Shown here: one piece after another, positions 1 through 64,000 of the stretch
How positions within the stretch are numbered: position 1 is the stretch's first letter
Layout of the letters: every line of letters starts with the position of its first letter
Source: a virus
Virus record (IMG/VR): IMGVR_UViG_3300033150_001569
Span: 58,308-122,307 of that record
Reading direction: 5' to 3' (one strand)
Length of the DNA: 64,000 nucleotides
Translations under genes and position numbers: made by a program
The notes under the pieces: model-generated
Told to the model about the DNA's origin: nothing
The model's database searches: none
What the model saw: only the letters and a program-made list of their open reading frames with translations

Positions 1-860
1 ATAATAATTTACGTGGAATATTATGTAGTAATACAATTAAAGCTATTATTAAAGGAAATTTAACTAAAAATAGTAAACAATGTGGAATTAAATTTGATAC
101 TGTTGTTTCAGCACAATTTCCTAGATCACATGGTTTAATTGCAGATAATCTTTCAATTGAAGATTGTACTATTGTATATGGTGCTGGTATTAGAATTGAT
201 GATTTATCTAGTGTAAGTGTTATAAATAATGTTGTATATAAAAGTTATAATGATGGTATTTTAATAGAAGACAATTCTGATTCATCATTTGTTGTTAATA
301 ATATTATTATGGATTGTAATGCAAATGGTATAAAAATAGAAGATAGTATAGATCGTATTTTAGTTTTAAATAATAATAGTTATAATAATGGAACAGATTA
401 TGATTTAGGAATTAATACTCCTAATTCTATAACTAATATTTCATGTAATCCATATTTTGAAGATGTTTCAAATGAAAATTTTGCATTAAAACAGAAATCA
501 CCATGTTTATTTTCTGGTTTTAATATGACAAAAATGGGAAATTTAACTTTAGAAAGAACATTAAAAAATATTTTTAATAATATATTAGTAAGAAATACTT
601 TAGATCATTTATGTAGTTTAAGATTAATATTATTTCCACAAACAGAAAGAAATGGAACAATTAATGTTTCTTCTGTTACTTATGTTGATATTTATTTTAG
701 ATATCCATTTCCAAATAATGATTATCGAGTATTTCTTACTCCAAATGATAATATTAATTTTTGGGTTACAAATAAAACAAAAGATGGATTTAAAATAAAT
801 TTTTCATCTAGTTTTTCTGGTGATGTTGATTGGTTTGTTAAATCATTAGGATTATCATAA
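1..860 (+). CDS. Right-handed beta-helix protein, C-terminal part (5' end outside window)
   Basis: The reading frame is open from the left edge (first full codon at position 3) and ends with TAA at 858-860, so this is the C-terminal part of a longer gene. An ATG at 309 exists, but the frame upstream is open and continues the same repeat style. The first ~120 residues show short Asn/Gly/Ile-rich strands (for example NNIIMDC, NGIKIEDS, NDGILIEDN) typical of right-handed parallel beta-helix proteins. The segment NPYFEDVSNENFALKQKSPC is the usual cap of such helices. The last ~100 residues form a separate small domain. Phage proteins of this kind are usually tail spikes or surface-binding or depolymerase proteins. 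No catalytic residues can be assigned, so enzymatic activity is not claimed. Confidence 0.75.
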   Translation, partial: NNLRGILCSNTIKAIIKGNLTKNSKQCGIKFDTVVSAQFPRSHGLIADNLSIEDCTIVYGAGIRIDDLSSVSVINNVVYKSYNDGILIEDNSDSSFVVNNIIMDCNANGIKIEDSIDRILVLNNNSYNNGTDYDLGINTPNSITNISCNPYFEDVSNENFALKQKSPCLFSGFNMTKMGNLTLERTLKNIFNNILVRNTLDHLCSLRLILFPQTERNGTINVSSVTYVDIYFRYPFPNNDYRVFLTPNDNINFWVTNKTKDGFKINFSSSFSGDVDWFVKSLGLS

Positions 861-861
861 T

Positions 862-1365
862 ATGGAAATTAATATTTATAAAAAATTAATAAATTATATT
901 AAATCAATTGGTATTGATATAGTTATTAATAGTTTTAAAAATGAATTTCCTTGGTATTATGATATTGTATTAAATGAAAAAACTGTAATATTTTATATGT
1001 TTTTTAGATCTCAACAAAATAAAAATGAAAAAATAATTTTAATATTAGAAACATTAGCTAAATATTTATTTTATTTAAAAAATAAAGAATATAAAAAATA
1101 TATTAATACTTATAATTTTGTTGAAAATAATAAAATTAGTTTAGAATATGCAAAAATAATTTATGATTATAATATTGAAATAAATAAAATTAAATATAAT
1201 CTTTTAAATAAATTAAATATTAATTTAAAAGAAAAATATATTAAAGCAGATGAAGTAAGTAATAAATGGATTTATGAATATATTGTTAATAATAATGGTA
1301 AATATATTCCATTTAAACAATATAAAGAATTTTTAATAAATTATCGAAAAAATTATGTTAAATAA
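862..1365 (+). CDS. Hypothetical Lys/Asn-rich protein (167 aa)
   Basis: Starts 1 nt after the beta-helix gene and overlaps the next gene by 11 nt, so it is translated within the same operon. The protein is rich in Lys, Asn, Ile and Tyr and looks mainly helical (residues ~55-140). No signal peptide, membrane segment, cysteine motif or recognisable domain is visible. Its position upstream of tail-completion and sheath genes suggests a head-tail connector or other structural accessory role, but that is inference only. Confidence 0.7.
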   Translation: MEINIYKKLINYIKSIGIDIVINSFKNEFPWYYDIVLNEKTVIFYMFFRSQQNKNEKIILILETLAKYLFYLKNKEYKKYINTYNFVENNKISLEYAKIIYDYNIEINKIKYNLLNKLNINLKEKYIKADEVSNKWIYEYIVNNNGKYIPFKQYKEFLINYRKNYVK

Positions 1366-1642
1366 TCAATATTATATTAAAAATTTATTAGAACTATCAA
1401 CTAAACAAGAATATCTTATGAATAATGGTGATATTGTTGTACCGATAAAAATTTGGAACAAAAGAATAAAACCATCAGATTATGATTTATTTTTTCTAGG
1501 TAGAAATCAAAATTGGAAAACAAAATATTATAGTATTCATGATATTATTTGTGAAATAGATCATCCATCTGTTTATATTTTAAGAGGTGGAGAAAAAATT
1601 TTTATAATAAATGATAATGGTGAAAAAGTGGATATAAAATAA
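1355..1642 (+). CDS. Hypothetical protein (95 aa)
   Basis: Overlaps the upstream gene by 11 nt, and its TAA shares one base with the ATG of the next gene (1642). The C-terminal half has beta character (SVYILRGGEKIFIINDNGEK). The GDIVVPIKIWNKR stretch could be a small beta-barrel strand pair. No family recognised. Tight coupling to its neighbours supports it as a real gene. Confidence 0.7.
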   Translation: MLNNQYYIKNLLELSTKQEYLMNNGDIVVPIKIWNKRIKPSDYDLFFLGRNQNWKTKYYSIHDIICEIDHPSVYILRGGEKIFIINDNGEKVDIK

Positions 1643-1869
1643 TGTCTGATTTTCCAAATTATAATAAAAAAACAATTAATAAAATAAGAAAACAATTAAA
1701 ATTATCTAAAATAAAAACTGGAATAATCAAATGTTTAAATTGTGGTAAAAAATTTAATTCATTTAACATTAAATTAAATAAAATATGTCCTAAATGTTCA
1801 CATAATACTGAAAGAAAAAATACTTATTATAATCCATATCCAATATATTCCGATAATATTAATGAATAA
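1642..1869 (+). CDS. Small zinc-ribbon protein (75 aa)
   Basis: Two CxxC pairs spaced ~16 residues apart (CLNCGKKF and CPKC, residues ~31-53) form a typical zinc-ribbon knuckle set. The rest is basic N-terminally and Tyr/Pro/Asn-rich C-terminally. The ATG overlaps the preceding stop by 1 nt. Several unrelated short zinc ribbons occur in this genome (58927-59121, 59125-59298, 62317-62475). The function is unknown; nucleic-acid or protein binding is the usual role of such modules. Confidence 0.7.
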   Translation: MSDFPNYNKKTINKIRKQLKLSKIKTGIIKCLNCGKKFNSFNIKLNKICPKCSHNTERKNTYYNPYPIYSDNINE

Positions 1870-1890
1870 AAAAATTTAAGGATAAACAAT

Positions 1891-2490
1891 TTGGCAGGTT
1901 ATCGTTATAATATTTATGGTGGTAGAGGAGGAATGACTGTAAGTAGTAAATTTGGAGCAAGTAAAAAAGTAGGTAGAGGAGTATATTTTGGTACTGGTGA
2001 AAGTTTATTCAAAGAAGGTAAATCTAAAATAGGTAGCAGAAATAGATTTGAATTAATGAAGTTTTTTCGTTTTAGAGATATGTTTAGAGCAACAAAAATG
2101 CGAAGTGTTATAGGTATGGTTTTTACTAGAATACAAATGGAAATGTCTCGTATTTTAATAGCAAATTTAAAAGATTCGATAAGAAAAAATGGATGGCATC
2201 CTCATCATTGGTTAACATCTGTAATAGCTAATCGTAGACATCCATTATTAAGAGATAAAAGAAATATGTATAAATCAATATCATTTAAACCAATGCCAGT
2301 TGTTGCAGGTATTACTAGTTTTTGGGTTGGATTTCCAGCAGATAAAAAAGGATTTACTGGTAGTAGAAAGACATCATCTTTAAATATTGCTCAAATTGCT
2401 CAAATTCATGATCAAAGAGGAGCAAGTATGAGAGTAACAAAAAAATGCAAGGATTCTTTTTTAAAGTTTTATATGAAAATTCAAGAATGA
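1891..2490 (+). CDS. Tail completion / virion morphogenesis (Mu gpG-like) protein, zero-frame product (199 aa)
   Basis: TTG start, preceded by an AAGGA ribosome site at ~1877. A Gly/Arg/Lys-rich N-terminus is followed by a helical segment (~residues 75-110, FTRIQMEMSRILIANLKDS), an HPLLRDKRNMYKSI core, and the IAQIAQIHDQRGAS motif seen before the C-terminal part of phage virion-morphogenesis proteins (gpG/HK97-gp10-type tail completion). In that family a (P)ARPF motif normally follows. Here the zero frame instead stops after 14 further residues, and the PRPF motif is in the -1 frame (2445-2699). An A7 run at 2439-2445 is in exact phase for -1 slippage, so this is read as the short product of a frameshifted gene. 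A sequencing error or a recent mutation is the alternative. Confidence 0.7.
   Translation: MAGYRYNIYGGRGGMTVSSKFGASKKVGRGVYFGTGESLFKEGKSKIGSRNRFELMKFFRFRDMFRATKMRSVIGMVFTRIQMEMSRILIANLKDSIRKNGWHPHHWLTSVIANRRHPLLRDKRNMYKSISFKPMPVVAGITSFWVGFPADKKGFTGSRKTSSLNIAQIAQIHDQRGASMRVTKKCKDSFLKFYMKIQE
2439..2445 (+). promoter_or_regulatory. Candidate -1 ribosomal frameshift site A AAA AAA
   Basis: Zero-frame codons are ACA AAA AAA TGC, so the heptamer A AAA AAA fits the X XXY YYZ rule. Slippage places the ribosome on the ATG at 2445 in the -1 frame, which stays open for 84 residues and carries the family's expected C-terminal motif. Lys-Lys codons are common in this AT-rich genome, so the site alone is weak evidence. 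The long compatible -1 frame is the stronger part. Confidence 0.5.
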
Positions 2491-2699
2491 GAAAGAAATT
2501 TCAAGGTGATAAATCTCCTTATTTAATGTATCAAGCAGTTAGAAAAATGTTTCCTGAAGGAATGGTATTAAAAATAAAACCAAGACCATTTTTTACAAGA
2601 GCAATAGAAAAAACATATCGTGAATATCCATTATTATTAGTGTTCCGAAAACAATTGGGAACACAATTAAATTCAATGTTTAATTTTATGCGTATGTAA
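2445..2699 (+). CDS. -1 frame C-terminal part of the tail completion protein (84 aa)
   Basis: This frame overlaps the end of the preceding gene by 46 nt and has no ribosome site of its own. Read through the A7 site it gives a 269-residue fusion (185 zero-frame plus 84 -1 frame residues). It contains KPRPFFTRAIEKTYREY (residues ~45-61). That matches the PARPFL segment near the C-terminus of gpG/gp10-type virion morphogenesis proteins, which supports fusion to the upstream frame. Independent translation from the ATG at 2445 by coupling is possible but less attractive. Confidence 0.6.
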   Translation: MQGFFFKVLYENSRMRKKFQGDKSPYLMYQAVRKMFPEGMVLKIKPRPFFTRAIEKTYREYPLLLVFRKQLGTQLNSMFNFMRM

Positions 2700-2707
2700 G
2701 GATTAAA

Positions 2708-4030
2708 ATGCCAAATATATTATATAATTTTTATAATAAAAATAGAAATTATTATGATTATGATGATGAAGAAATATATCTTGGAGAAGGAATTTGTCGT
2801 TTAAGAGGAATTAATTTCAGAACAGGTAGAGGAGCAATTAATAATCAAGATTTAATATATCCTGTTTCTAGTATAATAACTTTTAATAATTATTCTGCAT
2901 ATGGATTAAATGAATTTTTTAGTTTTGAATTTGAAATTGAATATGATAGAATTTATCAAAAATTATCAAATAGTTATGATCAAGAAACTGATAGTGATAT
3001 AGGAAAAGTTGAATTTCAGGTTAGTAATGATGATGGAATTACTTGGTATAGACATAATGGTTCTAATTGGGTAGTTACTACTGAAATAGGTGATTGGAAT
3101 AGTCCTGAAAATTTACAAAAATATATAAATTCATTTGAGCTAAAATTAAATAGACAAATTAAATTAAGAATGAAGATAACATCTTCAGATAATAGAAAAC
3201 ATACACCAATTATTAAGAAATTAGCATTTGATGTTGAATTTTCCTTTGATTTTGAAGAAGATATTCGTAGAAGTTTCAAGCACTTCTTAGAACAAAATCT
3301 ATTGGTAAATAGAAAATTTACCTTACAAGTAGAACAGACAGATAATTCTATCAAAATTTATAATCATCAAGATGTAACAACAGTAAATAGTTTTAGATGG
3401 GATTTTGAATTAAAAGAAGTTTTTAAAATATATGATCTTACAAATGATGAAGGAAGAACAATAAATCTTTTTGATTCATTTAGTACGGTTGATGGAATTA
3501 GTACTATTAACTTAACTTCTTCGGTTAATGTGGGGAATATCTTAGAAGTTTATGTTGGTGGTATACCAAAAATATTTTTTACAGCAGATGCAGATTATTA
3601 TGTTACTGAAATACCTCATATTGAAATAGATATGAAGGTTGATGAAGATGACATGATAAGAAGTCATACTAAAGTAATAGAAAAAAATGAGCAACTTGAA
3701 TTAGCAAGAGTGAGAAATGATAAAATATTAAAAAAGATAATAACAAAAGTTATGTTTGTTTCAAATACTTTATTAGATGTTATGGCATTTAGTAATAGTT
3801 ATGACAAATTAATTTGTTTTCCTTTAGTTGAAGATCTTAAATCAGAAGCAATTGGTAAAGATTATGATGTTGCTAATATTATAAAAGAAGAACCTAGTGA
3901 AGATTTAGAAGATCAATTATATGCTGAAACATTTTCTCATGATTTAGTTGGAGTTGATTATAGAGGTGAATATAAAGAAGTTAAATTAGTAAAAGAATTT
4001 ATTTTTGATGTTGATATTTTTCGTAAGTAA
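2708..4030 (+). CDS. Virion structural protein, beta-rich (440 aa)
   Basis: Placed between tail completion and sheath genes with an AAGGA site 8 nt before. Residues ~95-190 look like a beta-sandwich (VEFQVSNDDGITWYRH, then KLNRQIKLRMKIT), resembling the discoidin/BNR-like beta modules found in virion proteins. Residues ~200-420 alternate strands and acidic segments. The C-terminus is acidic and then basic. No signal peptide. A neck, tail-terminator or fibre-type role is inferred from position only; no family was recognised with certainty. Confidence 0.65.
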   Translation: MPNILYNFYNKNRNYYDYDDEEIYLGEGICRLRGINFRTGRGAINNQDLIYPVSSIITFNNYSAYGLNEFFSFEFEIEYDRIYQKLSNSYDQETDSDIGKVEFQVSNDDGITWYRHNGSNWVVTTEIGDWNSPENLQKYINSFELKLNRQIKLRMKITSSDNRKHTPIIKKLAFDVEFSFDFEEDIRRSFKHFLEQNLLVNRKFTLQVEQTDNSIKIYNHQDVTTVNSFRWDFELKEVFKIYDLTNDEGRTINLFDSFSTVDGISTINLTSSVNVGNILEVYVGGIPKIFFTADADYYVTEIPHIEIDMKVDEDDMIRSHTKVIEKNEQLELARVRNDKILKKIITKVMFVSNTLLDVMAFSNSYDKLICFPLVEDLKSEAIGKDYDVANIIKEEPSEDLEDQLYAETFSHDLVGVDYRGEYKEVKLVKEFIFDVDIFRK

Positions 4031-4081
4031 TTTCTTATTAAGTATTCTGTAAATTTAAATAAATTTTGTTTGGAGCAAATA

Positions 4082-4357
4082 ATGAAAAAATATATTCTTA
4101 AAAATTTAGATAATAAACCATGTACATTAAATGTTGCAAAGGTTGATAGAAAAATAGGTGAAGCAATTAATTTAAGTAAAAAAGGAGAATTAAGTAGAGA
4201 AATTTCTGAATTAGAATTTAAATCTAAAGAAATACAAAAAGCATTAAATAAAAAGAAAATAGCAATTTATAAAACTATCGAACCAAAGAAGCAGGAGTTA
4301 AAAATAGAAGAAAATAAAGAAAGTCCTAAACAACCACAACCACAAAAGGGGAAATAA
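4082..4357 (+). CDS. Small coiled-coil protein upstream of the sheath (91 aa)
   Basis: The ATG at 4082 is chosen because TGGAG (4071-4075) makes a well-spaced ribosome site. A TTG at 4070 in the same frame would lie on top of that site. Lys/Glu-rich, with a predicted helix over ~residues 35-70 (ELSREISELEFKSKEIQKAL) and a Pro/Gln-rich tail. It ends directly against the sheath ATG, and the AAGGGGAAA of its last codons serves as the sheath ribosome site, so the two are translationally coupled. Function unknown. Confidence 0.65.
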   Translation: MKKYILKNLDNKPCTLNVAKVDRKIGEAINLSKKGELSREISELEFKSKEIQKALNKKKIAIYKTIEPKKQELKIEENKESPKQPQPQKGK

Positions 4358-6307
4358 ATGGAAACTTTACATCCTGGTATATATATATTCGATAAAAAAG
4401 CAGAACCAACAATTGAAGGTGTTGGTGTTTCAGCCTGTGGTATTGTAGGTGCTTTTCAAAAAGGACCAACGGATAAACCTGGATTTGTTACTAGTTGGGA
4501 AGCATTTAAAAGAGGTTATGGTAGTTATTATAAAAATCTTCATGCTCCTATTGCAGTAAAAGCATATTTTGATCAAGGTGGTACTAAACTTTATGTAGGA
4601 AGAGTTGCTGGAACTGGTGCTGCACAAGCTGATGTTTCTTTAAAAGATAGTGGTCAAGTAGCTAATACTTTAAAAATTGCTGCAAGAAATCAAGGTGCAT
4701 GGGGTAATTTTATTGAAATAAATACTATTAAGGCTGAAAGTACAACTACTGCTGCATTAAATACTGCTGCTGTAGTTGAAATTCCTGTAACTAGTGCTTT
4801 AAATTTTGAAAAAGGTGATGTTTGTTATATTACTGATGGAACAAATAGTTCTACTTTTGTAGTTTATGAAGTAGATTATGCAAATAATAAATTAAAAATT
4901 AAATCACAAGATTTTTCAAGTAATGTTATTGCTTCTGGTGCAGTAGTTAAAACTTCAAGTAGACATAGAGTTGTTGGAACAATTGCTGAAGCTCTTGAAA
5001 ATGGTGATACTAATTTAAGTTTATCTAAAACAGATGGTCTTTATGTTGGTAGTTTAATAACAATAATTACTTCTACAGATTTAGTTACATTAGAAATTAC
5101 ATCTATTAATGGAAATTCAATTGGATTTGCTGCTTATAGTGGATCTACTATTGCTAGTGGAAGTGATTTTGTTAGTCAAGAATTTAATATAGATGTTTAT
5201 GATGGTGAAGTAATAGTTGAAACTCATGAATTTTTATCAATGATTGATAATAATGAAAATGATTATGTAGAAAAGAAATTATATGGTGATAGTAATACAA
5301 GTAATTATATTGAATGTACTGATTTAGATACTACTAATACTAATAAAGAACAACATATTCCAATTTTTAAAGTAACTAAAACAGGTAAATTACAACCTTT
5401 ATCTGGTGGACTTGATGGTTCTACTCCTGGTGATACTGATTATAAAGGTACTCAAGCACCTGATACTGGAATTCATTTATTTGATAGAATTGATGATATT
5501 ACTACAGTTTGTATTCCAGGTATTACAAGTGTTGGAGTAATTCAATATGGTATTACATGGGCAAGAAATCATAAATATTGTATGTTTCTTGCTGAAGTTC
5601 CTGAAGCTTATGAATATCCTACAGAAGCAAGAGAATTTAGATTGAATGAGCTTAATGTTGATGATAGATTTGGTGCTTTATATTATCCTTGGTTAAAAAT
5701 TGATCATCCTACAATTGATAAACAAATTGTAACTCAACCACCCACAGGACATGTTTTAGGTGTTCATGCTAATGTTGCTGCAACTAGAGGAGTATTTAAA
5801 GCTCCTGCTAATGAATCATTATATAATATTCGTGATTTAACTTATAAAGTAACTGATCCTGAACAAGATATTCTTAATCCAATTGGTGTTAATGCTATTC
5901 GAGTTTTTAAAGGTCTTGGTGTAAGAGTTTATGGTGCTAGAACGTTGCAAAATATTAAAGATGGTTATCATTATATTAACGTAGTTAAATATGTAAATTA
6001 TGTACAACAATCAATAGTAGAAGATACAAGAGATTTACCTTTTGAACCTAATAATGAAGATCTTTGGGAAAGTATTGAAAATAGAGTTTATAAGTTTCTT
6101 TTAACCGAATGGAAAAATGGAGCATTATATCCTAGAAGTGATGCTAAAAAAGCTTTCTTTGTAAAATGTAATACAGAAACTAATATTCAAGCAACTATAG
6201 ATCAAGGAAAAGCAATAGGAGAAATTGGAATTAATCCTGTAAAACCTGCTGAATTTATCATCTTTAATTTTGCATTGTGGGATGGTGGAGCAGAATTTAC
6301 TTCATAA
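4358..6307 (+). CDS. Contractile tail sheath protein (649 aa)
   Basis: Forms the outer contractile cylinder of the tail. The N-terminus (HPGIYIFDKKAEPTIEGVGV, then AFQKGPTDKPGFVTSW) is the family's handshake region. The segment GGTKLYVGRVAG follows. Residues ~140-330 are a Ser/Thr/Val-rich insertion (variable surface domain). The C-terminal core (WESIENRVYKFLLTEWKNGAL, then ATIDQGKAIGEIGINPVKPAEF) is the conserved sheath_C domain. Length is in the range of T4 gp18-type sheaths. It is followed by the tube gene, the standard order. Confidence 0.97.
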   Translation: METLHPGIYIFDKKAEPTIEGVGVSACGIVGAFQKGPTDKPGFVTSWEAFKRGYGSYYKNLHAPIAVKAYFDQGGTKLYVGRVAGTGAAQADVSLKDSGQVANTLKIAARNQGAWGNFIEINTIKAESTTTAALNTAAVVEIPVTSALNFEKGDVCYITDGTNSSTFVVYEVDYANNKLKIKSQDFSSNVIASGAVVKTSSRHRVVGTIAEALENGDTNLSLSKTDGLYVGSLITIITSTDLVTLEITSINGNSIGFAAYSGSTIASGSDFVSQEFNIDVYDGEVIVETHEFLSMIDNNENDYVEKKLYGDSNTSNYIECTDLDTTNTNKEQHIPIFKVTKTGKLQPLSGGLDGSTPGDTDYKGTQAPDTGIHLFDRIDDITTVCIPGITSVGVIQYGITWARNHKYCMFLAEVPEAYEYPTEAREFRLNELNVDDRFGALYYPWLKIDHPTIDKQIVTQPPTGHVLGVHANVAATRGVFKAPANESLYNIRDLTYKVTDPEQDILNPIGVNAIRVFKGLGVRVYGARTLQNIKDGYHYINVVKYVNYVQQSIVEDTRDLPFEPNNEDLWESIENRVYKFLLTEWKNGALYPRSDAKKAFFVKCNTETNIQATIDQGKAIGEIGINPVKPAEFIIFNFALWDGGAEFTS

Positions 6308-6327
6308 ATAAATAAAGGAGAATAAAA

Positions 6328-6834
6328 ATGCCTGAAGCTATAATTTCAACTGGTACTGTAAGGGGCGAAAGACCCAATCCTCTTCGTGGTTTTAAGTTTC
6401 GAGTTAAAGATTTAGAAGGTAATTATTTAGGTGGATATAACAGGATTTCAGGATTAAAAGATAATACTGATGTTTCTGAATATAGAGAAGGGGATCAAAT
6501 AGGTAATTATACTGAAAAAATGGCAGGAATAAGTAATCATGATGATGTAGTACTTGAACGAGGATTTTCTATTCAAGGTTTTATGCGTGAATGGCGTGAT
6601 AAAGTAATGAAATGGGATGATTTAAGTGTTGGACTAGCTGACGATGTTGATGGTTATTATATGGATTTACAAATTGAAGTATTGAATAGAAAAGGTGAAA
6701 TTGTTCGTAAAATTAATTTATATCGTGCTTTTCCAATTTCCTATGAAATAGATGATCTTGATGCTCGTTCAAGTGATGTAATTATGGAAAGAGTAACTTT
6801 AGCATGTGAAGGTACTGAAGTAATAACTATTTAA
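6328..6834 (+). CDS. Tail tube protein (168 aa)
   Basis: Inner tube protein of the contractile tail, of the T4 gp19 / TIGR02241-like family. Diagnostic features are NPLRGFKFRVKD near the N-terminus, the GGYNRISGLKD strand, YREGDQIGNYTEKMAG and the VLERGFSIQGFMREW strand, then a C-terminal DLDARSSDVIMERVTLACEG strand pair. It has an AAAGGAG ribosome site 10 nt upstream. A perfect 11-bp rho-independent terminator follows, fitting a highly expressed tube gene. Confidence 0.96.
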   Translation: MPEAIISTGTVRGERPNPLRGFKFRVKDLEGNYLGGYNRISGLKDNTDVSEYREGDQIGNYTEKMAGISNHDDVVLERGFSIQGFMREWRDKVMKWDDLSVGLADDVDGYYMDLQIEVLNRKGEIVRKINLYRAFPISYEIDDLDARSSDVIMERVTLACEGTEVITI

Positions 6835-6860
6835 CAAATTTTAATTTAACTATTTTAAAG

Positions 6861-6897
6861 GGGAATATGGAATTAATATATCCATATTCCCTTTTTT
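6861..6897 (+). terminator. Rho-independent terminator after the tail tube gene
   Basis: A perfect 11-bp stem (GGGAATATGGA at 6861-6871 with TCCATATTCCC at 6881-6891), a 9-nt loop and six Ts (6892-6897). It separates sheath and tube from the second tube-like protein and probably lets the major tail proteins be transcribed more than downstream genes. Confidence 0.9.
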
Positions 6898-6910
6898 GTT
6901 GTTGAGGATT

Positions 6911-7606
6911 ATGCCAAATTTAAATAAAGTTGAAGAATATTTTAAAAAAGAAAATAACAAAAATATAAATAAAAGAGAAGATTCAGTTAGATCACATAGA
7001 CCAAATCCATTAAGAGGATTTAATTTTATAGTACATTTTTATAATAATAAATTAGAAAAATCAGGAATAATTGGATTTTCTAAAATTTCTGGTTTAAAAA
7101 TAACTAATAATATTTTTGAAATAAAACATACAGATAATAATGGTGGAACTATTACTTCAAAATTTCCTGGAAATATAACATATCCATCAGTAACATTTGA
7201 AAAAGGTGTTTTACCATATACTCAATTAACAAGTGGTAGAGGATCTTATAATAGAAATGATTTTTATTTTTATGATAAATTAAGAGAATTACAAATATTA
7301 CCATCAACAAAATTTTTTCATAAATTTAATATTTTAATATTACTTTATGATTATAAAGGACAAAGAATAACAGAAGATTCTCCTGCTAGTGCTCAAAAAA
7401 GATGGGCATTAAGAAATGCTCAAATTCAAGATATAGAATTTGGAACTTTAGACGCTAGTAGTAATGATGTTTTAATTGATAAATTTGTTATTGTTCATGA
7501 GGGTATTAAATATGATTATGGAGATTACATATCTGAACCTGATTTAAATAATTCTAATATTTTAAGTGAAATATTTGATATTCCTTTAAGAAAACAACAG
7601 TTATAA
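6911..7606 (+). CDS. Second tail tube-like protein (231 aa)
   Basis: The ATG at 6911 follows a TGAGGA site at 6903. Upstream TTG codons fall inside the terminator and are rejected. It repeats the tube pattern: RPNPLRGFNFIVHFY, GFSKISGLKI, GTITSKFPGN, VTFEKGVLPYTQL, then FGTLDASSNDVLIDKFVIVHEG. It is longer than the major tube protein, with an N-terminal basic helix (~30 residues) and a C-terminal tail. Contractile systems often have several tube paralogues at the baseplate end, so a tube-initiator or baseplate-proximal ring is the likely role. Confidence 0.85.
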   Translation: MPNLNKVEEYFKKENNKNINKREDSVRSHRPNPLRGFNFIVHFYNNKLEKSGIIGFSKISGLKITNNIFEIKHTDNNGGTITSKFPGNITYPSVTFEKGVLPYTQLTSGRGSYNRNDFYFYDKLRELQILPSTKFFHKFNILILLYDYKGQRITEDSPASAQKRWALRNAQIQDIEFGTLDASSNDVLIDKFVIVHEGIKYDYGDYISEPDLNNSNILSEIFDIPLRKQQL

Positions 7607-7621
7607 TTTTAAATATATTTT

Positions 7622-7665
7622 TAACAATATTATTTTTTAAATTAGTTAAAAATAGAATATTGTTA
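7622..7665 (+). repeat. Inverted repeat just upstream of the chaperone ribosome site
   Basis: TAACAATATT (7622-7631) pairs with AATATTGTTA (7656-7665) around a 24-nt AT-rich loop. It ends where the AAGGAGG ribosome site of the next gene begins. It could be an RNA-processing or translation-modulating hairpin. There is no T tract, so it is not called a terminator. Confidence 0.45.
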
Positions 7666-7675
7666 AGGAGGAAAA

Positions 7676-8554
7676 ATGGAACAAGAAAAAAATAAAAAAC
7701 AAGAATTAACTTTAGATCAAACTGAAACTAAACCTGAAATTCCCACCATAAGAAAACCACTTACATTTGAATTTGATTTACCTTGTGGAGTTATTAACTC
7801 TAATGGAGAAGTTTGTAAAAAAATTGAAATAAAACCAATGACAGGTAGAGTTAGAAAACAAATAGGTGATGTTAGATATAGAAATAATTTAGTAAAAATT
7901 TCACAAATGCTATTAAGAGAAACTATATTTAAAATAGAAGGTATTGAAAAAATAACTGATAAATTAATATTAAATATGTTATCTGCTGATAGAGATTTTA
8001 TATTACTTAAATTAAAAGAAATTTCAATGCCAAAAAATGAAGAAACTATTTTATTTAGAACTAATTGCACAAATACTATGTGTAATGTAGAAATGGAAAC
8101 AGAATTTAATGTTAAATATGATTTTTCAATTAGAACAATACCAGATGAATTAAATAATAATAAAAATATAATTAATATAAATGGTAATTTTCATAGAATA
8201 TTTGAAGACGAAGATGATGAATTTGGTAAAATTATTATGAGATTACAAACTATGGCAGATCAAGAAGCTGTTGTTAATAAAGTTAATGATAATCCATTAG
8301 AAGCAGAACATATTTTATTATCTAGATTAATTGTTGAATATAATGGTAATAAAAATTTTAGTCCTAATGATTTTGATGATTTAAGTATGCCTGAAATAAA
8401 TTGGATTGAAGAATTAGCAACAAGACATAATTATGGTCCTAATATGACAAAAGAAATTATTTGTCATAATTGTAATACTAAAAATGTTACTACAATAGAT
8501 TTGTTAACTTTTTTATTCCAATCTGGCAGAGGCAAACAGACAATCCAGAATTAG
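7676..8554 (+). CDS. Tail assembly chaperone, zero-frame (G-type) product (292 aa)
   Basis: Strong AAGGAGG site. The layout fits the first chaperone of contractile tails (T4 gp26 / T4_baseplate-like family). After a charged ~30-residue leader come LTFEFDLPCG, then IEIKPMTGRVRKQIGD and a helical core. Two cysteine pairs (TNCTNTMCN and CHNC, residues ~128-133 and ~264-267) could bind a metal. The gene lies between tube and tape-measure genes, where tailed phages encode G/GT chaperones made by -1 frameshifting. A T TTT TTA slippery site near its end (8509-8515) and an open -1 frame of 76 residues match that arrangement. Confidence 0.88.
   Translation: MEQEKNKKQELTLDQTETKPEIPTIRKPLTFEFDLPCGVINSNGEVCKKIEIKPMTGRVRKQIGDVRYRNNLVKISQMLLRETIFKIEGIEKITDKLILNMLSADRDFILLKLKEISMPKNEETILFRTNCTNTMCNVEMETEFNVKYDFSIRTIPDELNNNKNIININGNFHRIFEDEDDEFGKIIMRLQTMADQEAVVNKVNDNPLEAEHILLSRLIVEYNGNKNFSPNDFDDLSMPEINWIEELATRHNYGPNMTKEIICHNCNTKNVTTIDLLTFLFQSGRGKQTIQN
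8509..8515 (+). promoter_or_regulatory. -1 programmed frameshift site T TTT TTA (tail chaperone)
   Basis: Zero-frame codons ACT TTT TTA TTC place T TTT TTA in correct X XXY YYZ phase; U UUU UUA is one of the classical slippery heptamers. A -1 slip moves the ribosome to ATT at 8515 and continues to the TAA at 8743-8745. Position and geometry match the lambda G/GT-type frameshift conserved in tailed phages. Confidence 0.85.
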
Positions 8555-8745
8555 AACAAAAACAATTAGAACTGATTGAAAAAGATTTAGATTTATTAGA
8601 TCAAGAAATATTTCATCTAGCTAAGGGATTACGTTGGAATTATCAAGATATTTTAGATATGCCAGAAGCAGATAGAAAAAAATTTGTTAGATTAGAAAGT
8701 GAATATAATGAAAGAATTCGAGATAAAATTGACGATATAAATTAA
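8515..8745 (+). CDS. Tail assembly chaperone T domain, -1 frame extension (76 aa)
   Basis: Read after the slip at 8509-8515, this yields a ~356-residue fusion (280 plus 76). It has no start codon or ribosome site of its own. The sequence is helical and includes ELEQKQLELIEKDLDLLDQE and HLAKGLRWNYQDILDMPEAD. The second resembles the Trp-containing turn followed by a MP..(D/E)R helix seen in the second chaperone of T4-like and P2-like tails. The frame ends 10 nt before the tape-measure start. The chaperone presumably coats the tape measure during tube assembly. Confidence 0.82.
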   Translation: MPIWQRQTDNPELEQKQLELIEKDLDLLDQEIFHLAKGLRWNYQDILDMPEADRKKFVRLESEYNERIRDKIDDIN

Positions 8746-8755
8746 GGAGAAAAAT

Positions 8756-11452
8756 TTGGCTGCTCCAACTGCTTTCTTATCATCAATGGGTTTTGGTTTT
8801 GTAGTTAGAATGGTAGATGAAGCAAGTGGTAATCTTAATACCATAACTAAAGAATTAAATAAAACAAGTGCTGCTACTCAAGGTATGTTAGGTGGTATTG
8901 CTGCATTACAAACTCAATTAAAAGTAGGTATAGGTGCAATGATTGGTGGTTTAGCACTTAGTGGACCATTAATTGCTGCTGCAAATGCATCAGGTAGATT
9001 TGAATTTGTTTTAAAAACTGTACAAGCAATTACTCAATCAACAACAGCACAACTTGATCAATTAAGAATTAAAGCATTAGAAATAGCAATGATAACTATG
9101 TATACTCCTCAACAAATAGTTGAAGGTATGAGAAATTTGTCTACAATGGGATTTACAGTTGTTCAGATAATGGACATGATAAAAGATGTATCATATTTGG
9201 CTCAAGCATCATTTGGTCAATTAAATGTTGCATTAGCTGGCGAAGTTGTTGGTGGTGCATTAAGATCATTTGGATTAGGTGCAAACCAAGCATCAAAGAT
9301 TGTTGATATTTTAACTAGAGCTACACAATTAACAAATTTACAGGCTAGAGATTTTCAATATGTAATGGGTTTAGCAGGTCCAGCAGCACGTATTGCAGGA
9401 CAAGATGTTGTTGAATTGATTACTGTTATGGGTATGTTAAGAAATACTAATTTACAAGCATCTATGTCTGCTACTGCTTTTGCAAATTCAATTCGTGCAA
9501 TTACTACAGCAACAGGTCAAGCAAAAATTAGAGAATTAGGAGTAGAATTAGGAGAATTAAATAAAAAAACAGGTGTAGTAGAATTTAGAAAACTTGGTGA
9601 TATTGTTATTGATGTTGCAGAAAAAATTGTTAAATATAAACATGAAGTAAAAGCAGCACAAATAGCAAATGAAATATTTGGTGAAAGAGGTAAAAGAGCT
9701 GCTGCTGCTATTATGAATCAAACAATAACATTAAATACGGCAATGACTGATTGGAAAGATGTAGTATTTAAAGGTGGTGGTGCAATAAAAGCATTAAGAA
9801 ATGAATTATATAATGCTACAGGTACTGCTGAAGGATTTAATGAAACTTTATTACCGACATTCCATAGAATAAAAGAATTAATTGGTGGTGCTCATAGTGC
9901 CATAGTTGCATTAATTGGTGATCCTGTACAAAAATTATTAGCATCAATTTTATATATATATTTTAAATTTCTTGGATTAATTAATGAAATGCTATTAATT
10001 TTAGGTCCAGTTAAAGATTTATTAATTAATATAACATTTTTAACAGGTGCTTTTTTAACATTAGGCGGTGCAATTGCTGCTTGTGCTGCTGCATTAAAAT
10101 TATTTAATAGATGGTTAATTGCTAGTATTGGAACTGAAGCTGCTAGAAAAGCTACTGTATTTGCTAATTTATGGTCTTGGATTGCTGGAAATGTAAAAAT
10201 TGCAGCAGATGCAATGAGAAAAATGAGTACAATGGGTGCAATTATGAATTTAGTTGGATTAGGAGCACCAATAAGATCAGAAGGAGCTGCTACTGCGATA
10301 ATGGGAGCAAATTTAGCAGCACAATATAAAATGCAAGAAAAAATGTCTCAAACATTTTTTGGAAGATTACAACTTTTTGGAGGAAAAGTTGGTAATTTTT
10401 TTAAAGTAAAATTTATTAGTATATTTAATATATTTAAAAATTTAGGAACTATTTTATTATCTCCTTTTAAATTAATTTCAAGTGCAATTGGAGGAATATT
10501 TAAATTTACTGGTTTATTATTACCAATACTTGGAAAATTATTAATAGTTGGTCTTGTTATACAAGGAATTTTTACTTCAATAAATTTTTTAGTTAGAACA
10601 TTAACAGGTGTAACATTAGTCGATTTAGTAAAAAGATTTAAAGAAATAATTAGTGTTACATTAGCTTTTAAGGATTTATTAAGTGGAAAAACTCTTGCAG
10701 AAAGTTTTAAAGTAATATTACCAAAAGAACTTGTAAAAAGATTTCAAGATTTAGGATTTACTAAAGTTCATATTGAAGCAATTGGTAGAGCATTATTAAT
10801 ATGGAATACTGTAATGGATAGATTAAGTACTAAATTTGAATTTTTTAAAACTTTAAAAACAATTTTAGCAGGTGGAGAAAGTAATGCTGAAGCTATGGCA
10901 AAAGCTACTGAAAAAATGGTTAATGGAATAGTAAATGCAATTACTAGTTTAGCAAAAATGATTGGATGGATTGCTTCAGTATTTGAAGGATGGAGAAAAG
11001 GAGGAATACTTCAATTAAGTCCTGGAAAAGTTGGTGCAAAATCACTTGGAATTTATGATTTTGTTTATGAAGAACAAGAAGCATTTAAAAAACATGTAAC
11101 AAAAATGGTATCAAAATCTCCTATGGGTGATGTATTTAGTATGAGTGGAATGGGATATACAGAAGCAACTATGCTTAGTGATTTAAGTAAATCATTAAAA
11201 GGAAGAGAAGAGATAGAAATTAATTCTGAAGGAATTAATCAAACAAATAAAAGATTAGATAATGTTATTAAATCTGTTCGAGATTTAGAAAAAACACTTA
11301 AAGAAAAAGAAACTAATTTTAATGTTTCAAGTTCAATTGATTCTGAAGGAATTACTAAAACAGTAATTGAAAAAAGTAGTGATGAAATTAAAAGAACAGG
11401 TAGTCCTAGTCCTGGTTTTATGACTACAATAAATACAACAACTGGTTATTAA
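8756..11452 (+). CDS. Tail tape measure protein (898 aa)
   Basis: TTG start with an AAGGAG site 6 nt upstream. Sets tail length and is ejected with the DNA. Residues ~90-340 carry the TP901-type phage tail tape-measure core (ALEIAMITMYTPQQIVEGMRN, GALRSFGLGANQASKIVDIL, MSATAFANSIRAITTATGQA and a LGDIVIDVAEKI segment). Several hydrophobic, glycine-rich segments (residues ~55-80, ~385-450, ~575-605) look able to span a membrane, as usual for tape measures. The C-terminal ~120 residues are hydrophilic with a predicted coil. Confidence 0.93.
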   Translation: MAAPTAFLSSMGFGFVVRMVDEASGNLNTITKELNKTSAATQGMLGGIAALQTQLKVGIGAMIGGLALSGPLIAAANASGRFEFVLKTVQAITQSTTAQLDQLRIKALEIAMITMYTPQQIVEGMRNLSTMGFTVVQIMDMIKDVSYLAQASFGQLNVALAGEVVGGALRSFGLGANQASKIVDILTRATQLTNLQARDFQYVMGLAGPAARIAGQDVVELITVMGMLRNTNLQASMSATAFANSIRAITTATGQAKIRELGVELGELNKKTGVVEFRKLGDIVIDVAEKIVKYKHEVKAAQIANEIFGERGKRAAAAIMNQTITLNTAMTDWKDVVFKGGGAIKALRNELYNATGTAEGFNETLLPTFHRIKELIGGAHSAIVALIGDPVQKLLASILYIYFKFLGLINEMLLILGPVKDLLINITFLTGAFLTLGGAIAACAAALKLFNRWLIASIGTEAARKATVFANLWSWIAGNVKIAADAMRKMSTMGAIMNLVGLGAPIRSEGAATAIMGANLAAQYKMQEKMSQTFFGRLQLFGGKVGNFFKVKFISIFNIFKNLGTILLSPFKLISSAIGGIFKFTGLLLPILGKLLIVGLVIQGIFTSINFLVRTLTGVTLVDLVKRFKEIISVTLAFKDLLSGKTLAESFKVILPKELVKRFQDLGFTKVHIEAIGRALLIWNTVMDRLSTKFEFFKTLKTILAGGESNAEAMAKATEKMVNGIVNAITSLAKMIGWIASVFEGWRKGGILQLSPGKVGAKSLGIYDFVYEEQEAFKKHVTKMVSKSPMGDVFSMSGMGYTEATMLSDLSKSLKGREEIEINSEGINQTNKRLDNVIKSVRDLEKTLKEKETNFNVSSSIDSEGITKTVIEKSSDEIKRTGSPSPGFMTTINTTTGY

Positions 11453-11463
11453 GGATTTAAAAA

Positions 11464-12039
11464 ATGTCTGAAGAAAAATCTTCAAAATGTTATTTAATAG
11501 TAGATCCTCAAGATTATAAAAGATTATCTCAAAAAGGAGGTAATCGAAGAAAATTTTTACGTGTTTTAAATTTTCAATATATTCCAGCAGAAATTATTAA
11601 AAGATTAGGTGGAACATATGCTGAAATTAAAATACCAGGTGCAGCAATACCAGTTCAACAATTTATTGCTAATAATCCTTATCAAGTACAAATGACATTA
11701 TTTTTTAATGGTTTAGGAGAAGATGAAAATAATTATAAAACAGAAAAACAAAAAGAAGATTTAAGAAATAATACATATGTAAAAGATAGAGTTGATTGGT
11801 TATTTACTTTTTGTAGTAGTCAAGGTGCTAATCAAGGACAAACTGTAAGATTAACTTTATTATGGGGAGAAACTAAATATATTTATGATGGTTCAGATTT
11901 AAGAGCAAATATACCAGGTTTTAAATGTATATTAAAAAGTGTACAAGTAAAAGAAGAACAATTTAGTCCTGTATCATTATATCCTATGAGAGCTACATGT
12001 GATATTGTTCTGGAATCAATTAAACAATTTCCATTTTAA
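11464..12039 (+). CDS. Tube-adaptor / baseplate protein, CIS tube-protein-like (191 aa)
   Basis: The C-terminal pattern VKEEQFSPVSLYPMRATCDI (residues ~160-180) and the strand ILKSVQVK before it are typical of the contractile-injection-system tube/adaptor proteins (Afp7/PVC-type N-terminal domain) that join tube to hub. The following gene is a LysM-like protein, a pairing often seen fused in such systems. Here they are two genes 9 nt apart. Likely connects the tail tube to the baseplate hub. Confidence 0.72.
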   Translation: MSEEKSSKCYLIVDPQDYKRLSQKGGNRRKFLRVLNFQYIPAEIIKRLGGTYAEIKIPGAAIPVQQFIANNPYQVQMTLFFNGLGEDENNYKTEKQKEDLRNNTYVKDRVDWLFTFCSSQGANQGQTVRLTLLWGETKYIYDGSDLRANIPGFKCILKSVQVKEEQFSPVSLYPMRATCDIVLESIKQFPF

Positions 12040-12048
12040 GGAGATAAT

Positions 12049-12354
12049 ATGCCTGTTTTTAAAGGTTCTAGATATGATCGTTCTAATATTATTTCTATTG
12101 AAAATGAAGAAGGAATTACAAAATTAGATGTTGATAAAGGAAAAGAATATTCAATAGAAGATTTAGAAGATGATGATTATATTATTCATAAAGTTGGTCC
12201 AGGAGAAACATTAGAATCTATTGTTTATAAATATACTGGAAATTCTTCTTATTATTATATTATTGCTCAAATTAATGATATATATGACCCATTTGAATCT
12301 ATTGAAGGAAAAGATTTAATAATACCTTCTGAAAATTTTTTTAATAATATTTAA
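12049..12354 (+). CDS. LysM-like baseplate protein (101 aa)
   Basis: Residues ~45-95 form a LysM-like module: IIHKVGPGETLESIVYKYTG, then YYIIAQINDI and a final GKDLIIPS strand. Such short LysM proteins (T4 gp53-like, P2 gpX-like) sit in the baseplate between the tube adaptor and the hub. The preceding gene supplies the adaptor-like domain, and the hub gene starts 3 nt after this one. A structural rather than peptidoglycan-binding role is assumed. Confidence 0.8.
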   Translation: MPVFKGSRYDRSNIISIENEEGITKLDVDKGKEYSIEDLEDDDYIIHKVGPGETLESIVYKYTGNSSYYYIIAQINDIYDPFESIEGKDLIIPSENFFNNI

Positions 12355-12356
12355 TT

Positions 12357-14378
12357 ATGCCAAATACTATAAAATCTAAAAAAGAAAAATATATAAGAGA
12401 TCAAGAAACACAAATAGGTAAACTACCACCAAATTATGCTCCTACTGAAAAAGTTATAATTGATCGTGTTAGATTATTAGAAGATAAAGTTAAAGTTCTA
12501 AAAAAAGAATTAGAACCACAACCACATTGGACAGAAGGACAACAAATATCTTATTTGGAAAGAATAGATCCTTGGGTAGCAAAAGAATATCAAACTACTA
12601 TTAAAGAATATGAAGATTTAACAAATTTTTATAAAGACAAAAATGAATTAAAAAATTTAAAATTAGATATTGATAGATTTAAACCTAAAGTATGGATAAC
12701 TTTAAATGGTAAAAATATACAAAAATTTAATAAAATAGCTCCTGATTTTATTGATAGAATAGTTGTAAAAGAAAATGATGGAGGAGCAACTGATTCAAAA
12801 TCTAAAATGGGAACAGTTGAAATAACATTTAAAAATCCTTTAATAAATAAAGGAAACAAACAAAAATATGCTTTTGAAGGATTTAAACCATTTTTAACAA
12901 AAGCACAAGAAGGAGAAATATCAAAAGAAATTAAATCATATGATTATTTAGAAATTATTATTGGTTATGATAATGAAAAAAGAAATTTTGGTAAATTTTA
13001 TGTTGATAGACCTAAATTAAATTTTGCTGAAACAAATGCTCCTACAATAATATTAAAAGGTATTACTTATGAAGAAAATCTTAATACAGGAGAAAAATAT
13101 AGAGTTTGGTGGGATAAAACACCAGAAGATATAGTTAATCAAATTGCAAAAGAAGCGAATTTATCTGTAAATATTGAACCAACTGGAATACCAAGAAAAA
13201 CTATTGTTCAAAATACAAGTGATTATTTATTTCTTAAAAAAATAGCTTACAATTTAGGTTATTTATTATATATTGAAAGAAATATTTTATATTTTCATTC
13301 AATTGGAAATACTGATCCAGCATTAAGAGGTAAAAAATTTAATGGATATAAATTAGAATATAGACCAAATTCTAAAGGAACATTAAGTTCTTTTAGAATA
13401 AATTCATTTGAATCTAAAAAATTTGAAGAAATAATTGGTACTACTATAAATGATACTGGTAGATTAACTGAACCAAAAAAATATGATGTTACTAAAACTC
13501 AAGATCCGTTATCATTAATTCAAAATAAAAATAATATTTCTAGTTTTGATTTTGAAAAAGAAACTAGAAAAACTGAATTAACTGGTTTTACTAAAAATGA
13601 TGAAAAAATAAAAGATACTAATAAAATAAAAGAAAAATATGAAACAATTTCTAATGATGAATTAGCAACAAAATATAAATTATTATTTGGAGAAGATTCT
13701 ACTATTCCTGAAATTGATAATTTAGGTCTTTTAACTTATAAAACAAGACAATGGTATGTTGATCAAATAACTAAATATGAAGCAGGAGAATTATCTGAAA
13801 ATGAATTTGCAGTTACAAATTTAATAGCAAGACAAGAAATTCAGAAAAGATTAATTGTTGGTATTTATGATGGTAAAGATATTGTAATTCCAGGTACTGA
13901 TTGGTATCAAATACCTGCTGAAGCTTATATACCAGGAATGGTATCATTTCAAAAAAGAATATCTTATGCTGAAGCAATTAAAAATGAAGAAGAATTAAAT
14001 AAATTATTAAAAGCAAAAGCAATTCAAAAAAGATTTGCTGTTAAAGCAACTGGTAAAACTATAGGATTACCAAATTTAAAACCTAGAAATATTGTTGATA
14101 TATCTGGAACAGGAGATTTTGATCAATATTATTATATAACTGATATAACACATACTTTTGATCAAAGTGGTTATAATATTTCTTTTGATTGTGTTTCTGT
14201 TGGAAGAAAAATTCCTGTAATTGAAGTTGATGAAATATTAAATAATCAAGATTTAAATGAAGTTGAATTAGAAGAAGAAATATTTGTCTTTGAAAAAGAA
14301 ACTAAAACGACAAAATTAAAAAATTATGAAACTAAAGAAGAAGTTGAAGAAAGAAAGAAGAGACAAAAGGAAAAATAA
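12357..14378 (+). CDS. Baseplate hub protein, gpD/gp27-like (673 aa)
   Basis: The N-terminal ~100 residues are charged and coiled. From residue ~105 the late-control-D/gp27 fold is visible: a first beta-barrel (KVWITLNGKNI, MGTVEITFKNP, FGKFYVDRPKLNF), then the helix-containing link TPEDIVNQIAKEANLSVNIE, SDYLFLKKIAYNLGYLLYIE (the SD..FL..LA...G hallmark), and the second barrel. Residues ~380-540 form a long insertion. The C-terminus is Glu/Lys-rich. A trimer of this protein would hold the spike encoded next. Confidence 0.85.
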   Translation: MPNTIKSKKEKYIRDQETQIGKLPPNYAPTEKVIIDRVRLLEDKVKVLKKELEPQPHWTEGQQISYLERIDPWVAKEYQTTIKEYEDLTNFYKDKNELKNLKLDIDRFKPKVWITLNGKNIQKFNKIAPDFIDRIVVKENDGGATDSKSKMGTVEITFKNPLINKGNKQKYAFEGFKPFLTKAQEGEISKEIKSYDYLEIIIGYDNEKRNFGKFYVDRPKLNFAETNAPTIILKGITYEENLNTGEKYRVWWDKTPEDIVNQIAKEANLSVNIEPTGIPRKTIVQNTSDYLFLKKIAYNLGYLLYIERNILYFHSIGNTDPALRGKKFNGYKLEYRPNSKGTLSSFRINSFESKKFEEIIGTTINDTGRLTEPKKYDVTKTQDPLSLIQNKNNISSFDFEKETRKTELTGFTKNDEKIKDTNKIKEKYETISNDELATKYKLLFGEDSTIPEIDNLGLLTYKTRQWYVDQITKYEAGELSENEFAVTNLIARQEIQKRLIVGIYDGKDIVIPGTDWYQIPAEAYIPGMVSFQKRISYAEAIKNEEELNKLLKAKAIQKRFAVKATGKTIGLPNLKPRNIVDISGTGDFDQYYYITDITHTFDQSGYNISFDCVSVGRKIPVIEVDEILNNQDLNEVELEEEIFVFEKETKTTKLKNYETKEEVEERKKRQKEK

Positions 14379-14381
14379 ATA

Positions 14382-15791
14382 ATGGAAATATTTTTAGATA
14401 AAGATAGAATATTTGGTAAAACTAGAGGAAAGGTTATATCAAATAAAGATCCTCAAAAAATGGGAAGAATATTATTTATAGTTCCTGAGTTAATGGGTTC
14501 TACTATAATGCCGTGGGCAAAACCTGTTAATAATCAAGGTAGATTACCTAATATTGGTGAAGATGTTTGGATAGAATTTGAAAGAGGAGATATTAATTTT
14601 CCTATATATTCTGGTGAATGGGCAACAACAGAAGAAGGTACAAATCCAGTTCCTGATTTAGCAAAAGGATTACCTGATGAAACAGCACAAGGCAATATGG
14701 ATCAAGGTTCTAAAGGTTTTGATAGAATGCCAATCCAAGGATCTGAAACATTATTTTTTGATGAACCTTATAGTGGATTTGGAGCAGAATATTCACATAA
14801 TAGAATTATTAAAACTAAAAGTGGAAATCTTTTGGAAATAGATGATACACCAGATAATGAAAGAATTCATATTTATCATCGTAGAGGTTCTTTTTTAGAA
14901 TATAAATCTGATGGAAGTTGTATTAAAAAAACAAGAGGTCGTGAACATTCTATAATTGAAGCAAATCATATCCAACATATTCATGAAAATGAATATAAAT
15001 CTATTGATCTTAATTCTAGATATCAAATTACTAAAAATAGAAGTGTTACTGTAGGAAATGATTATAAAAAAGAAATAGGTGGAGAAACAACTGAAATATA
15101 TAAAAGTTCAACAAATAGATCATATAAAGGTAGAGTTGATAGTGAATATAATGGTGATATTAATAAAACTGTTTATGGAAGTGAGAGAAAAACTATAGGT
15201 GGACCAAAATTAGAAGTAATAATGGAAAATAAAGATGCTACTGTTGTTGGAAGAAAATCAACTGTTATAACTAATTTAAATATTGATGATGAAGCAGAAT
15301 TAAAAACAATTTTAATAGGAAATTTATATCAAAAATTAGTAGCAGGAGATAAAGAATTATTAATATTATTAGGAGATGTACTTAAAAAAATATTAATTGG
15401 TAATTTAAAATATAATATCCAAATAGGAGATATGGAATTTAAAGTAGGAACTGGAGATATAGAAATATCTACATCTGCTGATGGATTTTTAGATTTAGGT
15501 GAAATAACTATTAAAAATCAAGATAATAAAATTAAACTTTATAAAAATGGTAAAACTGAAATAATTACAAAAAATATAATTAATCTTATTTCTGATTTAA
15601 TAAATATTAAAAAAGATGGAGAATCTGTTGAACCAATGGTTTTAGGTAATAAAATATTTGCTCAAATAGCTCATATTGTTCAAATGTTTTTAAATCATCA
15701 ACATACACATCCTTATGGTCCAACTACTGGTTTAATTGGTTCTATGCAAAATTTTGATGATTATAGAAGTGCAACTAATAATGTTTCTTAA
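14382..15791 (+). CDS. Baseplate central spike, gpV/gp5-like with OB-fold (469 aa)
   Basis: Residues ~10-95 match the gp5/VgrG/gpV OB-fold domain (GKVISNKDPQKMGRILFIVP, MPWAKPVNNQGRLPNIGEDV, WIEFERGDINFPIYSGEW). From ~170 to ~380 come short alternating strands (ITKNRSVTVGNDYKKEIGG, KILIGNLKYNIQIGDMEFKV) forming the triple-stranded beta-helix needle. The C-terminus has a histidine-rich HQHTHPYGPTTG motif common at spike ends. No lysozyme domain of the T4 gp5 type is seen. It sits directly after the hub, as in other myoviruses. Confidence 0.9.
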   Translation: MEIFLDKDRIFGKTRGKVISNKDPQKMGRILFIVPELMGSTIMPWAKPVNNQGRLPNIGEDVWIEFERGDINFPIYSGEWATTEEGTNPVPDLAKGLPDETAQGNMDQGSKGFDRMPIQGSETLFFDEPYSGFGAEYSHNRIIKTKSGNLLEIDDTPDNERIHIYHRRGSFLEYKSDGSCIKKTRGREHSIIEANHIQHIHENEYKSIDLNSRYQITKNRSVTVGNDYKKEIGGETTEIYKSSTNRSYKGRVDSEYNGDINKTVYGSERKTIGGPKLEVIMENKDATVVGRKSTVITNLNIDDEAELKTILIGNLYQKLVAGDKELLILLGDVLKKILIGNLKYNIQIGDMEFKVGTGDIEISTSADGFLDLGEITIKNQDNKIKLYKNGKTEIITKNIINLISDLINIKKDGESVEPMVLGNKIFAQIAHIVQMFLNHQHTHPYGPTTGLIGSMQNFDDYRSATNNVS

Positions 15792-15803
15792 AAGGTCTAT
15801 AAA

Positions 15804-16976
15804 ATGGCAAAATCTATAACAGATTTTTTTGGAAAAGTTATAAAAGATCATGTAAAAGATGGACTTGGAAGACCTATGCAAAATGGTAGTGCAGATGGAA
15901 GTTATCAAAATATTGCTGCTAGTGAATTGTGGTCGCAAATAAAACTTGCTAATGCAATGGAGAATCAATGGGTTAATTTTTGTAATAGTATGAAAAATAG
16001 TGATGGAAATTCAATTATTCCTCCAACAACAGTTACATATACATATGGTGGAAATAAAATTACCAATCCTGGAATTGAATATGAAATTGAATGGGGTTTA
16101 AAAGTTATTAAAAGTGGAATAGCAATTCCTTTTTACTGGATTAAATATAAATCAAATATAGATTTAAGTTCTGCTTCTAAAGATGATATTTGGATTTGTG
16201 ATAGAGGACATGAATATTTAGTAGAACAAGTTAATAATTTTGAAAATAAAATTTTAATAGCAGGACCAATTTCAAAAATTGATGGAACTTCTGGTGGTGG
16301 TCATATTAAAAGTGGAGATCAAGGAAAAATATCTAAATCTTTTCATGGTGGTACTCCAAGTGGTGAAACTCAAGAATTTGATGCAACAGGTTCTAGTGGA
16401 ACTTTTAAATTAGGAGAAATGATAACAGGTTCTCCTAGTGGTGCTACTGGAAAAGTTCTTGATAGTGATGGATTAACAAAAGGATATTTTAAAAGTAATC
16501 CACAACATATACCTTATAGTATAGGTCCACCAATTGTTTTAGAACATTGGAAAGTTGAATTAACAGATGTATCACATTTATCAGTTGGAGTTCCTGTTAT
16601 ATTTGAAGATTATAATGGTCAAACATTAGAAACTATATTATTTAATATTGGTGGTGATACTGTTAAAACATATGATAATATTTCAGGATTTTCAAGAAAT
16701 ACACCTTCTTGGGTAAAACTTAAAAATCCAACAGATATTGCTACTTTTTTAAATATTGAACTTCAAGGAACAACTAAATTTTTAGTTGGAGATATTGTAA
16801 CTGGAGATGAATCTGGAACTACTACAATTTTACAAACTGATAATACTGATTATTCAGAAAATAAAAGTAATCCAGAACATATTCAAGCATTATTAAATAT
16901 ATTAAAAGCAGTATCTCCTCAATGTATATGCATAATTGGTCCTAGTAGTGTTCCATTACCTTTAATAGTTACATAA
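15804..16976 (+). CDS. Baseplate-associated structural protein (390 aa)
   Basis: Follows the spike gene. The N-terminal ~60 residues include a predicted helix. Residues ~60-150 are beta-rich. Two copies of a G(E/D)xxTGxxSGxT motif occur (~residue 210 GEMITGSPSGATGKV and ~330 GDIVTGDESGTTT), each followed by a matching SNPQH/SNPEH segment, so the C-terminal half contains a duplicated small beta domain. Such motifs are frequent in phage tail and particle-surface proteins. Exact role unknown. Confidence 0.65.
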   Translation: MAKSITDFFGKVIKDHVKDGLGRPMQNGSADGSYQNIAASELWSQIKLANAMENQWVNFCNSMKNSDGNSIIPPTTVTYTYGGNKITNPGIEYEIEWGLKVIKSGIAIPFYWIKYKSNIDLSSASKDDIWICDRGHEYLVEQVNNFENKILIAGPISKIDGTSGGGHIKSGDQGKISKSFHGGTPSGETQEFDATGSSGTFKLGEMITGSPSGATGKVLDSDGLTKGYFKSNPQHIPYSIGPPIVLEHWKVELTDVSHLSVGVPVIFEDYNGQTLETILFNIGGDTVKTYDNISGFSRNTPSWVKLKNPTDIATFLNIELQGTTKFLVGDIVTGDESGTTTILQTDNTDYSENKSNPEHIQALLNILKAVSPQCICIIGPSSVPLPLIVT

Positions 16977-16977
16977 A

Positions 16978-17262
16978 ATGATAATAAGAGAAAAAATTGA
17001 AAAATTATTATATGAAAATAATTCTAATAGTTTAAGTAAATGGTATTGTTTTAAATCAATAAGAGAAATACCTTTATTTAGAATGTTTGAATTTGCAATA
17101 TTAATGATTAATTTAGAAATTGAAAAATTAACATATAAAATAAGATATTATTTACAAGATTGTTTTATTATTAAAAAACAAATTAATCAAAATAATAAAA
17201 AAGAAAAATTAATAGAAAAAAGAAAAAATATACTTTTAAAATATTTTAAAGGAAATAAATAA
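16978..17262 (+). CDS. Small basic helical protein (94 aa)
   Basis: Starts 1 nt after the preceding TAA and ends 2 nt before the next ATG. Lys/Ile/Asn-rich and helical throughout; the C-terminal 30 residues are strongly basic. No motif recognised. Position among baseplate genes suggests a baseplate or assembly component; not otherwise assignable. Confidence 0.6.
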   Translation: MIIREKIEKLLYENNSNSLSKWYCFKSIREIPLFRMFEFAILMINLEIEKLTYKIRYYLQDCFIIKKQINQNNKKEKLIEKRKNILLKYFKGNK

Positions 17263-17264
17263 TA

Positions 17265-20200
17265 ATGGCAAGAGAAGTTGATCTTACAAATGATCAAAGA
17301 ATAGAAAATATAGAAACAAGATATCGTAAAGAAAAAGGTCTTAAATTTGATAATACTCCTGGAAAATGGTTAGGAGCATCTATTGGTCAATTTTTACCTG
17401 TTGAACAAATTCTTAATTTTATTAAAGGAGTAGAGAAAGCAATTGCTCCATTAATCTTAGTATTAAATTTAACAGCAGGAGTTTTAAATAAAGCAAAAAT
17501 ATTTCTTAAAACGTTTCCTAATTTAACAGCATTAATAATTAAAATAGCATTATATCCTATAGTTAGATTTCTAGAAGATCTCAAAAATACTAAAGTATCA
17601 ATGTTAATTATTAGTCCAAAATTAGGACCAATGAGCATTAAAAAAGCATTTACTGTATTAGAAAATAGTTTTTATGATAAAGCAGATCCTGAAAGACCTA
17701 TACCTAAAACTGGTTTATTAGGTGGATTAATAATATTAGGTTATTTTCCAACATTATCAGCATTTACAAGATTTGGTAATACTATTGCAAAATTTTTAAA
17801 TCAACCTACTTTTGGTAATTTTGATAAAGTTAAATTAAAAAGTCCATTTGCAACTGCAACAGTAATAGATATGGCAAAAATTGATCATACTACTAGAGAT
17901 TCTGGTAATGATTCTTTATATAGTAATGAATTAAAATGGCAAGGAGATAATTCAAAAAAAGTTGTTAATTATAAACAATATATAGCAGATGCAAGAGGTG
18001 GAAGTGTATTTATAAATCCTAATTTTGATATAATTATTAGCACTAGTAATTTTTCATTTCCAGAGAAAGGTCTTTTAAAAGTAACACAAGGTTTAGATAA
18101 ACCATATTATATACCTTATAATGGTAGAGCAGTTGTTTTAAATAATAATAGAATAGTACCAATTCATTTTAAATTTGATGATAAACAAGATATTAAATAT
18201 TATGCATTTATTAATTGTGAAATTCCACAAAATATTTATAAAATAACAGAAGTTTCAGATGATATTCAAACAACAAATAATGATAAAAATTATAAAATAA
18301 TTCATGATGTTGAATTTAGAAAAATAGAAATAAAAGGAAAAAAGAAAAGTAATTTTATTGATTCAATATCAGAATCATACGAAAACTTTTTATCATTTGA
18401 TACACAAGATATTATAGGAGATTTAATTGAACCAGATAAATCACAATATAATAGAAAAATTAATATTACAGATAAAAGAACGTTAAATATTAATTATTCA
18501 GGTAGAGAAAGTGAATTTTTAAAAATTACTTCTTTTATTTTAATAGATCAAGAAACAGGAGAATATTTTGGTAAATTTTATAGAGATGAATTTGTAGTAC
18601 CAGGTTCTCAAGTAGTTGATGATAAAGGTAATCTAACAATTTCTTATATTTTAACAGATATACCAAGTTCAATAAGAAAAGTATTAGTAATAGCATATAT
18701 GAATATATTTGAAGATACTGATGAATTAGAAGAAATAACTAAATTTATAACAAGAATAACTAAAAAACATAGATTTGAAATAAAAGGAGCATTTTTAGAA
18801 CCAGGAACTTTTCCATTTCAAGGTACTGCTCCAGATTGGTATAGTATAGGTTTAACTGATTTAATTAGACCATTAAAATATGTATTTAGATATTTTTCTC
18901 AATTTATAGATTGGTTATCTAAATATTCATTTGATGTTACTGATATATTAATTAAAGGAATAGAAGTATTAGAACATAATGTTAAAACTTTAAAAGAAAC
19001 ATTAGATTCAATTAATTATATGTTAACCGAATATTTCACTTTTGAAATATTAAATACTAGAGCAAATTTTCTTTTATTAGATCCAAAATTAGGAGGAGTT
19101 CCTAATTTTATGTATAGAATAAGAAATAGTACTGGTTTAGAAACATTTGGTGCTAAAGATAATTATCAAGAATTAGATAAATATAGATTTACTGAAAATG
19201 AACAAGAATATTTGAAAAAATTTACTGTATCAGGTGGTCAAACACAAAGTTTAGTTAGTCTTGCTAATTCTGGTTATTTAAATAAAGAAGGATATACTTT
19301 TATAATAGCTTTATGTGTTACTTCAGGAAGAGATTATTCTGTATTTAGTAAATTTTTCCAATTTGCAGTTCAAGATACATGGAAAGATATTAGAAAAGTA
19401 TTTAATGATAAATATTTAGAAGATCTTAAAAAAGGTTATAAAAGAGCATTTAATGGACAATATCCATTTGATAATACTAATTTAAATGATACAGATAGAA
19501 ATAAATTAGAAGGAATTCTAGAACAAATAGAAAATAATAAAGAAGAAGCTGATGAACCAACTACATTACCAGAAGAAGTACCAGGAGATTTTGCAAGACC
19601 AACATATGATCCATATGGAACTATTAGTAGTCCTGGAGAAGCAAATGATGTTTTAAATACAGGACAAGGTAAAGATGGTAAATTAATTTCTGATACTAAT
19701 TATAGAGAACTTTATGAATTAGATGATGGTACTAAATGGGATATTATTAAAAATGGTGATAATGATTTAGGTAGAATTAATCTTGATAGTAATGCTGGAT
19801 TAATTGATGGAAATTTATTAACTTCTCCTCCTTTTGGAAGATATATTGATGGTTTATTTGATCAATTTAATAGATTATATATTATAACAGAATTTGGTCT
19901 TGCTAGATATGATTATCAAAATTGGTATGGATTTATAGATTTAAATGGATTTTTAAATCCTAATCCTACATCTATTATTAGAGATCATAATAATAAAATA
20001 TGGATAGGAACTAAATTTGGTATATCTTGTTATGATCCTGGAAAAAATTGGATCAACTATAGTAAATATCAACCTATATATGATTTAGAAAATAATCAAT
20101 ATACTTATAATAATAATTTTAAAAATATAATTGTTAAAACAATAGTTACAAATGAAACAATAGAAAATATTCAATCATTTCCTATTAAAAAAATTAAAAA

Positions 20201-21584
20201 ATTAAATAAATCTTTTATTAATAAAGAAGATTTAACATATTATCCAGAATCTTTTGAAATTAATTGTTTATATTTTGATTCAAATAATAAAATTTTAGTA
20301 GGTACTAATAATGGATTAATTAAAATTGATCCTGATACATTTGATATTGAAAAAGTTTTAGTTAAAGAATTAGAAACAGATTTTAATAATTATGATATAA
20401 CTTCAATTACTGAATCTGATAATTATATATGGGCAACTACAATTGATTCTGGTTTATTTAAAATAGATAAAACTAATTATAATAATGTAACACAATTTAA
20501 AAGAAATGACACATTTATTGCTAGTAATAATTTAACAAGTGTTGTTATAAAAGAAAATGATGATATTTTTATTGGTAATGCTTTTGATGGATTAAATTTT
20601 TATGATGAATCTGGTAATGATTGGGATATAATTAATAATCAAGTATTTATTGAAGGATCAAATATTGAACCATTTTTTATAAATTCAAATAATAATAAAT
20701 TAAAAATTAATATTAAAGATAAAATTTATGAATTAACAATAAATAATACATTAATTAATTCTTCTAGTACTGGTGAAATTCTTTCTTCATTAAATGAATT
20801 TAAAGATATAAATTTTACTTTTGTTAATAATCATATTAATAAATATATTAAAATAACTAATGCAGTTGATCCTTTAAATATTACTTATAAAAAAATATTA
20901 GAAATAATTGATTCAAATACAGTATTAATAGATAGTAGTTTAAATAGTGCTGAAGCAGGAATTACTTATGAATTACATAATGCTAGTGCTGAAAAAATAT
21001 CTCAGGATATTAATAATGCTGCTGGTGCTAATAATGATAATGCTAAAATTGATTTATCATTAATTACTAAAGCAAATGATAAAGGACAAATAGTATTTGT
21101 AAGAGAAAAACAAAATTTTGAATTATTTAAATTAATAAGTACAACAAATTCTATATATTCAACAATTGGTATAAATGTTGGAACTGAAAGAGAATTTAAT
21201 TATCCTAAAATAGTAAGTAATAGATTAGTAACAATGACTTTTTATAATAAAAAAGAAGAATTATTGGTAGGAACTTTTAATACTGGATTTTTTAAAAAAG
21301 ATAAAAATGATAATTATTATAATTATACACCAATAAATAGTTATTTACCAGAAATATATGTTAATAAAATTTTAGTTGATGCTTCTGGAAGTAAATGGAT
21401 TATAACTAATTATTTTATAACTAAATTTGTTGATAAAACAAGTGATCAAATTGAAATTAAAATTAATGATACTTCTAAAGTTGTTGATTGTAAAGTTGAT
21501 GATTATCAAATAGAAATTAAACAAAGTACTGATGATATAGATATAGAAATTGATAATAACGATTTAGATTATGATATATTTTAA
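17265..21584 (+). CDS. Giant baseplate/tail protein with Reg_prop-like beta-propeller (1439 aa)
   Basis: Residues ~30-120 have several hydrophobic helices (ILNFIKGVEKAIAPLILVLN, LTALIIKIALYPIVRF). Residues ~240-800 are mixed and beta-rich. From ~860 to ~1390 at least six blades of a propeller can be read: IRDHNNKIWIGTKFGISCYD, FDSNNKILVGTNNGLIKID, ESDNYIWATTIDSGLFKID, KENDDIFIGNAFDGLNFYD, KKEELLVGTFNTGFFKKD and DASGSKWIITNYFITKF. This D..(N/G).(I/L)W(V/I)GT..GL..(Y/F)D signature is that of the two-component-regulator propeller repeat, normally found in bacterial periplasmic sensors. In a virion protein it probably binds a receptor or another baseplate protein. The gene lies between spike and wedge genes. 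Confidence 0.75.
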   Translation: MAREVDLTNDQRIENIETRYRKEKGLKFDNTPGKWLGASIGQFLPVEQILNFIKGVEKAIAPLILVLNLTAGVLNKAKIFLKTFPNLTALIIKIALYPIVRFLEDLKNTKVSMLIISPKLGPMSIKKAFTVLENSFYDKADPERPIPKTGLLGGLIILGYFPTLSAFTRFGNTIAKFLNQPTFGNFDKVKLKSPFATATVIDMAKIDHTTRDSGNDSLYSNELKWQGDNSKKVVNYKQYIADARGGSVFINPNFDIIISTSNFSFPEKGLLKVTQGLDKPYYIPYNGRAVVLNNNRIVPIHFKFDDKQDIKYYAFINCEIPQNIYKITEVSDDIQTTNNDKNYKIIHDVEFRKIEIKGKKKSNFIDSISESYENFLSFDTQDIIGDLIEPDKSQYNRKINITDKRTLNINYSGRESEFLKITSFILIDQETGEYFGKFYRDEFVVPGSQVVDDKGNLTISYILTDIPSSIRKVLVIAYMNIFEDTDELEEITKFITRITKKHRFEIKGAFLEPGTFPFQGTAPDWYSIGLTDLIRPLKYVFRYFSQFIDWLSKYSFDVTDILIKGIEVLEHNVKTLKETLDSINYMLTEYFTFEILNTRANFLLLDPKLGGVPNFMYRIRNSTGLETFGAKDNYQELDKYRFTENEQEYLKKFTVSGGQTQSLVSLANSGYLNKEGYTFIIALCVTSGRDYSVFSKFFQFAVQDTWKDIRKVFNDKYLEDLKKGYKRAFNGQYPFDNTNLNDTDRNKLEGILEQIENNKEEADEPTTLPEEVPGDFARPTYDPYGTISSPGEANDVLNTGQGKDGKLISDTNYRELYELDDGTKWDIIKNGDNDLGRINLDSNAGLIDGNLLTSPPFGRYIDGLFDQFNRLYIITEFGLARYDYQNWYGFIDLNGFLNPNPTSIIRDHNNKIWIGTKFGISCYDPGKNWINYSKYQPIYDLENNQYTYNNNFKNIIVKTIVTNETIENIQSFPIKKIKKLNKSFINKEDLTYYPESFEINCLYFDSNNKILVGTNNGLIKIDPDTFDIEKVLVKELETDFNNYDITSITESDNYIWATTIDSGLFKIDKTNYNNVTQFKRNDTFIASNNLTSVVIKENDDIFIGNAFDGLNFYDESGNDWDIINNQVFIEGSNIEPFFINSNNNKLKINIKDKIYELTINNTLINSSSTGEILSSLNEFKDINFTFVNNHINKYIKITNAVDPLNITYKKILEIIDSNTVLIDSSLNSAEAGITYELHNASAEKISQDINNAAGANNDNAKIDLSLITKANDKGQIVFVREKQNFELFKLISTTNSIYSTIGINVGTEREFNYPKIVSNRLVTMTFYNKKEELLVGTFNTGFFKKDKNDNYYNYTPINSYLPEIYVNKILVDASGSKWIITNYFITKFVDKTSDQIEIKINDTSKVVDCKVDDYQIEIKQSTDDIDIEIDNNDLDYDIF

Positions 21585-21596
21585 AGGAGAAATAAA

Positions 21597-22646
21597 ATGG
21601 AATTTAAAATTAAAAAGAAAGATAGATTACCAGATTTAGGAATAACAGCATATAAAGTAGGTACAAGTGATCCGCATAATTTTAATGATGATGGTACTAT
21701 TTATGATAAAAAATTAGTTAATGGTGCAGAGATTTCTGATAAAAAACATGTATTTTTTATAATGAAAAAAACTCAAGTATCTTATACAGGTTCTTATCCA
21801 TTAACTAGTGAAAGATTAAATCAAGGAGTTGAAACAGGAGATGAACCACTTAGTACTAGTGCTTATAATATTATATTAAGTATTGATAATTTTGATCCAT
21901 TATTAATAGATGTAACAGGAGATGAAGGAGTAGGAGGTAATTATGAACCTTCTGATATAGTTGATAATATTAATGCTGCTTTTGCTAATTTAGATACATC
22001 ATTAGCTAATGTTGCTTCATTAACAACAGAAGGTTATTTAAAAATTACTTCTCCTTCTACTGGAATTAATAGTCGTGTAATAGTTCATAATAATCCTGGT
22101 GAAGTTAGTAAAAATGCTACTGAAATTTTATTTGATGTTGAAGAAGATAGTGGTACTGTTTATTCTCAAGATGATATTCCTGTTAATCCTAATTTATTTG
22201 GACATGAAGGAATTAATGCTGAAATAGTAAGTGATGATCCTAGTCTTGGTAAATTAAAATATAAATGGAATGTATTAGATACACAAAATGAAGGAATTTA
22301 TATTGCAGAATTTAAAATAAAATATGTAATAGATATTACTTTAACAGGTAGTATTAAATTTTTTAATGGATCTAAAACATTAGAAGGTATTAATGCTAAA
22401 TTATTATCAGAAATTAAAAAAGGTGATTTTATTTCTGATGGTTCTAAATTATATATGATTAATAAAATAACAAATGATAATGCAGCAGTATTAGTTGATA
22501 ATTATGATAGTGTTGATAAAACAGTTTCAACTCCTTCTGGTAAAGGATTCAAATTTCGATCATTTCCTAGTACTGATGATACTGAAAAGAAATTATTTGT
22601 AAAAGTTGCTGATGATGTTGATAATGATGATGATTTTTATGAATAA
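21597..22646 (+). CDS. Structural protein, beta-rich and acidic (349 aa)
   Basis: Good AAAGGAGA site. Beta-rich, with a C-terminal acidic tail (VADDVDNDDDFYE). Residues ~75-120 (SAYNIILSIDNFDPLLIDVT) and ~125-180 resemble the small beta modules common in phage surface proteins. No signal peptide. Probably a tail or baseplate accessory protein by position; family not recognised. Confidence 0.6.
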   Translation: MEFKIKKKDRLPDLGITAYKVGTSDPHNFNDDGTIYDKKLVNGAEISDKKHVFFIMKKTQVSYTGSYPLTSERLNQGVETGDEPLSTSAYNIILSIDNFDPLLIDVTGDEGVGGNYEPSDIVDNINAAFANLDTSLANVASLTTEGYLKITSPSTGINSRVIVHNNPGEVSKNATEILFDVEEDSGTVYSQDDIPVNPNLFGHEGINAEIVSDDPSLGKLKYKWNVLDTQNEGIYIAEFKIKYVIDITLTGSIKFFNGSKTLEGINAKLLSEIKKGDFISDGSKLYMINKITNDNAAVLVDNYDSVDKTVSTPSGKGFKFRSFPSTDDTEKKLFVKVADDVDNDDDFYE

Positions 22647-22660
22647 AAATTGGAGGATTT

Positions 22661-23098
22661 GTGAAAACATTTTATGATAATTTAAATCATACTGATAAAG
22701 ATATTTTTCAATTTGTAATAAGTGATTTAGAACAGGATTATAATAATATTGAAATTAGAAAAATTAATCAATCTATATCTGATATGGAAAAAGAACTTAG
22801 AGATAAAAATAATCGTAGAAAAATACTTGAAAATCGTATTAATAATATTATATATCTTTTAAAAATTATTAATGAAGTTAAAAATCCTTCAGATGAATTA
22901 TTATTATTTAAAAATAATTTAATTGAAAATTTACAAATAACTCATGATGAAATACCTAAATGTAATGTACAGAAATTACATATTAGAATATTAGAACAAA
23001 AAAAATTATTAGAAAGATTTACTCAAATTAAAAAATTAATTAATAAATTTTTTAATAATAAAATTAATAATGATAAACAAGATAATAAAAAAAATTAA
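22661..23098 (+). CDS. Coiled-coil protein (145 aa), GTG start
   Basis: GTG start after a TGGAGG site. Nearly all-helical and heptad-like (residues ~25-60 KINQSISDMEKELRDKNNRR, and ~95-130). It ends in a Lys/Asn-rich tail and overlaps a short frame beginning at 23070. Chaperone or scaffolding proteins of this type occur among tail genes, but no specific role can be read. Confidence 0.6.
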   Translation: MKTFYDNLNHTDKDIFQFVISDLEQDYNNIEIRKINQSISDMEKELRDKNNRRKILENRINNIIYLLKIINEVKNPSDELLLFKNNLIENLQITHDEIPKCNVQKLHIRILEQKKLLERFTQIKKLINKFFNNKINNDKQDNKKN

Positions 23099-23228
23099 TA
23101 AAAGATTAAAAGAAATTAAAGAAATAAAAAAACATTGTGAAACTATAGGTGAAGATTGTAAAATTTGTAAAGTAGTTATTAAAGAATTAAATAATATTTT
23201 AAATTATATTAAATTTTTTAAAAAATAA
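23070..23228 (+). CDS. Short basic ORF with CxxxxxxCxxC (52 aa)
   Basis: ATG at 23070 lies inside the end of the coiled-coil gene (29-nt overlap, +1 frame). The frame fills the gap up to the gp25 gene, which starts 10 nt after its stop. It encodes a Lys/Ile-rich helical peptide with Cys at ~24, 31 and 34. No clear ribosome site, so translation would depend on coupling. Could also be a non-coding spacer. Confidence 0.4.
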   Translation: MINKIIKKINKRLKEIKEIKKHCETIGEDCKICKVVIKELNNILNYIKFFKK

Positions 23229-23238
23229 GGATTAAATA

Positions 23239-23673
23239 ATGACAACTAAAACTAAAATAGATCTTATATTAGGTAGAGCAGCAAAATATCCTTTTAAAAT
23301 AGAAAATGGTACATGGCCTTTAACTCAACCTGGAAAAGTAGGTCAACAAAAACATATTAAAGATAGTTTATTAGATTTAATATTTACAACTTTAGGAGAA
23401 AGATTACATCGTAGAGGTTATGGATCATTAGCATTAGAATATATTTTTGAAAATATTGATGAGGTTTATGCTAGAGAATTAGAAACTAATATTTATGATA
23501 TTATAGCAAATTATGAAGGAAAAATTGATGTTCAATTAATAACAGTTACACCTGATCCAGATAATGCTCGGTACATTGTAAATATAGAATATACATTTGC
23601 AAATGAAGTAAAACCGAATAATATAATTTTTCCAATTTCAGCTAAAGATTTCAAAGAATCTGAATACTTATAA
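23239..23673 (+). CDS. Baseplate wedge protein, gp25/gpW-like (144 aa)
   Basis: Typical gp25-like fold: YPFKIENGTWPLTQPGK, then the helix HIKDSLLDLIFTTLGERLHR followed by the hallmark RRGYGS..LE..FE and a C-terminal VNIEYTFANE strand. T4 gp25 family members are ~130-145 residues. The protein joins the wedge to the hub-sheath junction. The baseplate J gene follows, the standard order. Confidence 0.93.
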   Translation: MTTKTKIDLILGRAAKYPFKIENGTWPLTQPGKVGQQKHIKDSLLDLIFTTLGERLHRRGYGSLALEYIFENIDEVYARELETNIYDIIANYEGKIDVQLITVTPDPDNARYIVNIEYTFANEVKPNNIIFPISAKDFKESEYL

Positions 23674-23755
23674 ATAAAAATCTATTCAATAATAGAAATT
23701 TTATAAATAAGATAAGATTGTGTTTAATAATATTAAATAGTATTGGGGGTAAAAA

Positions 23756-25519
23756 TTGGCAAATAATTTACCTAAAATTGATTATAGTAGTAGAGATTTT
23801 ATTGCTATTTTGGCAGATATAAGAAGATTATTTCCTTATTTTCTACCAGAAATGACAGATTTAAATCCTAGTAATCCTGCTATTGCTTTAGCAGAAATTG
23901 ATGCTGTTATGGCAGATCAATTGCATTTTTATGTAGATAGAATGGTAAATGAAATGTTTCTTGCTACTGCACTTCGTAGAAGAAATGTTAAAAATATATT
24001 AAGACTTATTGATTATGAAATGAGTTCTGCTCAATCATCAATAGTTCCATTAAAATTTACTTTAGGTTCAACATATCCAAATCCTATTATTATTCCAGTT
24101 GGAACTCAATGTCAATCAGTTGGATTAGATGAAGTAATTTATTTTGAAACAGTTAAAGATTTAATAATACCATCTGGTGAATTATCTAATACTATTGAAG
24201 CTGAGGAAGGACAAACGATAAGTGAATCAATAGGGGTTTCAGATGGAACTTCATATCAATCTTTTATAACTAATGAATATCCTATTATAGATGATAGTTT
24301 AAAAATATTTGTGAATGAAGGTTCTGGTTATTTTTTATGGAAAGAGGTAGAAAATTTTGCAAATTCAAATTCAACTAGTCGTCATTATGCTGTTCAAAAA
24401 GATGAATTTGATAGAGCAATTATATTTTTTGGTGATGATGGTCAAGGAAAAATACCTGCTCCTGATTCTTCTATTCTTGCTATATATAAAATAGGTGGTG
24501 GAGAAAGAGGAAATGTTGAGATAGGAGTTATTCAACAAATAAATAGTATTATTTTGCATAATGGTAATCAAGTTTCTATTTCAGTTATTAATGAAGAAGC
24601 AGCACAGGGAGGTGTTGAAAGAGAAAGTATTGAAACTGCAAAAATTCAAGGACCATTAAATCTTAGAACTTTAGGTAAAGCAGTAACATTAGAAGATTTT
24701 GAAACATTGGCATTAAAAGTAAGTGGAGTTGGTAAATGTCAAGCAAAAAAAACAGATTTTAATGAAGTTACTTTATATATATTTGGAAATGCAGGAATTG
24801 AGGCATCTATTGCATTAAAATCTAAAACAAAAGAATATTTTGATGGTAATGGAGTTGATATTCCACAAAAAAGATTATGTACAGTAGAAGTATTAGTTGA
24901 AGGTGGAACTTATGTAGATCCTTGGATTGAAGGGTATATTAAAGTATTACCTAATTATAAAAATTCAAGTGTTAAAGCATTAGTTAATGATGCTTTAAAA
25001 GAATTATTTGATTTTGATGAACAAGAATTTGGTAAAACAGATGATGATATAGGAAATTTAAATACTAGTGATGTAATTAGTGTTATTCGTAATGTAGAAG
25101 GTGTTGATTATTTTAATCCTGATATTATTTCAATGCGTCCTAAAATTAATAAAGAAGTATGGTCTGGTGATGCTGATTTTGTTGATGATGCTTGGGTTAT
25201 TAATGATGAAACAGTTGATGAAACATGGACATTAAATTTTGTTAGTCCTACTAAATTTCAAGTTCAGGGAAGTGTTAGTGGAGTACAATCAAATCAAGGA
25301 GTAATTGGAACTTTATATCAATCAGATGGTACAGAACCAAAAATTAAATTTAAATTAGAAAATAATGGTCAAGCAATGCAAATAGGAGATAGAGTAAAAT
25401 TTAGAGTTTCTAAAATTAATGATAATATTGATGTTAATGATTCTGAAATTTTGTCTCCAACATTAGATATTAATGGATTATTTAAATATTTTGATTTAAC
25501 TTATGAAGGAGGGGCATAA
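23756..25519 (+). CDS. Baseplate J protein, gp6-like wedge component (587 aa)
   Basis: TTG start with a GGGGG-type site upstream; the first residues (LPKIDYSSRDFIAILADIRR) are typical of baseplate_J proteins. Conserved pieces are MADQLHFYVDRMVNEMFLATALRRRNVKNILRL (split over residues ~60-95), the FGDDGQGKIP..S.I.A.Y..GGG segment (~222-247), and QGPLNLRTLGKAVTLEDFE (~297-316). Residues ~460-587 are an added beta-rich C-terminal region. Forms the iris ring of the baseplate wedge. Confidence 0.92.
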   Translation: MANNLPKIDYSSRDFIAILADIRRLFPYFLPEMTDLNPSNPAIALAEIDAVMADQLHFYVDRMVNEMFLATALRRRNVKNILRLIDYEMSSAQSSIVPLKFTLGSTYPNPIIIPVGTQCQSVGLDEVIYFETVKDLIIPSGELSNTIEAEEGQTISESIGVSDGTSYQSFITNEYPIIDDSLKIFVNEGSGYFLWKEVENFANSNSTSRHYAVQKDEFDRAIIFFGDDGQGKIPAPDSSILAIYKIGGGERGNVEIGVIQQINSIILHNGNQVSISVINEEAAQGGVERESIETAKIQGPLNLRTLGKAVTLEDFETLALKVSGVGKCQAKKTDFNEVTLYIFGNAGIEASIALKSKTKEYFDGNGVDIPQKRLCTVEVLVEGGTYVDPWIEGYIKVLPNYKNSSVKALVNDALKELFDFDEQEFGKTDDDIGNLNTSDVISVIRNVEGVDYFNPDIISMRPKINKEVWSGDADFVDDAWVINDETVDETWTLNFVSPTKFQVQGSVSGVQSNQGVIGTLYQSDGTEPKIKFKLENNGQAMQIGDRVKFRVSKINDNIDVNDSEILSPTLDINGLFKYFDLTYEGGA

Positions 25520-25689
25520 TGAATAATTTTATTTTAAATTTAGCAAGACCAAGAAGAAATGGTGGAAATGGTAGACGTGATGGTTCTGGAAGAGGAAGAG
25601 GTCAATCAGGTGGAGGAAGAAGAAATAGAAATCCTAAACCATGTGGTAGAGGTGGAAATGGAAATGGAAGAGGTAGAAATCGTAAATAA
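25519..25689 (+). CDS. Arg/Gly-rich RGG-like protein (56 aa)
   Basis: The ATG at 25519 shares one base with the gpJ stop (TAATG) and follows GAAGGAGGGG, one of the strongest ribosome sites in the window. The 56-residue product contains 14 Arg and 16 Gly, with GRGRG, GGGRRNR, CGRGG and GNGRGRNR stretches after a short hydrophobic start (MNNFILNLA). It ends 1 nt before the KH-domain gene. Arg/Gly-rich tracts of this kind bind RNA or DNA in other proteins. Neither this nor any homologue is recognised as a tail component. Local G+C is much higher than its neighbours because of GGN and some CGN codons. A frame offset by one base is also open but Glu/Val-rich, and is taken as a shadow. Confidence 0.75.
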   Translation: MNNFILNLARPRRNGGNGRRDGSGRGRGQSGGGRRNRNPKPCGRGGNGNGRGRNRK

Positions 25690-25690
25690 T

Positions 25691-25957
25691 ATGGATGATA
25701 AAAAAATAGTTAAAAAATTTATTTTAAGTACATTAGAAGGATTATTAGATGAAATAGATAAATTAAAAATTAAAATAAATAAAAAAAATAATTATATTGA
25801 ATATTTAATTAAAGTTGATGATAAAGATTATGGAAAAGTAATAGGTAAAGATGGTAGAAATTTAAAAGCTATTAAAACTTTATTTAATTCAATTACTAGT
25901 AAATTAAAAATATCTGCTAATATTAATTTTGATATTCCTAAATTAAAGAAAAAATAA
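25691..25957 (+). CDS. KhpA-like KH-domain RNA-binding protein (88 aa)
   Basis: The ATG at 25691 begins MDDKKIVKKFILSTLEGLLD. The core KVDDKDYGKVIGKDGRNLKA (residues ~41-60) is the KH signature with a GKDG loop (52-55), in the arrangement of the bacterial KhpA/YlqC family (V...D.GRVIGK.GR...AIR), which is ~75-80 residues long. Its TAA overlaps the ATG of the next gene by 1 nt. KhpA proteins bind RNA in bacteria, usually with KhpB. Its presence inside a baseplate/tail operon directly after an Arg/Gly-rich protein is unusual. The same frame is open upstream to 25559, but that part is the out-of-frame shadow of the Arg/Gly-rich gene. Confidence 0.85.
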   Translation: MDDKKIVKKFILSTLEGLLDEIDKLKIKINKKNNYIEYLIKVDDKDYGKVIGKDGRNLKAIKTLFNSITSKLKISANINFDIPKLKKK

Positions 25958-27189
25958 TGCTTAAAATTAAAAAACCAATTTATACAGTATTTCAATCTTA
26001 TCAAGAACAAAGTGAAGATTATCCAAAAGGTCGTACTGTATTAACATTAAATTGGCAAATACCTACTAAATATGAAGAAATTGAAAAAATAATAATTGAA
26101 TCATTTAATGGTTTAGATACTAATTTTCAATTACCTTATGGAAATATTGAAAATATTACTTTATATGCTGATGATATTGAAATTGATAGTAGTCATTATA
26201 TAATTGATTTAATAGAAGGAAATGGAACTGTTTATTCTACTGCTGCAAATAATGGTCAAAAAATAAAAATAACATATACTCCACTTAATCCTGTAAAAGT
26301 AACAGATGAAATAGAAGGAGAAATTTTAATTAATTCTTGTGTTCCAAATAGAGATAATGAATTCAAAATAGGTAATAAAAATATAATACCAACAATTACT
26401 CCTAAATTTTATACTAATGGAATTTATATTACTCATAATACTCCAATAATTGATAGTATTAATAAAATAATTACAACTGATAAATGGTATTTTAATTATA
26501 AAACTGGTAAAGGTGTTCTTAGATCTGGTGCAGCATTACCTGCTACTTTAAGTGAAATAACAATTGATTATTATAGAGAAATAAAATTAGATAAATTTGA
26601 ATTATATAAAATTGAAAATGGATTATATATATATACAACTTATGAAGAAGTTATAAATGATCCTAATAAAATTATTGTTAATGATAATATTAATTATTCT
26701 TCTAATAACTACATTGAAGAAATGATTTCAGACCAAAATGGTCGTAATTATATGTATTATTTATTTGCTGTTGATTCTGATGGCAATCATTCTATTTGTG
26801 ATTTACAATTAATAGAAACATTACCTTCAATTGTACAAAATTTTGTATTATATACTAGAACTGGTGAAGTAAATTTATTTTGGGATAAAGTAATTGATCC
26901 TAATGTTAATGGTTATAATATTTGGAGATGTGAAGGAACTATTTTACAAAAACAAAATCTTGTTAAATTAAATAGTAAATTAATAACATCTAATGAATTT
27001 TCTGATAGTGCAACAAATACTACAAATAGAAAATCTTCTACTGAAATTACATATCCATTAGAAGCAAAAAGTTATGTTTATTTAGTTGAAGCAGTAGATG
27101 AATATTCTAGTTGGAAAGTAGGAACTGAAAATAAAAGTAGTGAAGCAAGTGAAAATTTAATAACTCAATTAATTCCTGACGATAAATAA
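25957..27189 (+). CDS. Tail protein with C-terminal fibronectin-III-like domain (410 aa)
   Basis: Coupled by a 1-nt overlap to the KH gene and 1 nt from the next ATG. Beta-rich throughout. Residues ~288-400 resemble an FnIII module (VNLFWDKVIDPNVNGYNIWR and YVYLVEAVDEYSSW). Residues ~95-110 (KIKITYTPLNP) and ~170-190 are further strands. Position next to the P2-I-like gene suggests a wedge or fibre-attachment protein. Confidence 0.65.
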   Translation: MLKIKKPIYTVFQSYQEQSEDYPKGRTVLTLNWQIPTKYEEIEKIIIESFNGLDTNFQLPYGNIENITLYADDIEIDSSHYIIDLIEGNGTVYSTAANNGQKIKITYTPLNPVKVTDEIEGEILINSCVPNRDNEFKIGNKNIIPTITPKFYTNGIYITHNTPIIDSINKIITTDKWYFNYKTGKGVLRSGAALPATLSEITIDYYREIKLDKFELYKIENGLYIYTTYEEVINDPNKIIVNDNINYSSNNYIEEMISDQNGRNYMYYLFAVDSDGNHSICDLQLIETLPSIVQNFVLYTRTGEVNLFWDKVIDPNVNGYNIWRCEGTILQKQNLVKLNSKLITSNEFSDSATNTTNRKSSTEITYPLEAKSYVYLVEAVDEYSSWKVGTENKSSEASENLITQLIPDDK

Positions 27190-27190
27190 A

Positions 27191-30100
27191 ATGGCAAAAC
27201 TTAAATCATTATATTCTACTGAAGCTAGTGTTTCAATTCCTGGTAGTGCTATATATGAATATTTAGTAAGAAATTTAACTGTTGAAGCTACTGTTGAAGG
27301 TCCACAAATTTTAATTTCTTTTACTAATCCAACAATTAGTAATTTTTTAAAAGTTCATATTGTAAGAAAATTACGATCATATCCTTTAAGTCCTACTGAT
27401 GGAGTTAAAGTATATGAAGGAACTGGTAATGTATTTAGTGATAGAAATATAGTTGGTGGTCAATGTTATTATTATACTGTTTTTGTAGAATTAGATGATG
27501 GTAGTATTTATTATGATGTAAATTTTAGTACTGGATTTGCTATATCTTTTTCAACAGGAAACATGCCAGATTATGCTTATGAATCAACGGTTAGACATTA
27601 TAAAATAAGTGATTCTAAAACTCCATCTAGAATATTAGAAGAAGTGCAAACTGATAAAGGTGATTATGTAAATATAAATGAAGAAACTGATAAACATCAA
27701 TTACAAAGATATTTTAAAACTACTAAAGTAGAATTTGATAGAATTAAATCATTAATAGAATATTCACCAACTTTATTAGATATAGATAATTGTCCAGAAT
27801 ATATTCTTCCATATATTTCTCAATTTTTAGGAGTAGATTTTAATGCAGATATTCCAATTGAAGCAAGACGTGCAGAATTAAAAAATATTATTGGAATATA
27901 TAAAACTAAAGGTACTCCTGATTCAATAACTAATCAATTACAAAATATTTCTAAATTAGATGTTGGTATACAAGAATATTATAAAAATATTCTTAAATCT
28001 AATAGAAGAGATAGAACGTCTGCAAAATTTGGACCTGAATGGTCATTAGCTATAGGTTTAGAAGGTGATCCAAGTGTTAATAGTTTAAATTTTGATGAAA
28101 ATGGTTTATATGATTGGAGAAAATATGGTTTATGGTTTCTTATAGATGAAGAAGAAACTTTAACTAAAGCAGTTATTGATAAAACAAATAGAATAATTGA
28201 TAAATATGAACCTGCAAATGCTATTCATTTATTAGGTGCTTATACTGAAATAGAGGAAGATTTTACTATTTTAGTAGAAGATATGTTTGATGATCAATTT
28301 GAATATGGATTTAAATTTGATCTATATACTTTAGATAATGAAATTATTCATATTGAATCATTTGTAGATGAATGGTTTACTGATATTACTTTTATAGAAT
28401 ATCTCGATGTATTATATGATTATGATAAAGTATTAATATCAAATATAATTGATAAAGTATCTAATGTTGCATTAATTCAATCTGCTGATATGATAACTGA
28501 TGCAGGAATTGGTGGTTCATTAGGTAGAAAATTATCTGATAGTTTTACAAATTATAATGAAAATGGAAAATTTAAATATACTGATTATCCAGAAATTAAT
28601 GAAGATCTTTCAGCATTAAAAGTATTGGGTCAAGGTTGGTATCATGATGATTATAGTTATGGCCCATATATTGAAACTTATTTATTTGATATTTTAGAAG
28701 AAAATTTAGAAGAAATTGATACAGATAATAATGAAGATATTAATACAAGTATAACAATTTCTGAAGATACGAATGTTGAATTTCAAATTGAATCATTAGA
28801 TATAGAAAATATTAATATAATTACTGAATCAAATTATGATGAAATATTCATATTAGATTCAGAAAATTATTTAATTAGTTCAATTTCTGATGGTAAAAAA
28901 TTAGATGCAGATACTATATTTAATGAATTAATTTATAATAAAGAAAATTGGTTATATTCAAATAATATTGAAAAATTATCAAATGATATATTAATTAAAT
29001 CTACTCAATGGATAATTGATTCATATATTGATCAACAATATTATAGTGGTATTGGAGAAGAATCTTTTACAGATGCAATAGATAGTGAAGAAAATTTAAC
29101 AACTGTTGAAAATATTTATTTAGAAAATTATGATATTTCAAATATAATTGATGAAATACTTAATGATCCTGTTCAAGAAATAAATAATGAAAATATATTA
29201 TCATCAAATTTTATTGAATCATCATTAAATGCAATAGAAACTTTAGAAGAAGAATTATTAGAATCAACTGATGATTCTTGGTTTACAGAATTATATTTTG
29301 CAACTACTCCTGAAATGGAAGAAAATCTTGGTATAATTCCATTTGATCAAGTAATGCCTGATGAATCAGAATCAATAAATCAAGAAATATATTCAAATAT
29401 TATCAATGAAGAATTAATAAATGAAATAAATATTTTACCAGAAGATGAAACAATATTATATAGTTATTTAGATTCAGATTTAAATGAATTAGATATTTTA
29501 AATAATGAAAATTATAATTTATTATCAATAATTGATAATAGTGTAAATGAAGAAATAAATACTTTAGATATTGATTCATATAATATTAATTGGGTAGATG
29601 TAGATGTAACAACAATTTATGATGGAAGAGAAAAAATTTATACAGAATTGTTTTATGTAGAAAAATTTAGTGATATTATTGATTTAAATTTTGAAAATTA
29701 TTCATTTTTTATTAATGATAATAATATAGATAATATAGAATTTTTAAATTCTGAAATTTATTCTTTTATTATTAATGAACTTTCTGTAAATGAAGATATT
29801 GAATCATTAATACAGGATAATTTTTCTTTTACATTTTTAGATCAAGAATTAACAGAATTAGATAAAATAGATTCAGATAATTATAATTTAACTGCTAGTG
29901 ATTATGCTGATCTTTTAATTGAAAGTGAAAATTTAGAATCATATTCAAATATTATATCAGAAGAATTATTATCTGAAATATATGAAATATCAGATGATAC
30001 TATCACATTATCTTTATTTGATTCATATTTAACTGAAAGTGAAAAATTAGATACTGAAAATCTTGGAATAACTATTCAAGAAGAAATAATTCCTTATATA

Positions 30101-32119
30101 ATAGAAACAATAGATAATGAAATTTATGATATTAATTGGATTGAAACTGAAATAACTAATGTATTAGATGGAACTGAAACTTTTTATATTAATCTTTTTC
30201 AAGATGAAAAAATAACAGAATTAGAATCAATAAATCAAGAAAATTATTCAATATTATTTTCTGAATCAATTTTTAATGATATCGAAATTTTAGAACAAGA
30301 AAATTATTTATTTTCAATTAATATAGAATTATTAAATGATATTTTTGATTTATCACAAGAAACTATTTCTATTTTATTAAGTGATGAATCATTTATTCAA
30401 ATTGAAGGTATTAATCAAGAAAATTATTCCTTCATTTTGATAGAAAATTTAATATCTGATATTGAATCAATTGAAAATGAAAATATTTCTAATTCTTTAA
30501 TTGAAAATTACTTAGCAGAAATATATTCTTTAAATAGTGAAATTTATTCATATATTTTATCAGATGATTCATATCTTAGCATTGAAACATTAGAAACAGA
30601 AAATTATAATATAAACTGGAATGACATAGATATAACTGCTGTATATGATGGTCGAGAAGTAATATATATTCAGCTTTTTGCTGAAAGTAAATTTAGTGAT
30701 ATAAGTACAATTAATACTGAAGATATAATTATATCTGTTTTAGATTCCTTTGAAGATGAACGTGAAACATCACATACAGAAAATTATTTATTATCAATAT
30801 TAGATTTAGAATTATATGAATTAATAGAATCAATAAATCAAGAAAATTATTCAATATTATTTTCAGAATTAGTTTTAAATGAACTAGATATTATTAATAT
30901 TGATATTTTTAATTTAACTTATAATGAAACATATTTATCTGAATTAAATATAATTTCTCAAGATAATTTTTCTTATTCATATAGTGATGATTATTTAAGT
31001 GAAATTGAATCATTAATTTCAGATATATTTAATTTTATCTATGAAGATTCTGATTTAATTGAAATAGAAAGTTTAAAATTAGATGAATTTAATTTTACAT
31101 ATATTGATAATTCATTAAGTTTAATAGAAACAATAAATAATGAAATTTATGATATTAATTGGATTGAAACTGAAATAACTAATGTATTAGATGGAACTGA
31201 AACAATTATTTCTGATTTATTCCAAGAAACAAAATTTACTGAATTAGAATCATTAATACAAGAAAATTATTCAATATTATTTAATGATAATAATATAGAT
31301 AATTTTGAAAGTTTAATATCTGAAAATTATTCTATATTATTGAATGAAACAATTATAAATAATATTTATGATTTAAATAGTGATAATTTTTCATATTCTT
31401 ATTTAGATTCATTATTGACAAATATTTATGATTTAAATAGTGACAGTTTTTCCTATTCTTATTTAGATTCAGTTTTAAATGAAATAAATATTATTGAAGA
31501 AGAAAATTATAATATTAATTTTATTGAAACAAAAATAGAAGAAATATATCAAATTAATTCAGATTCATTTTCATATTCTTATTTAGATCAAGATTTATCT
31601 GATATTTATGATTTAAATATTGATACTTCATCATTATCATTTATTGATTCTAATATTGAAGAAGTTGAAACTTTAATTCAAGATAATTATAATATTTCAT
31701 CAATTATTGATAGTAATTTTTATGATATTATAGATACTTTAGATAATGAAAATTATAATATAAACTGGAATGATATTGATATAACAGCAGTTTATGATGG
31801 TAGAGAAAGTTTTTATATTCAATTATTTGCTGAAAGTAAATTTACAGATATTACTGATTTAAATAATGATAATATAAATTTATCAATAAATGAACAAAAA
31901 ATAGATAGTTTAAATACTATTAAACAAGAAAATTATAATATAAATAATATTACAATATCAGAATATGATTCATTATATTCTTTAAATACAGATACATCTA
32001 GTTTATCATTTTTAGATTATTATGATGATACTGAAACTCAACTTTTTGGAACATTATATTCAAATGATGCAACAAATGTATCAAATAGCTTATATTATTT
32101 ATCAGCAATTTCATCATAA
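27191..32119 (+). CDS. P2 gpI-like tail protein with giant 20-residue repeat region (1642 aa)
   Basis: Residues ~25-120 are FnIII-like. Residues ~175-360 match the tail protein I family: CPEYILPYISQFLGVDFN, EARRAELKNIIGIYKTKGTPDSI, and then IDKYEPANAIHL. Roughly residues 510-1610 are an acidic, Ile/Asn/Ser/Glu-rich array built on a 20-residue unit such as ESINQENYSILFSESIFNDI. A 40-residue variant with an INW...DG(R/T)E motif recurs at Trp 801, 983, 1143, 1324 and 1526, marking super-repeats of about eight to ten units. The domain order suggests a baseplate-anchored fibre or filament. Basic residues are almost absent from the array. Confidence 0.8.
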   Translation: MAKLKSLYSTEASVSIPGSAIYEYLVRNLTVEATVEGPQILISFTNPTISNFLKVHIVRKLRSYPLSPTDGVKVYEGTGNVFSDRNIVGGQCYYYTVFVELDDGSIYYDVNFSTGFAISFSTGNMPDYAYESTVRHYKISDSKTPSRILEEVQTDKGDYVNINEETDKHQLQRYFKTTKVEFDRIKSLIEYSPTLLDIDNCPEYILPYISQFLGVDFNADIPIEARRAELKNIIGIYKTKGTPDSITNQLQNISKLDVGIQEYYKNILKSNRRDRTSAKFGPEWSLAIGLEGDPSVNSLNFDENGLYDWRKYGLWFLIDEEETLTKAVIDKTNRIIDKYEPANAIHLLGAYTEIEEDFTILVEDMFDDQFEYGFKFDLYTLDNEIIHIESFVDEWFTDITFIEYLDVLYDYDKVLISNIIDKVSNVALIQSADMITDAGIGGSLGRKLSDSFTNYNENGKFKYTDYPEINEDLSALKVLGQGWYHDDYSYGPYIETYLFDILEENLEEIDTDNNEDINTSITISEDTNVEFQIESLDIENINIITESNYDEIFILDSENYLISSISDGKKLDADTIFNELIYNKENWLYSNNIEKLSNDILIKSTQWIIDSYIDQQYYSGIGEESFTDAIDSEENLTTVENIYLENYDISNIIDEILNDPVQEINNENILSSNFIESSLNAIETLEEELLESTDDSWFTELYFATTPEMEENLGIIPFDQVMPDESESINQEIYSNIINEELINEINILPEDETILYSYLDSDLNELDILNNENYNLLSIIDNSVNEEINTLDIDSYNINWVDVDVTTIYDGREKIYTELFYVEKFSDIIDLNFENYSFFINDNNIDNIEFLNSEIYSFIINELSVNEDIESLIQDNFSFTFLDQELTELDKIDSDNYNLTASDYADLLIESENLESYSNIISEELLSEIYEISDDTITLSLFDSYLTESEKLDTENLGITIQEEIIPYIIETIDNEIYDINWIETEITNVLDGTETFYINLFQDEKITELESINQENYSILFSESIFNDIEILEQENYLFSINIELLNDIFDLSQETISILLSDESFIQIEGINQENYSFILIENLISDIESIENENISNSLIENYLAEIYSLNSEIYSYILSDDSYLSIETLETENYNINWNDIDITAVYDGREVIYIQLFAESKFSDISTINTEDIIISVLDSFEDERETSHTENYLLSILDLELYELIESINQENYSILFSELVLNELDIINIDIFNLTYNETYLSELNIISQDNFSYSYSDDYLSEIESLISDIFNFIYEDSDLIEIESLKLDEFNFTYIDNSLSLIETINNEIYDINWIETEITNVLDGTETIISDLFQETKFTELESLIQENYSILFNDNNIDNFESLISENYSILLNETIINNIYDLNSDNFSYSYLDSLLTNIYDLNSDSFSYSYLDSVLNEINIIEEENYNINFIETKIEEIYQINSDSFSYSYLDQDLSDIYDLNIDTSSLSFIDSNIEEVETLIQDNYNISSIIDSNFYDIIDTLDNENYNINWNDIDITAVYDGRESFYIQLFAESKFTDITDLNNDNINLSINEQKIDSLNTIKQENYNINNITISEYDSLYSLNTDTSSLSFLDYYDDTETQLFGTLYSNDATNVSNSLYYLSAISS
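29365..31990 (+). repeat. Tandem ~60-bp coding repeats in the tail fibre gene
   Basis: Each unit encodes about 20 residues of the pattern (E/D)xLNxENYSxxxxDxxLxxI. DNA copies vary, but some blocks are nearly identical (around 30119-30190 and 31139-31210; around 31361-31400 and 31421-31460), indicating recent duplication or gene conversion. Less regular units extend upstream to ~28720. Confidence 0.8.
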
Positions 32120-32220
32120 TATAAAATATTTTTTATTTATTTTTAAAAAGTTACTTTAAATTATCTATTCTAAAATAGATATTTTCACCAACAATTAGAT
32201 TATTAAAAAAGAGGTTTATT

Positions 32221-32319
32221 ATGACTGAATATTTTTCAAAAGATGAAGTTTATAAAAAAGTAGATGAGGAAGAAACTTTAGATAAAGTCATAATAGATGG
32301 AGAAGAACAAGAATCTTAA
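32221..32319 (+). CDS. Very small acidic protein (32 aa)
   Basis: ATG at 32221 after an AAGAGGT site. Encodes a highly charged 32-residue peptide (Glu/Asp/Lys) ending EEQES. It lies in the 229-nt gap between the repeat fibre and the next gene. Real but minor status is plausible because of the ribosome site and codon style; no function is inferred. Confidence 0.45.
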   Translation: MTEYFSKDEVYKKVDEEETLDKVIIDGEEQES

Positions 32320-32348
32320 TAATAACAATAACTTAAAGGAGATTAAAA

Positions 32349-32927
32349 ATGAAAGAAAGGGTAAATCTTGAAAATTTAAGTATTAAATTAGAAGGTCAAT
32401 ATCAAGATGAAATTTATCAAAAAGAGGAAAATGGTAAAGAAGTATTAGTAACTACACAATCTGGAAAAATTGATTGTTTTCCTTTTTGGAAAAATAATCT
32501 TATTGTTGATGTAGTTAAAGCATTATTAGCAGGTCTTTTTGCTAATGAATCTAGTTTTACTGGTGGTATTTTATATCATGCTTTGGGTCGTGGAGATGTT
32601 TCATGGGATACTACTGTTCCTGATCCTGGTTCTAGTGATGTTGCTTTATATGATGAACATTTTAGAAAATCTCCTGATTCTATAAATTATCTTGATGGTA
32701 GTAATAATGTTGTTTCTTTTAGTCATAGTGTGTCAAAAATCGAAGTAACTACTACTTTTGATTATGGTGATAGTGGAGCAGATGGTAGTATTCGTGAACA
32801 AGGTCTTTTTGGTGGAGATGCTACTGGAAGTCTTGATTCTGGAATTATGATTAATGCTATCAGACATAAAGAAATTTATAAAGATAATACAATTAAAATC
32901 GTAAGACGTATTAGAATTCAATTTTAA
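32349..32927 (+). CDS. Virion-associated hypothetical protein (192 aa)
   Basis: AAAGGAGA site upstream. Beta-rich, containing LFANESSFTGGILYHALGRG, REQGLFGGDATGSLDSGIM and a C-terminal IKIVRRIRIQF. I associate this pattern with phage tail/fibre-region proteins of unknown role, but cannot name the family. A strong terminator follows, so it ends a transcription unit. Confidence 0.6.
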   Translation: MKERVNLENLSIKLEGQYQDEIYQKEENGKEVLVTTQSGKIDCFPFWKNNLIVDVVKALLAGLFANESSFTGGILYHALGRGDVSWDTTVPDPGSSDVALYDEHFRKSPDSINYLDGSNNVVSFSHSVSKIEVTTTFDYGDSGADGSIREQGLFGGDATGSLDSGIMINAIRHKEIYKDNTIKIVRRIRIQF

Positions 32928-32964
32928 ATTTGGATAATTTTTATCATCCATTGTGTCGTCCTAA

Positions 32965-33006
32965 AAAAGAGCTAAGATTTAAAATTAATTAAATCTTAGC
33001 TCTTTT
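32965..33006 (+). terminator. Long-stem terminator
   Basis: AAAAGAGCTAAGATTTA (32965-32981) pairs perfectly with TAAATCTTAGCTCTTTT (32990-33006) across an 8-nt loop. The 17-bp stem with A tract before and T tract within the 3' arm can act in either direction. It separates the tail genes from the next cluster. Confidence 0.85.
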
Positions 33007-33031
33007 AATAAAATATTTTTATAAATTTAAT

Positions 33032-33202
33032 TTGAAAAAAATAAAAAAGAAAAAGAAAAAACAAATACCTAAGCATAACGGACAAGATTCAGAATTATTT
33101 AAAGAATTAATTAAAGAAGTAAGAAAATACAAAAAAGGTCCAGAAATTATTACTGAAGTTTTAAGACTAATACAAATTAAAAAAGATAAGAAGAAAAAAT
33201 GA
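33032..33202 (+). CDS. Small Lys-rich protein (56 aa), TTG start
   Basis: The frame from TTG at 33032 ends in TGA within an ATGA overlap with the next gene (33199). The peptide is extremely basic at both ends (KKIKKKKKK and KKDKKKK), with a central amphipathic helix. No good ribosome site is seen, so the start is uncertain; the stop-start overlap favours a real coupled gene. Confidence 0.45.
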   Translation: MKKIKKKKKKQIPKHNGQDSELFKELIKEVRKYKKGPEIITEVLRLIQIKKDKKKK

Positions 33203-33969
33203 TTGAACATGGAATTCAACAAGAGTTTAAACCTCTTTTAAATATATCTAATTCATTATTATCATTAATTCAAAATAATGGTACTAATCCTAAAATTAGA
33301 GTAAGAGCAATTCAATTATTCAGTAAAATTACAACTGATGACCATAAAAATTTTTGGTTAAATATAATTGATAGTTCTAATAATGAAAAGATTCAATTTC
33401 ATTCAGTTCAAGCACTTAAAAAAATAAAATCTATTACAAATAAAGATATAATTCCATTATTAAATAATTTTTCTTCTTTACCAATAAAAAAAGCTTTATT
33501 TCAAATTTTAATAAATATTTATAAATTAAATAATAAAGATGATTTTTTATTTAATTATTTTCGCAAAGAAATGTATGAAATTCCTAATGAAACTCCTGAA
33601 ATTATAGAATATAAATCAGAATTAATCAGAAGTTTTATTGAATTAAAAGATATCAAAGTTATAAATTGTCTTTTTGAATTAATGTCTAAAGATAATTATA
33701 AATTTTATAATTATCAAGTTAATGCTTTAAAAATTTTTGAAAATTTTATTCATCCTTATTCACTTCAAAAATTATGTGAAGTTTATCAAATTGCTAAAGA
33801 TGATAAATTGAGGGAACTAGTTTTAATATCTTTGAATAATATGTATGACAAAGTTTATGAGAGAAAAAAGAAATTTGAAGAAGAAATTATAAAAAGAAAA
33901 ACTTTAGAAAATGTAATTAAAAATCAAATGAAAAATAAACTTCCCTTTAATGATATAAAAAATAATTAA
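33199..33969 (+). CDS. HEAT-like helical repeat protein (256 aa)
   Basis: All-helical, with HEAT/armadillo-type rhythm: VRAIQLFSKIT..HKNFWLNII, QFHSVQALKKI, SELIRSFIELKDIKVINCLFE, YQVNALKIFENFIHPYSLQK and LVLISLNNMYDKV. The C-terminal ~40 residues are a basic coil. It directly precedes the large fibre gene and could be a fibre assembly factor. That role is inferred from position, not from a recognised family. Confidence 0.65.
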   Translation: MIEHGIQQEFKPLLNISNSLLSLIQNNGTNPKIRVRAIQLFSKITTDDHKNFWLNIIDSSNNEKIQFHSVQALKKIKSITNKDIIPLLNNFSSLPIKKALFQILINIYKLNNKDDFLFNYFRKEMYEIPNETPEIIEYKSELIRSFIELKDIKVINCLFELMSKDNYKFYNYQVNALKIFENFIHPYSLQKLCEVYQIAKDDKLRELVLISLNNMYDKVYERKKKFEEEIIKRKTLENVIKNQMKNKLPFNDIKNN

Positions 33970-33993
33970 TAATATATTAATGAGGAGACAATA

Positions 33994-36900
33994 ATGGGCG
34001 CAAGCACAGCTAATATATCACGAAATATGTATAACGAGGCCGAAAGATACATAATGAATTTAGTACAGCAGGGCGTACCTTGGGTAGATGCAGATGATAA
34101 TAGTCAATCACAAGGTTTCGTTAATCAAATTCAAAGATTAATTCAAAATACTTTTGGAAATGGAGCACCAGAAGGTAATGATGGTTTTAAAATAGAAGGT
34201 GATGGATCTTCAAATGATTTTACTGTTAAAGGTGGTGATGGAACGAATGAAGGTAGTGGTAGATTCTGGTGTGGTGGATATCCTGCAATGCTTTTATCAG
34301 ATGTTGATTTTTTAGGTGCTATTGATTCACTTGCTGGAAAAGGTGCTGATGAAATTACACATGTTAGTACAGGATTAACAGAAACAGTTTTAACTGATAG
34401 TGCTGCTAATTTTACTTTAGATGCTGATGGTTCAACAAATGCTAATAATCTTGCTGGTAGAATTTTAGTTCCTGATATTTCTCAACCTGCAAAAACATAT
34501 ACTATTGTATCTAATACCAAAACTACTATTACTATTTCAGGAACTATGTTGACAGATGGTATTCAAGCAGGTTCTAATTATCAAATTAAAATGTCAACTC
34601 CTAGTGGTTCTGATAGAAGTGATTATGTTTTTTTAGATGTTTATTTAGATGAAATTGGTGCTGATGAAGATCCTAATTTATATCATACATTAGGAAGTAA
34701 TATCGAAGCTCAAGTAAGATTAAAACTTATTCAAAATATTATAGTTGATCAAGGTCAACTTGCTACTACTGATTTTAGAGGTAGTGGAACTGATTGGAAA
34801 GAAAATGGTGGTACTTGGGTAGATGCTGATGGACGTAGACATTATACTCAGTTATTAGCAGAAATAGAAAGATATAATGCTCAAGACGCTATTAATGCAG
34901 TTGATGTTGTTGATAAAGGAAATCGTGAATGGGGTCAAACAGGAGCAGGTGGAGGAACAGATTTTGTAGCTAAATATGTCAGTAATGATCAATATAGAAT
35001 TCTTAAAACAAAAGGTCGTTTAGTAAGATTAAATAATAAATATTATAGTCTTGCTGCTGATTTATATATTAATTTTGATAAATCTGTAGATACTACTTGG
35101 TATATTTGTTTTGATACAACTAAAGCAGAAGGTGCAGTTGATGCAACATATTTTACAGAAACAAGATTAGATCCAACTAGTCCTACGTTTCCTCAAAGTT
35201 TAGTTCCTCTTGGAAAATATATTGTTAGTGGAGGAAATGTTACTAGTTCTAATTTTACTGAAATTTCAACTAGAGAATCTAATATAATACTTGGTGATTT
35301 AATTCCTTCTTATAATAGCTCAACTCAATATAGAGTACAAAATACTGATGGAAAGAAAATAAGATTAAATAATAAATATTTTAAATTAACCAATGATTTA
35401 TTAGTTAATTTTGATGTCTCTAGTGATGGTACTTGGTATATTTGTATTGATACTAGAAAAACTGAAGGTGAAATGGATGCAACTTATTTTCTTGAAACTC
35501 AAACTTCTCCAACCAATGCTAATTTTAATCCTGAATTTGTAGTTATTGGTGAATATGTTGTAGCAACTGGAGCAGTAACACAAGCAAATTTTGTAGCATA
35601 TAGTGATAGAGAAATGCTTCCTAAATCTGGATTAAATGATCTTATTCCTAATTATAAAGATGCAACTTATTATACAGTACAATCAAGTAAAAATAAAAAA
35701 GTAAATATTAATAATAAATTCTTTTATCTTGCAAGTAACTTAGATGTTACTTTTGATACAAGTTCAGATGGACAATGGTATATTTATTTTGATTCTAGTC
35801 AAGCAGAAGGTGCTATTGGAAGTTCTCATTTTGTAGAAAGTCAAACTGTTCCTAATTCAAGTGGATTAAATCCTTATTGGTTTGTAATAGGTGAATATCA
35901 AGTAAGTGGTAGTACAGTTGTTGAAAGTTCTTTTAATGGATATTCATTAAGACAAATGATAAGTTGGGTTTATGGAATAAGTAATATCAAAAAAGCTTCT
36001 GAAACAAAAACTTCTGCTGGAACTTATTCATTATCTCATGGATTTAATGCTACTCCTGAAAATGTAACTTATAGATATTGGGATGATAGTGAAAATAAAT
36101 TTTATAATTATGCAAGAACAGATATTGAAAATTATTATAGTAATACAATAATTAATTACACAATTCCAGGAGATTTTACATTTGATAGTGGAGATTATTT
36201 TGAAGTTATTGCTGAATATTATCATTCTGAAGGAAGTGGTTTTGCAAGTCCAAAAATTTCTGATGAAACAGATTGGTATTCAAGTACTCCAGGAACAACT
36301 ATTAGTCATAGTTTAACTTTAAGACCTAAAGCAATCACTTTAGAATTTTATGATGTTTCTAATAATATTTACTGGTTAGAAGATGGTAAACAATTTGTAA
36401 ATAAATCAAGTGGAGGTATTGAAGCTACTCAAGTTACTTTTGATTGGACAGGTCTTTCTTCAATTGCAATATTAAGTGCTAATATGAAAATGAAAATTCA
36501 CTTTGATTTAAGTGAAGTTAGTGCTGGTGCTTTTGCTGCAAGTAAAACAGAAAGAGGAACAGTTAAAGTATTAGGTGATGCTAATACAGTTGAAAGTCCT
36601 GATTTAATTTTAGATTCAAGTGATGCAGCTACTTTTGCAACTCAAATAAATGCTTTAGCTGACAATAGTTTTGTTTATATAAAAGAAAGTATTACTTTAA
36701 CTGCATTACAATCTATTAGTAAAGAAGTAAGAATATTTGCTGCAAAGGGAGCTAAATTAATTTGTGCTACAAGTTTAACAACTTTATTAAAATTTACAGC
36801 AATGCCTTGGATTCAAAGACTTGAAATTGAAACACAAGAAGATATTACAAATGCAATTGAATTTGATGCTAATGGAATTGCTGATAGTTTAGAATTTTAT

Positions 36901-37053
36901 CAAAATGCAAGTGGAAAAACTTTAACTAACACTGTTAAAGTAAATACTGGATATAAAATAAATGTAAGAGGAATTGCAATTGCTGAAGCAGGAAGTATTA
37001 CTAATTTAGATGGTTCGGATGCTGATGGAAATTCTGTAATATTAATTAATTAA
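33994..37053 (+). CDS. Tail fibre-type protein with three tandem domains (1019 aa)
   Basis: GAGGAGA site upstream. Residues ~1-320 are a tail-attachment region (WVDADDNSQSQGFVNQIQRL, RSDYVFLDVYLDEIGADEDP and the DIRG-like TDFRGSGTDWKENGG). Residues ~325-655 hold three copies, ~105-110 residues each, of a beta domain (LNNKYYSL...DTTWYICFDTT, LNNKYFKL...DGTWYICIDTR, INNKFFYL...DGQWYIYFDSS). After two further beta domains (~670-830), the C-terminal ~170 residues look like a beta-helix start (AATFATQINALADNSFVYIK). Probably a host-binding fibre. The following genes are secreted lectin-like proteins. Confidence 0.75.
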   Translation: MGASTANISRNMYNEAERYIMNLVQQGVPWVDADDNSQSQGFVNQIQRLIQNTFGNGAPEGNDGFKIEGDGSSNDFTVKGGDGTNEGSGRFWCGGYPAMLLSDVDFLGAIDSLAGKGADEITHVSTGLTETVLTDSAANFTLDADGSTNANNLAGRILVPDISQPAKTYTIVSNTKTTITISGTMLTDGIQAGSNYQIKMSTPSGSDRSDYVFLDVYLDEIGADEDPNLYHTLGSNIEAQVRLKLIQNIIVDQGQLATTDFRGSGTDWKENGGTWVDADGRRHYTQLLAEIERYNAQDAINAVDVVDKGNREWGQTGAGGGTDFVAKYVSNDQYRILKTKGRLVRLNNKYYSLAADLYINFDKSVDTTWYICFDTTKAEGAVDATYFTETRLDPTSPTFPQSLVPLGKYIVSGGNVTSSNFTEISTRESNIILGDLIPSYNSSTQYRVQNTDGKKIRLNNKYFKLTNDLLVNFDVSSDGTWYICIDTRKTEGEMDATYFLETQTSPTNANFNPEFVVIGEYVVATGAVTQANFVAYSDREMLPKSGLNDLIPNYKDATYYTVQSSKNKKVNINNKFFYLASNLDVTFDTSSDGQWYIYFDSSQAEGAIGSSHFVESQTVPNSSGLNPYWFVIGEYQVSGSTVVESSFNGYSLRQMISWVYGISNIKKASETKTSAGTYSLSHGFNATPENVTYRYWDDSENKFYNYARTDIENYYSNTIINYTIPGDFTFDSGDYFEVIAEYYHSEGSGFASPKISDETDWYSSTPGTTISHSLTLRPKAITLEFYDVSNNIYWLEDGKQFVNKSSGGIEATQVTFDWTGLSSIAILSANMKMKIHFDLSEVSAGAFAASKTERGTVKVLGDANTVESPDLILDSSDAATFATQINALADNSFVYIKESITLTALQSISKEVRIFAAKGAKLICATSLTTLLKFTAMPWIQRLEIETQEDITNAIEFDANGIADSLEFYQNASGKTLTNTVKVNTGYKINVRGIAIAEAGSITNLDGSDADGNSVILIN

Positions 37054-37067
37054 TTCGGAGATATAAT

Positions 37068-37569
37068 ATGAAAACGTTAAAATGGTTAACATTAATAATA
37101 ATATTAATATCATTTGATATTTATGCTGTAAAACTTCCTGATATTAAAACTGAAAAATTAAATGGCGTAGAATTAGTACAAACAAACCAATATCTAACAG
37201 AAAATGATTTTCCAGATAGCGCTAATCATAATGGTAATCTTTTTGGATGGCGCGCAGGAACTAATGAAGGTGATAATTTTGTAACAGTTTATGGCGGACA
37301 AGATTTAACAGAGGAAGGAAGCACGTCATTAACTACTGGAACAGACCAGTTAGGAAATACAACTGCTCATGTTTTTGATGGGACTAATGATTGGTTAAGT
37401 AATTCAGGACACAACAGATTTAGAAGCTGTTTATAGTTATCCAAAAATCATACACTTAGAAAAGAAATCATTTGTAGATGTTAAAGCTTATATTGGTGTT
37501 ATTGGTGGTACAGTAACTTCTAGAGATTTACATGATGGATTTTTTATTGCTACAAAAATATCTGATTAA
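37068..37569 (+). pseudogene. Broken secreted LamG-like gene (signal peptide, N-terminal piece, frameshifted tail)
   Basis: The ATG at 37068 starts a Sec signal peptide (LKWLTLIIILISFDIYA) and a ~100-residue segment that stops with TAG at 37434-37436. The segment (LNGVELVQTNQYLTENDF, NGNLFGWRA, DQLGNTTAHVFDGTNDW) is clearly paralogous to residues ~75-150 of the next gene (LSGIKIIKSDQYIISSDF, NGNVFCWKA, DHLGNNVNARFNGSSY). A different frame (37399-37569) then encodes a separate C-terminal-looking beta piece (VKAYIGVIGGTVTSRDLHDG) ending in TAA. This is best explained by an internal deletion plus frameshift. A functional 122-residue secreted product remains possible. Confidence 0.65.
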
Positions 37570-37581
37570 TTGGAGGATAGA

Positions 37582-38943
37582 ATGAAACAAATTATACAAT
37601 TATTTTTAATATTACTAATGATAGCAAATATAGTTAACGCAAGAGATGTAGTTAGATATAGTCAAGATGAAAATAGTAATTATATTATTAAAACAAAAGA
37701 ATCTGGTTCTCTTGTAGAACAAATTAAAATAGGTAATGGAAGTGTTAATATAAGTGGTGATTTAAATGTAACTGGAGATAGTAATTTAACAACATTAAGT
37801 GGGATAAAAATAATTAAATCAGATCAATACATAATCTCTTCTGACTTTTTTTTTGACAATAACTGGAATGGCAATGTGTTTTGTTGGAAAGCTACAGCTA
37901 ATGGACTAAAGCCAAGCGTCGGCAATATTAATTTGACACTAGTTGGAGATCCACTAACAAGTATAGTTGATCATTTGGGCAATAATGTAAATGCACGATT
38001 TAATGGATCAAGTTATTATTATACAGATGATAGTGTATTTAATTTTAATGGTAATTTTAGTGTTTTAGTAAGAGCTTATAGGGATGATTGGAGTAGTAAT
38101 TACGGAACTGGAGGCGAGATATTTGTGTCAAAATTTAGTAATTTAGCTGGCTCTAATTTTGATGGGTGGGCTATTGCCGGAAGAGACGGAGGTTCAACTA
38201 TTACTGATTTTTTAGCTCAAAATAATAATATACAAACCGAATATGATACGAAAGATTTTGATGGTAGAAAAACACTAATATTCACAAGAGATTCGTCTTA
38301 TTCAGCAATGATTAATGACGGAACGGTAAATGTATATAATAATAAATCTACCCCATTTTTAGATAATGGAAATTTTACGATAGGTGCAGTAGAGTCTTAT
38401 GGTCAGTTAAATTTTAACAACGGAGCGATATTTGAAGTTTGCGTACATAAGAACTATACCTGGACTCCAAACCAAGCAAGGTTATTAGATTGTCGTGGAA
38501 GTGGAGAATTTTGTACGCAGAATAGGGATGGTGAGGTTTATGTGAATGGTAAACAGCAAGTTAATATTTTAATAGAACCAGGAAATTTGACTGGCCAAAA
38601 TAATAATACATATAATACTTATTCCGGTTGGAAATTATATATTCCTGAAAATGGAGAATATAAAATTAGTGCCGAATATTCAATAATAATTGGAGATACT
38701 AGTGGAGATGGAACAACATATTTTACATTTAAGTTTGCAAAAAATGGAATTTCTATACCGGTAGCGAACCTTACAAATGGGTTTGTTGGAGTTACCGGAC
38801 ACGAGTATCGCCCTAGTGAAACATTGTTTTTTAAAGGATTTTTAAAGTTGAATGATTATTTTGAGCTGGGGGGGTATTTGAATGATTATCAAGACACATG
38901 TACTATCCGCAGTAGAGCAGGAATGCTTTTAGAAAAATATTAA
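37582..38943 (+). CDS. Secreted LamG/concanavalin-like lectin-type protein (453 aa)
   Basis: The ATG at 37582 follows GGAGG at 37572. The first ~20 residues (IIQLFLILLMIANIVNA) are a Sec signal peptide. Residues ~55-75 resemble a short beta-stalk (GSVNISGDLNVTGDSNLTTL), as in fibre tails. Residues ~90-300 look like a LamG/concanavalin-like jelly roll (FSVLVRAYRDDW, DGWAIAGRDGG, FTIGAVESYGQLNFNNGAI, then a Cys pair). Residues ~315-453 resemble a C1q/TNF-like beta domain (GWKLYIPENGEYKISAEYSI). Codon use is less AT-rich than the surroundings, with many G/C third positions, suggesting acquisition. A signal peptide on a fibre-like protein suggests export or surface display by the infected cell. 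Confidence 0.7.
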   Translation: MKQIIQLFLILLMIANIVNARDVVRYSQDENSNYIIKTKESGSLVEQIKIGNGSVNISGDLNVTGDSNLTTLSGIKIIKSDQYIISSDFFFDNNWNGNVFCWKATANGLKPSVGNINLTLVGDPLTSIVDHLGNNVNARFNGSSYYYTDDSVFNFNGNFSVLVRAYRDDWSSNYGTGGEIFVSKFSNLAGSNFDGWAIAGRDGGSTITDFLAQNNNIQTEYDTKDFDGRKTLIFTRDSSYSAMINDGTVNVYNNKSTPFLDNGNFTIGAVESYGQLNFNNGAIFEVCVHKNYTWTPNQARLLDCRGSGEFCTQNRDGEVYVNGKQQVNILIEPGNLTGQNNNTYNTYSGWKLYIPENGEYKISAEYSIIIGDTSGDGTTYFTFKFAKNGISIPVANLTNGFVGVTGHEYRPSETLFFKGFLKLNDYFELGGYLNDYQDTCTIRSRAGMLLEKY

Positions 38944-38954
38944 CTACCAAGAAT

Positions 38955-39023
38955 AACGATTGGCACGATAGTGGCGGGGGTTATGACGATATAAAGCTTT
39001 ATATGAAACAAGATATAATGTAA
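38955..39023 (+). pseudogene. Remnant of a lectin/fibre gene C-terminus
   Basis: Right after the lectin-like gene, in another frame, 22 codons read NNDWHDSGGGYDDIKLYMKQ and then stop with TAA at 39021. The segment looks like the end of a carbohydrate-binding beta-sandwich and has the same higher G+C as the upstream gene. No start codon is available. Taken as a leftover C-terminus from recombination at this locus. Confidence 0.45.
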
Positions 39024-39062
39024 CCGTAACAAAGGATTAGTATAATTAACGAGGTTTTTATT

Positions 39063-39812
39063 ATGAATAAATTATTTTTATTGTTAATTTTAATAATTTC
39101 TGGATGTGCTTCTGATTATAGATTTATTCCAATGCCACAAGTTGAAAATATTGATGAAGTAATAGGAGTTATTGATAGTAATTTAGATGATTATGGACTT
39201 ATTAATTGCGGTGTTAATACATATTATAGGACTGGATATTATTTGGTTGCTTTAGAAAAACATAATAAACTTGATGCTGATAGGGTACAAGGATTTTGCG
39301 ATGCTTTAGAATTATCAAAATTCAATGGTGGATTTAAAAGGTACCCTGATTATGATGAAACTAAAGAAGATGCCTTATGTACCAGGGATGACTATAAACT
39401 TATATGGTTAGCACTTTTCTACGGTAAAAAGTATCATCAATGTGCCACAGATTTGTTAACATATGCATCTGAAAATTCAAAACTTGCAAAAGATGTATGG
39501 TTAGGTTTTGCTTCTTATTATAAAAGAATTTTTAAAAATGGTAATAGTGCACCATTGGCAGATATTGATACATTCATAAGGGCAAAGATTACATGTTCAA
39601 AACCAATAAATGAAACTTCTGATAAGTTATTATTTGCTCCTGAATTAATTATTGCAAGAGATGTTACACCAACTTATTATTCTAATAAATCCGATAGTTT
39701 TTGTCATGATAAGGTTGATTTTAATTATGCATTGGATGTTTATTATGGTGAAAATAGTCCAGATTGTCCATATTGTGGAGATTTTAAACAATTATTAAAG
39801 GGTTTACTGTAA
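39063..39812 (+). CDS. Lipoprotein (249 aa)
   Basis: The N-terminus NKLFLLLILIISGCAS has a lipobox (LIISGC, lipidated Cys at ~15), so the protein should be anchored in a membrane facing the periplasm. The mature part has about ten Cys, including a C-terminal CPYC, and is predicted helical (CATDLLTYASENSKLAKDVW). No enzymatic family recognised. It opens the membrane/lysis cluster after the lectin locus. Possible roles are superinfection exclusion or an envelope interaction (inference). Confidence 0.7.
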   Translation: MNKLFLLLILIISGCASDYRFIPMPQVENIDEVIGVIDSNLDDYGLINCGVNTYYRTGYYLVALEKHNKLDADRVQGFCDALELSKFNGGFKRYPDYDETKEDALCTRDDYKLIWLALFYGKKYHQCATDLLTYASENSKLAKDVWLGFASYYKRIFKNGNSAPLADIDTFIRAKITCSKPINETSDKLLFAPELIIARDVTPTYYSNKSDSFCHDKVDFNYALDVYYGENSPDCPYCGDFKQLLKGLL

Positions 39813-39813
39813 T

Positions 39814-40074
39814 GTAGAAAAAATATTACGAAAAAATTATACAAAATTAAGAAATTATTTTAATAAATATCAAATGGAAGATATAGTTGGTTATACAATA
39901 AATCAATTAAAACAAAGATTATAAATTAATTTTCAATATTGTATTACAATTGATAATCATAAACCTATTTTTCATTTTAATTTTACATCTTATAAAGATA
40001 AACAATTTAAATTATATTGGTCATTAGCAAATTTACAATTATTATAAACAAAAGATAATAATTTTATAGATTAA
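39814..40074 (+). pseudogene. Decayed HNH homing endonuclease
   Basis: One frame across this otherwise empty stretch, with two in-frame TAA codons, reads IVGYTINQLKQRL, stop, ITIDNHKPIFHFNFTSYKDK, QFKLYWSLANLQLL, stop, TKDNN. This follows the C-terminal half of phage HNH proteins (GYTI..LK.HLE..F, then HIDHIIPIS.FNFTS..D.EFK.CWSL.NLQPLW..DN). The WHIDHI catalytic core is reduced to DNHKPI. Start codon and active site are missing, so this is a dead gene. Confidence 0.7.
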
Positions 40075-40092
40075 ATAATCATAGGAAATATT

Positions 40093-40551
40093 ATGAGTAT
40101 AAAACGTAAAAAAGATGAAAAAAAAATTATAGAACATGCAGAAGTTCAAAAAGCAATTCTTGAAATAGTTAGAGAAGATCAAATTAAATTAAAAAATTCA
40201 GTTGAAGAATTAACTAAGTCAGTAATTGAAACAAATTCAAATCAAAAAAATATTTCTACAACTTTAGAAGAATTAAAAATTGATATAAAAGATAATTATA
40301 TTGATTTAAAAAAACAAATAAATGGTAAATATAAAGATTTAGATGAAAGAGTTGATGAAGCTAATAATAAAATTGATACTGAAATAACAAAAAAAGAAAC
40401 AACATTTAAGGTTATAGCTTTTATAGTAGTATTACTTACAATTATAAGTCTTAGTTTAACTATAACATTTAATTATAAAAGAATTAATAATTTTAATTCA
40501 ACAAAGACAATATCAGAATTACCAATTCCCAATGCTAGTGCAGGGAATTAA
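40093..40551 (+). CDS. Coiled-coil protein with C-terminal membrane anchor (152 aa)
   Basis: The first ~105 residues form a charged coiled coil (ILEIVREDQIKLKNSVEELT, KYKDLDERVDEANNKIDTEI). A single transmembrane helix follows (~108-130, FKVIAFIVVLLTIISLSLTI), then a short tail. The layout resembles XhlA-type or other phage membrane accessory proteins near holins. It is in the membrane gene cluster before the putative holin. Precise role unknown. Confidence 0.65.
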   Translation: MSIKRKKDEKKIIEHAEVQKAILEIVREDQIKLKNSVEELTKSVIETNSNQKNISTTLEELKIDIKDNYIDLKKQINGKYKDLDERVDEANNKIDTEITKKETTFKVIAFIVVLLTIISLSLTITFNYKRINNFNSTKTISELPIPNASAGN

Positions 40552-40583
40552 TATTTTTAAATTTATATTAAAAGGAGATTAAA

Positions 40584-40877
40584 ATGGACGAGAAAAAAGG
40601 AATTAAAGAATTTATGGAAATTTTGGAAGCTGCAAAATCTATTACTTTTACATCATTTGATGCTTTCAAAGATGGATTTCAACTTGATGATTTGGCAAAA
40701 TTTGGTCCTTGTTTTACAAAAGTAAAAGATGCAATTAAAGGTTATAAAGAAGTTATTCCAGAATTAAAAGATATAGATCAAGAAGAAACAGAAGTTATTG
40801 CAGTATTTGCTATTAGATTTGCATATGGACTAAAAGATAAAATTAAAGAATTGAAAGAAGCAAAAAAAGAAGTTTAA
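40584..40877 (+). CDS. Small acidic helical protein (97 aa)
   Basis: AAAGGAGA site. Contains FDAFKDGFQLDDLAKFGPCF and then an acidic helix pair ending in a Lys/Glu coil. A strong terminator follows. No domain recognised, no signal or membrane segment. Between a coiled-coil membrane protein and a putative holin. Confidence 0.65.
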   Translation: MDEKKGIKEFMEILEAAKSITFTSFDAFKDGFQLDDLAKFGPCFTKVKDAIKGYKEVIPELKDIDQEETEVIAVFAIRFAYGLKDKIKELKEAKKEV

Positions 40878-40928
40878 GTTGTTGAATAATTAAAAATAAC
40901 TTATCTACCATGTGTAGAAAAAGCTAAA

Positions 40929-40957
40929 GGGAAGTGGGTTATCCTACTTCCCTTTTT
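40929..40957 (+). terminator. Rho-independent terminator
   Basis: GGGAAGTGGG (40929-40938) pairs with TCCTACTTCCC-type sequence at 40943-40952 (10 bp with one G-U, TTAT loop), followed by five Ts. It lies between the acidic helical protein and the putative holin, so the holin needs its own promoter or readthrough. Confidence 0.85.
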
Positions 40958-40972
40958 ATTATGGAGAATATT

Positions 40973-41239
40973 ATGACAGATTTTCTTAAAAAAATTACAG
41001 GATTTGAATTTTTTATGAAAAGTAAAAGATTTTTTATAACAGCATTTTCAATATTATTTATATCTATTTTGTCAATTATAATATTTTTTAAAACTGGTAA
41101 TATTCAAATAGCACAAACTGCATTTCAATTTGTTAGTTATATTGCTATGACTTATTTAGGATTACAAACTGCATCAGACAAATTAAGTGATTGGATTAAA
41201 GGAAAAAACGATAATAATAACAATAACTTAAAGAAATAA
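40973..41239 (+). CDS. Putative holin (88 aa, two membrane segments)
   Basis: ATG at 40973 with a TGGAGA site; upstream in-frame starts fall in the terminator. Two hydrophobic helices (~20-40 FFITAFSILFISILSIIIFF and ~46-68 IAQTAFQFVSYIAMTYLGLQ), short termini and a charged Lys/Asn tail fit a class II holin. The presumed endolysin (amidase at 44474-45040) is on the other strand. The call rests on topology and size only. Confidence 0.6.
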   Translation: MTDFLKKITGFEFFMKSKRFFITAFSILFISILSIIIFFKTGNIQIAQTAFQFVSYIAMTYLGLQTASDKLSDWIKGKNDNNNNNLKK

Positions 41240-41268
41240 TTGACATTTTTAAATTTATAGATTATATA
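41240..41268 (+). promoter_or_regulatory. Sigma70-type promoter upstream of the lipoprotein gene
   Basis: TTGACA (41240-41245), 17-nt spacer, TATATA (41263-41268), 35 nt before the start at 41303. A second TATAAT at 41274-41279 is too far from the -35. The box abuts the end of the holin gene, so the lipoprotein and following gene can be transcribed independently by host polymerase. Confidence 0.7.
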
Positions 41269-41302
41269 TTTAATATAATACTATTAATTAGAAGGAGTTA
41301 TT

Positions 41303-42388
41303 ATGAAATTTAAAAAATTAAAACAAATAATTCTAATATTATTAACATTACCATTATTAATATCTTGTTCTCATTGCAATCAACATTTAAATGATGATAT
41401 AGCACCATCACCTAGTAAACATAATTATCATAGATTATTATTTAATGTTCATAAAAATAATAAAACAATATTACAAACAGGTATTGCTAATATTAGTATT
41501 AAAGAAGGTGAATCAATTAATGATATAGGAATAGATATCTATGGATTTTATACAGGTAAATTAATTATTAGTTCTGAAAATTGTTTATTTAATGAGCTTT
41601 ATACTCGTTATACAGGTGATCAATATATTCCAATTTCTTCATTAATGCCAAAACAAGATATTAAATATCGATGTATTTTTAGTTTTGAACAATCTCCAGA
41701 TCAATTAAGTGATAAAGAAGATAGAGCACATTTTATAAAATTAATAGGAAAGGTTGAAATAAATTATATTGCTGATACAGAAGATAGTAAATATGAACCT
41801 TCTAAAATAGAATACATACAAGCCAATAGCACCTATGATGGTACTTATTTAAAATTATATTCATTTGAAGGTCAAGGAAGTATACAAATGTTAGGAGGAA
41901 AAATTGGAATGTATAAATCTTTCAATGTTATTACTCCTAGTAATTATGGAAAGATTATTTTAAAAGGTTGTGGTAATGATCATCAAAGAAATTATAATAA
42001 TCAAATTGAAAATATAACTTTTAAAGAAGTTTTTGGTAAAGATAATATTAATACTAATGATTCTTGTTTACTTGAAATAACTAGTATTCCAGGAGAAGAT
42101 TTACCTAATTATACTTCTAGATTTGATATTAATATTTATAGTGATAGTGTTGTCAGACTCGAAGAACCTCAAATAAAAATTATAAAAAAGAGATGGAGAA
42201 AACCTAAATTAGTTATTAAAAGTATGGATTATGTAATTGCTACTAAAATAAATAATAAAGAATATCTTGGTAATTATGTTAAAATCAAATATGATAAAAA
42301 TAAAGAATATCTTATTATCATTTATACAAAAGTAGGTCGTAGTCGTGCGTTAATTTATAAAAATGGTAAAATTTTATGGAGGGAATAA
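41303..42388 (+). CDS. Large lipoprotein (361 aa)
   Basis: Signal with lipobox (LPLLISCSHC, Cys at ~22) after an AAGGAG site. The mature part is beta-rich with several Cys. Residues ~170-230 (YIQANSTYDGTYLKLYSFEG) and the C-terminal ~70 residues (RRWRKPKLVIKSMDYVIATK, then YLIIIYTKVGRSRALIYKNG) look like small beta domains. It has its own host-type promoter. Much larger than o-spanins, so an envelope-modifying or exclusion role is more likely (inference). Confidence 0.65.
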   Translation: MKFKKLKQIILILLTLPLLISCSHCNQHLNDDIAPSPSKHNYHRLLFNVHKNNKTILQTGIANISIKEGESINDIGIDIYGFYTGKLIISSENCLFNELYTRYTGDQYIPISSLMPKQDIKYRCIFSFEQSPDQLSDKEDRAHFIKLIGKVEINYIADTEDSKYEPSKIEYIQANSTYDGTYLKLYSFEGQGSIQMLGGKIGMYKSFNVITPSNYGKIILKGCGNDHQRNYNNQIENITFKEVFGKDNINTNDSCLLEITSIPGEDLPNYTSRFDINIYSDSVVRLEEPQIKIIKKRWRKPKLVIKSMDYVIATKINNKEYLGNYVKIKYDKNKEYLIIIYTKVGRSRALIYKNGKILWRE

Positions 42389-42391
42389 ATT

Positions 42392-42835
42392 ATGGATTTT
42401 GGTTTAATAAAAATAATACTTCAAATAATAATTAATATTGTAAAGTTCTTTTGGGATATATGGGCAAATAAAAAGAAATATGATAAAGAAGAACTTGAAT
42501 TAAAAAATAAACATCTTAATGAATTAGTAAATCTTTCAAAAATGCTTACTATTCGTAATAAAGAGCTTGTTATACAAAATGAAAAAGATTTTCTTGCAAA
42601 TCTTACAGAAGCAAAAAAAATTCGTTTTAAAGAATATAATAATTTTATTCTTGAAGCTCTTAATAAAGGTAGTACTTGTATGCAGTTAAGAGAAATAAAA
42701 CAATTAGGAATTGGGCGGCGTGTCATAGTTTCAATTGAATCAAATGATGAAATTATTAATATTGTAGGAGATAAATTCAAAACTAACGAACAGAAAGCTC
42801 TTGCTATCTCTGATATAATAATCAAAATAAAATAA
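42392..42835 (+). CDS. N-terminally membrane-associated coiled-coil protein (147 aa)
   Basis: Residues ~4-24 are hydrophobic (LIKIILQIIINIVKFFWDIW), then a Lys/Glu-rich coiled coil (~28-70), then a compact C-terminal region (IGRRVIVSIESNDEIINIVG). The N-terminal helix plus coil resembles an inner-membrane spanin, and the preceding gene is a lipoprotein, but the C-terminal region is atypical. Last gene of this unit. Confidence 0.55.
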   Translation: MDFGLIKIILQIIINIVKFFWDIWANKKKYDKEELELKNKHLNELVNLSKMLTIRNKELVIQNEKDFLANLTEAKKIRFKEYNNFILEALNKGSTCMQLREIKQLGIGRRVIVSIESNDEIINIVGDKFKTNEQKALAISDIIIKIK

Positions 42836-42917
42836 TTCTTATTATAAATCTTATTATATTTCATATTATTTTTCTTATTATGTAATTTAATATATTTTAT
42901 AACATATTAATATTATT

Positions 42918-42944
42918 AAAAATATTAAATTTTTTAATATTTTT
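42918..42944 (+). repeat. AT-only perfect inverted repeat upstream of a promoter
   Basis: AAAAATATTAAA (42918-42929), TTT loop, TTTAATATTTTT (42933-42944). It ends 1 nt before the -35 box of the promoter at 42946. It may be an operator for the downstream RHH-like protein or a weak terminator for the upstream genes; the sequence does not decide. Confidence 0.5.
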
Positions 42945-42945
42945 C

Positions 42946-42974
42946 TTGACAAAATATTTAATATTTGTTATACT
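42946..42974 (+). promoter_or_regulatory. Near-consensus sigma70 promoter with extended -10
   Basis: TTGACA (42946-42951), 17-nt spacer, TATACT (42969-42974), with TGT just before the -10 (TGnTATACT). This is the best sigma70-type promoter in the window and the only clear one facing the RHH/kinase pair, which starts at 43021. Confidence 0.85.
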
Positions 42975-43020
42975 GTAAACATATTAAGGAAAATAATAAA
43001 AAATAATTACGGAACGTATT

Positions 43021-43206
43021 ATGAAAAATCCTATTCTTGATAAGATAAGAAAAAAGAAAAAAATTAAGAAAATTCCAAAGAGTATTTCTATTACAAATAT
43101 TATTTTAGATAAATTAATATATCATTGTGATACTGAAGAAATAGATGTAAGTGAATTAACAGAAGAATTATATATTGAATATTTAGAAAAAAATAAATTA
43201 TTATAA
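43021..43206 (+). CDS. Ribbon-helix-helix-like small regulator (61 aa)
   Basis: A basic N-terminal arm (KIRKKKKIKK) is followed by a short strand (KSISITN), a helix (IILDKLIYHC), a turn and a second helix (VSELTEELYIEYLEKN). That is the order of a CopG/Arc-type ribbon-helix-helix DNA-binding protein, and the size fits. It lies behind a strong promoter flanked by an inverted repeat and 11 nt before the winged-helix/kinase gene. It may autoregulate the pair. The family call is by pattern only. Confidence 0.5.
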   Translation: MKNPILDKIRKKKKIKKIPKSISITNIILDKLIYHCDTEEIDVSELTEELYIEYLEKNKLL

Positions 43207-43217
43207 TAGGAGAACAT

Positions 43218-44162
43218 ATGCAATTATCAAAAGCACAAGAATATATTATAGGTATAATAAAAGAAACAGGAGAAGTAACAGCACAAAAATTAGCAAAAAT
43301 ATTATTTCCAAAAGATATTAATCAATATGGATATGCAACTCCCGAATCCAGTTATAAAGTAGCTTCAATTTTAGATAATTTTGTAAATTCACATTTATTA
43401 ATTAAAAATGATGGTAATTATTCAATTAAAAAGGAGGAAGTTATGGAAATAAATACTGAAATAAGTTATAATACATTAGCAGATTTTAAAGAGAATGTAT
43501 CAGATGAAGAAATAACATTTCATGATTTAAATAATGATTTTGCTATAATTTTAACAAATTTAGATATGTTAAGCAAAGAAGAAGAAATTCCAGAAAAATT
43601 TAGAAAAAAATTAGCAAAAATTTTTGATAGAACAAAAAAATGTTATAAAGTAATAAAAGATAATATTTTTGATTCATTTGAAAAAAATATTAATATCGAT
43701 ATAATAATTAAAGATATTTTATCAGAATGGGAATTAAGTGAAGTATATTTAACTAAAAATATAAATAATTTAAAATTAAAAACCAAACCAAAAATTATTA
43801 AAAGTATTATTAGAAATATGGTTTCAAATTCAGTAAGAGAATTACAACAAATTAATTCAACTAAAAAATTGTCAATAAGTTGTGGTATTGAAAATAATAA
43901 TAATGTAATAATAATAGAAGATAATGGAAAAGGAATTAAAGAAGAAGATCTTGATAAAATATTTAAAAAAGGTTATAGCAAATATGGTTCAAGTGGAAAG
44001 GGATTATGTTATTGTTATAATAAAATAAAAGAAATGGGTGGTAAATTACATGTTTCATCAAATACTCTAGAAAGAAGAACTAGTTTTACAATAATATTAC
44101 CAATAAATATAAAGAAGAAAAATAATCATGGTACTAATAAAAGTATTTCTAATACTGAATGA
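43218..44162 (+). CDS. Winged-helix / histidine-kinase-like fusion (314 aa)
   Basis: Residues ~1-75 look like a winged-helix domain (SKAQEYIIGIIKETGEVTAQ, SYKVASILDNFVNSHLL, NDGNYSIKKEE wing). Residues ~98-155 resemble a histidine-kinase dimerisation helix pair with an H-box-like FHDLNNDFAI (His102). Residues ~190-296 are a HATPase_c domain with N box (IIRNMVSNSVREL), G1 (EDNGKGI) and G2 (GSSGKGL), then MGGKLHVSS. No membrane segment, PAS or receiver domain is present. A second ribosome site and ATG at 43431-43445 would give a 239-residue kinase-only form. Conversion of a signal directly into DNA binding, or anti-sigma-like phosphorylation, are possible roles (inference). Confidence 0.75.
   Translation: MQLSKAQEYIIGIIKETGEVTAQKLAKILFPKDINQYGYATPESSYKVASILDNFVNSHLLIKNDGNYSIKKEEVMEINTEISYNTLADFKENVSDEEITFHDLNNDFAIILTNLDMLSKEEEIPEKFRKKLAKIFDRTKKCYKVIKDNIFDSFEKNINIDIIIKDILSEWELSEVYLTKNINNLKLKTKPKIIKSIIRNMVSNSVRELQQINSTKKLSISCGIENNNNVIIIEDNGKGIKEEDLDKIFKKGYSKYGSSGKGLCYCYNKIKEMGGKLHVSSNTLERRTSFTIILPINIKKKNNHGTNKSISNTE
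43431..43445 (+). promoter_or_regulatory. Internal in-frame ribosome site and ATG in the kinase gene
   Basis: AAGGAGG (43431-43437), 5 nt spacing, ATG at 43443, in frame with the 43218 start (codons for KKEEVM, Met76). It falls exactly at the boundary between the winged-helix and the kinase region and matches or exceeds most gene starts here in ribosome-site quality. Confidence 0.6.
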
Positions 44163-44438
44163 TTAAAGTTTCCCTTTTTCAAATATAAATAAATTACAAT
44201 TTAAAGTTTTATATAAATATTTAATTAAATTTACAAATTCTAAATTTTCTTCTTTTAAATCTTTTAATTCTAATTCTTTTAATATTTTATCAATATCAAT
44301 AATATATTTAAATTGATTATTTTTATTATTCTTTATTTTTATTAAATTATATAATTCTTTTCCTCTTGTTTTAATTTCTAATGAACTATAAAAATATTTA
44401 ATTATTAGATCTTTCATTTTAATTTCATCAATTATCAT
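44163..44438 (-). CDS. Hypothetical helical protein (91 aa)
   Basis: First gene of the minus strand side; its stop abuts the stop of the convergent kinase gene (44162/44163) with no visible terminator between. Lys/Glu/Leu-rich helical protein (DIDKILKELELKDLKEENLE). The start has a GAGGTATTT-type ribosome site. No family recognised. Confidence 0.6.
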   Translation of the reverse strand: MIIDEIKMKDLIIKYFYSSLEIKTRGKELYNLIKIKNNKNNQFKYIIDIDKILKELELKDLKEENLEFVNLIKYLYKTLNCNLFIFEKGKL

Positions 44439-44473
44439 AAATACCTCTATAAAATTTATTGTTTATTTATAAA

Positions 44474-45040
44474 TTAATTATCCTTATTTAAATAAGTAAT
44501 TATTCCATTAGTAATTGAATTAGAAATTTTTATTTGATTTTCAGGATTTAATAAATATTTTAATTCATTTTTATTTGACATAAATCCACATTCAATCAAA
44601 CATGATGGCATTTTTGTATTTTTTAAAACATATAAATTACTTCTTTCTTTTAAACCACGATTATTTAAATTAATATTTTTTTCTAATTCATTTAAAATAA
44701 TATTTGATAAAATTTTTCCATCATTAGAATTTGTATAATATATTATTTCAAATCCATTAGCAGATACAATTTTACTAGCATTATGATGTATACTAACAAA
44801 TAGTGTTGAATTTATTGAATTTGCAATTTTACATCTATGATTTAAAGATAAATATTCATCCATATATCTAGTCATATATACAGAATAATTATAATTTGAT
44901 AATTGCGAATAAATTAAACTAGCAATTATAAGATTAATATCTTTTTCATTTATATTATTATAAATAGCACCAAAATCATCACCTGAATGTCCAGGATCTA
45001 ACATTATGATTTTATTATTTTTTTTATTGTTTATAGTCAT
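44474..45040 (-). CDS. N-acetylmuramoyl-L-alanine amidase (Amidase_3), probable endolysin (188 aa)
   Basis: Cleaves the amide bond between MurNAc and the stem peptide. Amidase_3 motifs are complete: IMLDPGHSGDDFGA (Zn His ~18), the NEKDINL Glu, SIHHNA (Zn His) and the C-terminal CLIECGFMSN (catalytic Glu). No signal peptide or wall-binding domain, so release would need a holin (candidate at 40973-41239). The ATG overlaps the end of the GT9 fusion by 17 nt, so it is translated with the surface-glycan genes. Confidence 0.9.
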   Translation of the reverse strand: MTINNKKNNKIIMLDPGHSGDDFGAIYNNINEKDINLIIASLIYSQLSNYNYSVYMTRYMDEYLSLNHRCKIANSINSTLFVSIHHNASKIVSANGFEIIYYTNSNDGKILSNIILNELEKNINLNNRGLKERSNLYVLKNTKMPSCLIECGFMSNKNELKYLLNPENQIKISNSITNGIITYLNKDN

Positions 45041-47147
45041 ATAAATCCTCTATATTAATATCTTTAAACAATTCTTTCATTAAATAATGTCCATATTCTA
45101 TTATAACTCTATATTCAGCATTATGAGTACGAAAATATTCTCTATCACTATATTTATTATTAAGTTCTATATTTAATTTATTAACATAATAATTATTTTT
45201 AATTTTATTATTTAATATATCATATATTAATTCACTTATAATTCTACCTTCACAACCATAATTAAAATTTAATCTACCACTAAATCTATTAACAATATTA
45301 TTAAAATGACCATTAAAAGGTTTTATTTCTTTTTTAATATAATTTTTAGGAAAATTTAAATATTTATATTCAGGATGTATTATATAATTTCTATTATCAT
45401 TTTTAGGTAATTTTCTACTTTTTAACCAATTATTTATTAATTTAATAACATCTTTTGAATTTGTTTCTTCAATATATAAATTACAATTAAATGAATAATC
45501 CCACATTTTTTCAGATGGATATTTAGATTTTGAATTAATACTAATAACAGGTTTATTAAATGCCGTAGCAATATGACACGATCCAGTATTTAAACCTAAA
45601 TAAAAATCACATTGACTTATTATTGACATCATCATTCTTGATATTTTTTCATTTTCCCAATTTGGAAATCCACAATTTTTATTATAATATCTTAATTCTT
45701 GGCAAACATTTTTTAATGTTTTATTATCAAATTTATTACCTGTTTTAAAATATTCTTTAGCATAACCAATTTGTATAATAAAAAAATTATCTTTTAAATT
45801 ATCAACAATTTTCTGATAATTTTTAATATTCCAAATTAAATTTCCTTGTGTTTCACCATCTGTATGTATAGCTAAAACTGGAAGATTTTTAATATTATAT
45901 TTATTTATTTGTTTCTTTGCCCATTGTATTTCTTTATCAGTTAAAAATAATTTTGGTTTATTTCCAACATGATCAATATAATTTCCCATTACTTGTGGAT
46001 ATAATCTTTTTTCTTTAAGAGTAACAACATAATCATCATCATGAGTATATAAATTACAATAAGGATTATTTTCTAGTATGTTAATATGAATATTATTTTT
46101 ATGAAAATAAATATTTAATTTTTGATTATTATTATTTTCATAAATTCTTTTAATATGACCAGATATAATTACTGTATCTCCTATTTTCATATTATTAGGA
46201 ATATAATATTTAAATTTATTTATATTATTTTTTAATACAGTTGTACTATTTTTTAGTACAACTTCATTATTAACAATAAAGTTTGGATATTTTATTTTAA
46301 TTAATTCTTCAAAATAATCATATATCTTATTATAATTAATATTATTTTTACATAAATTAAAATTTTTAATTTTAGAACAATATGGGGATTCATAGCATGG
46401 AAAACAAGGTACAAATTCTTTATTTGGCATTAATGATTTATAATTTTTATAATATCTAATTCTAGAATCTGGATAAATATTATGAAAAATAGATATAAAT
46501 GGAATATCAAATGCTCCTGCAATATGTATTGCACTAGAATCACAACCTATTACTAAATCTGATATTGCTATTAAACATATATATTCATAATATGAAATAT
46601 TAATATCATCTGTTACTATAAAATTAATATCTTGATTAGATAAAAAATATAATATATTTTGTTTAATTTTTGGTAATAATGTTCTATAAATATTTGATGC
46701 TTTATAATTAAAAATTACTAATGGTTTATTATCTTTTTTATATTGATTTTTATAAGTAATATAATCTTCTTGTGGTAATTTTAAATAAGTTTTTTTATCT
46801 TTTATATAAGATAAATTAAATAATTCAAAAATTTGATCATGTCTATTTGTATTTTGAGGAATATAATTTTCATAATACCATGAAATATCTTTTATTTCAT
46901 ATCCTTTATTTTTATATTTATTAATTATTTCTTCATGTTTAATATGATTTTTATAAGGAATTGAAATAAATTCAATATCAGATAATAACTTTTGTTCTGC
47001 TTCTATATATTTATCTAATGTGACAAAAATAATTTTATTATATTTTTCTTTTAAATAAGGAATAATTGAAAATGTTATAAAATTATCTCCTATTCCACCT
47101 TCACGTAATATTAATAAATTAGATTTTTTATTTTTTATCATTTCCAT
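45024..47147 (-). CDS. Double GT9 (heptosyltransferase-like) glycosyltransferase (707 aa)
   Basis: Residues ~10-300 form a first GT9 domain (LLILREGGIGDNFITFSIIP near the N-terminus; ISDLVIGCDSSAIHIAGAFD and the Cys-rich CFPCYESPYC stretch). Residues ~320-590 are a second one (MKIGDTVIISGHIKRIYENN, QCDFYLGLNTGSCHIATAFN, SKYPSEKMWDYSFNCNL) closely related to the separate gene at 49450-50538. The last ~100 residues are an extra helical region. GT9 enzymes add heptose-like sugars to LPS core. In a phage this suggests remodelling of the host surface or glycosylation of phage DNA or protein. The G(S/T)..H.A motif is present in both halves. Confidence 0.8.
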   Translation of the reverse strand: MEMIKNKKSNLLILREGGIGDNFITFSIIPYLKEKYNKIIFVTLDKYIEAEQKLLSDIEFISIPYKNHIKHEEIINKYKNKGYEIKDISWYYENYIPQNTNRHDQIFELFNLSYIKDKKTYLKLPQEDYITYKNQYKKDNKPLVIFNYKASNIYRTLLPKIKQNILYFLSNQDINFIVTDDINISYYEYICLIAISDLVIGCDSSAIHIAGAFDIPFISIFHNIYPDSRIRYYKNYKSLMPNKEFVPCFPCYESPYCSKIKNFNLCKNNINYNKIYDYFEELIKIKYPNFIVNNEVVLKNSTTVLKNNINKFKYYIPNNMKIGDTVIISGHIKRIYENNNNQKLNIYFHKNNIHINILENNPYCNLYTHDDDYVVTLKEKRLYPQVMGNYIDHVGNKPKLFLTDKEIQWAKKQINKYNIKNLPVLAIHTDGETQGNLIWNIKNYQKIVDNLKDNFFIIQIGYAKEYFKTGNKFDNKTLKNVCQELRYYNKNCGFPNWENEKISRMMMSIISQCDFYLGLNTGSCHIATAFNKPVISINSKSKYPSEKMWDYSFNCNLYIEETNSKDVIKLINNWLKSRKLPKNDNRNYIIHPEYKYLNFPKNYIKKEIKPFNGHFNNIVNRFSGRLNFNYGCEGRIISELIYDILNNKIKNNYYVNKLNIELNNKYSDREYFRTHNAEYRVIIEYGHYLMKELFKDINIEDLYDYKQ

Positions 47148-47210
47148 ATTTTCTTGTTATATATGGTATATCATCACTATTTTAATAACCTTTATTAATA
47201 GTATATTTTA

Positions 47211-47321
47211 TTATTTTTTTTTACAATTTTCACAAACAATACGATCATAATTATAACTTATATTTTGTTTATATCCACAATTAATACAAATAATGTAATT
47301 TGTTTTATATATATACTTTAC
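47211..47321 (-). other. In-frame zinc-ribbon segment after an amber stop
   Basis: Immediately after the TAG of the methyltransferase gene, the same frame continues for 36 codons to a TAA. It encodes NYIICINCGYKQN and IVCENCKKK, two CxxC pairs ~15 residues apart, a credible zinc ribbon. There is no ATG, GTG or TTG in it. Either it is a readthrough tail, a gene with a rare start, or a fragment of a once longer gene. Confidence 0.5.
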
Positions 47322-47873
47322 CTATTTAATTTTTTTAAATACTGCTTCAAATGAATATTCATTAATAATTCCAGTTGAATGAACTAATTTTAAATTACCC
47401 ATTTTATTTGTAATATCAATTAAATATTCTAAACTAAAATTATTTATTTTATGTGCAACATTAGGTAGTGAACCTCTTTTTTCACATGATTTAACATAAG
47501 CTATTTGATTTGGCAAGTAAAGTGCTATATAACCATTAATCTTTACAATTCTTTGCCATTCTTGTAATATAGATTCTGTATTTAAAAAATCTTCTAATGT
47601 ATGCGAACTTACAATATAATCTAATACATTATTTTGAAACCAATAAAGATTTCTACAATCACCTGCTAAATGCTGAATATCATTTCCAGTATAAGCATAT
47701 GCTTGTGGTAAATCCATATTTATAGAATTTTTATTTATTGCATAACCACCAAATCCAATTTCTAATCCCATTCCCTTTAAATAAGTTTTGAATTTTTCAC
47801 TTACTTTATTTGATTCTGGTTGATAAGATTTATCTTTATGTTTTGGATTAAATCCATTAAAATTATTTTCCAT
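47322..47873 (-). CDS. SAM-dependent methyltransferase (183 aa)
   Basis: Class I methyltransferase layout: GLEIGFGGYAIN (motif I, residues ~33-44), an acidic NMDLP after strand 2, AGDCRNLYWF, then DYIVSSHTLEDFLNTESILQ (motif IV/V) and NGYIALYLPNQ, as in the Methyltransf_11/glycan methyltransferases found with LPS and O-antigen genes. It overlaps the pyruvyl-transferase-like gene by 11 nt. Probably methylates a sugar in the same modification pathway. Ends in TAG, one of few in this window. Confidence 0.8.
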   Translation of the reverse strand: MENNFNGFNPKHKDKSYQPESNKVSEKFKTYLKGMGLEIGFGGYAINKNSINMDLPQAYAYTGNDIQHLAGDCRNLYWFQNNVLDYIVSSHTLEDFLNTESILQEWQRIVKINGYIALYLPNQIAYVKSCEKRGSLPNVAHKINNFSLEYLIDITNKMGNLKLVHSTGIINEYSFEAVFKKIK

Positions 47874-48852
47874 ATTTATCTCCTAATATTATTTTTTTAT
47901 ATTCAGGTAAATATTTTCTAAAATTTCTTTTTTCTGATTTTAATAATTTAATTTGTTCAATATCATAGATAATATCACAACCAAAATCAGATAATGTAAA
48001 TTGTCTTGAATCAATTGGTATTAATCCTACTTTTTTACCTTGAACAAAAGCTGGAATTGCATTATGAATTCTGGAGCTTAAAACTATATTAGCATTTTTC
48101 ATTATTTCTAGTGTATGATTTCTATCTTTTAATAATTCAATATTATCAAAACCTAATTTTTTTCCTACTTCTATTTCATGATTAGCATTACAATAAACTT
48201 TAGGTTTATATTGTTTATAAAAATCTAACATTAAATCATATATTCTCATTTTTCTAGATTCTTTGTTTGAATTACCTATAAATGAACCTCTAGATACACA
48301 TCTTTCGAGATCAATAAATATTAAAATATTGTCATTATTGTTTTGTGGTTCTGGAAATTCATTATAACAAAAGAAACTAGGACAAATTAGATGATATGAT
48401 TTTATTCCTAATGATGATAAAATATTATGTAGAATATGATCTCTAACTATATTAATACTATTGCTATATAATTTAATTATTTCTTCTTTTTGTTCTTTTC
48501 TTAATATATAATTATTATCGTAAATAATATCATAAGGAATACACGAACCAACTCCCATCATTAATAATTTTGCATTAGGATATTTATTTCTAAATTTAAT
48601 CATATTTTTATATTTCCAAGATTGATAAAAATTATCCCAAAGAAAAGGAGAATAAAGACAAATATAATCTGGTTCAAAATCTATTTTAGAACATATTAAT
48701 TCAGTATCTTGTTCTTTAAAATCTTCTGAAGATATATGAGTTATTTTATATTCTTCATCCATTATATTTTTTAATATATTACTTGCTCCAAAAATTATTT
48801 GACCATCTGTTGATGATTCTGGAAGTGGTCCATAAAAAATAAAATTTTTCAT
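47863..48852 (-). CDS. Polysaccharide pyruvyl transferase-like protein (329 aa)
   Basis: The ATG at 48852 (MKNFIFYGPLPESSTDGQII) follows GGAGA with normal spacing, so it is preferred over an in-frame ATG 45 nt upstream. The family hallmarks are LLMMGVGSCI, NIVRDHILHNILSSLGI, a LIFIDLERC strand, and the C-terminal NANIVLSSRIHNAIPAFVQG (the SR.H......G motif), then KKVGLIPID. Such enzymes add pyruvate ketals to exopolysaccharide or LPS sugars. The neighbours are glycosyl- and methyltransferases. Confidence 0.8.
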   Translation of the reverse strand: MKNFIFYGPLPESSTDGQIIFGASNILKNIMDEEYKITHISSEDFKEQDTELICSKIDFEPDYICLYSPFLWDNFYQSWKYKNMIKFRNKYPNAKLLMMGVGSCIPYDIIYDNNYILRKEQKEEIIKLYSNSINIVRDHILHNILSSLGIKSYHLICPSFFCYNEFPEPQNNNDNILIFIDLERCVSRGSFIGNSNKESRKMRIYDLMLDFYKQYKPKVYCNANHEIEVGKKLGFDNIELLKDRNHTLEIMKNANIVLSSRIHNAIPAFVQGKKVGLIPIDSRQFTLSDFGCDIIYDIEQIKLLKSEKRNFRKYLPEYKKIILGDKYGK

Positions 48853-48853
48853 A

Positions 48854-49060
48854 TTAATCTCCAATATATTTTCTAATTTCATAATTTTTATTTTCAAAAT
48901 TAATATATTGTATATTATTTTTTAAACAATATCCAATATAATTATTATGTTTTTTAATAAATTTGGATGCTTTAGAATAAGAATTAAATAATATTTCTTT
49001 TTTATTTCTTAATCCTGATTTATTATATTTATATTTTTCTTTATTAATTATTTTATCCAT
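48854..49060 (-). CDS. NUMOD-like small DNA-binding protein (68 aa)
   Basis: The N-terminus EKYKYNKSGLRNKKE closely matches the start of the HNH/NUMOD gene at 60325-61026 (KKYKYNKTGLKNQKG). The rest (YSKASKFIKKHNNYIGYCLK, then a YEIRKY strand) looks like a NUMOD1-type helix-turn-helix repeat without a nuclease. It could be a homing-endonuclease fragment or a stand-alone regulator. Ends 1 nt before the next gene's ATG. No ribosome site is obvious. Confidence 0.55.
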   Translation of the reverse strand: MDKIINKEKYKYNKSGLRNKKEILFNSYSKASKFIKKHNNYIGYCLKNNIQYINFENKNYEIRKYIGD

Positions 49061-49083
49061 AATATTTTTATTTAAATTTAATC

Positions 49084-49440
49084 TTAATAATCTTCTTTTA
49101 TTATATTTTCATCATAATAATCTAATTCTTCTATTTCATTAGTAATTACTTCTTTTTCATCAGAAGTTAATTTTAATTTATTAGTATTTTCAAAACATTT
49201 ACTTTCAAGTAAAGTTAATGTTCTATCAACACATATTTCTTTTTTTCTTTGATTTTTATAAATATTGCAATGATCCATTATATTAGCTGTATGTTTTAAT
49301 TCCGCTGATCCTTGCATAGTATGAGTAAAATTACCACAAGAAATAATAGGTAAAACTAAAAATCCTAATAAAATACTTCCAATAATAATTGTAAATAATA
49401 TTAATAAAATTTTTGACAAATATTTTATTTCTTTTTTCAT
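49084..49440 (-). CDS. Small membrane/periplasmic protein (118 aa)
   Basis: An N-terminal hydrophobic helix (~10-33, ILLILFTIIIGSILLGFLVL) is followed by PIISCGNFTH, so a lipobox-like cleavage at Cys ~35 or a single anchor are both possible. The rest is soluble with four more Cys (DHCNIY, KKEICVD, ESKCFE), then an acidic tail. A periplasm-facing accessory protein by topology; function unknown. Confidence 0.6.
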   Translation of the reverse strand: MKKEIKYLSKILLILFTIIIGSILLGFLVLPIISCGNFTHTMQGSAELKHTANIMDHCNIYKNQRKKEICVDRTLTLLESKCFENTNKLKLTSDEKEVITNEIEELDYYDENIIKEDY

Positions 49441-49449
49441 AAAATCTCC

Positions 49450-50538
49450 TTATAAAATTCTTTCATTTAATTCATATTTAATCATTTCATATATAATAGA
49501 TATTAATAACTCATATCTATTACTATCAATTGAATTTATATTAATTCCTTTTTTATCACATATTTCTTTTATTTTAATATCAATTTTAGGTTTAATATTT
49601 TTATAATGTTCATCAAAACTTTTCATATTATATATATTTTTTTTAATCTCTTTTTGTTGAAGATATCTATTTTTATCAGATTCAGAAATATTAATTTTTT
49701 TCTCATTATTTTTAGGCAATAAACGATTATTAATCCAATTTTTAATAATCATTGTTACATAATTAGGATTAATTTTTTCAGCTATAAGATTACAATTAAA
49801 TGAATAATCCCACATTTTTTCAGATGGATATTTAATTTGAGAATTTATAGATATAACTGGTTTATTAAAAACTGTTGCTGCATGACAACTTCCAGTATTT
49901 AATCCTAAATAAAAATCAATTTGACTTAATATAGCAATCATTGGTCTTGCAGAATATAAACTAGTTAAATTAGGAAAATTTAAACTTGCATAATATCTCA
50001 AATTTCTATCAGCATATTGTAATTTATCTTTTTGATAATAATCATTATAAAAAACTCCTTTATATTTATTCCTAAATCCCTGAGAAAATCCAATTTGAAG
50101 AATTTTAAAATATTTATTCATATTTTTGGCAACTTCGTCATAGTATTTAAAAGACCAATGATTTTTACCTTGTGAATCTCCACTAACTTGTATTGCCATT
50201 ACCATTTTGTTATCAGGATTAATTTTTTTAATTTGTTCTTTTGCCCATTTTATTTCTTCATCAGTTAAACATATTTCACCAATATTACCTGCTTCATCAA
50301 TATATTTCCCAGGAACACTAGGAGTAATCATTATATGAGGTCTAGGTAATTGATTAAAATTTATTCTTTCAATATCACAATATGGATTATTTAATAAAAT
50401 ATCATAATGAGGAGATTTTTCATCAATATAAACTTTTATTTTTTGATTACCATTATAATTATATATACGTTTGATATGACCACTTAAAATAATCATATCA
50501 CCTATTTTATTATGATTACTAATAAAATAAGGAACCAT
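49450..50538 (-). CDS. GT9 glycosyltransferase-like protein (362 aa)
   Basis: Paralogue of the second half of the 707-residue enzyme: KIGDMIILSGHIKRIYNYNG, LTDEEIKWAKEQIKKINPD, QIDFYLGLNTGSCHAATVFN, KYPSEKMWDYSFNCNL and LLPKN all recur. The G(S)CH.AT motif corresponds to the GT9 donor-site motif. The N-terminal Rossmann domain appears shortened, so it may be a partner subunit of the fusion enzyme. Likely substrates are LPS or other surface sugars, not visible from sequence. Confidence 0.75.
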   Translation of the reverse strand: MVPYFISNHNKIGDMIILSGHIKRIYNYNGNQKIKVYIDEKSPHYDILLNNPYCDIERINFNQLPRPHIMITPSVPGKYIDEAGNIGEICLTDEEIKWAKEQIKKINPDNKMVMAIQVSGDSQGKNHWSFKYYDEVAKNMNKYFKILQIGFSQGFRNKYKGVFYNDYYQKDKLQYADRNLRYYASLNFPNLTSLYSARPMIAILSQIDFYLGLNTGSCHAATVFNKPVISINSQIKYPSEKMWDYSFNCNLIAEKINPNYVTMIIKNWINNRLLPKNNEKKINISESDKNRYLQQKEIKKNIYNMKSFDEHYKNIKPKIDIKIKEICDKKGININSIDSNRYELLISIIYEMIKYELNERIL

Positions 50539-50558
50539 AAAAATCCTATATTAAATTA

Positions 50559-50762
50559 TTATTTATTAATTACTTCTTTTAAATCATTAAAAAATGATTT
50601 AAGATCAAAACATTCACTATCATAATTTTTAAAAGCAAATTTTCCTGTTTCACATCCTTCTGATATTAGACAACCTGTTTCTGGTTCATAAATCATTTTT
50701 TGTTTATAATTTCTTTTGAAATAATTAATGAATTTTATAATTGCTATTTCATTACTGAACAT
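50559..50762 (-). CDS. Hypothetical small protein (67 aa)
   Basis: AAGGAG-type site (GAGGAGATTT). Contains MIYEPETGCLISEGCETGKF with two Cys in a CLISEGC arrangement, then a short acidic helix. No family recognised. Between the sigma-like gene and the glycosyltransferase. Confidence 0.55.
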   Translation of the reverse strand: MFSNEIAIIKFINYFKRNYKQKMIYEPETGCLISEGCETGKFAFKNYDSECFDLKSFFNDLKEVINK

Positions 50763-50764
50763 TT

Positions 50765-51427
50765 TTAAATCTCCTCAATTTTTCTATCTGTTTTTGACGT
50801 TTTTTTAAATTTTTTTATTTTTGTTAAAAAATTTGAATACTTAATACAATCTTCATCTTTTGTTTCATCTAACTTTTTTTTAATTTTTTTAACAGTTATA
50901 TATAATTTATGATAAGTTATTAAATTTCTTTTATTAGATTTTTTAATTTTTTTATTAATTAATTCTATTATTTCTAAATAATCATATCTTTTTTCTAAAT
51001 ATTTTATTATATCAATTTCTTGTTTATTAAATAAATTTTTAAGTTTTTCTTCTAATATAGTTTTATTAATTCCTTCAAAATAATAAAATAATTTTATCAA
51101 ATTAAAAATTTTATTTAATTTAATATTAACTGCCCATATTGTTTTATAAATATTTTTATATTTTAATATTCTATAAATTTCAGTAGGTGTTTTATTATAA
51201 TAATAAAATAATTCAAATATTTTCTTTTCATTTTTTGTGAGATATGTATTTATAATTGCATTTATTATATCTAATTTAACTAATAAATCTTCTGATGAAT
51301 TTTCCCATAATTTTTTAAAAAATTTTTTAGATAAATCATTATCAGTTATATTTATAACTTTATAAATTGATTCAAATTGTAAATTATGGTTTTTATTATA
51401 ATGTTTTTTTCCATTAACAACTATCAT
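50765..51427 (-). CDS. Sigma-region-4-like regulatory protein (220 aa)
   Basis: Two helix-turn-helix segments of the sigma70 region 4 type are visible: ~residues 63-110 (LTKNEKKIFELFYYYNKTPT, then EIYRILKYKNIYKTIWAVNI) and ~128-190 (LFNKQEIDIIKYLEKRYDYL, then EIIELINKK). The rest is Lys-rich. No region 2 is seen, so it cannot be a complete sigma factor. It lies 2 nt from a NusG/RfaH-like gene, which supports a role in switching transcription. The call is tentative. Confidence 0.45.
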   Translation of the reverse strand: MIVVNGKKHYNKNHNLQFESIYKVINITDNDLSKKFFKKLWENSSEDLLVKLDIINAIINTYLTKNEKKIFELFYYYNKTPTEIYRILKYKNIYKTIWAVNIKLNKIFNLIKLFYYFEGINKTILEEKLKNLFNKQEIDIIKYLEKRYDYLEIIELINKKIKKSNKRNLITYHKLYITVKKIKKKLDETKDEDCIKYSNFLTKIKKFKKTSKTDRKIEEI

Positions 51428-51429
51428 TT

Positions 51430-51984
51430 TTATACCAAAGAAATATCAGCTAATGGAATAGATATAGGTCTATCTCCACCTAACATATTAATTGTTCCTT
51501 TTACTAAATTTTTGTTTTTATCAATACTAATACATTTTCCATAAAATCCTGAAAAACAACCACTAATAATTATAAATTTTTTACCAACAAATTTTACATA
51601 TTTATCAATATGACAATTATTTATAGCATTAAATATTAATTCGATATCATCTTTATTAAGAAAATATAATTTTTTACTAGTTTCTGTTTTTAAAAATTTT
51701 ATTATATTACTACAATTATCTTTTAAAAATTCTATTCTAGGATCTAATTCATTTTCAAAATTCATAAATATATAATTATCATATAATGGTTTTTCAATTA
51801 CTATTTTATTTCCTTTTATTATTTCAGTTTCTTTTACTTTTGGTATCCATAAAAAAGAATTTAAATCAATATCATTAAAGTGATTTAAAATTATTTGTTT
51901 AATTTTTTCTTCACTTCTTTTAAAAATATATGCAATAGCATATTTTCTTTTTAAAATTTCATCAATTTTCATTGATAAATCCAT
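51430..51984 (-). CDS. NusG/RfaH-like transcription elongation factor (184 aa)
   Basis: Residues ~12-100 resemble the NGN domain (KYAIAYIFKRSEEKIKQIIL, FLWIPKVKETEIIKG, IEKPLYDNYIFMNFE, matching A.y....E..v...L.......f.P......G......pLFPgYvFv). Residues ~130-184 contain a KOW motif (KFIIISGCFSGFYGKCISID, then a GTINMLGG strand). NusG-type proteins ride on RNA polymerase and act as antiterminators. A phage copy may direct host polymerase through late operons. No clear ribosome site; Met5 is an alternative start. Confidence 0.7.
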   Translation of the reverse strand: MDLSMKIDEILKRKYAIAYIFKRSEEKIKQIILNHFNDIDLNSFLWIPKVKETEIIKGNKIVIEKPLYDNYIFMNFENELDPRIEFLKDNCSNIIKFLKTETSKKLYFLNKDDIELIFNAINNCHIDKYVKFVGKKFIIISGCFSGFYGKCISIDKNKNLVKGTINMLGGDRPISIPLADISLV

Positions 51985-52029
51985 TTTAAATTAAAATTAA
52001 AATTAACTTAGTACTAATTATAAAATTTA

Positions 52030-52371
52030 TTATTTACTTTTAACAGGATATCTCATTTTATTAATAACTGCTTTACTTACTACGTTCTGAAAATCATTAC
52101 CATTTATTTCTTCAATTCCTTCTGCTTTTAATTTTACATTATTATTACCATCTTTATCTTTTGAAAAATTTACTGTTACATTATTTGCATAACAAAAATC
52201 TATTGTATCAAGTAAACTTTTTGAAAAATTAATAGCAATTCTAAGATTTCTTTTTATTTCTGATGTAAATCGTGATTTAATTTTTTCTTTTTCTTCTTCA
52301 CTTAATTTATCTTCTTGATAATTACTTAATAAATCTTCTTTTTTAATATCATCCTTGATATTATTTGACAT
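52030..52371 (-). CDS. Hypothetical protein (113 aa)
   Basis: TGGAGG site before the start. An acidic N-terminal helix (EDKLSEEEKEKIKSRF) and a central helix pair (NLRIAINFSKSLLDTIDFCY) precede a strand (NVTVNFSKD) and a C-terminal helix. No family recognised. Lies downstream of SbcC and a small protein on the minus strand. Confidence 0.6.
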   Translation of the reverse strand: MSNNIKDDIKKEDLLSNYQEDKLSEEEKEKIKSRFTSEIKRNLRIAINFSKSLLDTIDFCYANNVTVNFSKDKDGNNNVKLKAEGIEEINGNDFQNVVSKAVINKMRYPVKSK

Positions 52372-52394
52372 TTAATCCTCCATACAATAATTTA

Positions 52395-52634
52395 TTATAA
52401 ATTTATTTTTATCTTTTTAGACATTTTATTCCATTTTTTATGAACACAATAATATAAATAATTTAATTTACTTTGATACTTGTTTGAATACATAATAAAA
52501 TATCCTTTCCCATTACATGCACTATGATTTTTTGCTAATAATGATAAATATTCTAATTTAATATTTTTAAGAAAATCACTAGTATTTAAATTATCTATAT
52601 TAATTTTTCTTTCATTATTTTCTTTTACATCCAT
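52395..52634 (-). CDS. Hypothetical small protein (79 aa)
   Basis: Overlaps the 3' end of the SbcC gene by 10 nt, so it is translated with it. Contains SLLAKNHSACNGKGYFIMYS and a basic C-terminus. No domain recognised. Possibly an SbcC-associated small protein by coupling only. Confidence 0.55.
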   Translation of the reverse strand: MDVKENNERKINIDNLNTSDFLKNIKLEYLSLLAKNHSACNGKGYFIMYSNKYQSKLNYLYYCVHKKWNKMSKKIKINL

Positions 52635-55099
52635 TTTATTTCACTCCTATCATCATATCTAGTAACTAATAGATTATCTACTATTGAATTTTTAACTTCT
52701 GGTAAATGGGATATTACAAATATTTGATTATAATTAAATATTTCTTTTAATTGGTTTACTGTAATATTAACTATTTCATTTAAATTTTTAGTATCTAATT
52801 GTGTATATGGTTCATCTAATATTAACATTCCTGTTTGTATTCCCTTTCTTTTTAATACTAAATTTGATAATGCTAATCTTACAGCAAATGTTATTAAAAC
52901 TTTTGCTCCTCCTGATAATAAATCAAAAGATAAACTTTTATCATTTTCATATATAATTATATCAAAATCTTCCTTTCTTTTCTTTTCTCTATCTGCTCCA
53001 CATTTTTTACAAATATGAGTTCTTTCTCCTTTTTCAAAAGGAGTATTACATACAGTACAATTATATTCCCAAACATTAGTTTCTTTATCTGGAGTAAATT
53101 CTATTTTTTTATTTGTTTTTAATTTTCTCAAAATTTCATTTGTTTCATCTTCTACTTCACCCATTGCGTTAAAAAGTTGTTCTTTAGGAATACCATTTTT
53201 TCCAAATATATATTTTACATAATTTAAATAATTTTCTTTCTTTTTTAATATTTTTATTGATTCATTTAATAATTTTATTTTATCTTGATTTTCCAAATAT
53301 ATTTTAACATCTTTTTCATAACCAGATTTTTCTTTATGAATTTCAATTAATTCATCATTAATAGATGTTTTATCATTAATTAATTTATCATAATATATTT
53401 TATTATCTTCAATATTTTTATTTAAATGTATTTGACAAAAATTTTGTAATTCAAGAATTAATTTAATACCTTTATCTATTCTAGAATTATAATTTTTAAT
53501 TTCATTTAATATTTCTTCTTCTGTTTTTTTAATATTAAATGATTCTATTTTTTCGTTAATTGCTTTAATTTCATAATTACATTTTTGTATATCAACTTCC
53601 TTTAAATTTTGTGCTTTAGCATTAGTTATTTTATATTCATAATTATCAATATCTTTAGAAATAATATTTATTTTTTCTGTTTCTATATTGCTATTTTTTA
53701 ATAAATGAATTTCTTGATTTATACTATTATTATTTTTAATTTTTTCTTTTAATGATAATAATTTATCACTAGAAATATTAATTTTAATATCATAATCTTT
53801 AATTTCTTCTGCCTTTTTCTGACCTTCTTTAACAATATAATTTAAAACATCATTTAAAATATCACCTATTTTATCTTTATTTTTTACTGCTGGACAATCA
53901 ATTTCAGCAATAGGACATTTTGCTTTTTTAATTAAATTTTTTATTTTATTATATTTATCTAATAATAAACCTTTTTCAGTTCTTATTTGTACTATTTTTT
54001 CAGATAATTTATTTCTTTCATTATCATATTTTTCATAATTACTTTCTGCTTCATTATCAATTTCGTTATCTAACTTTTCTATTTTAACTTTTATTTTTTC
54101 TTTTTCAATATTAATTAAATTTTCTTTTTCTTTAATTAAATTATTATATTTTTCTATTAATTCATTAACTAATTTTTCTCTTTCTATTTTTTCTTCTTCA
54201 ATTATTTTATTTTTTTCTTCTTCTTTTAATTTTAATTCAGTATTTAATTTTTCAATTTCTTTTTTATTTTCTTTAATATTATTTAATTCATTTTCTAAAG
54301 ATTTAATATTTTCTTTTAATTGATCAACTTGATTATTATAAAGTTCTATTTGTTTTTGTTTTTCAATTGCTTTGTTATGATTATCTATTATATTTTGTTG
54401 TTTTTTTAAATAATCATTTATTTTTTTAATATTTTTTTCAAGTCTTTTAATTTTATTATCACATAATTTAATATTTTCTTTATATGTATCTAAATCAATA
54501 TCAAAATCTTCTAATGCTTTTAATTTACCTGATATTTCATTTATTTCTTTATTAATATCTTTAATATTTTCTTTTGTATCATTTTCCCAATCAAACCATT
54601 TTGCATTTTCTAACCATTTTAATATTAATTCTTTTTTTTCACTAGAACGAGATTTTAATATTTGATCAATTTCACCTTGTTCAAAATAACTAGTAATAAT
54701 AAATGTTTGGAAATCAAATCCTATTATTTTATCTATTTCTTTTTGTAATTTTCCTTTATCAAAATCTTCATAACCTTTAACTTCAAAAATTGTATTTTTC
54801 TTTTTATTAGAACCTCTTGTAATAATTACTTCTACACCATTAAAATCCCAAACACCTTTAGTTATCATTGGTTTATCAGTTCGATTATTAATTAATGCTT
54901 GAGTATTAATAGTAGGATAACCATAAAGATTATAAATTATAGCTTTAATAAAAGCAGATTTATTAGATTCATTTGATCTCGAAGGTTCATTTGCCCATTG
55001 ACCTAAAATTCCAATTACATCTGTATTATTAGGTATTTCTATTCTATGTTTACCTATAAACATCATAAAATTTTCAATTTCAATAGATTTTAATATCAT
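52625..55099 (-). CDS. SbcC/Rad50-like ATPase, gp46-like (824 aa)
   Basis: Partner of the SbcD nuclease in DNA end processing and recombination. The N-terminal ATPase half has IEIENFMMFIGKHRIEI and a degenerate P-loop (RSNESNKSAFIKA, ~residues 41-53) lacking the usual GK glycine. A long coiled coil (~160-590) is interrupted near residue ~400 by CPIAEIDCP, a divergent zinc-hook position. The C-terminal half has a zinc ribbon (CTVCNTPF..CKKCG, ~690-715), the LSGGAKVLITF signature (~740), Walker B (GMLILDEPYTQLD) and a SHLPEV switch. It resembles T4 gp46 in role and length range. Confidence 0.92.
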   Translation of the reverse strand: MILKSIEIENFMMFIGKHRIEIPNNTDVIGILGQWANEPSRSNESNKSAFIKAIIYNLYGYPTINTQALINNRTDKPMITKGVWDFNGVEVIITRGSNKKKNTIFEVKGYEDFDKGKLQKEIDKIIGFDFQTFIITSYFEQGEIDQILKSRSSEKKELILKWLENAKWFDWENDTKENIKDINKEINEISGKLKALEDFDIDLDTYKENIKLCDNKIKRLEKNIKKINDYLKKQQNIIDNHNKAIEKQKQIELYNNQVDQLKENIKSLENELNNIKENKKEIEKLNTELKLKEEEKNKIIEEEKIEREKLVNELIEKYNNLIKEKENLINIEKEKIKVKIEKLDNEIDNEAESNYEKYDNERNKLSEKIVQIRTEKGLLLDKYNKIKNLIKKAKCPIAEIDCPAVKNKDKIGDILNDVLNYIVKEGQKKAEEIKDYDIKINISSDKLLSLKEKIKNNNSINQEIHLLKNSNIETEKINIISKDIDNYEYKITNAKAQNLKEVDIQKCNYEIKAINEKIESFNIKKTEEEILNEIKNYNSRIDKGIKLILELQNFCQIHLNKNIEDNKIYYDKLINDKTSINDELIEIHKEKSGYEKDVKIYLENQDKIKLLNESIKILKKKENYLNYVKYIFGKNGIPKEQLFNAMGEVEDETNEILRKLKTNKKIEFTPDKETNVWEYNCTVCNTPFEKGERTHICKKCGADREKKRKEDFDIIIYENDKSLSFDLLSGGAKVLITFAVRLALSNLVLKRKGIQTGMLILDEPYTQLDTKNLNEIVNITVNQLKEIFNYNQIFVISHLPEVKNSIVDNLLVTRYDDRSEIKWM

Positions 55100-55197
55100 T
55101 TAAATATTTCCATTAAAGTTATTAATATAATTAACCATCCAAAAGGATGACAAATTAATAAAATAATTAAAATTGTTAAAAAATCCAAAAATTTCAT
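55096..55197 (-). CDS. Single-span membrane micropeptide (33 aa)
   Basis: The ATG at 55197 directly follows the TAA of the outer-membrane-type gene, and its TGA overlaps the SbcC ATG (ATGA). The product is mostly one hydrophobic helix (LTILIILLICHPFGWLIILI). The exact packing between two genes and the overlap suggest it is translated. Function unknown. Confidence 0.5.
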   Translation of the reverse strand: MKFLDFLTILIILLICHPFGWLIILITLMEIFK

Positions 55198-55884
55198 TTA
55201 AATACTCAATACAATTGAATTTAAAATACTATAATCATATTTTTTCTTATAAACAGGAACTTTATTTTCATATCTATATATTAAAGATATTTTAAAATCT
55301 AATTTTTTAATTATATGAATTAATAAAGAAGGTGATATTTTTAATCTTATTCCTTTATCTGATAATTTTTTATACATTTTAAAATCAAATAATATTTTAA
55401 AATTATCAAAATAACTATAATCTAAATTAAAAAATCCCATTAATAAATTATTATAATTTCTTTTTTGTTGTTTAAATTGTTCAATTTCAAATATATAAGC
55501 AAATCCTGTTTCAAAAACACTATCAAAAGTAAAACCAAAAATAATTTTATCCCTATATTGAATATCTTTAAAATCATTCCTATAATATTCAAATCCTATT
55601 TCTGGATAATAAATTTTTGAAAATAATGGAGCATATTTTGCCATTATAGATAATTCATCAAAGAATTCTTTATCTTTTTCTTTAGTTAAAACAAATAAAT
55701 TTTCTATTTTAATTTTATTAAAATCTTTAATAATAAAATTATATTTTCCTTTTTCAGTAAGATTTATATTTTCAGTATTACCACCATTTATCATAAATCC
55801 TAATTCTGTTTTTGTTTCAATATTTTTATCTGCATTACAAATAAAAGAAAATAAAAACAAAAAGATTAAAATTAATTTTTTCAT
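55198..55884 (-). CDS. Signal-peptide outer-membrane barrel-like protein, DUF481-like (228 aa)
   Basis: A Sec signal (KKLILIFLFLFSFICNA, cleavage ~19) precedes a beta-rich protein of alternating amphipathic strands. The start of the mature part (ETKTELGFMINGGNTENINL) follows the DUF481/YdiY pattern (T.LG....GNT). Later strands include GFEYYRNDFKDIQYRDKIIF, FGFTFDSVFETGFAYIFEIE and FKISLIYRYE. About ten to twelve strands would fit a small outer-membrane barrel. Possible uses are receptor masking or envelope change during infection (inference). GAGGAATT site; single-gene spacing. Confidence 0.7.
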   Translation of the reverse strand: MKKLILIFLFLFSFICNADKNIETKTELGFMINGGNTENINLTEKGKYNFIIKDFNKIKIENLFVLTKEKDKEFFDELSIMAKYAPLFSKIYYPEIGFEYYRNDFKDIQYRDKIIFGFTFDSVFETGFAYIFEIEQFKQQKRNYNNLLMGFFNLDYSYFDNFKILFDFKMYKKLSDKGIRLKISPSLLIHIIKKLDFKISLIYRYENKVPVYKKKYDYSILNSIVLSI

Positions 55885-55890
55885 AATTCC

Positions 55891-56526
55891 TCATTTTAAA
55901 TTAAATTTATTATTTTCATCAAATATTTGATGATTAATTATTTTATATTTTTTAGCTTGATTTTCATCAAAATAAAAATCATGATCTTTTGCTTTTTCTA
56001 TTTTATTTTTCCACCAATTAAGTTTTTTATTACTTGATTTAGATATTATATTTTTAATAATATAATCATTTTCTAATTCTATTTCTAATGATCTTTGCAT
56101 TAAAGTTTCACGACTTAATCCTTCTTCATCTAGTGATATTTCATGTACTAAAAATTGAGTATTTTTAAATGCTGATCTTTTTTCTCCTTGGCAAAAAATT
56201 AAAAATCCTGCACTTTGACAACTATCAAAAGATATTGTATTAATATTACTATTTATTGTTTTTAATATATTAATAAAAATTAAACTTTCTTCAAAATCTC
56301 CACCATTTGATCTTATTAATAATGTTATTGGTTTATTATTTTCACTATCCATTTTTAACAAAGAAAATATTTGTGTTGTTAATCCACCGTTTTCAATATT
56401 ACCTATAGTTATAATTCTTTTTTTAAAATCTATACCATCTTTTAGTGATAATACATCAATTTCACTATCTAAATGACCAGATGTAATTATTTCATCAATA
56501 TTTTTTCTCTTAGCTTTTTTTTTCAT
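55891..56526 (-). CDS. ClpP-like serine protease (211 aa)
   Basis: ClpP/S14 fold with the full triad visible: Ser105 in DSCQSAGFLIF, His128 in FLVHEISLDEEG, and Asp181 or 183 in KDHDFYFDENQAKKYKI. The strand PITLLIRSNGGDFEESLIF corresponds to ClpP's I..yInSPGG....g. The N-terminal ~30 residues differ from host ClpP and lack a presequence. In some phages ClpP-like enzymes are prohead proteases; here the gene is among replication genes and overlaps the preceding gene by 4 nt (ATGA). Substrate unknown. Confidence 0.82.
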   Translation of the reverse strand: MKKKAKRKNIDEIITSGHLDSEIDVLSLKDGIDFKKRIITIGNIENGGLTTQIFSLLKMDSENNKPITLLIRSNGGDFEESLIFINILKTINSNINTISFDSCQSAGFLIFCQGEKRSAFKNTQFLVHEISLDEEGLSRETLMQRSLEIELENDYIIKNIISKSSNKKLNWWKNKIEKAKDHDFYFDENQAKKYKIINHQIFDENNKFNLK

Positions 56527-57116
56527 TTATTATCTTTATAATTATCCTGTATATTATGAGCAATATTTATAATTTCTTTTTTATCCTCTTCTTCTATAAA
56601 TTTTTTACTATTAACAAATTTAGTAACTAGTTCTTTAGGATTACTATTGACTTTAATTTCTTCATTTCTAACTGTTCTTTCTTTAACAAAAGAAGGATTG
56701 ATTGGTGTTACTTTATATGCTCCACAGCTTTCTAATTTAGCTCGTATTGCATCTTTATTAATATATTGATTATCTCCTTCATTTCCTTTAATATCAACCT
56801 TTATAATAGCGTTCCGACATATTTTCGGATCAATTAATTCTTCTAATTTTTTATTTCTTAATTCAGGATTCTTATTAAAATCAAAATTAAATTCTATATG
56901 TTTTCTATAATTAGTTTCATGAAAAGTTTCTTTAATCAAAACTTTATCTCTTGAAATATTTTTTTGTTTAGTTTCTTTTTTTGGTTCTGATTTTTTTACT
57001 ATCGGTTTAGATTCTGGTTTTTTAGTTTCTTTTAAACCTATATCAAAAACAGGAATTTCATCTTTAGGATTTATTTTTGGTTTATTTGTTATAAAATCAT
57101 TATCTATCAATCCCAT
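56523..57116 (-). CDS. Possible separate Mre11/SbcD capping domain (197 aa)
   Basis: Residues ~1-60 are a disordered Lys/Pro/Glu-rich linker. Residues ~65-175 (YRKHIEFNFDF, ICRNAIIKVDIKGNEGDNQY, IRAKLESCGAYKVTPI, TVRNEEIKVNSNPKELVTKF) have the order and style of the C-terminal capping domain of Mre11/SbcD: strand, R.....IV.V.IKG, helix-strand L...GA..V, then an S..E.L..Y helix. The SbcD-like nuclease (57731-58507) is only 258 residues and ends right after the phosphoesterase core, so this may be its missing part. Tentative. Confidence 0.5.
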   Translation of the reverse strand: MGLIDNDFITNKPKINPKDEIPVFDIGLKETKKPESKPIVKKSEPKKETKQKNISRDKVLIKETFHETNYRKHIEFNFDFNKNPELRNKKLEELIDPKICRNAIIKVDIKGNEGDNQYINKDAIRAKLESCGAYKVTPINPSFVKERTVRNEEIKVNSNPKELVTKFVNSKKFIEEEDKKEIINIAHNIQDNYKDNK

Positions 57117-57149
57117 TTAATTTCCTTTTATTCAAATCTATTTATGCTT

Positions 57150-57177
57150 AGTTTACCAGAAATATTAAAAATATCAA
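57150..57177 (-). promoter_or_regulatory. Sigma70-type promoter candidate (minus strand)
   Basis: On the minus strand TTGATA (57177-57172), 16-nt spacer, TAAACT (57155-57150), with TGG just before the -10. It lies in the 82-nt gap upstream of the gene starting at 57116 and could drive the capping-domain, ClpP, outer-membrane and SbcC genes. Confidence 0.5.
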
Positions 57178-57198
57178 GTAATAATTTAAAAATTTAAA

Positions 57199-57729
57199 TT
57201 ATTTTATAATTTGACAATTATTTAAGTCAAAAATTATTCCTTTTTCTGGTTTTTTTGCTAACTTATTGATAATAAAATACTTTTTATCTTTAATTAATAT
57301 ATATTCTTTTGATTTTTTGCTATCTGATAATAACCAATATTTAACTCTAATTTTATTTGATAATGAATCCAATGTTGATTGAATTCCTTGTTGAATAGAT
57401 GAAATAGGTTTACATTTCATTTCAATTACAGGAGGATTAGCATTAACAACTGGTATAATATTTTTAGATTTACCTCCTGAAAATGCCACAAATGCACCAG
57501 GAAGAAGAACACAAAGTTTAAACAATTTACGCATATCTTTTTCTCCATTTTCAATAAAAACAGCATATAAAGCAACACATAAAGACATAAGTACAACTGG
57601 AATTGAACATCCTATCATTGTTTTTATATTTAATTGATTAATATCTATTCCATTTTGATAAAGTTTAGCTATTGGAATAATACAAGCAGATAAAAATCCT
57701 ATTATAAATCTTTTTAACCAATTTTTCAT
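57199..57729 (-). CDS. Membrane protein with soluble C-terminus (176 aa)
   Basis: Two to three hydrophobic segments in the first ~85 residues (FIIGFLSACIIPIAKLY, MIGCSIPVVLMSLCVALYAV, LFKLCVLLPGAFVAFSG), then a soluble C-terminal region rich in Lys and short strands. The ATG at 57729 follows the SbcD stop; a TTG 12 nt upstream is an alternative. A holin-like function is conceivable from the segments but there is no supporting context. Sits between the SbcD nuclease and its possible capping domain. Confidence 0.6.
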   Translation of the reverse strand: MKNWLKRFIIGFLSACIIPIAKLYQNGIDINQLNIKTMIGCSIPVVLMSLCVALYAVFIENGEKDMRKLFKLCVLLPGAFVAFSGGKSKNIIPVVNANPPVIEMKCKPISSIQQGIQSTLDSLSNKIRVKYWLLSDSKKSKEYILIKDKKYFIINKLAKKPEKGIIFDLNNCQIIK

Positions 57730-57730
57730 A

Positions 57731-58507
57731 TTAAATATCAATCTCTAAAAATCCTTTTATATCATCTTTTTCAGAAAAAGAATGTTGATTAGTTGATCCA
57801 ACAACATAAATATTATTTTTAAAATCTTTTATTATTTGATGTGAATGATAATGTGCTAGATATATTGCATTAACTTTATGACTATTTTTTATTACATTAG
57901 GTAAATGAAATTTACCACCTTTAAAATTTTGTTGCTCACTTCCTAATTTAACATTACCAATAATATCTGTATGTGCAAAAGCAATTACAATATCTTCTTC
58001 ATTAACTGAATCAACTATTTGAGTACAAATTGTTTCAGCAAATTCATCAGTAGATTTATATTTTTCAATATTAATATGCGCTTTACTAATATGAGGGATT
58101 AAAATAAAATTTACTTTTTTATTTTTCTTATTAGCTTGATCATCATATAATTCAACTTTTCCAGCATTAAAATTTGTTATATTATAAATAAATTCTATAT
58201 TTTTAAATCCTACTTCTTCTAATAATGTTAATGCTCCAAAATCATTTTTCTTATTCTCTACATCATGATTTCCATTTAAAAATATACTTTTAAAATTACA
58301 ATCATTTAAAAATCTACATAATTTTAAAGCATATTTATAAGCATGTCGAGAAGGATTTGATGAATCAAATAAATCACCTAAATGAAGAAAATAATCTGCA
58401 TTAACTTTTTTAGCATATTTAGCTATATCAAGATTAATATTAAAATTTTCTTTTAATCTATTTTCATCTATGTCAATATGAGAATCAGTACATACTATTA
58501 ACTTCAT
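57731..58507 (-). CDS. SbcD/Mre11-like nuclease, gp47-like (258 aa)
   Basis: Calcineurin-like phosphoesterase motifs are complete: VCTDSHID (D8, H10), FLHLGDLFD (D45), LNGNHDVE (79-84), AFAHTDI and the YLAHYHSHQ histidines. The protein ends soon after the core (GSTNQHSF), so the capping domain found in E. coli SbcD and Mre11 is absent. A candidate for that domain is encoded at 56523-57116. Works with the SbcC-like ATPase in end resection and recombination-dependent replication. TAGGAG site. Confidence 0.92.
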   Translation of the reverse strand: MKLIVCTDSHIDIDENRLKENFNINLDIAKYAKKVNADYFLHLGDLFDSSNPSRHAYKYALKLCRFLNDCNFKSIFLNGNHDVENKKNDFGALTLLEEVGFKNIEFIYNITNFNAGKVELYDDQANKKNKKVNFILIPHISKAHINIEKYKSTDEFAETICTQIVDSVNEEDIVIAFAHTDIIGNVKLGSEQQNFKGGKFHLPNVIKNSHKVNAIYLAHYHSHQIIKDFKNNIYVVGSTNQHSFSEKDDIKGFLEIDI

Positions 58508-58519
58508 TTTAATCTCCTA

Positions 58520-58930
58520 TTATTTAATTGATAAAATATCATAATTATTATGATCTACAAAAAATATCCTATAAAATCTTTTTTTATTTTCTAATATTTT
58601 TCTATACCAAATATCAAACCAATAACCTTTATAAAAATTATAAGTAAATTTAATATCATGAATAATATTACGAATAGATAATTCTTTTTTAAATTTATTT
58701 TTATGAATATTTTCTAGATATTTTAATTTAATATTTTCATAAAAATTTGCTCTTAATAAAGGATCTTCAAAACAACATTTTATATATTCTTGTATATTCC
58801 AATAAGGATTACAAACACCTTGTGTAAGTACAAATTTTTTTTCTTTATATTTAACAATATCACCCAAATTTAATTTAAATATACTTTTAATTGCTAAATA
58901 ATATATTCGTAAATATATAAAAATTTTCAT
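58520..58930 (-). CDS. Hypothetical basic protein (136 aa)
   Basis: The ATG at 58930 overlaps the upstream stop (ATGA), which is preferred over an ATG further upstream. The N-terminal helix FIYLRIYYLAIKSIF is followed by LNLGDIVKYKEKKFVLTQGV, a GDIV.YK strand pair I associate with small conserved proteins in T4-like phages. Aromatic C-terminal half. Function unknown. Confidence 0.6.
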   Translation of the reverse strand: MKIFIYLRIYYLAIKSIFKLNLGDIVKYKEKKFVLTQGVCNPYWNIQEYIKCCFEDPLLRANFYENIKLKYLENIHKNKFKKELSIRNIIHDIKFTYNFYKGYWFDIWYRKILENKKRFYRIFFVDHNNYDILSIK

Positions 58931-59121
58931 GAATATATCTTCTTTCTTTTTTGAATTAATTCTATTCCTTTTTGTCCACATTTAGGACATTCAATTAATT
59001 CAGGTGTGTCTTCTGCTTTTTTTATATCAACATTAGGATCATTAAAAATTTCACTACAATGAGTGCATTTAAATTTGTAATAAACACCTTTAGAAAATAA
59101 TCTTCTATATTTTATTCCCAT
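58927..59121 (-). CDS. Small zinc-ribbon protein (64 aa)
   Basis: Two CxxC pairs (CTHCSEIF and CPKCGQKG) ~25 residues apart form a zinc ribbon like those of FmdB-type or DNA/RNA-associated small proteins. A basic C-terminus (QKRKKIYS). Starts 3 nt after the neighbouring zinc-ribbon gene and overlaps the next by 4 nt. Confidence 0.7.
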   Translation of the reverse strand: MGIKYRRLFSKGVYYKFKCTHCSEIFNDPNVDIKKAEDTPELIECPKCGQKGIELIQKRKKIYS

Positions 59122-59124
59122 AAT

Positions 59125-59298
59125 TTATCCTTTTTCATTTTCTATTTTATCAACAACTTTATGTTGTAAATTATCTTTCCAAGATTTTTTATCTTTTAAT
59201 TTTATATTATTTGATTCACAATTTATACATTTTTCGATATTAGATAAAACAGAATTAAATTCAATTCCACAATTATTACATTTAAAAATAAATTTCAT
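59125..59298 (-). CDS. Small zinc-ribbon protein (57 aa)
   Basis: ATG at 59298 with an AAGGAG site 7 nt upstream; ends in TAA at 59125, 3 nt before the next start. Encodes FIFKCNNCGIEFNSV and CINCES, two CxxC pairs, then a basic helix (KLKDKKSWKDNLQHKVVDKI). Second of two adjacent zinc-ribbon genes; they may act together. Confidence 0.7.
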   Translation of the reverse strand: MKFIFKCNNCGIEFNSVLSNIEKCINCESNNIKLKDKKSWKDNLQHKVVDKIENEKG

Positions 59299-59309
59299 TT
59301 TATTTCTCC

Positions 59310-59681
59310 TTACTCTCTAGTCATTATTCTTTTACCTGTTATTTTTCTAGGTTTAATAATAACTGTCTCTAATTCTTTTGATAATTTATTGTTATTTTTT
59401 TCTATATATTCTTTTATTGCTTTTAATAATTCAGTACTAGTATCAATATTTGGATTTGATATTTTATGTTCAAATTTATTTATTTGTTTAATATGAGCTT
59501 TTAAAGCATCTTCTACACCCATTTTTATATTATATGCCATATAATAACTTAATTTTACCAATCCACATAAAAGAAGAAAAATTATTCCTAGTGAAATAAT
59601 AAGTTTAAAAACTTTATTAAATAAAAATGAAATAATTTTATTTAAAGTAAATATTTGATGAGTTTGATTATTATCAGACAT
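59310..59681 (-). CDS. Single-span membrane protein (123 aa)
   Basis: One strong transmembrane helix (~24-50, VFKLIISLGIIFLLLCGLVK), then a helical C-terminal domain (DALKAHIKQINKFEHKI, LLKAIKEYIEKNNNKLSKEL) ending in basic residues. The start overlaps the kinase gene by 8 nt. Function unknown. Confidence 0.6.
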   Translation of the reverse strand: MSDNNQTHQIFTLNKIISFLFNKVFKLIISLGIIFLLLCGLVKLSYYMAYNIKMGVEDALKAHIKQINKFEHKISNPNIDTSTELLKAIKEYIEKNNNKLSKELETVIIKPRKITGKRIMTRE

Positions 59682-60306
59682 ATTCTTTCTCCATAAAGTT
59701 TACAAAATTAACAAAATTTTTAAGTTCATTTAATTTAGGATCAGTATAAAATTCTAAAAATTGTATTCCTAAATTTAAACTTTTTAACCATTCTATTGCT
59801 TTTTCAAATCTTAATTTAATATCTTGATGAAAATCTAATGAAGCATTATCATAAATATCATCCAAGCGATCAGATTTCATTTCAATATTAACTTCATTAT
59901 TATAACAATAAATAATTACATCAGGTAAAATAGGAATTCTATGAAAAAAATCTTTATACCATTGAGAAAAATCATGATATTTCTCACAAGATTTAGAAGC
60001 ATATATCATTCCTGATAAGAATGATCTGTCAGAAATAATATTAATTCCTTCTTTCAATTTAGGAATAACTAATTTAGATAAACTAATTTCTCTACTTTGT
60101 ATTAATTTTTCTTCTCTTTCTTCAGATGTAATATTTGATTTAGCAGATAAACATTCTTCTCTTAATTTTTTACATTTAGGTAAATCATCTCCACTATAAG
60201 GTTCAAATGTCCAAAAAGCATTTAGATATTTAGCATAATTTTTACTTAATGTGCTTTTATATACACCATCTCCACCTTCAAATGCTATATAACTATTTGA
60301 TTTCAT
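59674..60306 (-). CDS. Thymidylate kinase-like nucleotide kinase (210 aa)
   Basis: dTMP kinase pattern: YIAFEGGDGVYKSTLSKNYA (P-loop at residues ~11-19), FEPYSGDDLP (the TrEPgG region), NIISDRSFLSGMIYAS (DR..D/S....Y) and a LID-like region at KSDRLDDIYDN, then FHQDIKLRFEKAIEWL. Converts dTMP or a related dNMP to the diphosphate for phage DNA synthesis. The P-loop GK glycine is replaced by Tyr (GVYKST), which is unusual and may alter activity or substrate. Confidence 0.78.
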   Translation of the reverse strand: MKSNSYIAFEGGDGVYKSTLSKNYAKYLNAFWTFEPYSGDDLPKCKKLREECLSAKSNITSEEREEKLIQSREISLSKLVIPKLKEGINIISDRSFLSGMIYASKSCEKYHDFSQWYKDFFHRIPILPDVIIYCYNNEVNIEMKSDRLDDIYDNASLDFHQDIKLRFEKAIEWLKSLNLGIQFLEFYTDPKLNELKNFVNFVNFMEKEYV

Positions 60307-60324
60307 TATTATTTTTCCTTAATT

Positions 60325-61026
60325 TTAATTGTTTTCTCTATTAATTTCAGATAAACTTTTTGAAATATATTCAGGTTTATATTTTTTACCTTTATAAATG
60401 ATAATTTTATTAGTTTTAATTGAATATTTAATAAATGCTTCATATTTTCCTAATTGTCTACTTGCTTCTCTACCAGAAATAAATTTTAAAATATCATTTG
60501 GATTATTAATATTTGTTAATTTAACTTTTTTAGCAAAACTTGTTAAATAATTTTTTCTACAAGCAATTATTCTATTATATGTTACTTTTTGTTCACTTAC
60601 ATTCTCAGTATTTTCTTTTAATTCACAGTTACCTAATTCATAGTTTCCTTTATCTTCAATTCTACTTACTACTGGAGTTATCCATGCTTTTCTCTTAAAA
60701 AATTCATTAATCCAGAAATTAACACATTCTCTACTAGACCAAATTCTTTTTACTCCTTTAGCTCCATAATATTGATAAGATTTATTATTAGGATTAGGAT
60801 TATTACATCTTGTTCCTTGACCTACCCATGATTGATATGCTTTTTTAGCTAACCAATGAATATCTTTAATATTAGTTAAATTTATATATTTCCATTTACC
60901 ATTTTCAAAAATATAAACAGGATGATTTTTAATTTCTTCTAAAATTAATTTAGTATTATATTTATATAATTTTCCTTTTTGGTTTTTTAATCCTGTTTTA
61001 TTATATTTATATTTTTTTTCTTTCAC
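60325..61026 (-). CDS. HNH/NUMOD homing endonuclease-like protein (233 aa), GTG start
   Basis: The GTG at 61026 overlaps the recombinase TAG by 1 nt. Residues ~70-150 follow the phage HNH/AP2-type pattern (W...RC.N...Y.YYGAKGV......F..F, then SRIEDKGNYELGNCELKENT). Residues ~165-225 are a NUMOD1-like HTH repeat (FISGREASRQLGKYEAFIKY). The N-terminus resembles the NUMOD-like gene at 48854-49060. Placement immediately behind the recombinase suggests a free-standing homing endonuclease inserted between essential genes. Confidence 0.7.
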   Translation of the reverse strand: MKEKKYKYNKTGLKNQKGKLYKYNTKLILEEIKNHPVYIFENGKWKYINLTNIKDIHWLAKKAYQSWVGQGTRCNNPNPNNKSYQYYGAKGVKRIWSSRECVNFWINEFFKRKAWITPVVSRIEDKGNYELGNCELKENTENVSEQKVTYNRIIACRKNYLTSFAKKVKLTNINNPNDILKFISGREASRQLGKYEAFIKYSIKTNKIIIYKGKKYKPEYISKSLSEINRENN

Positions 61027-62270
61027 TATTTTTTTCCTACTTCAAATTCATCATTCTCATCAATTACATCAAAATCATTTTCTTTAGTAATATTATTAAT
61101 ATCTTTAATTTTACCATTATTAAGAAGTTCTATTTCATGATCAATACATTGATTAATAATATTATTTAATTTTTCAGATATATTTTTATTTCTTCTAAGA
61201 TATTTATATAAATCATTTTTACCATTAAATGATCTTTCATTTCCAGCATCATTTACAAACCATAAATTATCTCTATCTACTTTTTGAATATAATTTTTAC
61301 CTTGTTTATCAATCAGTTTATAATGTAAAGCTAAATCAACTAGTTCAGGAACAATATCTATACCCATTGGAGCATCACCCTCTCCATTAGAAATATAAAA
61401 TTGTGCAATTCCACCTTTAGGACCAAGTTTATTTTTTTCAAATAATAATTCATGTTTAAAACCAACTACTTTATCACCTTCTTTTATTTTCTCTTTAAAA
61501 TAAGCTCTCATTTTTAATGAGTTGTCAAAATCAAGTGCAGTAGCAAGGGAAACTCTCCATGATTTATCAAAAGCAAATTTCTTATCAGTGTTCATTCTTT
61601 CCTGACCAATCAATATAGCAACTGCATCTACTTCATCACATTCAATAGAAAAAGTTTTAATCCATTTACTTATTAATAGACTTTCTTCAGAAAATTCTCT
61701 AGCTTGAATATCTGTTTCTTTTTTAGCTTCTAATAATTTTTTCATACTTGCTGAAGACGGTGCCGCAGTAATGCTGTCAATGATTATAACAGGAAATTTA
61801 TTTTTTATTCCTTTTTCACGAAGTTTTTTAAATTTTTCAAATATTTTATTTATCAAAATAAACATCTCTTCTAAATTTCTAGGTTTGTGTAATCTATAAT
61901 ATTTTTTATTAATATTAAGTGTATCTAACCATTTGTTTTGTTTTCCAATCACACGCTCATATGCAAAATAATGTACTTCAGCATCACCTGTTCGTACACA
62001 TGATTCAGCAGTTAATAAAGCATATAATGTTTTTCCTGAATGAGCTTGAGAATGTATTATTTGACATACTCCAGTAGGAAATCCACCACATTTACTTGCT
62101 AAATTAAAAGAAGGTAATATATGTTTAATTATTCTTGTTTCTTTATTATTAATCATTCCAGATGGAGGTAATCCATCAGAAAACATATCCAACCAATCAT
62201 CACCAGATGATTTATTATTTTTATTAACTTTAGTATTTATATCAGTATCATTTTTCTTTTTTCTTGCCAT
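61026..62270 (-). CDS. UvsX/RecA-like recombinase (414 aa)
   Basis: Promotes strand exchange in recombination and recombination-dependent replication. Walker A is HSQAHSGKT (~residues 73-81), the upstream GGFPTGVCQIIH is the usual RecA lead-in, YFAYERVIGKQ follows strand 2, Walker B is PVIIIDSITA (~165), and a later LATALDFDNSLKMR segment corresponds to RecA loop 2. The C-terminal ~100 residues are acidic. Adjacent to the ssDNA-binding protein, as in T4-like replication systems. Ends in TAG. Confidence 0.88.
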   Translation of the reverse strand: MARKKKNDTDINTKVNKNNKSSGDDWLDMFSDGLPPSGMINNKETRIIKHILPSFNLASKCGGFPTGVCQIIHSQAHSGKTLYALLTAESCVRTGDAEVHYFAYERVIGKQNKWLDTLNINKKYYRLHKPRNLEEMFILINKIFEKFKKLREKGIKNKFPVIIIDSITAAPSSASMKKLLEAKKETDIQAREFSEESLLISKWIKTFSIECDEVDAVAILIGQERMNTDKKFAFDKSWRVSLATALDFDNSLKMRAYFKEKIKEGDKVVGFKHELLFEKNKLGPKGGIAQFYISNGEGDAPMGIDIVPELVDLALHYKLIDKQGKNYIQKVDRDNLWFVNDAGNERSFNGKNDLYKYLRRNKNISEKLNNIINQCIDHEIELLNNGKIKDINNITKENDFDVIDENDEFEVGKK

Positions 62271-62316
62271 AATTTTAAATCTCCTCTTGAGATTATTTAA
62301 ATAAATTTATTAATAT

Positions 62317-62475
62317 TTAAATTATTAAATTATTAATCTCCAAAATTGAATAATCAGGATAAATTTTATATTTATTTAATTCAGTATTTATACAATCAAT
62401 ACAACTATATTCATCTGTATTATTACTTTGTATATGTTCTACATAACCATGTTTTTCACAATTATCAAATTTCAT
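62317..62475 (-). CDS. Small Cys/His protein (52 aa)
   Basis: ATG at 62475 with a GGAG site (GGAGATTAAT). Encodes CEKHGYVEHIQ and YSCIDCINTEL; the C..HG....(20)C..C arrangement is a common phage zinc-binding minidomain. Lies between the SSB hairpin and the recombinase gene. Confidence 0.65.
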   Translation of the reverse strand: MKFDNCEKHGYVEHIQSNNTDEYSCIDCINTELNKYKIYPDYSILEINNLII

Positions 62476-62494
62476 ATTAATCTCCTAATATATT

Positions 62495-62520
62495 AAGGGG
62501 TAGAAATTAATCTACCCCTT
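62495..62520 (-). terminator. Perfect hairpin after the SSB gene (attenuator or mRNA end)
   Basis: AAGGGGTAGA (62495-62504) pairs with TCTACCCCTT (62511-62520), 6-nt loop. It is the most GC-rich stem in this part of the genome and lies just downstream of the SSB stop on the minus strand. There is no T tract after it (AATATATT follows), so it may be a weak terminator, a processing site or an mRNA-stabilising 3' end that favours SSB production. Confidence 0.6.
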
Positions 62521-62535
62521 ATAAATAAAATTAGT

Positions 62536-63561
62536 TTAAAATGGTATATCGTCAGATTTATTATCTTCTTCTACTACTTTACTAGGTTGTGATACTGTTT
62601 GATTTTGTTGTACTTGTGATTGTTGATTAACTTGTTGAGTATGAGGTTGTGTTTGAGCTTGTGGTTGAACATTAGGTTCAATTTTAGTTTCTTCAACTTT
62701 ATTATCAGTAATACTAGTTCCTGTTTTAAGTGAATCAACTCTATATGAATCAATTAATTTTGCCAAATATTCAATCATTTCATTACCTATAGAAGTGGTA
62801 AAATTACTTAAATCAATTGCAGGTGCTTCAAATAATTTTTTTATATCATCAGTTAATTGAATTCTAGGATCAAAATTACCTGTATATTTACCTTTTGATT
62901 TTCCTTCTCTTGTATATGTCATTCTAAATCCTAATGGATTTTGATCTATAAAAGGATTAAATTCTCGTCCTTCTCCTAATCTTTTTGTTTCATTTTCAAT
63001 TTCATTTCTAATAATATCTGCCATTGTTTTATTACATTGGAGAACTTGTTTTTTCTTTTCTCCTTCAACATTAGTTGGAATAAATCCAAAAAATGTTTCT
63101 TGTTGCCAACGCCAAGAATCTCTCCAACCAGGAGCATTATTTTCACGTAACATTGCTCCTCTTGTTATATTAATAGGTTCAATACCTTCAATTCCTTTTC
63201 CAATTGAAACAACAATTTCATCTTCATTAATATCACTATTTTTCAGTAATCTAAGATAATTACAAATAGGACATTTATTCATATGTAAATGTTCAAATAT
63301 ATCAGTTTTAGGATTAATTCCAAATTCAGGACAAATAAAAGATTTTTTCTTAATTACTTTTTTAATAAATTTATTTCCCTTAGAATCTGTTTCTTCAACT
63401 GATTCAACTACATGAATAAAATGTCTACAAGCATCATCCCAAAAAGTTTTTTGATCAAAAAATCCCTCTAAAATTCCTTTTTTTCTCCAATCATAAAAAC
63501 CAGCACCACCATTTTTGTTAAAAAGTTTGTTGTTAATTAAATTCTTAAGATTTCGTGCCAT
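62536..63561 (-). CDS. gp32-like ssDNA-binding protein (341 aa)
   Basis: Coats ssDNA at replication and recombination forks. The N-terminal ~250 residues resemble T4 gp32-type proteins with a zinc-binding set (CPEFGINPKTD, HLHMNKCPICNY: C..H..C..C at ~residues 77-100). Aromatic strands include WRDSWRWQQETFFGFIP. A Gln-rich linker (~290-325, QPQAQTQPHTQQ) leads to the acidic tip KSDDIPF, matching the partner-binding tip of bacterial SSB (DDDIPF). Followed by a strong hairpin and the recombinase. Confidence 0.85.
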   Translation of the reverse strand: MARNLKNLINNKLFNKNGGAGFYDWRKKGILEGFFDQKTFWDDACRHFIHVVESVEETDSKGNKFIKKVIKKKSFICPEFGINPKTDIFEHLHMNKCPICNYLRLLKNSDINEDEIVVSIGKGIEGIEPINITRGAMLRENNAPGWRDSWRWQQETFFGFIPTNVEGEKKKQVLQCNKTMADIIRNEIENETKRLGEGREFNPFIDQNPLGFRMTYTREGKSKGKYTGNFDPRIQLTDDIKKLFEAPAIDLSNFTTSIGNEMIEYLAKLIDSYRVDSLKTGTSITDNKVEETKIEPNVQPQAQTQPHTQQVNQQSQVQQNQTVSQPSKVVEEDNKSDDIPF

Positions 63562-63593
63562 ATTTCCTCCTTATAAAAAATGCACCTAATTAA

Positions 63594-63890
63594 TTAAAAA
63601 TATTTTCTCAAATAAAATATTATATCTTTTGCTGTTTCTGATGCTTTTTTTGGATCATCATCAAAAACAGATACTGATATACTATATTTATTATTTTCAT
63701 TTCTTTTTATTTCAATACAAGATTGTGTTTTATTATTATGTTCTATTTTCTGAATTATTTCATTACCAGATTCTTCTAAAGCTTTTTTAAATTCATCCTC
63801 AACTTGTTTTTTTAATTTATTATTTTCTTCTTTTTCTAAAATATTTTCATCTTCAAATTTTTCATTAATAATATTAATATCTCCTGGCAT
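63594..63890 (-). CDS. Hypothetical protein (98 aa)
   Basis: TAGGAGATT site. An acidic N-terminal helix (~20-45) is followed by strands (SCIEIKRNENNKYSISVSVF) and a final helix with DPKKASETAKDIIFYL. No family recognised. Sits immediately upstream of the SSB gene. Confidence 0.6.
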   Translation of the reverse strand: MPGDINIINEKFEDENILEKEENNKLKKQVEDEFKKALEESGNEIIQKIEHNNKTQSCIEIKRNENNKYSISVSVFDDDPKKASETAKDIIFYLRKYF

Positions 63891-63915
63891 AATAATCTCC
63901 TAATTATATATTATT

Positions 63916-64000
63916 TTATATTACCTCAAATCCCCAAACTCTACCTTTACCATCATTCCTATTAACTTCTACTACAAAATCAATTAATTTAACTCTTACT
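63916..64000 (-). CDS. C-terminal end of a gene entering from the right (partial)
   Basis: On the minus strand an open frame enters at the right edge and stops with TAA at 63918-63916, reading VRVKLIDFVVEVNRNDGKGR and then VWGFEVI. The start lies outside the window. Strand-rich C-terminus; no family can be named from 27 residues. Confidence 0.6.
   Translation of the reverse strand, partial: VRVKLIDFVVEVNRNDGKGRVWGFEVI

Follow-up and report, generated by a model that had tools for sequence, protein, structure and literature searches.

A gene located among the tail genes of a large, AT-rich phage encodes a KH fold protein of the KhpA-like type, and proteins of this type are widespread in phages. 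The gene lies on the plus strand of the window, i.e. the whole stretch of 64,000 nucleotides that was analysed (positions 58,308 to 122,307 of the 122,307-bp virus record IMGVR_UViG_3300033150_001569). It is directly preceded by an ORF for an Arg/Gly-rich protein, and both are embedded in a baseplate operon (Table 1). The explanation favoured here, in which we place about even confidence, is that the product is a phage RNA-binding protein, co-translated late in infection, which would act as an RNA chaperone or a translational regulator of AU-rich late mRNAs.

Table 1. Features of the tail operon around the KH gene, in window coordinates.
Feature	Position	Strand	Evidence
Remainder of the contractile tail module: sheath, tube, tape measure, baseplate wedge, tail protein, hub/lysozyme, uncharacterised genes	4358..23228	+	PHROGs
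gp25/gpW-type baseplate wedge protein	23239..23673	+	phrog_261 2.3e-19
gpJ/gp6-type baseplate wedge protein	23756..25519	+	phrog_219 1.8e-33, phrog_6 7.5e-30
Arg/Gly-rich protein, 56 aa, directly upstream of KH	25519..25689	+	GC3 0.02, positive codon score, Shine-Dalgarno
KhpA-like single KH (type II), 88 aa, GxxG loop GKDG	25691..25957	+	Pfam, AlphaFold2, Foldseek, codon score
410-aa protein, no family match	25957..27189	+	no PHROG match at 0.05
gpI-like tail protein, 1642 aa	27191..32119	+	phrog_48 3.9e-07 on first 600 aa

The preliminary description of this DNA had proposed a KhpA-like KH protein with a GKDG loop and an HMM search as the check. This search supports the proposal, since the protein matches the Pfam family KH_KhpA-B (PF13083) with an E-value of 2.9e-15 and 56.3 bits, exceeding the curated cut-off of 32.1. 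It is the sole match to this model in the entire virus record. The codon score of the frame is +47.5 and its GC3 is 0.02, compared to about 0.05 in the adjacent genes, while all other frames at this position contain stops or have negative codon scores. A chance ORF is ruled out by the E-value, the codon score, and the fold. An earlier start at the in-frame ATG at 25559 was also considered, but the upward extension is non-coding in the KH frame (codon score -31.6), and the start at 25691 therefore stands.

The AlphaFold2 model, built from an alignment of 11 sequences, has a mean pLDDT of 89.9 and the helix-strand-strand-helix-helix-strand topology of a single type II KH domain (H3-16, E26-32, E35-41, H47-51, H53-71, E76-81). 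The GxxG loop, formed by residues 52-55 (G52-K-D-G55), is positioned between helices 2 and 3, as required for a type II KH domain. Searching the PDB with Foldseek returned type II KH domains, namely the uS3 KH domain, Era, KhpB (9lrg/9lri) and 3gku. Among 12 aligned phage KhpA-like proteins, D46, G48, K49, G52, K53 and G55 are invariant, and I51 is kept in 11. In KH domains, a GDDG sequence in this loop abolishes target binding (PMC6403258).

Despite this resemblance, the protein is not KhpA proper, because it scores below the cut-offs of all NCBIfam KhpA equivalogs (42.6 bits against 85 for PRK01064, 33.5 against 106 for PRK00468 and 30.5 against 106 for PRK02821) and lies outside the rpsP-rimM operon. 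With bacterial KhpA (PF13083; YlqC of B. subtilis), whose type of single KH domain spans about 75-95 aa, it shares the single type II KH domain, the GKxG loop and the fold. However, bacterial khpA is found in the operon ffh-rpsP-khpA-rimM-trmD (loci L206, L207, L211, L212 and L248), whereas the window gene is part of a tail operon. KhpB, also known as Jag or EloR, has the KH fold (the Foldseek matches 9lrg and 9lri) and the Pfam family in common with it, but combines KH and R3H domains in about 200 or more aa, while the window protein is a KH domain only, with neither R3H nor Jag-N. The Jag_EloR model accordingly scores 22.8 bits, against a cut-off of 145. The closest bacterial KhpA proteins come from Marinimicrobia/Fidelibacterota, with 39-44 % similarity. 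The best E-value was 1.5e-11 in Marinimicrobia and 1.1e-7 in a Clostridia sample. As just these two phyla were evenly sampled, this points weakly to a Marinimicrobia host, which should be taken as a lead only.

The relation to the bacterial proteins also bears on how the product might act. In B. subtilis, cross-linking shows that KhpA binds RNA in vivo, and KhpA proteins elsewhere form homodimers or heterodimers with KhpB (PMC12456014). In S. pneumoniae, mutagenesis identified I61 of KhpA as the dimer position that governs pairing, and the same helix mediates the heterodimer of KhpA with EloR/KhpB (PMC6403258). Leu64 of the window protein aligns to I61 by spacing (R56/K62/T63/L64 with R53/R59/T60/I61) and, being hydrophobic and non-aromatic, would be compatible with pairing at this position. 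The phage protein could instead interfere with the host by pairing with its KhpA or KhpB (Jag/EloR) and redirecting or blocking the RNA-chaperone complex, which would alter envelope growth or translation late in infection. The shared pairing helix fits this explanation, as does the presence of KhpA in 146 of the 149 genomes of a sampled bacterial phylum. Furthermore, the phage record contains no KhpB, since the window gene is the single KH_KhpA-B match. Nevertheless, we consider host interference unlikely: a gene among the late tail genes would come late for a takeover, and the identity to the closest bacterial KhpA is just about 40 %.

The surroundings of the gene would fit expression together with the tail genes. 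The preliminary description had placed it between tail genes with gpI next. Its location inside the tail operon holds, but the gpI-like gene follows one position further on because the 410-aa gene intervenes, giving the order gpJ, Arg/Gly ORF, KH, 410-aa gene, gpI-like gene. The long C-terminal part of the gpI-like protein is built from numerous short, degenerate repeats in which Asp, Glu, Asn, Ile and Ser are abundant. That the KH gene directly follows an Arg/Gly-rich protein was borne out as well: the 56 residues include 14 R, 16 G and 1 D but no E, its codon usage shows the ORF to be a real gene, and no other frame in the 122-kb record is R/G-rich. Searches of Pfam, PHROGs and NCBIfam gave no family match for this protein, and Arg/Gly richness by itself is no proof of RNA binding.

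The junctions in this part of the operon are tight. gpJ and the Arg/Gly ORF overlap by one base (TAATG), a gap of one base separates the Arg/Gly ORF from the KH gene, and the latter overlaps the 410-aa gene by one base. At -12.2 kcal/mol, the Shine-Dalgarno site of the Arg/Gly ORF is the strongest of the gene run, whereas the sites are weak at the KH gene (-3.3), the 410-aa gene (-0.9) and the gpI-like gene (+0.3); for reference, 5 % of random sites fall below -6.3. The weak downstream sites and the one-base junctions are most simply explained by translation coupled from the Arg/Gly start. The Arg/Gly ORF is thus probably translationally coupled to the KH gene, although weak Shine-Dalgarno sites are also found elsewhere in the operon, so that the coupling has the standing of an inference. 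A promoter and terminator scan found nothing above shuffled sequences.

Small genes flanked by baseplate genes often encode structural proteins, and the KH gene is embedded in the tail operon next to a gene for a strongly basic protein. Both products could therefore be virion parts or assembly factors, either small proteins of the baseplate or injected ones, with a nucleic-acid-binding role inside the particle. We regard this as decidedly unlikely, since relatives have tail genes without either protein and the KH model has no match at E <= 0.001 in a Foldseek search of the viral structure library.

In the favoured explanation, the tail operon would have acquired a gene for a KhpA-like RNA-binding protein, which would share one message with gpJ and the tail genes that follow. 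The ribosome-binding site would be that of the Arg/Gly ORF, and the KH protein would be made by re-initiation one base past the stop of this ORF. A putative KH dimer could then grip short AU-rich single-stranded RNA through the GKDG loop. In this way it would act as a chaperone on the AU-rich late messages of the phage or regulate their translation, and the Arg/Gly-rich protein might be its partner, binding RNA non-specifically. The kept loop, the KH fold, Leu64, the one-base junctions, the strong Shine-Dalgarno site of the Arg/Gly ORF and the conserved gene neighbourhoods in other phages count in favour of this explanation. The lack of any known Rfam RNA element within the window and the absence of the KH-Arg/Gly pair from all distant relatives checked count against it. 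In addition, the RNA specificity may have changed because the sequence is very divergent. A partial precedent is RegA of phage T4, whose fold is unrelated to KH and whose gene belongs to the replication gene cluster and not to a tail operon. RegA is likewise a small phage protein; it acts on AU-rich phage mRNAs and represses about 30 messages (PMC3014915), an activity that is only proposed for the window protein.

Single-protein searches of IMG/VR with KH or gpJ gave no close relative, and tblastn of KH in annotated phages gave nothing useful. The capsid protein search yielded one contig of 18.5 kb with an identical capsid protein, the examined part of which contains no KH. A KH match above the cut-off was found in none of the 8 annotated phages related through gpJ or the capsid protein, in none of the gpJ relatives within 50 records and in none of 45 capsid relatives, where these gpJ and capsid relatives comprise about 100 virus records that share only about 25-34 % identity with the phage in the two proteins. 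The sole record above the cut-off among the 50 (L013) stems from a KH search and is not a gpJ relative. Conversely, no gpJ was present in the examined flanks, short for many, of 137 KH loci among the matches listed. The preliminary description had suggested a synteny search for gpJ-RGG-KH-gpI, and the same order occurs in no relative found. It had also named absence of the pair from all relatives as evidence against its proposal. This applies in part: the pair is absent from about 100 records, yet at such low identity proper sister phages may be unsampled. With these distant relatives lacking a KH match above the cut-off and close ones unsampled, the gpJ-RG-KH order is known from this lineage alone.

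Absence from all relatives examined, together with a long branch, would also be expected of a cargo gene (moron) of little function that had landed between gpJ and the tail gene that follows. However, the codon usage agrees fully with that of the phage, the GxxG core has been kept, and the tight overlaps with both neighbours suggest a settled integration, which makes a cargo gene highly improbable.

The window protein is no lone oddity, as KhpA-like proteins are widespread in phages, with one lineage carrying the gene just upstream of baseplate genes. Strict patterns, with 8 and 15 matches, had given the impression that KhpA is rare in phages. This was overturned by a relaxed pattern scan of IMG/VR with at least 119 stretches; at least 118 ORFs match an HMM built from bacterial KhpA, all with E < 1e-3, although these counts include near-identical copies and IMG/VR records are fragments. 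Bacterial contamination does not account for the loci, since ffh/rpsP neighbours occur at only 1 of 137 loci among the matches listed (L123). This record (MT835475.1, listed as 'Bacteriophage sp.' in the phage collection) is probably a bacterial chromosome fragment because ffh and rpsP adjoin khpA. In 12 of 12 records checked, there is one KhpA-like copy per record.

These genes recur in several conserved neighbourhoods (T1 to T5). In T1, with about 24 loci among the matches listed (L294, L314, L360 and about 21 others) on contigs of up to 317 kb, an Hsp20-like gene is located directly upstream and HNH-like and HU-like genes, both assigned by eye, are located downstream. T2, with about 18 loci among the matches listed (L338, L391, L389, L321 and about 14 others), has the order UvsX, KH, a 188-aa protein and a Cas4-like exonuclease, followed in L391 on the same strand by baseplate wedge (phrog_22056/7145), hub (PF04717, phrog_430) and endolysin genes. 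In T3, GroES/GroEL precede the KhpA-like gene and ParB/methylase and TerS follow it; the chaperonin pairing was seen at about nine loci among the matches listed (including L112, L108, L116, L117 and L120), several of them with GroES. T4 comprises AT-rich podovirus-like contigs with a P22-type portal upstream, then small genes and the KhpA-like gene (L107, L289, L393); L107 and L289 also carry an FmdB-like zinc-ribbon gene. In T5, a ParB-methylase and RuvC are found upstream and an endolysin-like gene downstream. The window gene shares the Pfam family and the phage genome context with these genes but differs in its neighbour, gpJ.

In the tree, T1 and T2 are each set apart by a supported branch (96 and 100), and phage sequences are intermingled with bacterial ones. 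Several transfers of KhpA-like genes between bacteria and phages are therefore likely. The window protein has the longest end branch in both trees and is placed, without support, near Marinimicrobia KhpA and T2. An assignment to one phage KhpA clade was discarded, as the trees give no resolution for such a long branch.

A scattered distribution and repeated acquisition would also fit an accessory role, such as counter-defence, in which the protein would bind RNA and inhibit an RNase or a toxin-antitoxin system of the host. The small RNA-binding protein TifA of phage T4, which traps ToxN on RNA (PMC10853763), follows a comparable logic. Still, fixed gene neighbourhoods in several phage lineages, unlike those of typical defence cargo, and the placement in a late operon make this explanation very unlikely for the window gene.

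The phage KhpA-like class is invisible to present annotation, since none of the phage KH proteins scanned has a match in PHROGs at thresholds of 0.05 or 0.01. Among the annotated phages, the only clear case in a complete genome is gp147 of Tunturiibacter phage Tunturi_5, a 'hypothetical protein'; this phage is also a cultivable carrier of a KhpA-like gene. A literature search for KhpA or the KH domain with phage, which covered largely non-subscription papers, gave no paper on KhpA in phages, and neither term appears in a jumbo-phage overview with a list of RNA regulators (PMC7824862).

The fixed neighbourhoods of KhpA-like genes beside structural and chaperone genes in many uncultured phage lineages suggest that phages bring their own RNA-binding regulators of late expression. 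The global RNA chaperones Hfq, ProQ and KhpA/KhpB have been studied as host factors. It is possible, if doubtful, that these genes represent widespread unnamed phage RNA chaperones that originated from bacteria several times and were kept beside virion, terminase or protein-chaperone genes, and that in the phage studied here, together with the Arg/Gly partner in the baseplate operon, the protein controls late mRNAs to provide the right amounts of tail parts.

Besides the KH gene, a histidine-kinase-type ATPase gene and a group of glycosyltransferase, methyltransferase and pyruvyl-transferase genes are located beside the tail module (window 43218-44162 and 45024-48897). The terminase region before the window (L020:177-5424, about 40177-45424 of the record) is split over several ORFs, one of them with an intein-like end (VHNT), which suggests a putative intein or homing insertion.
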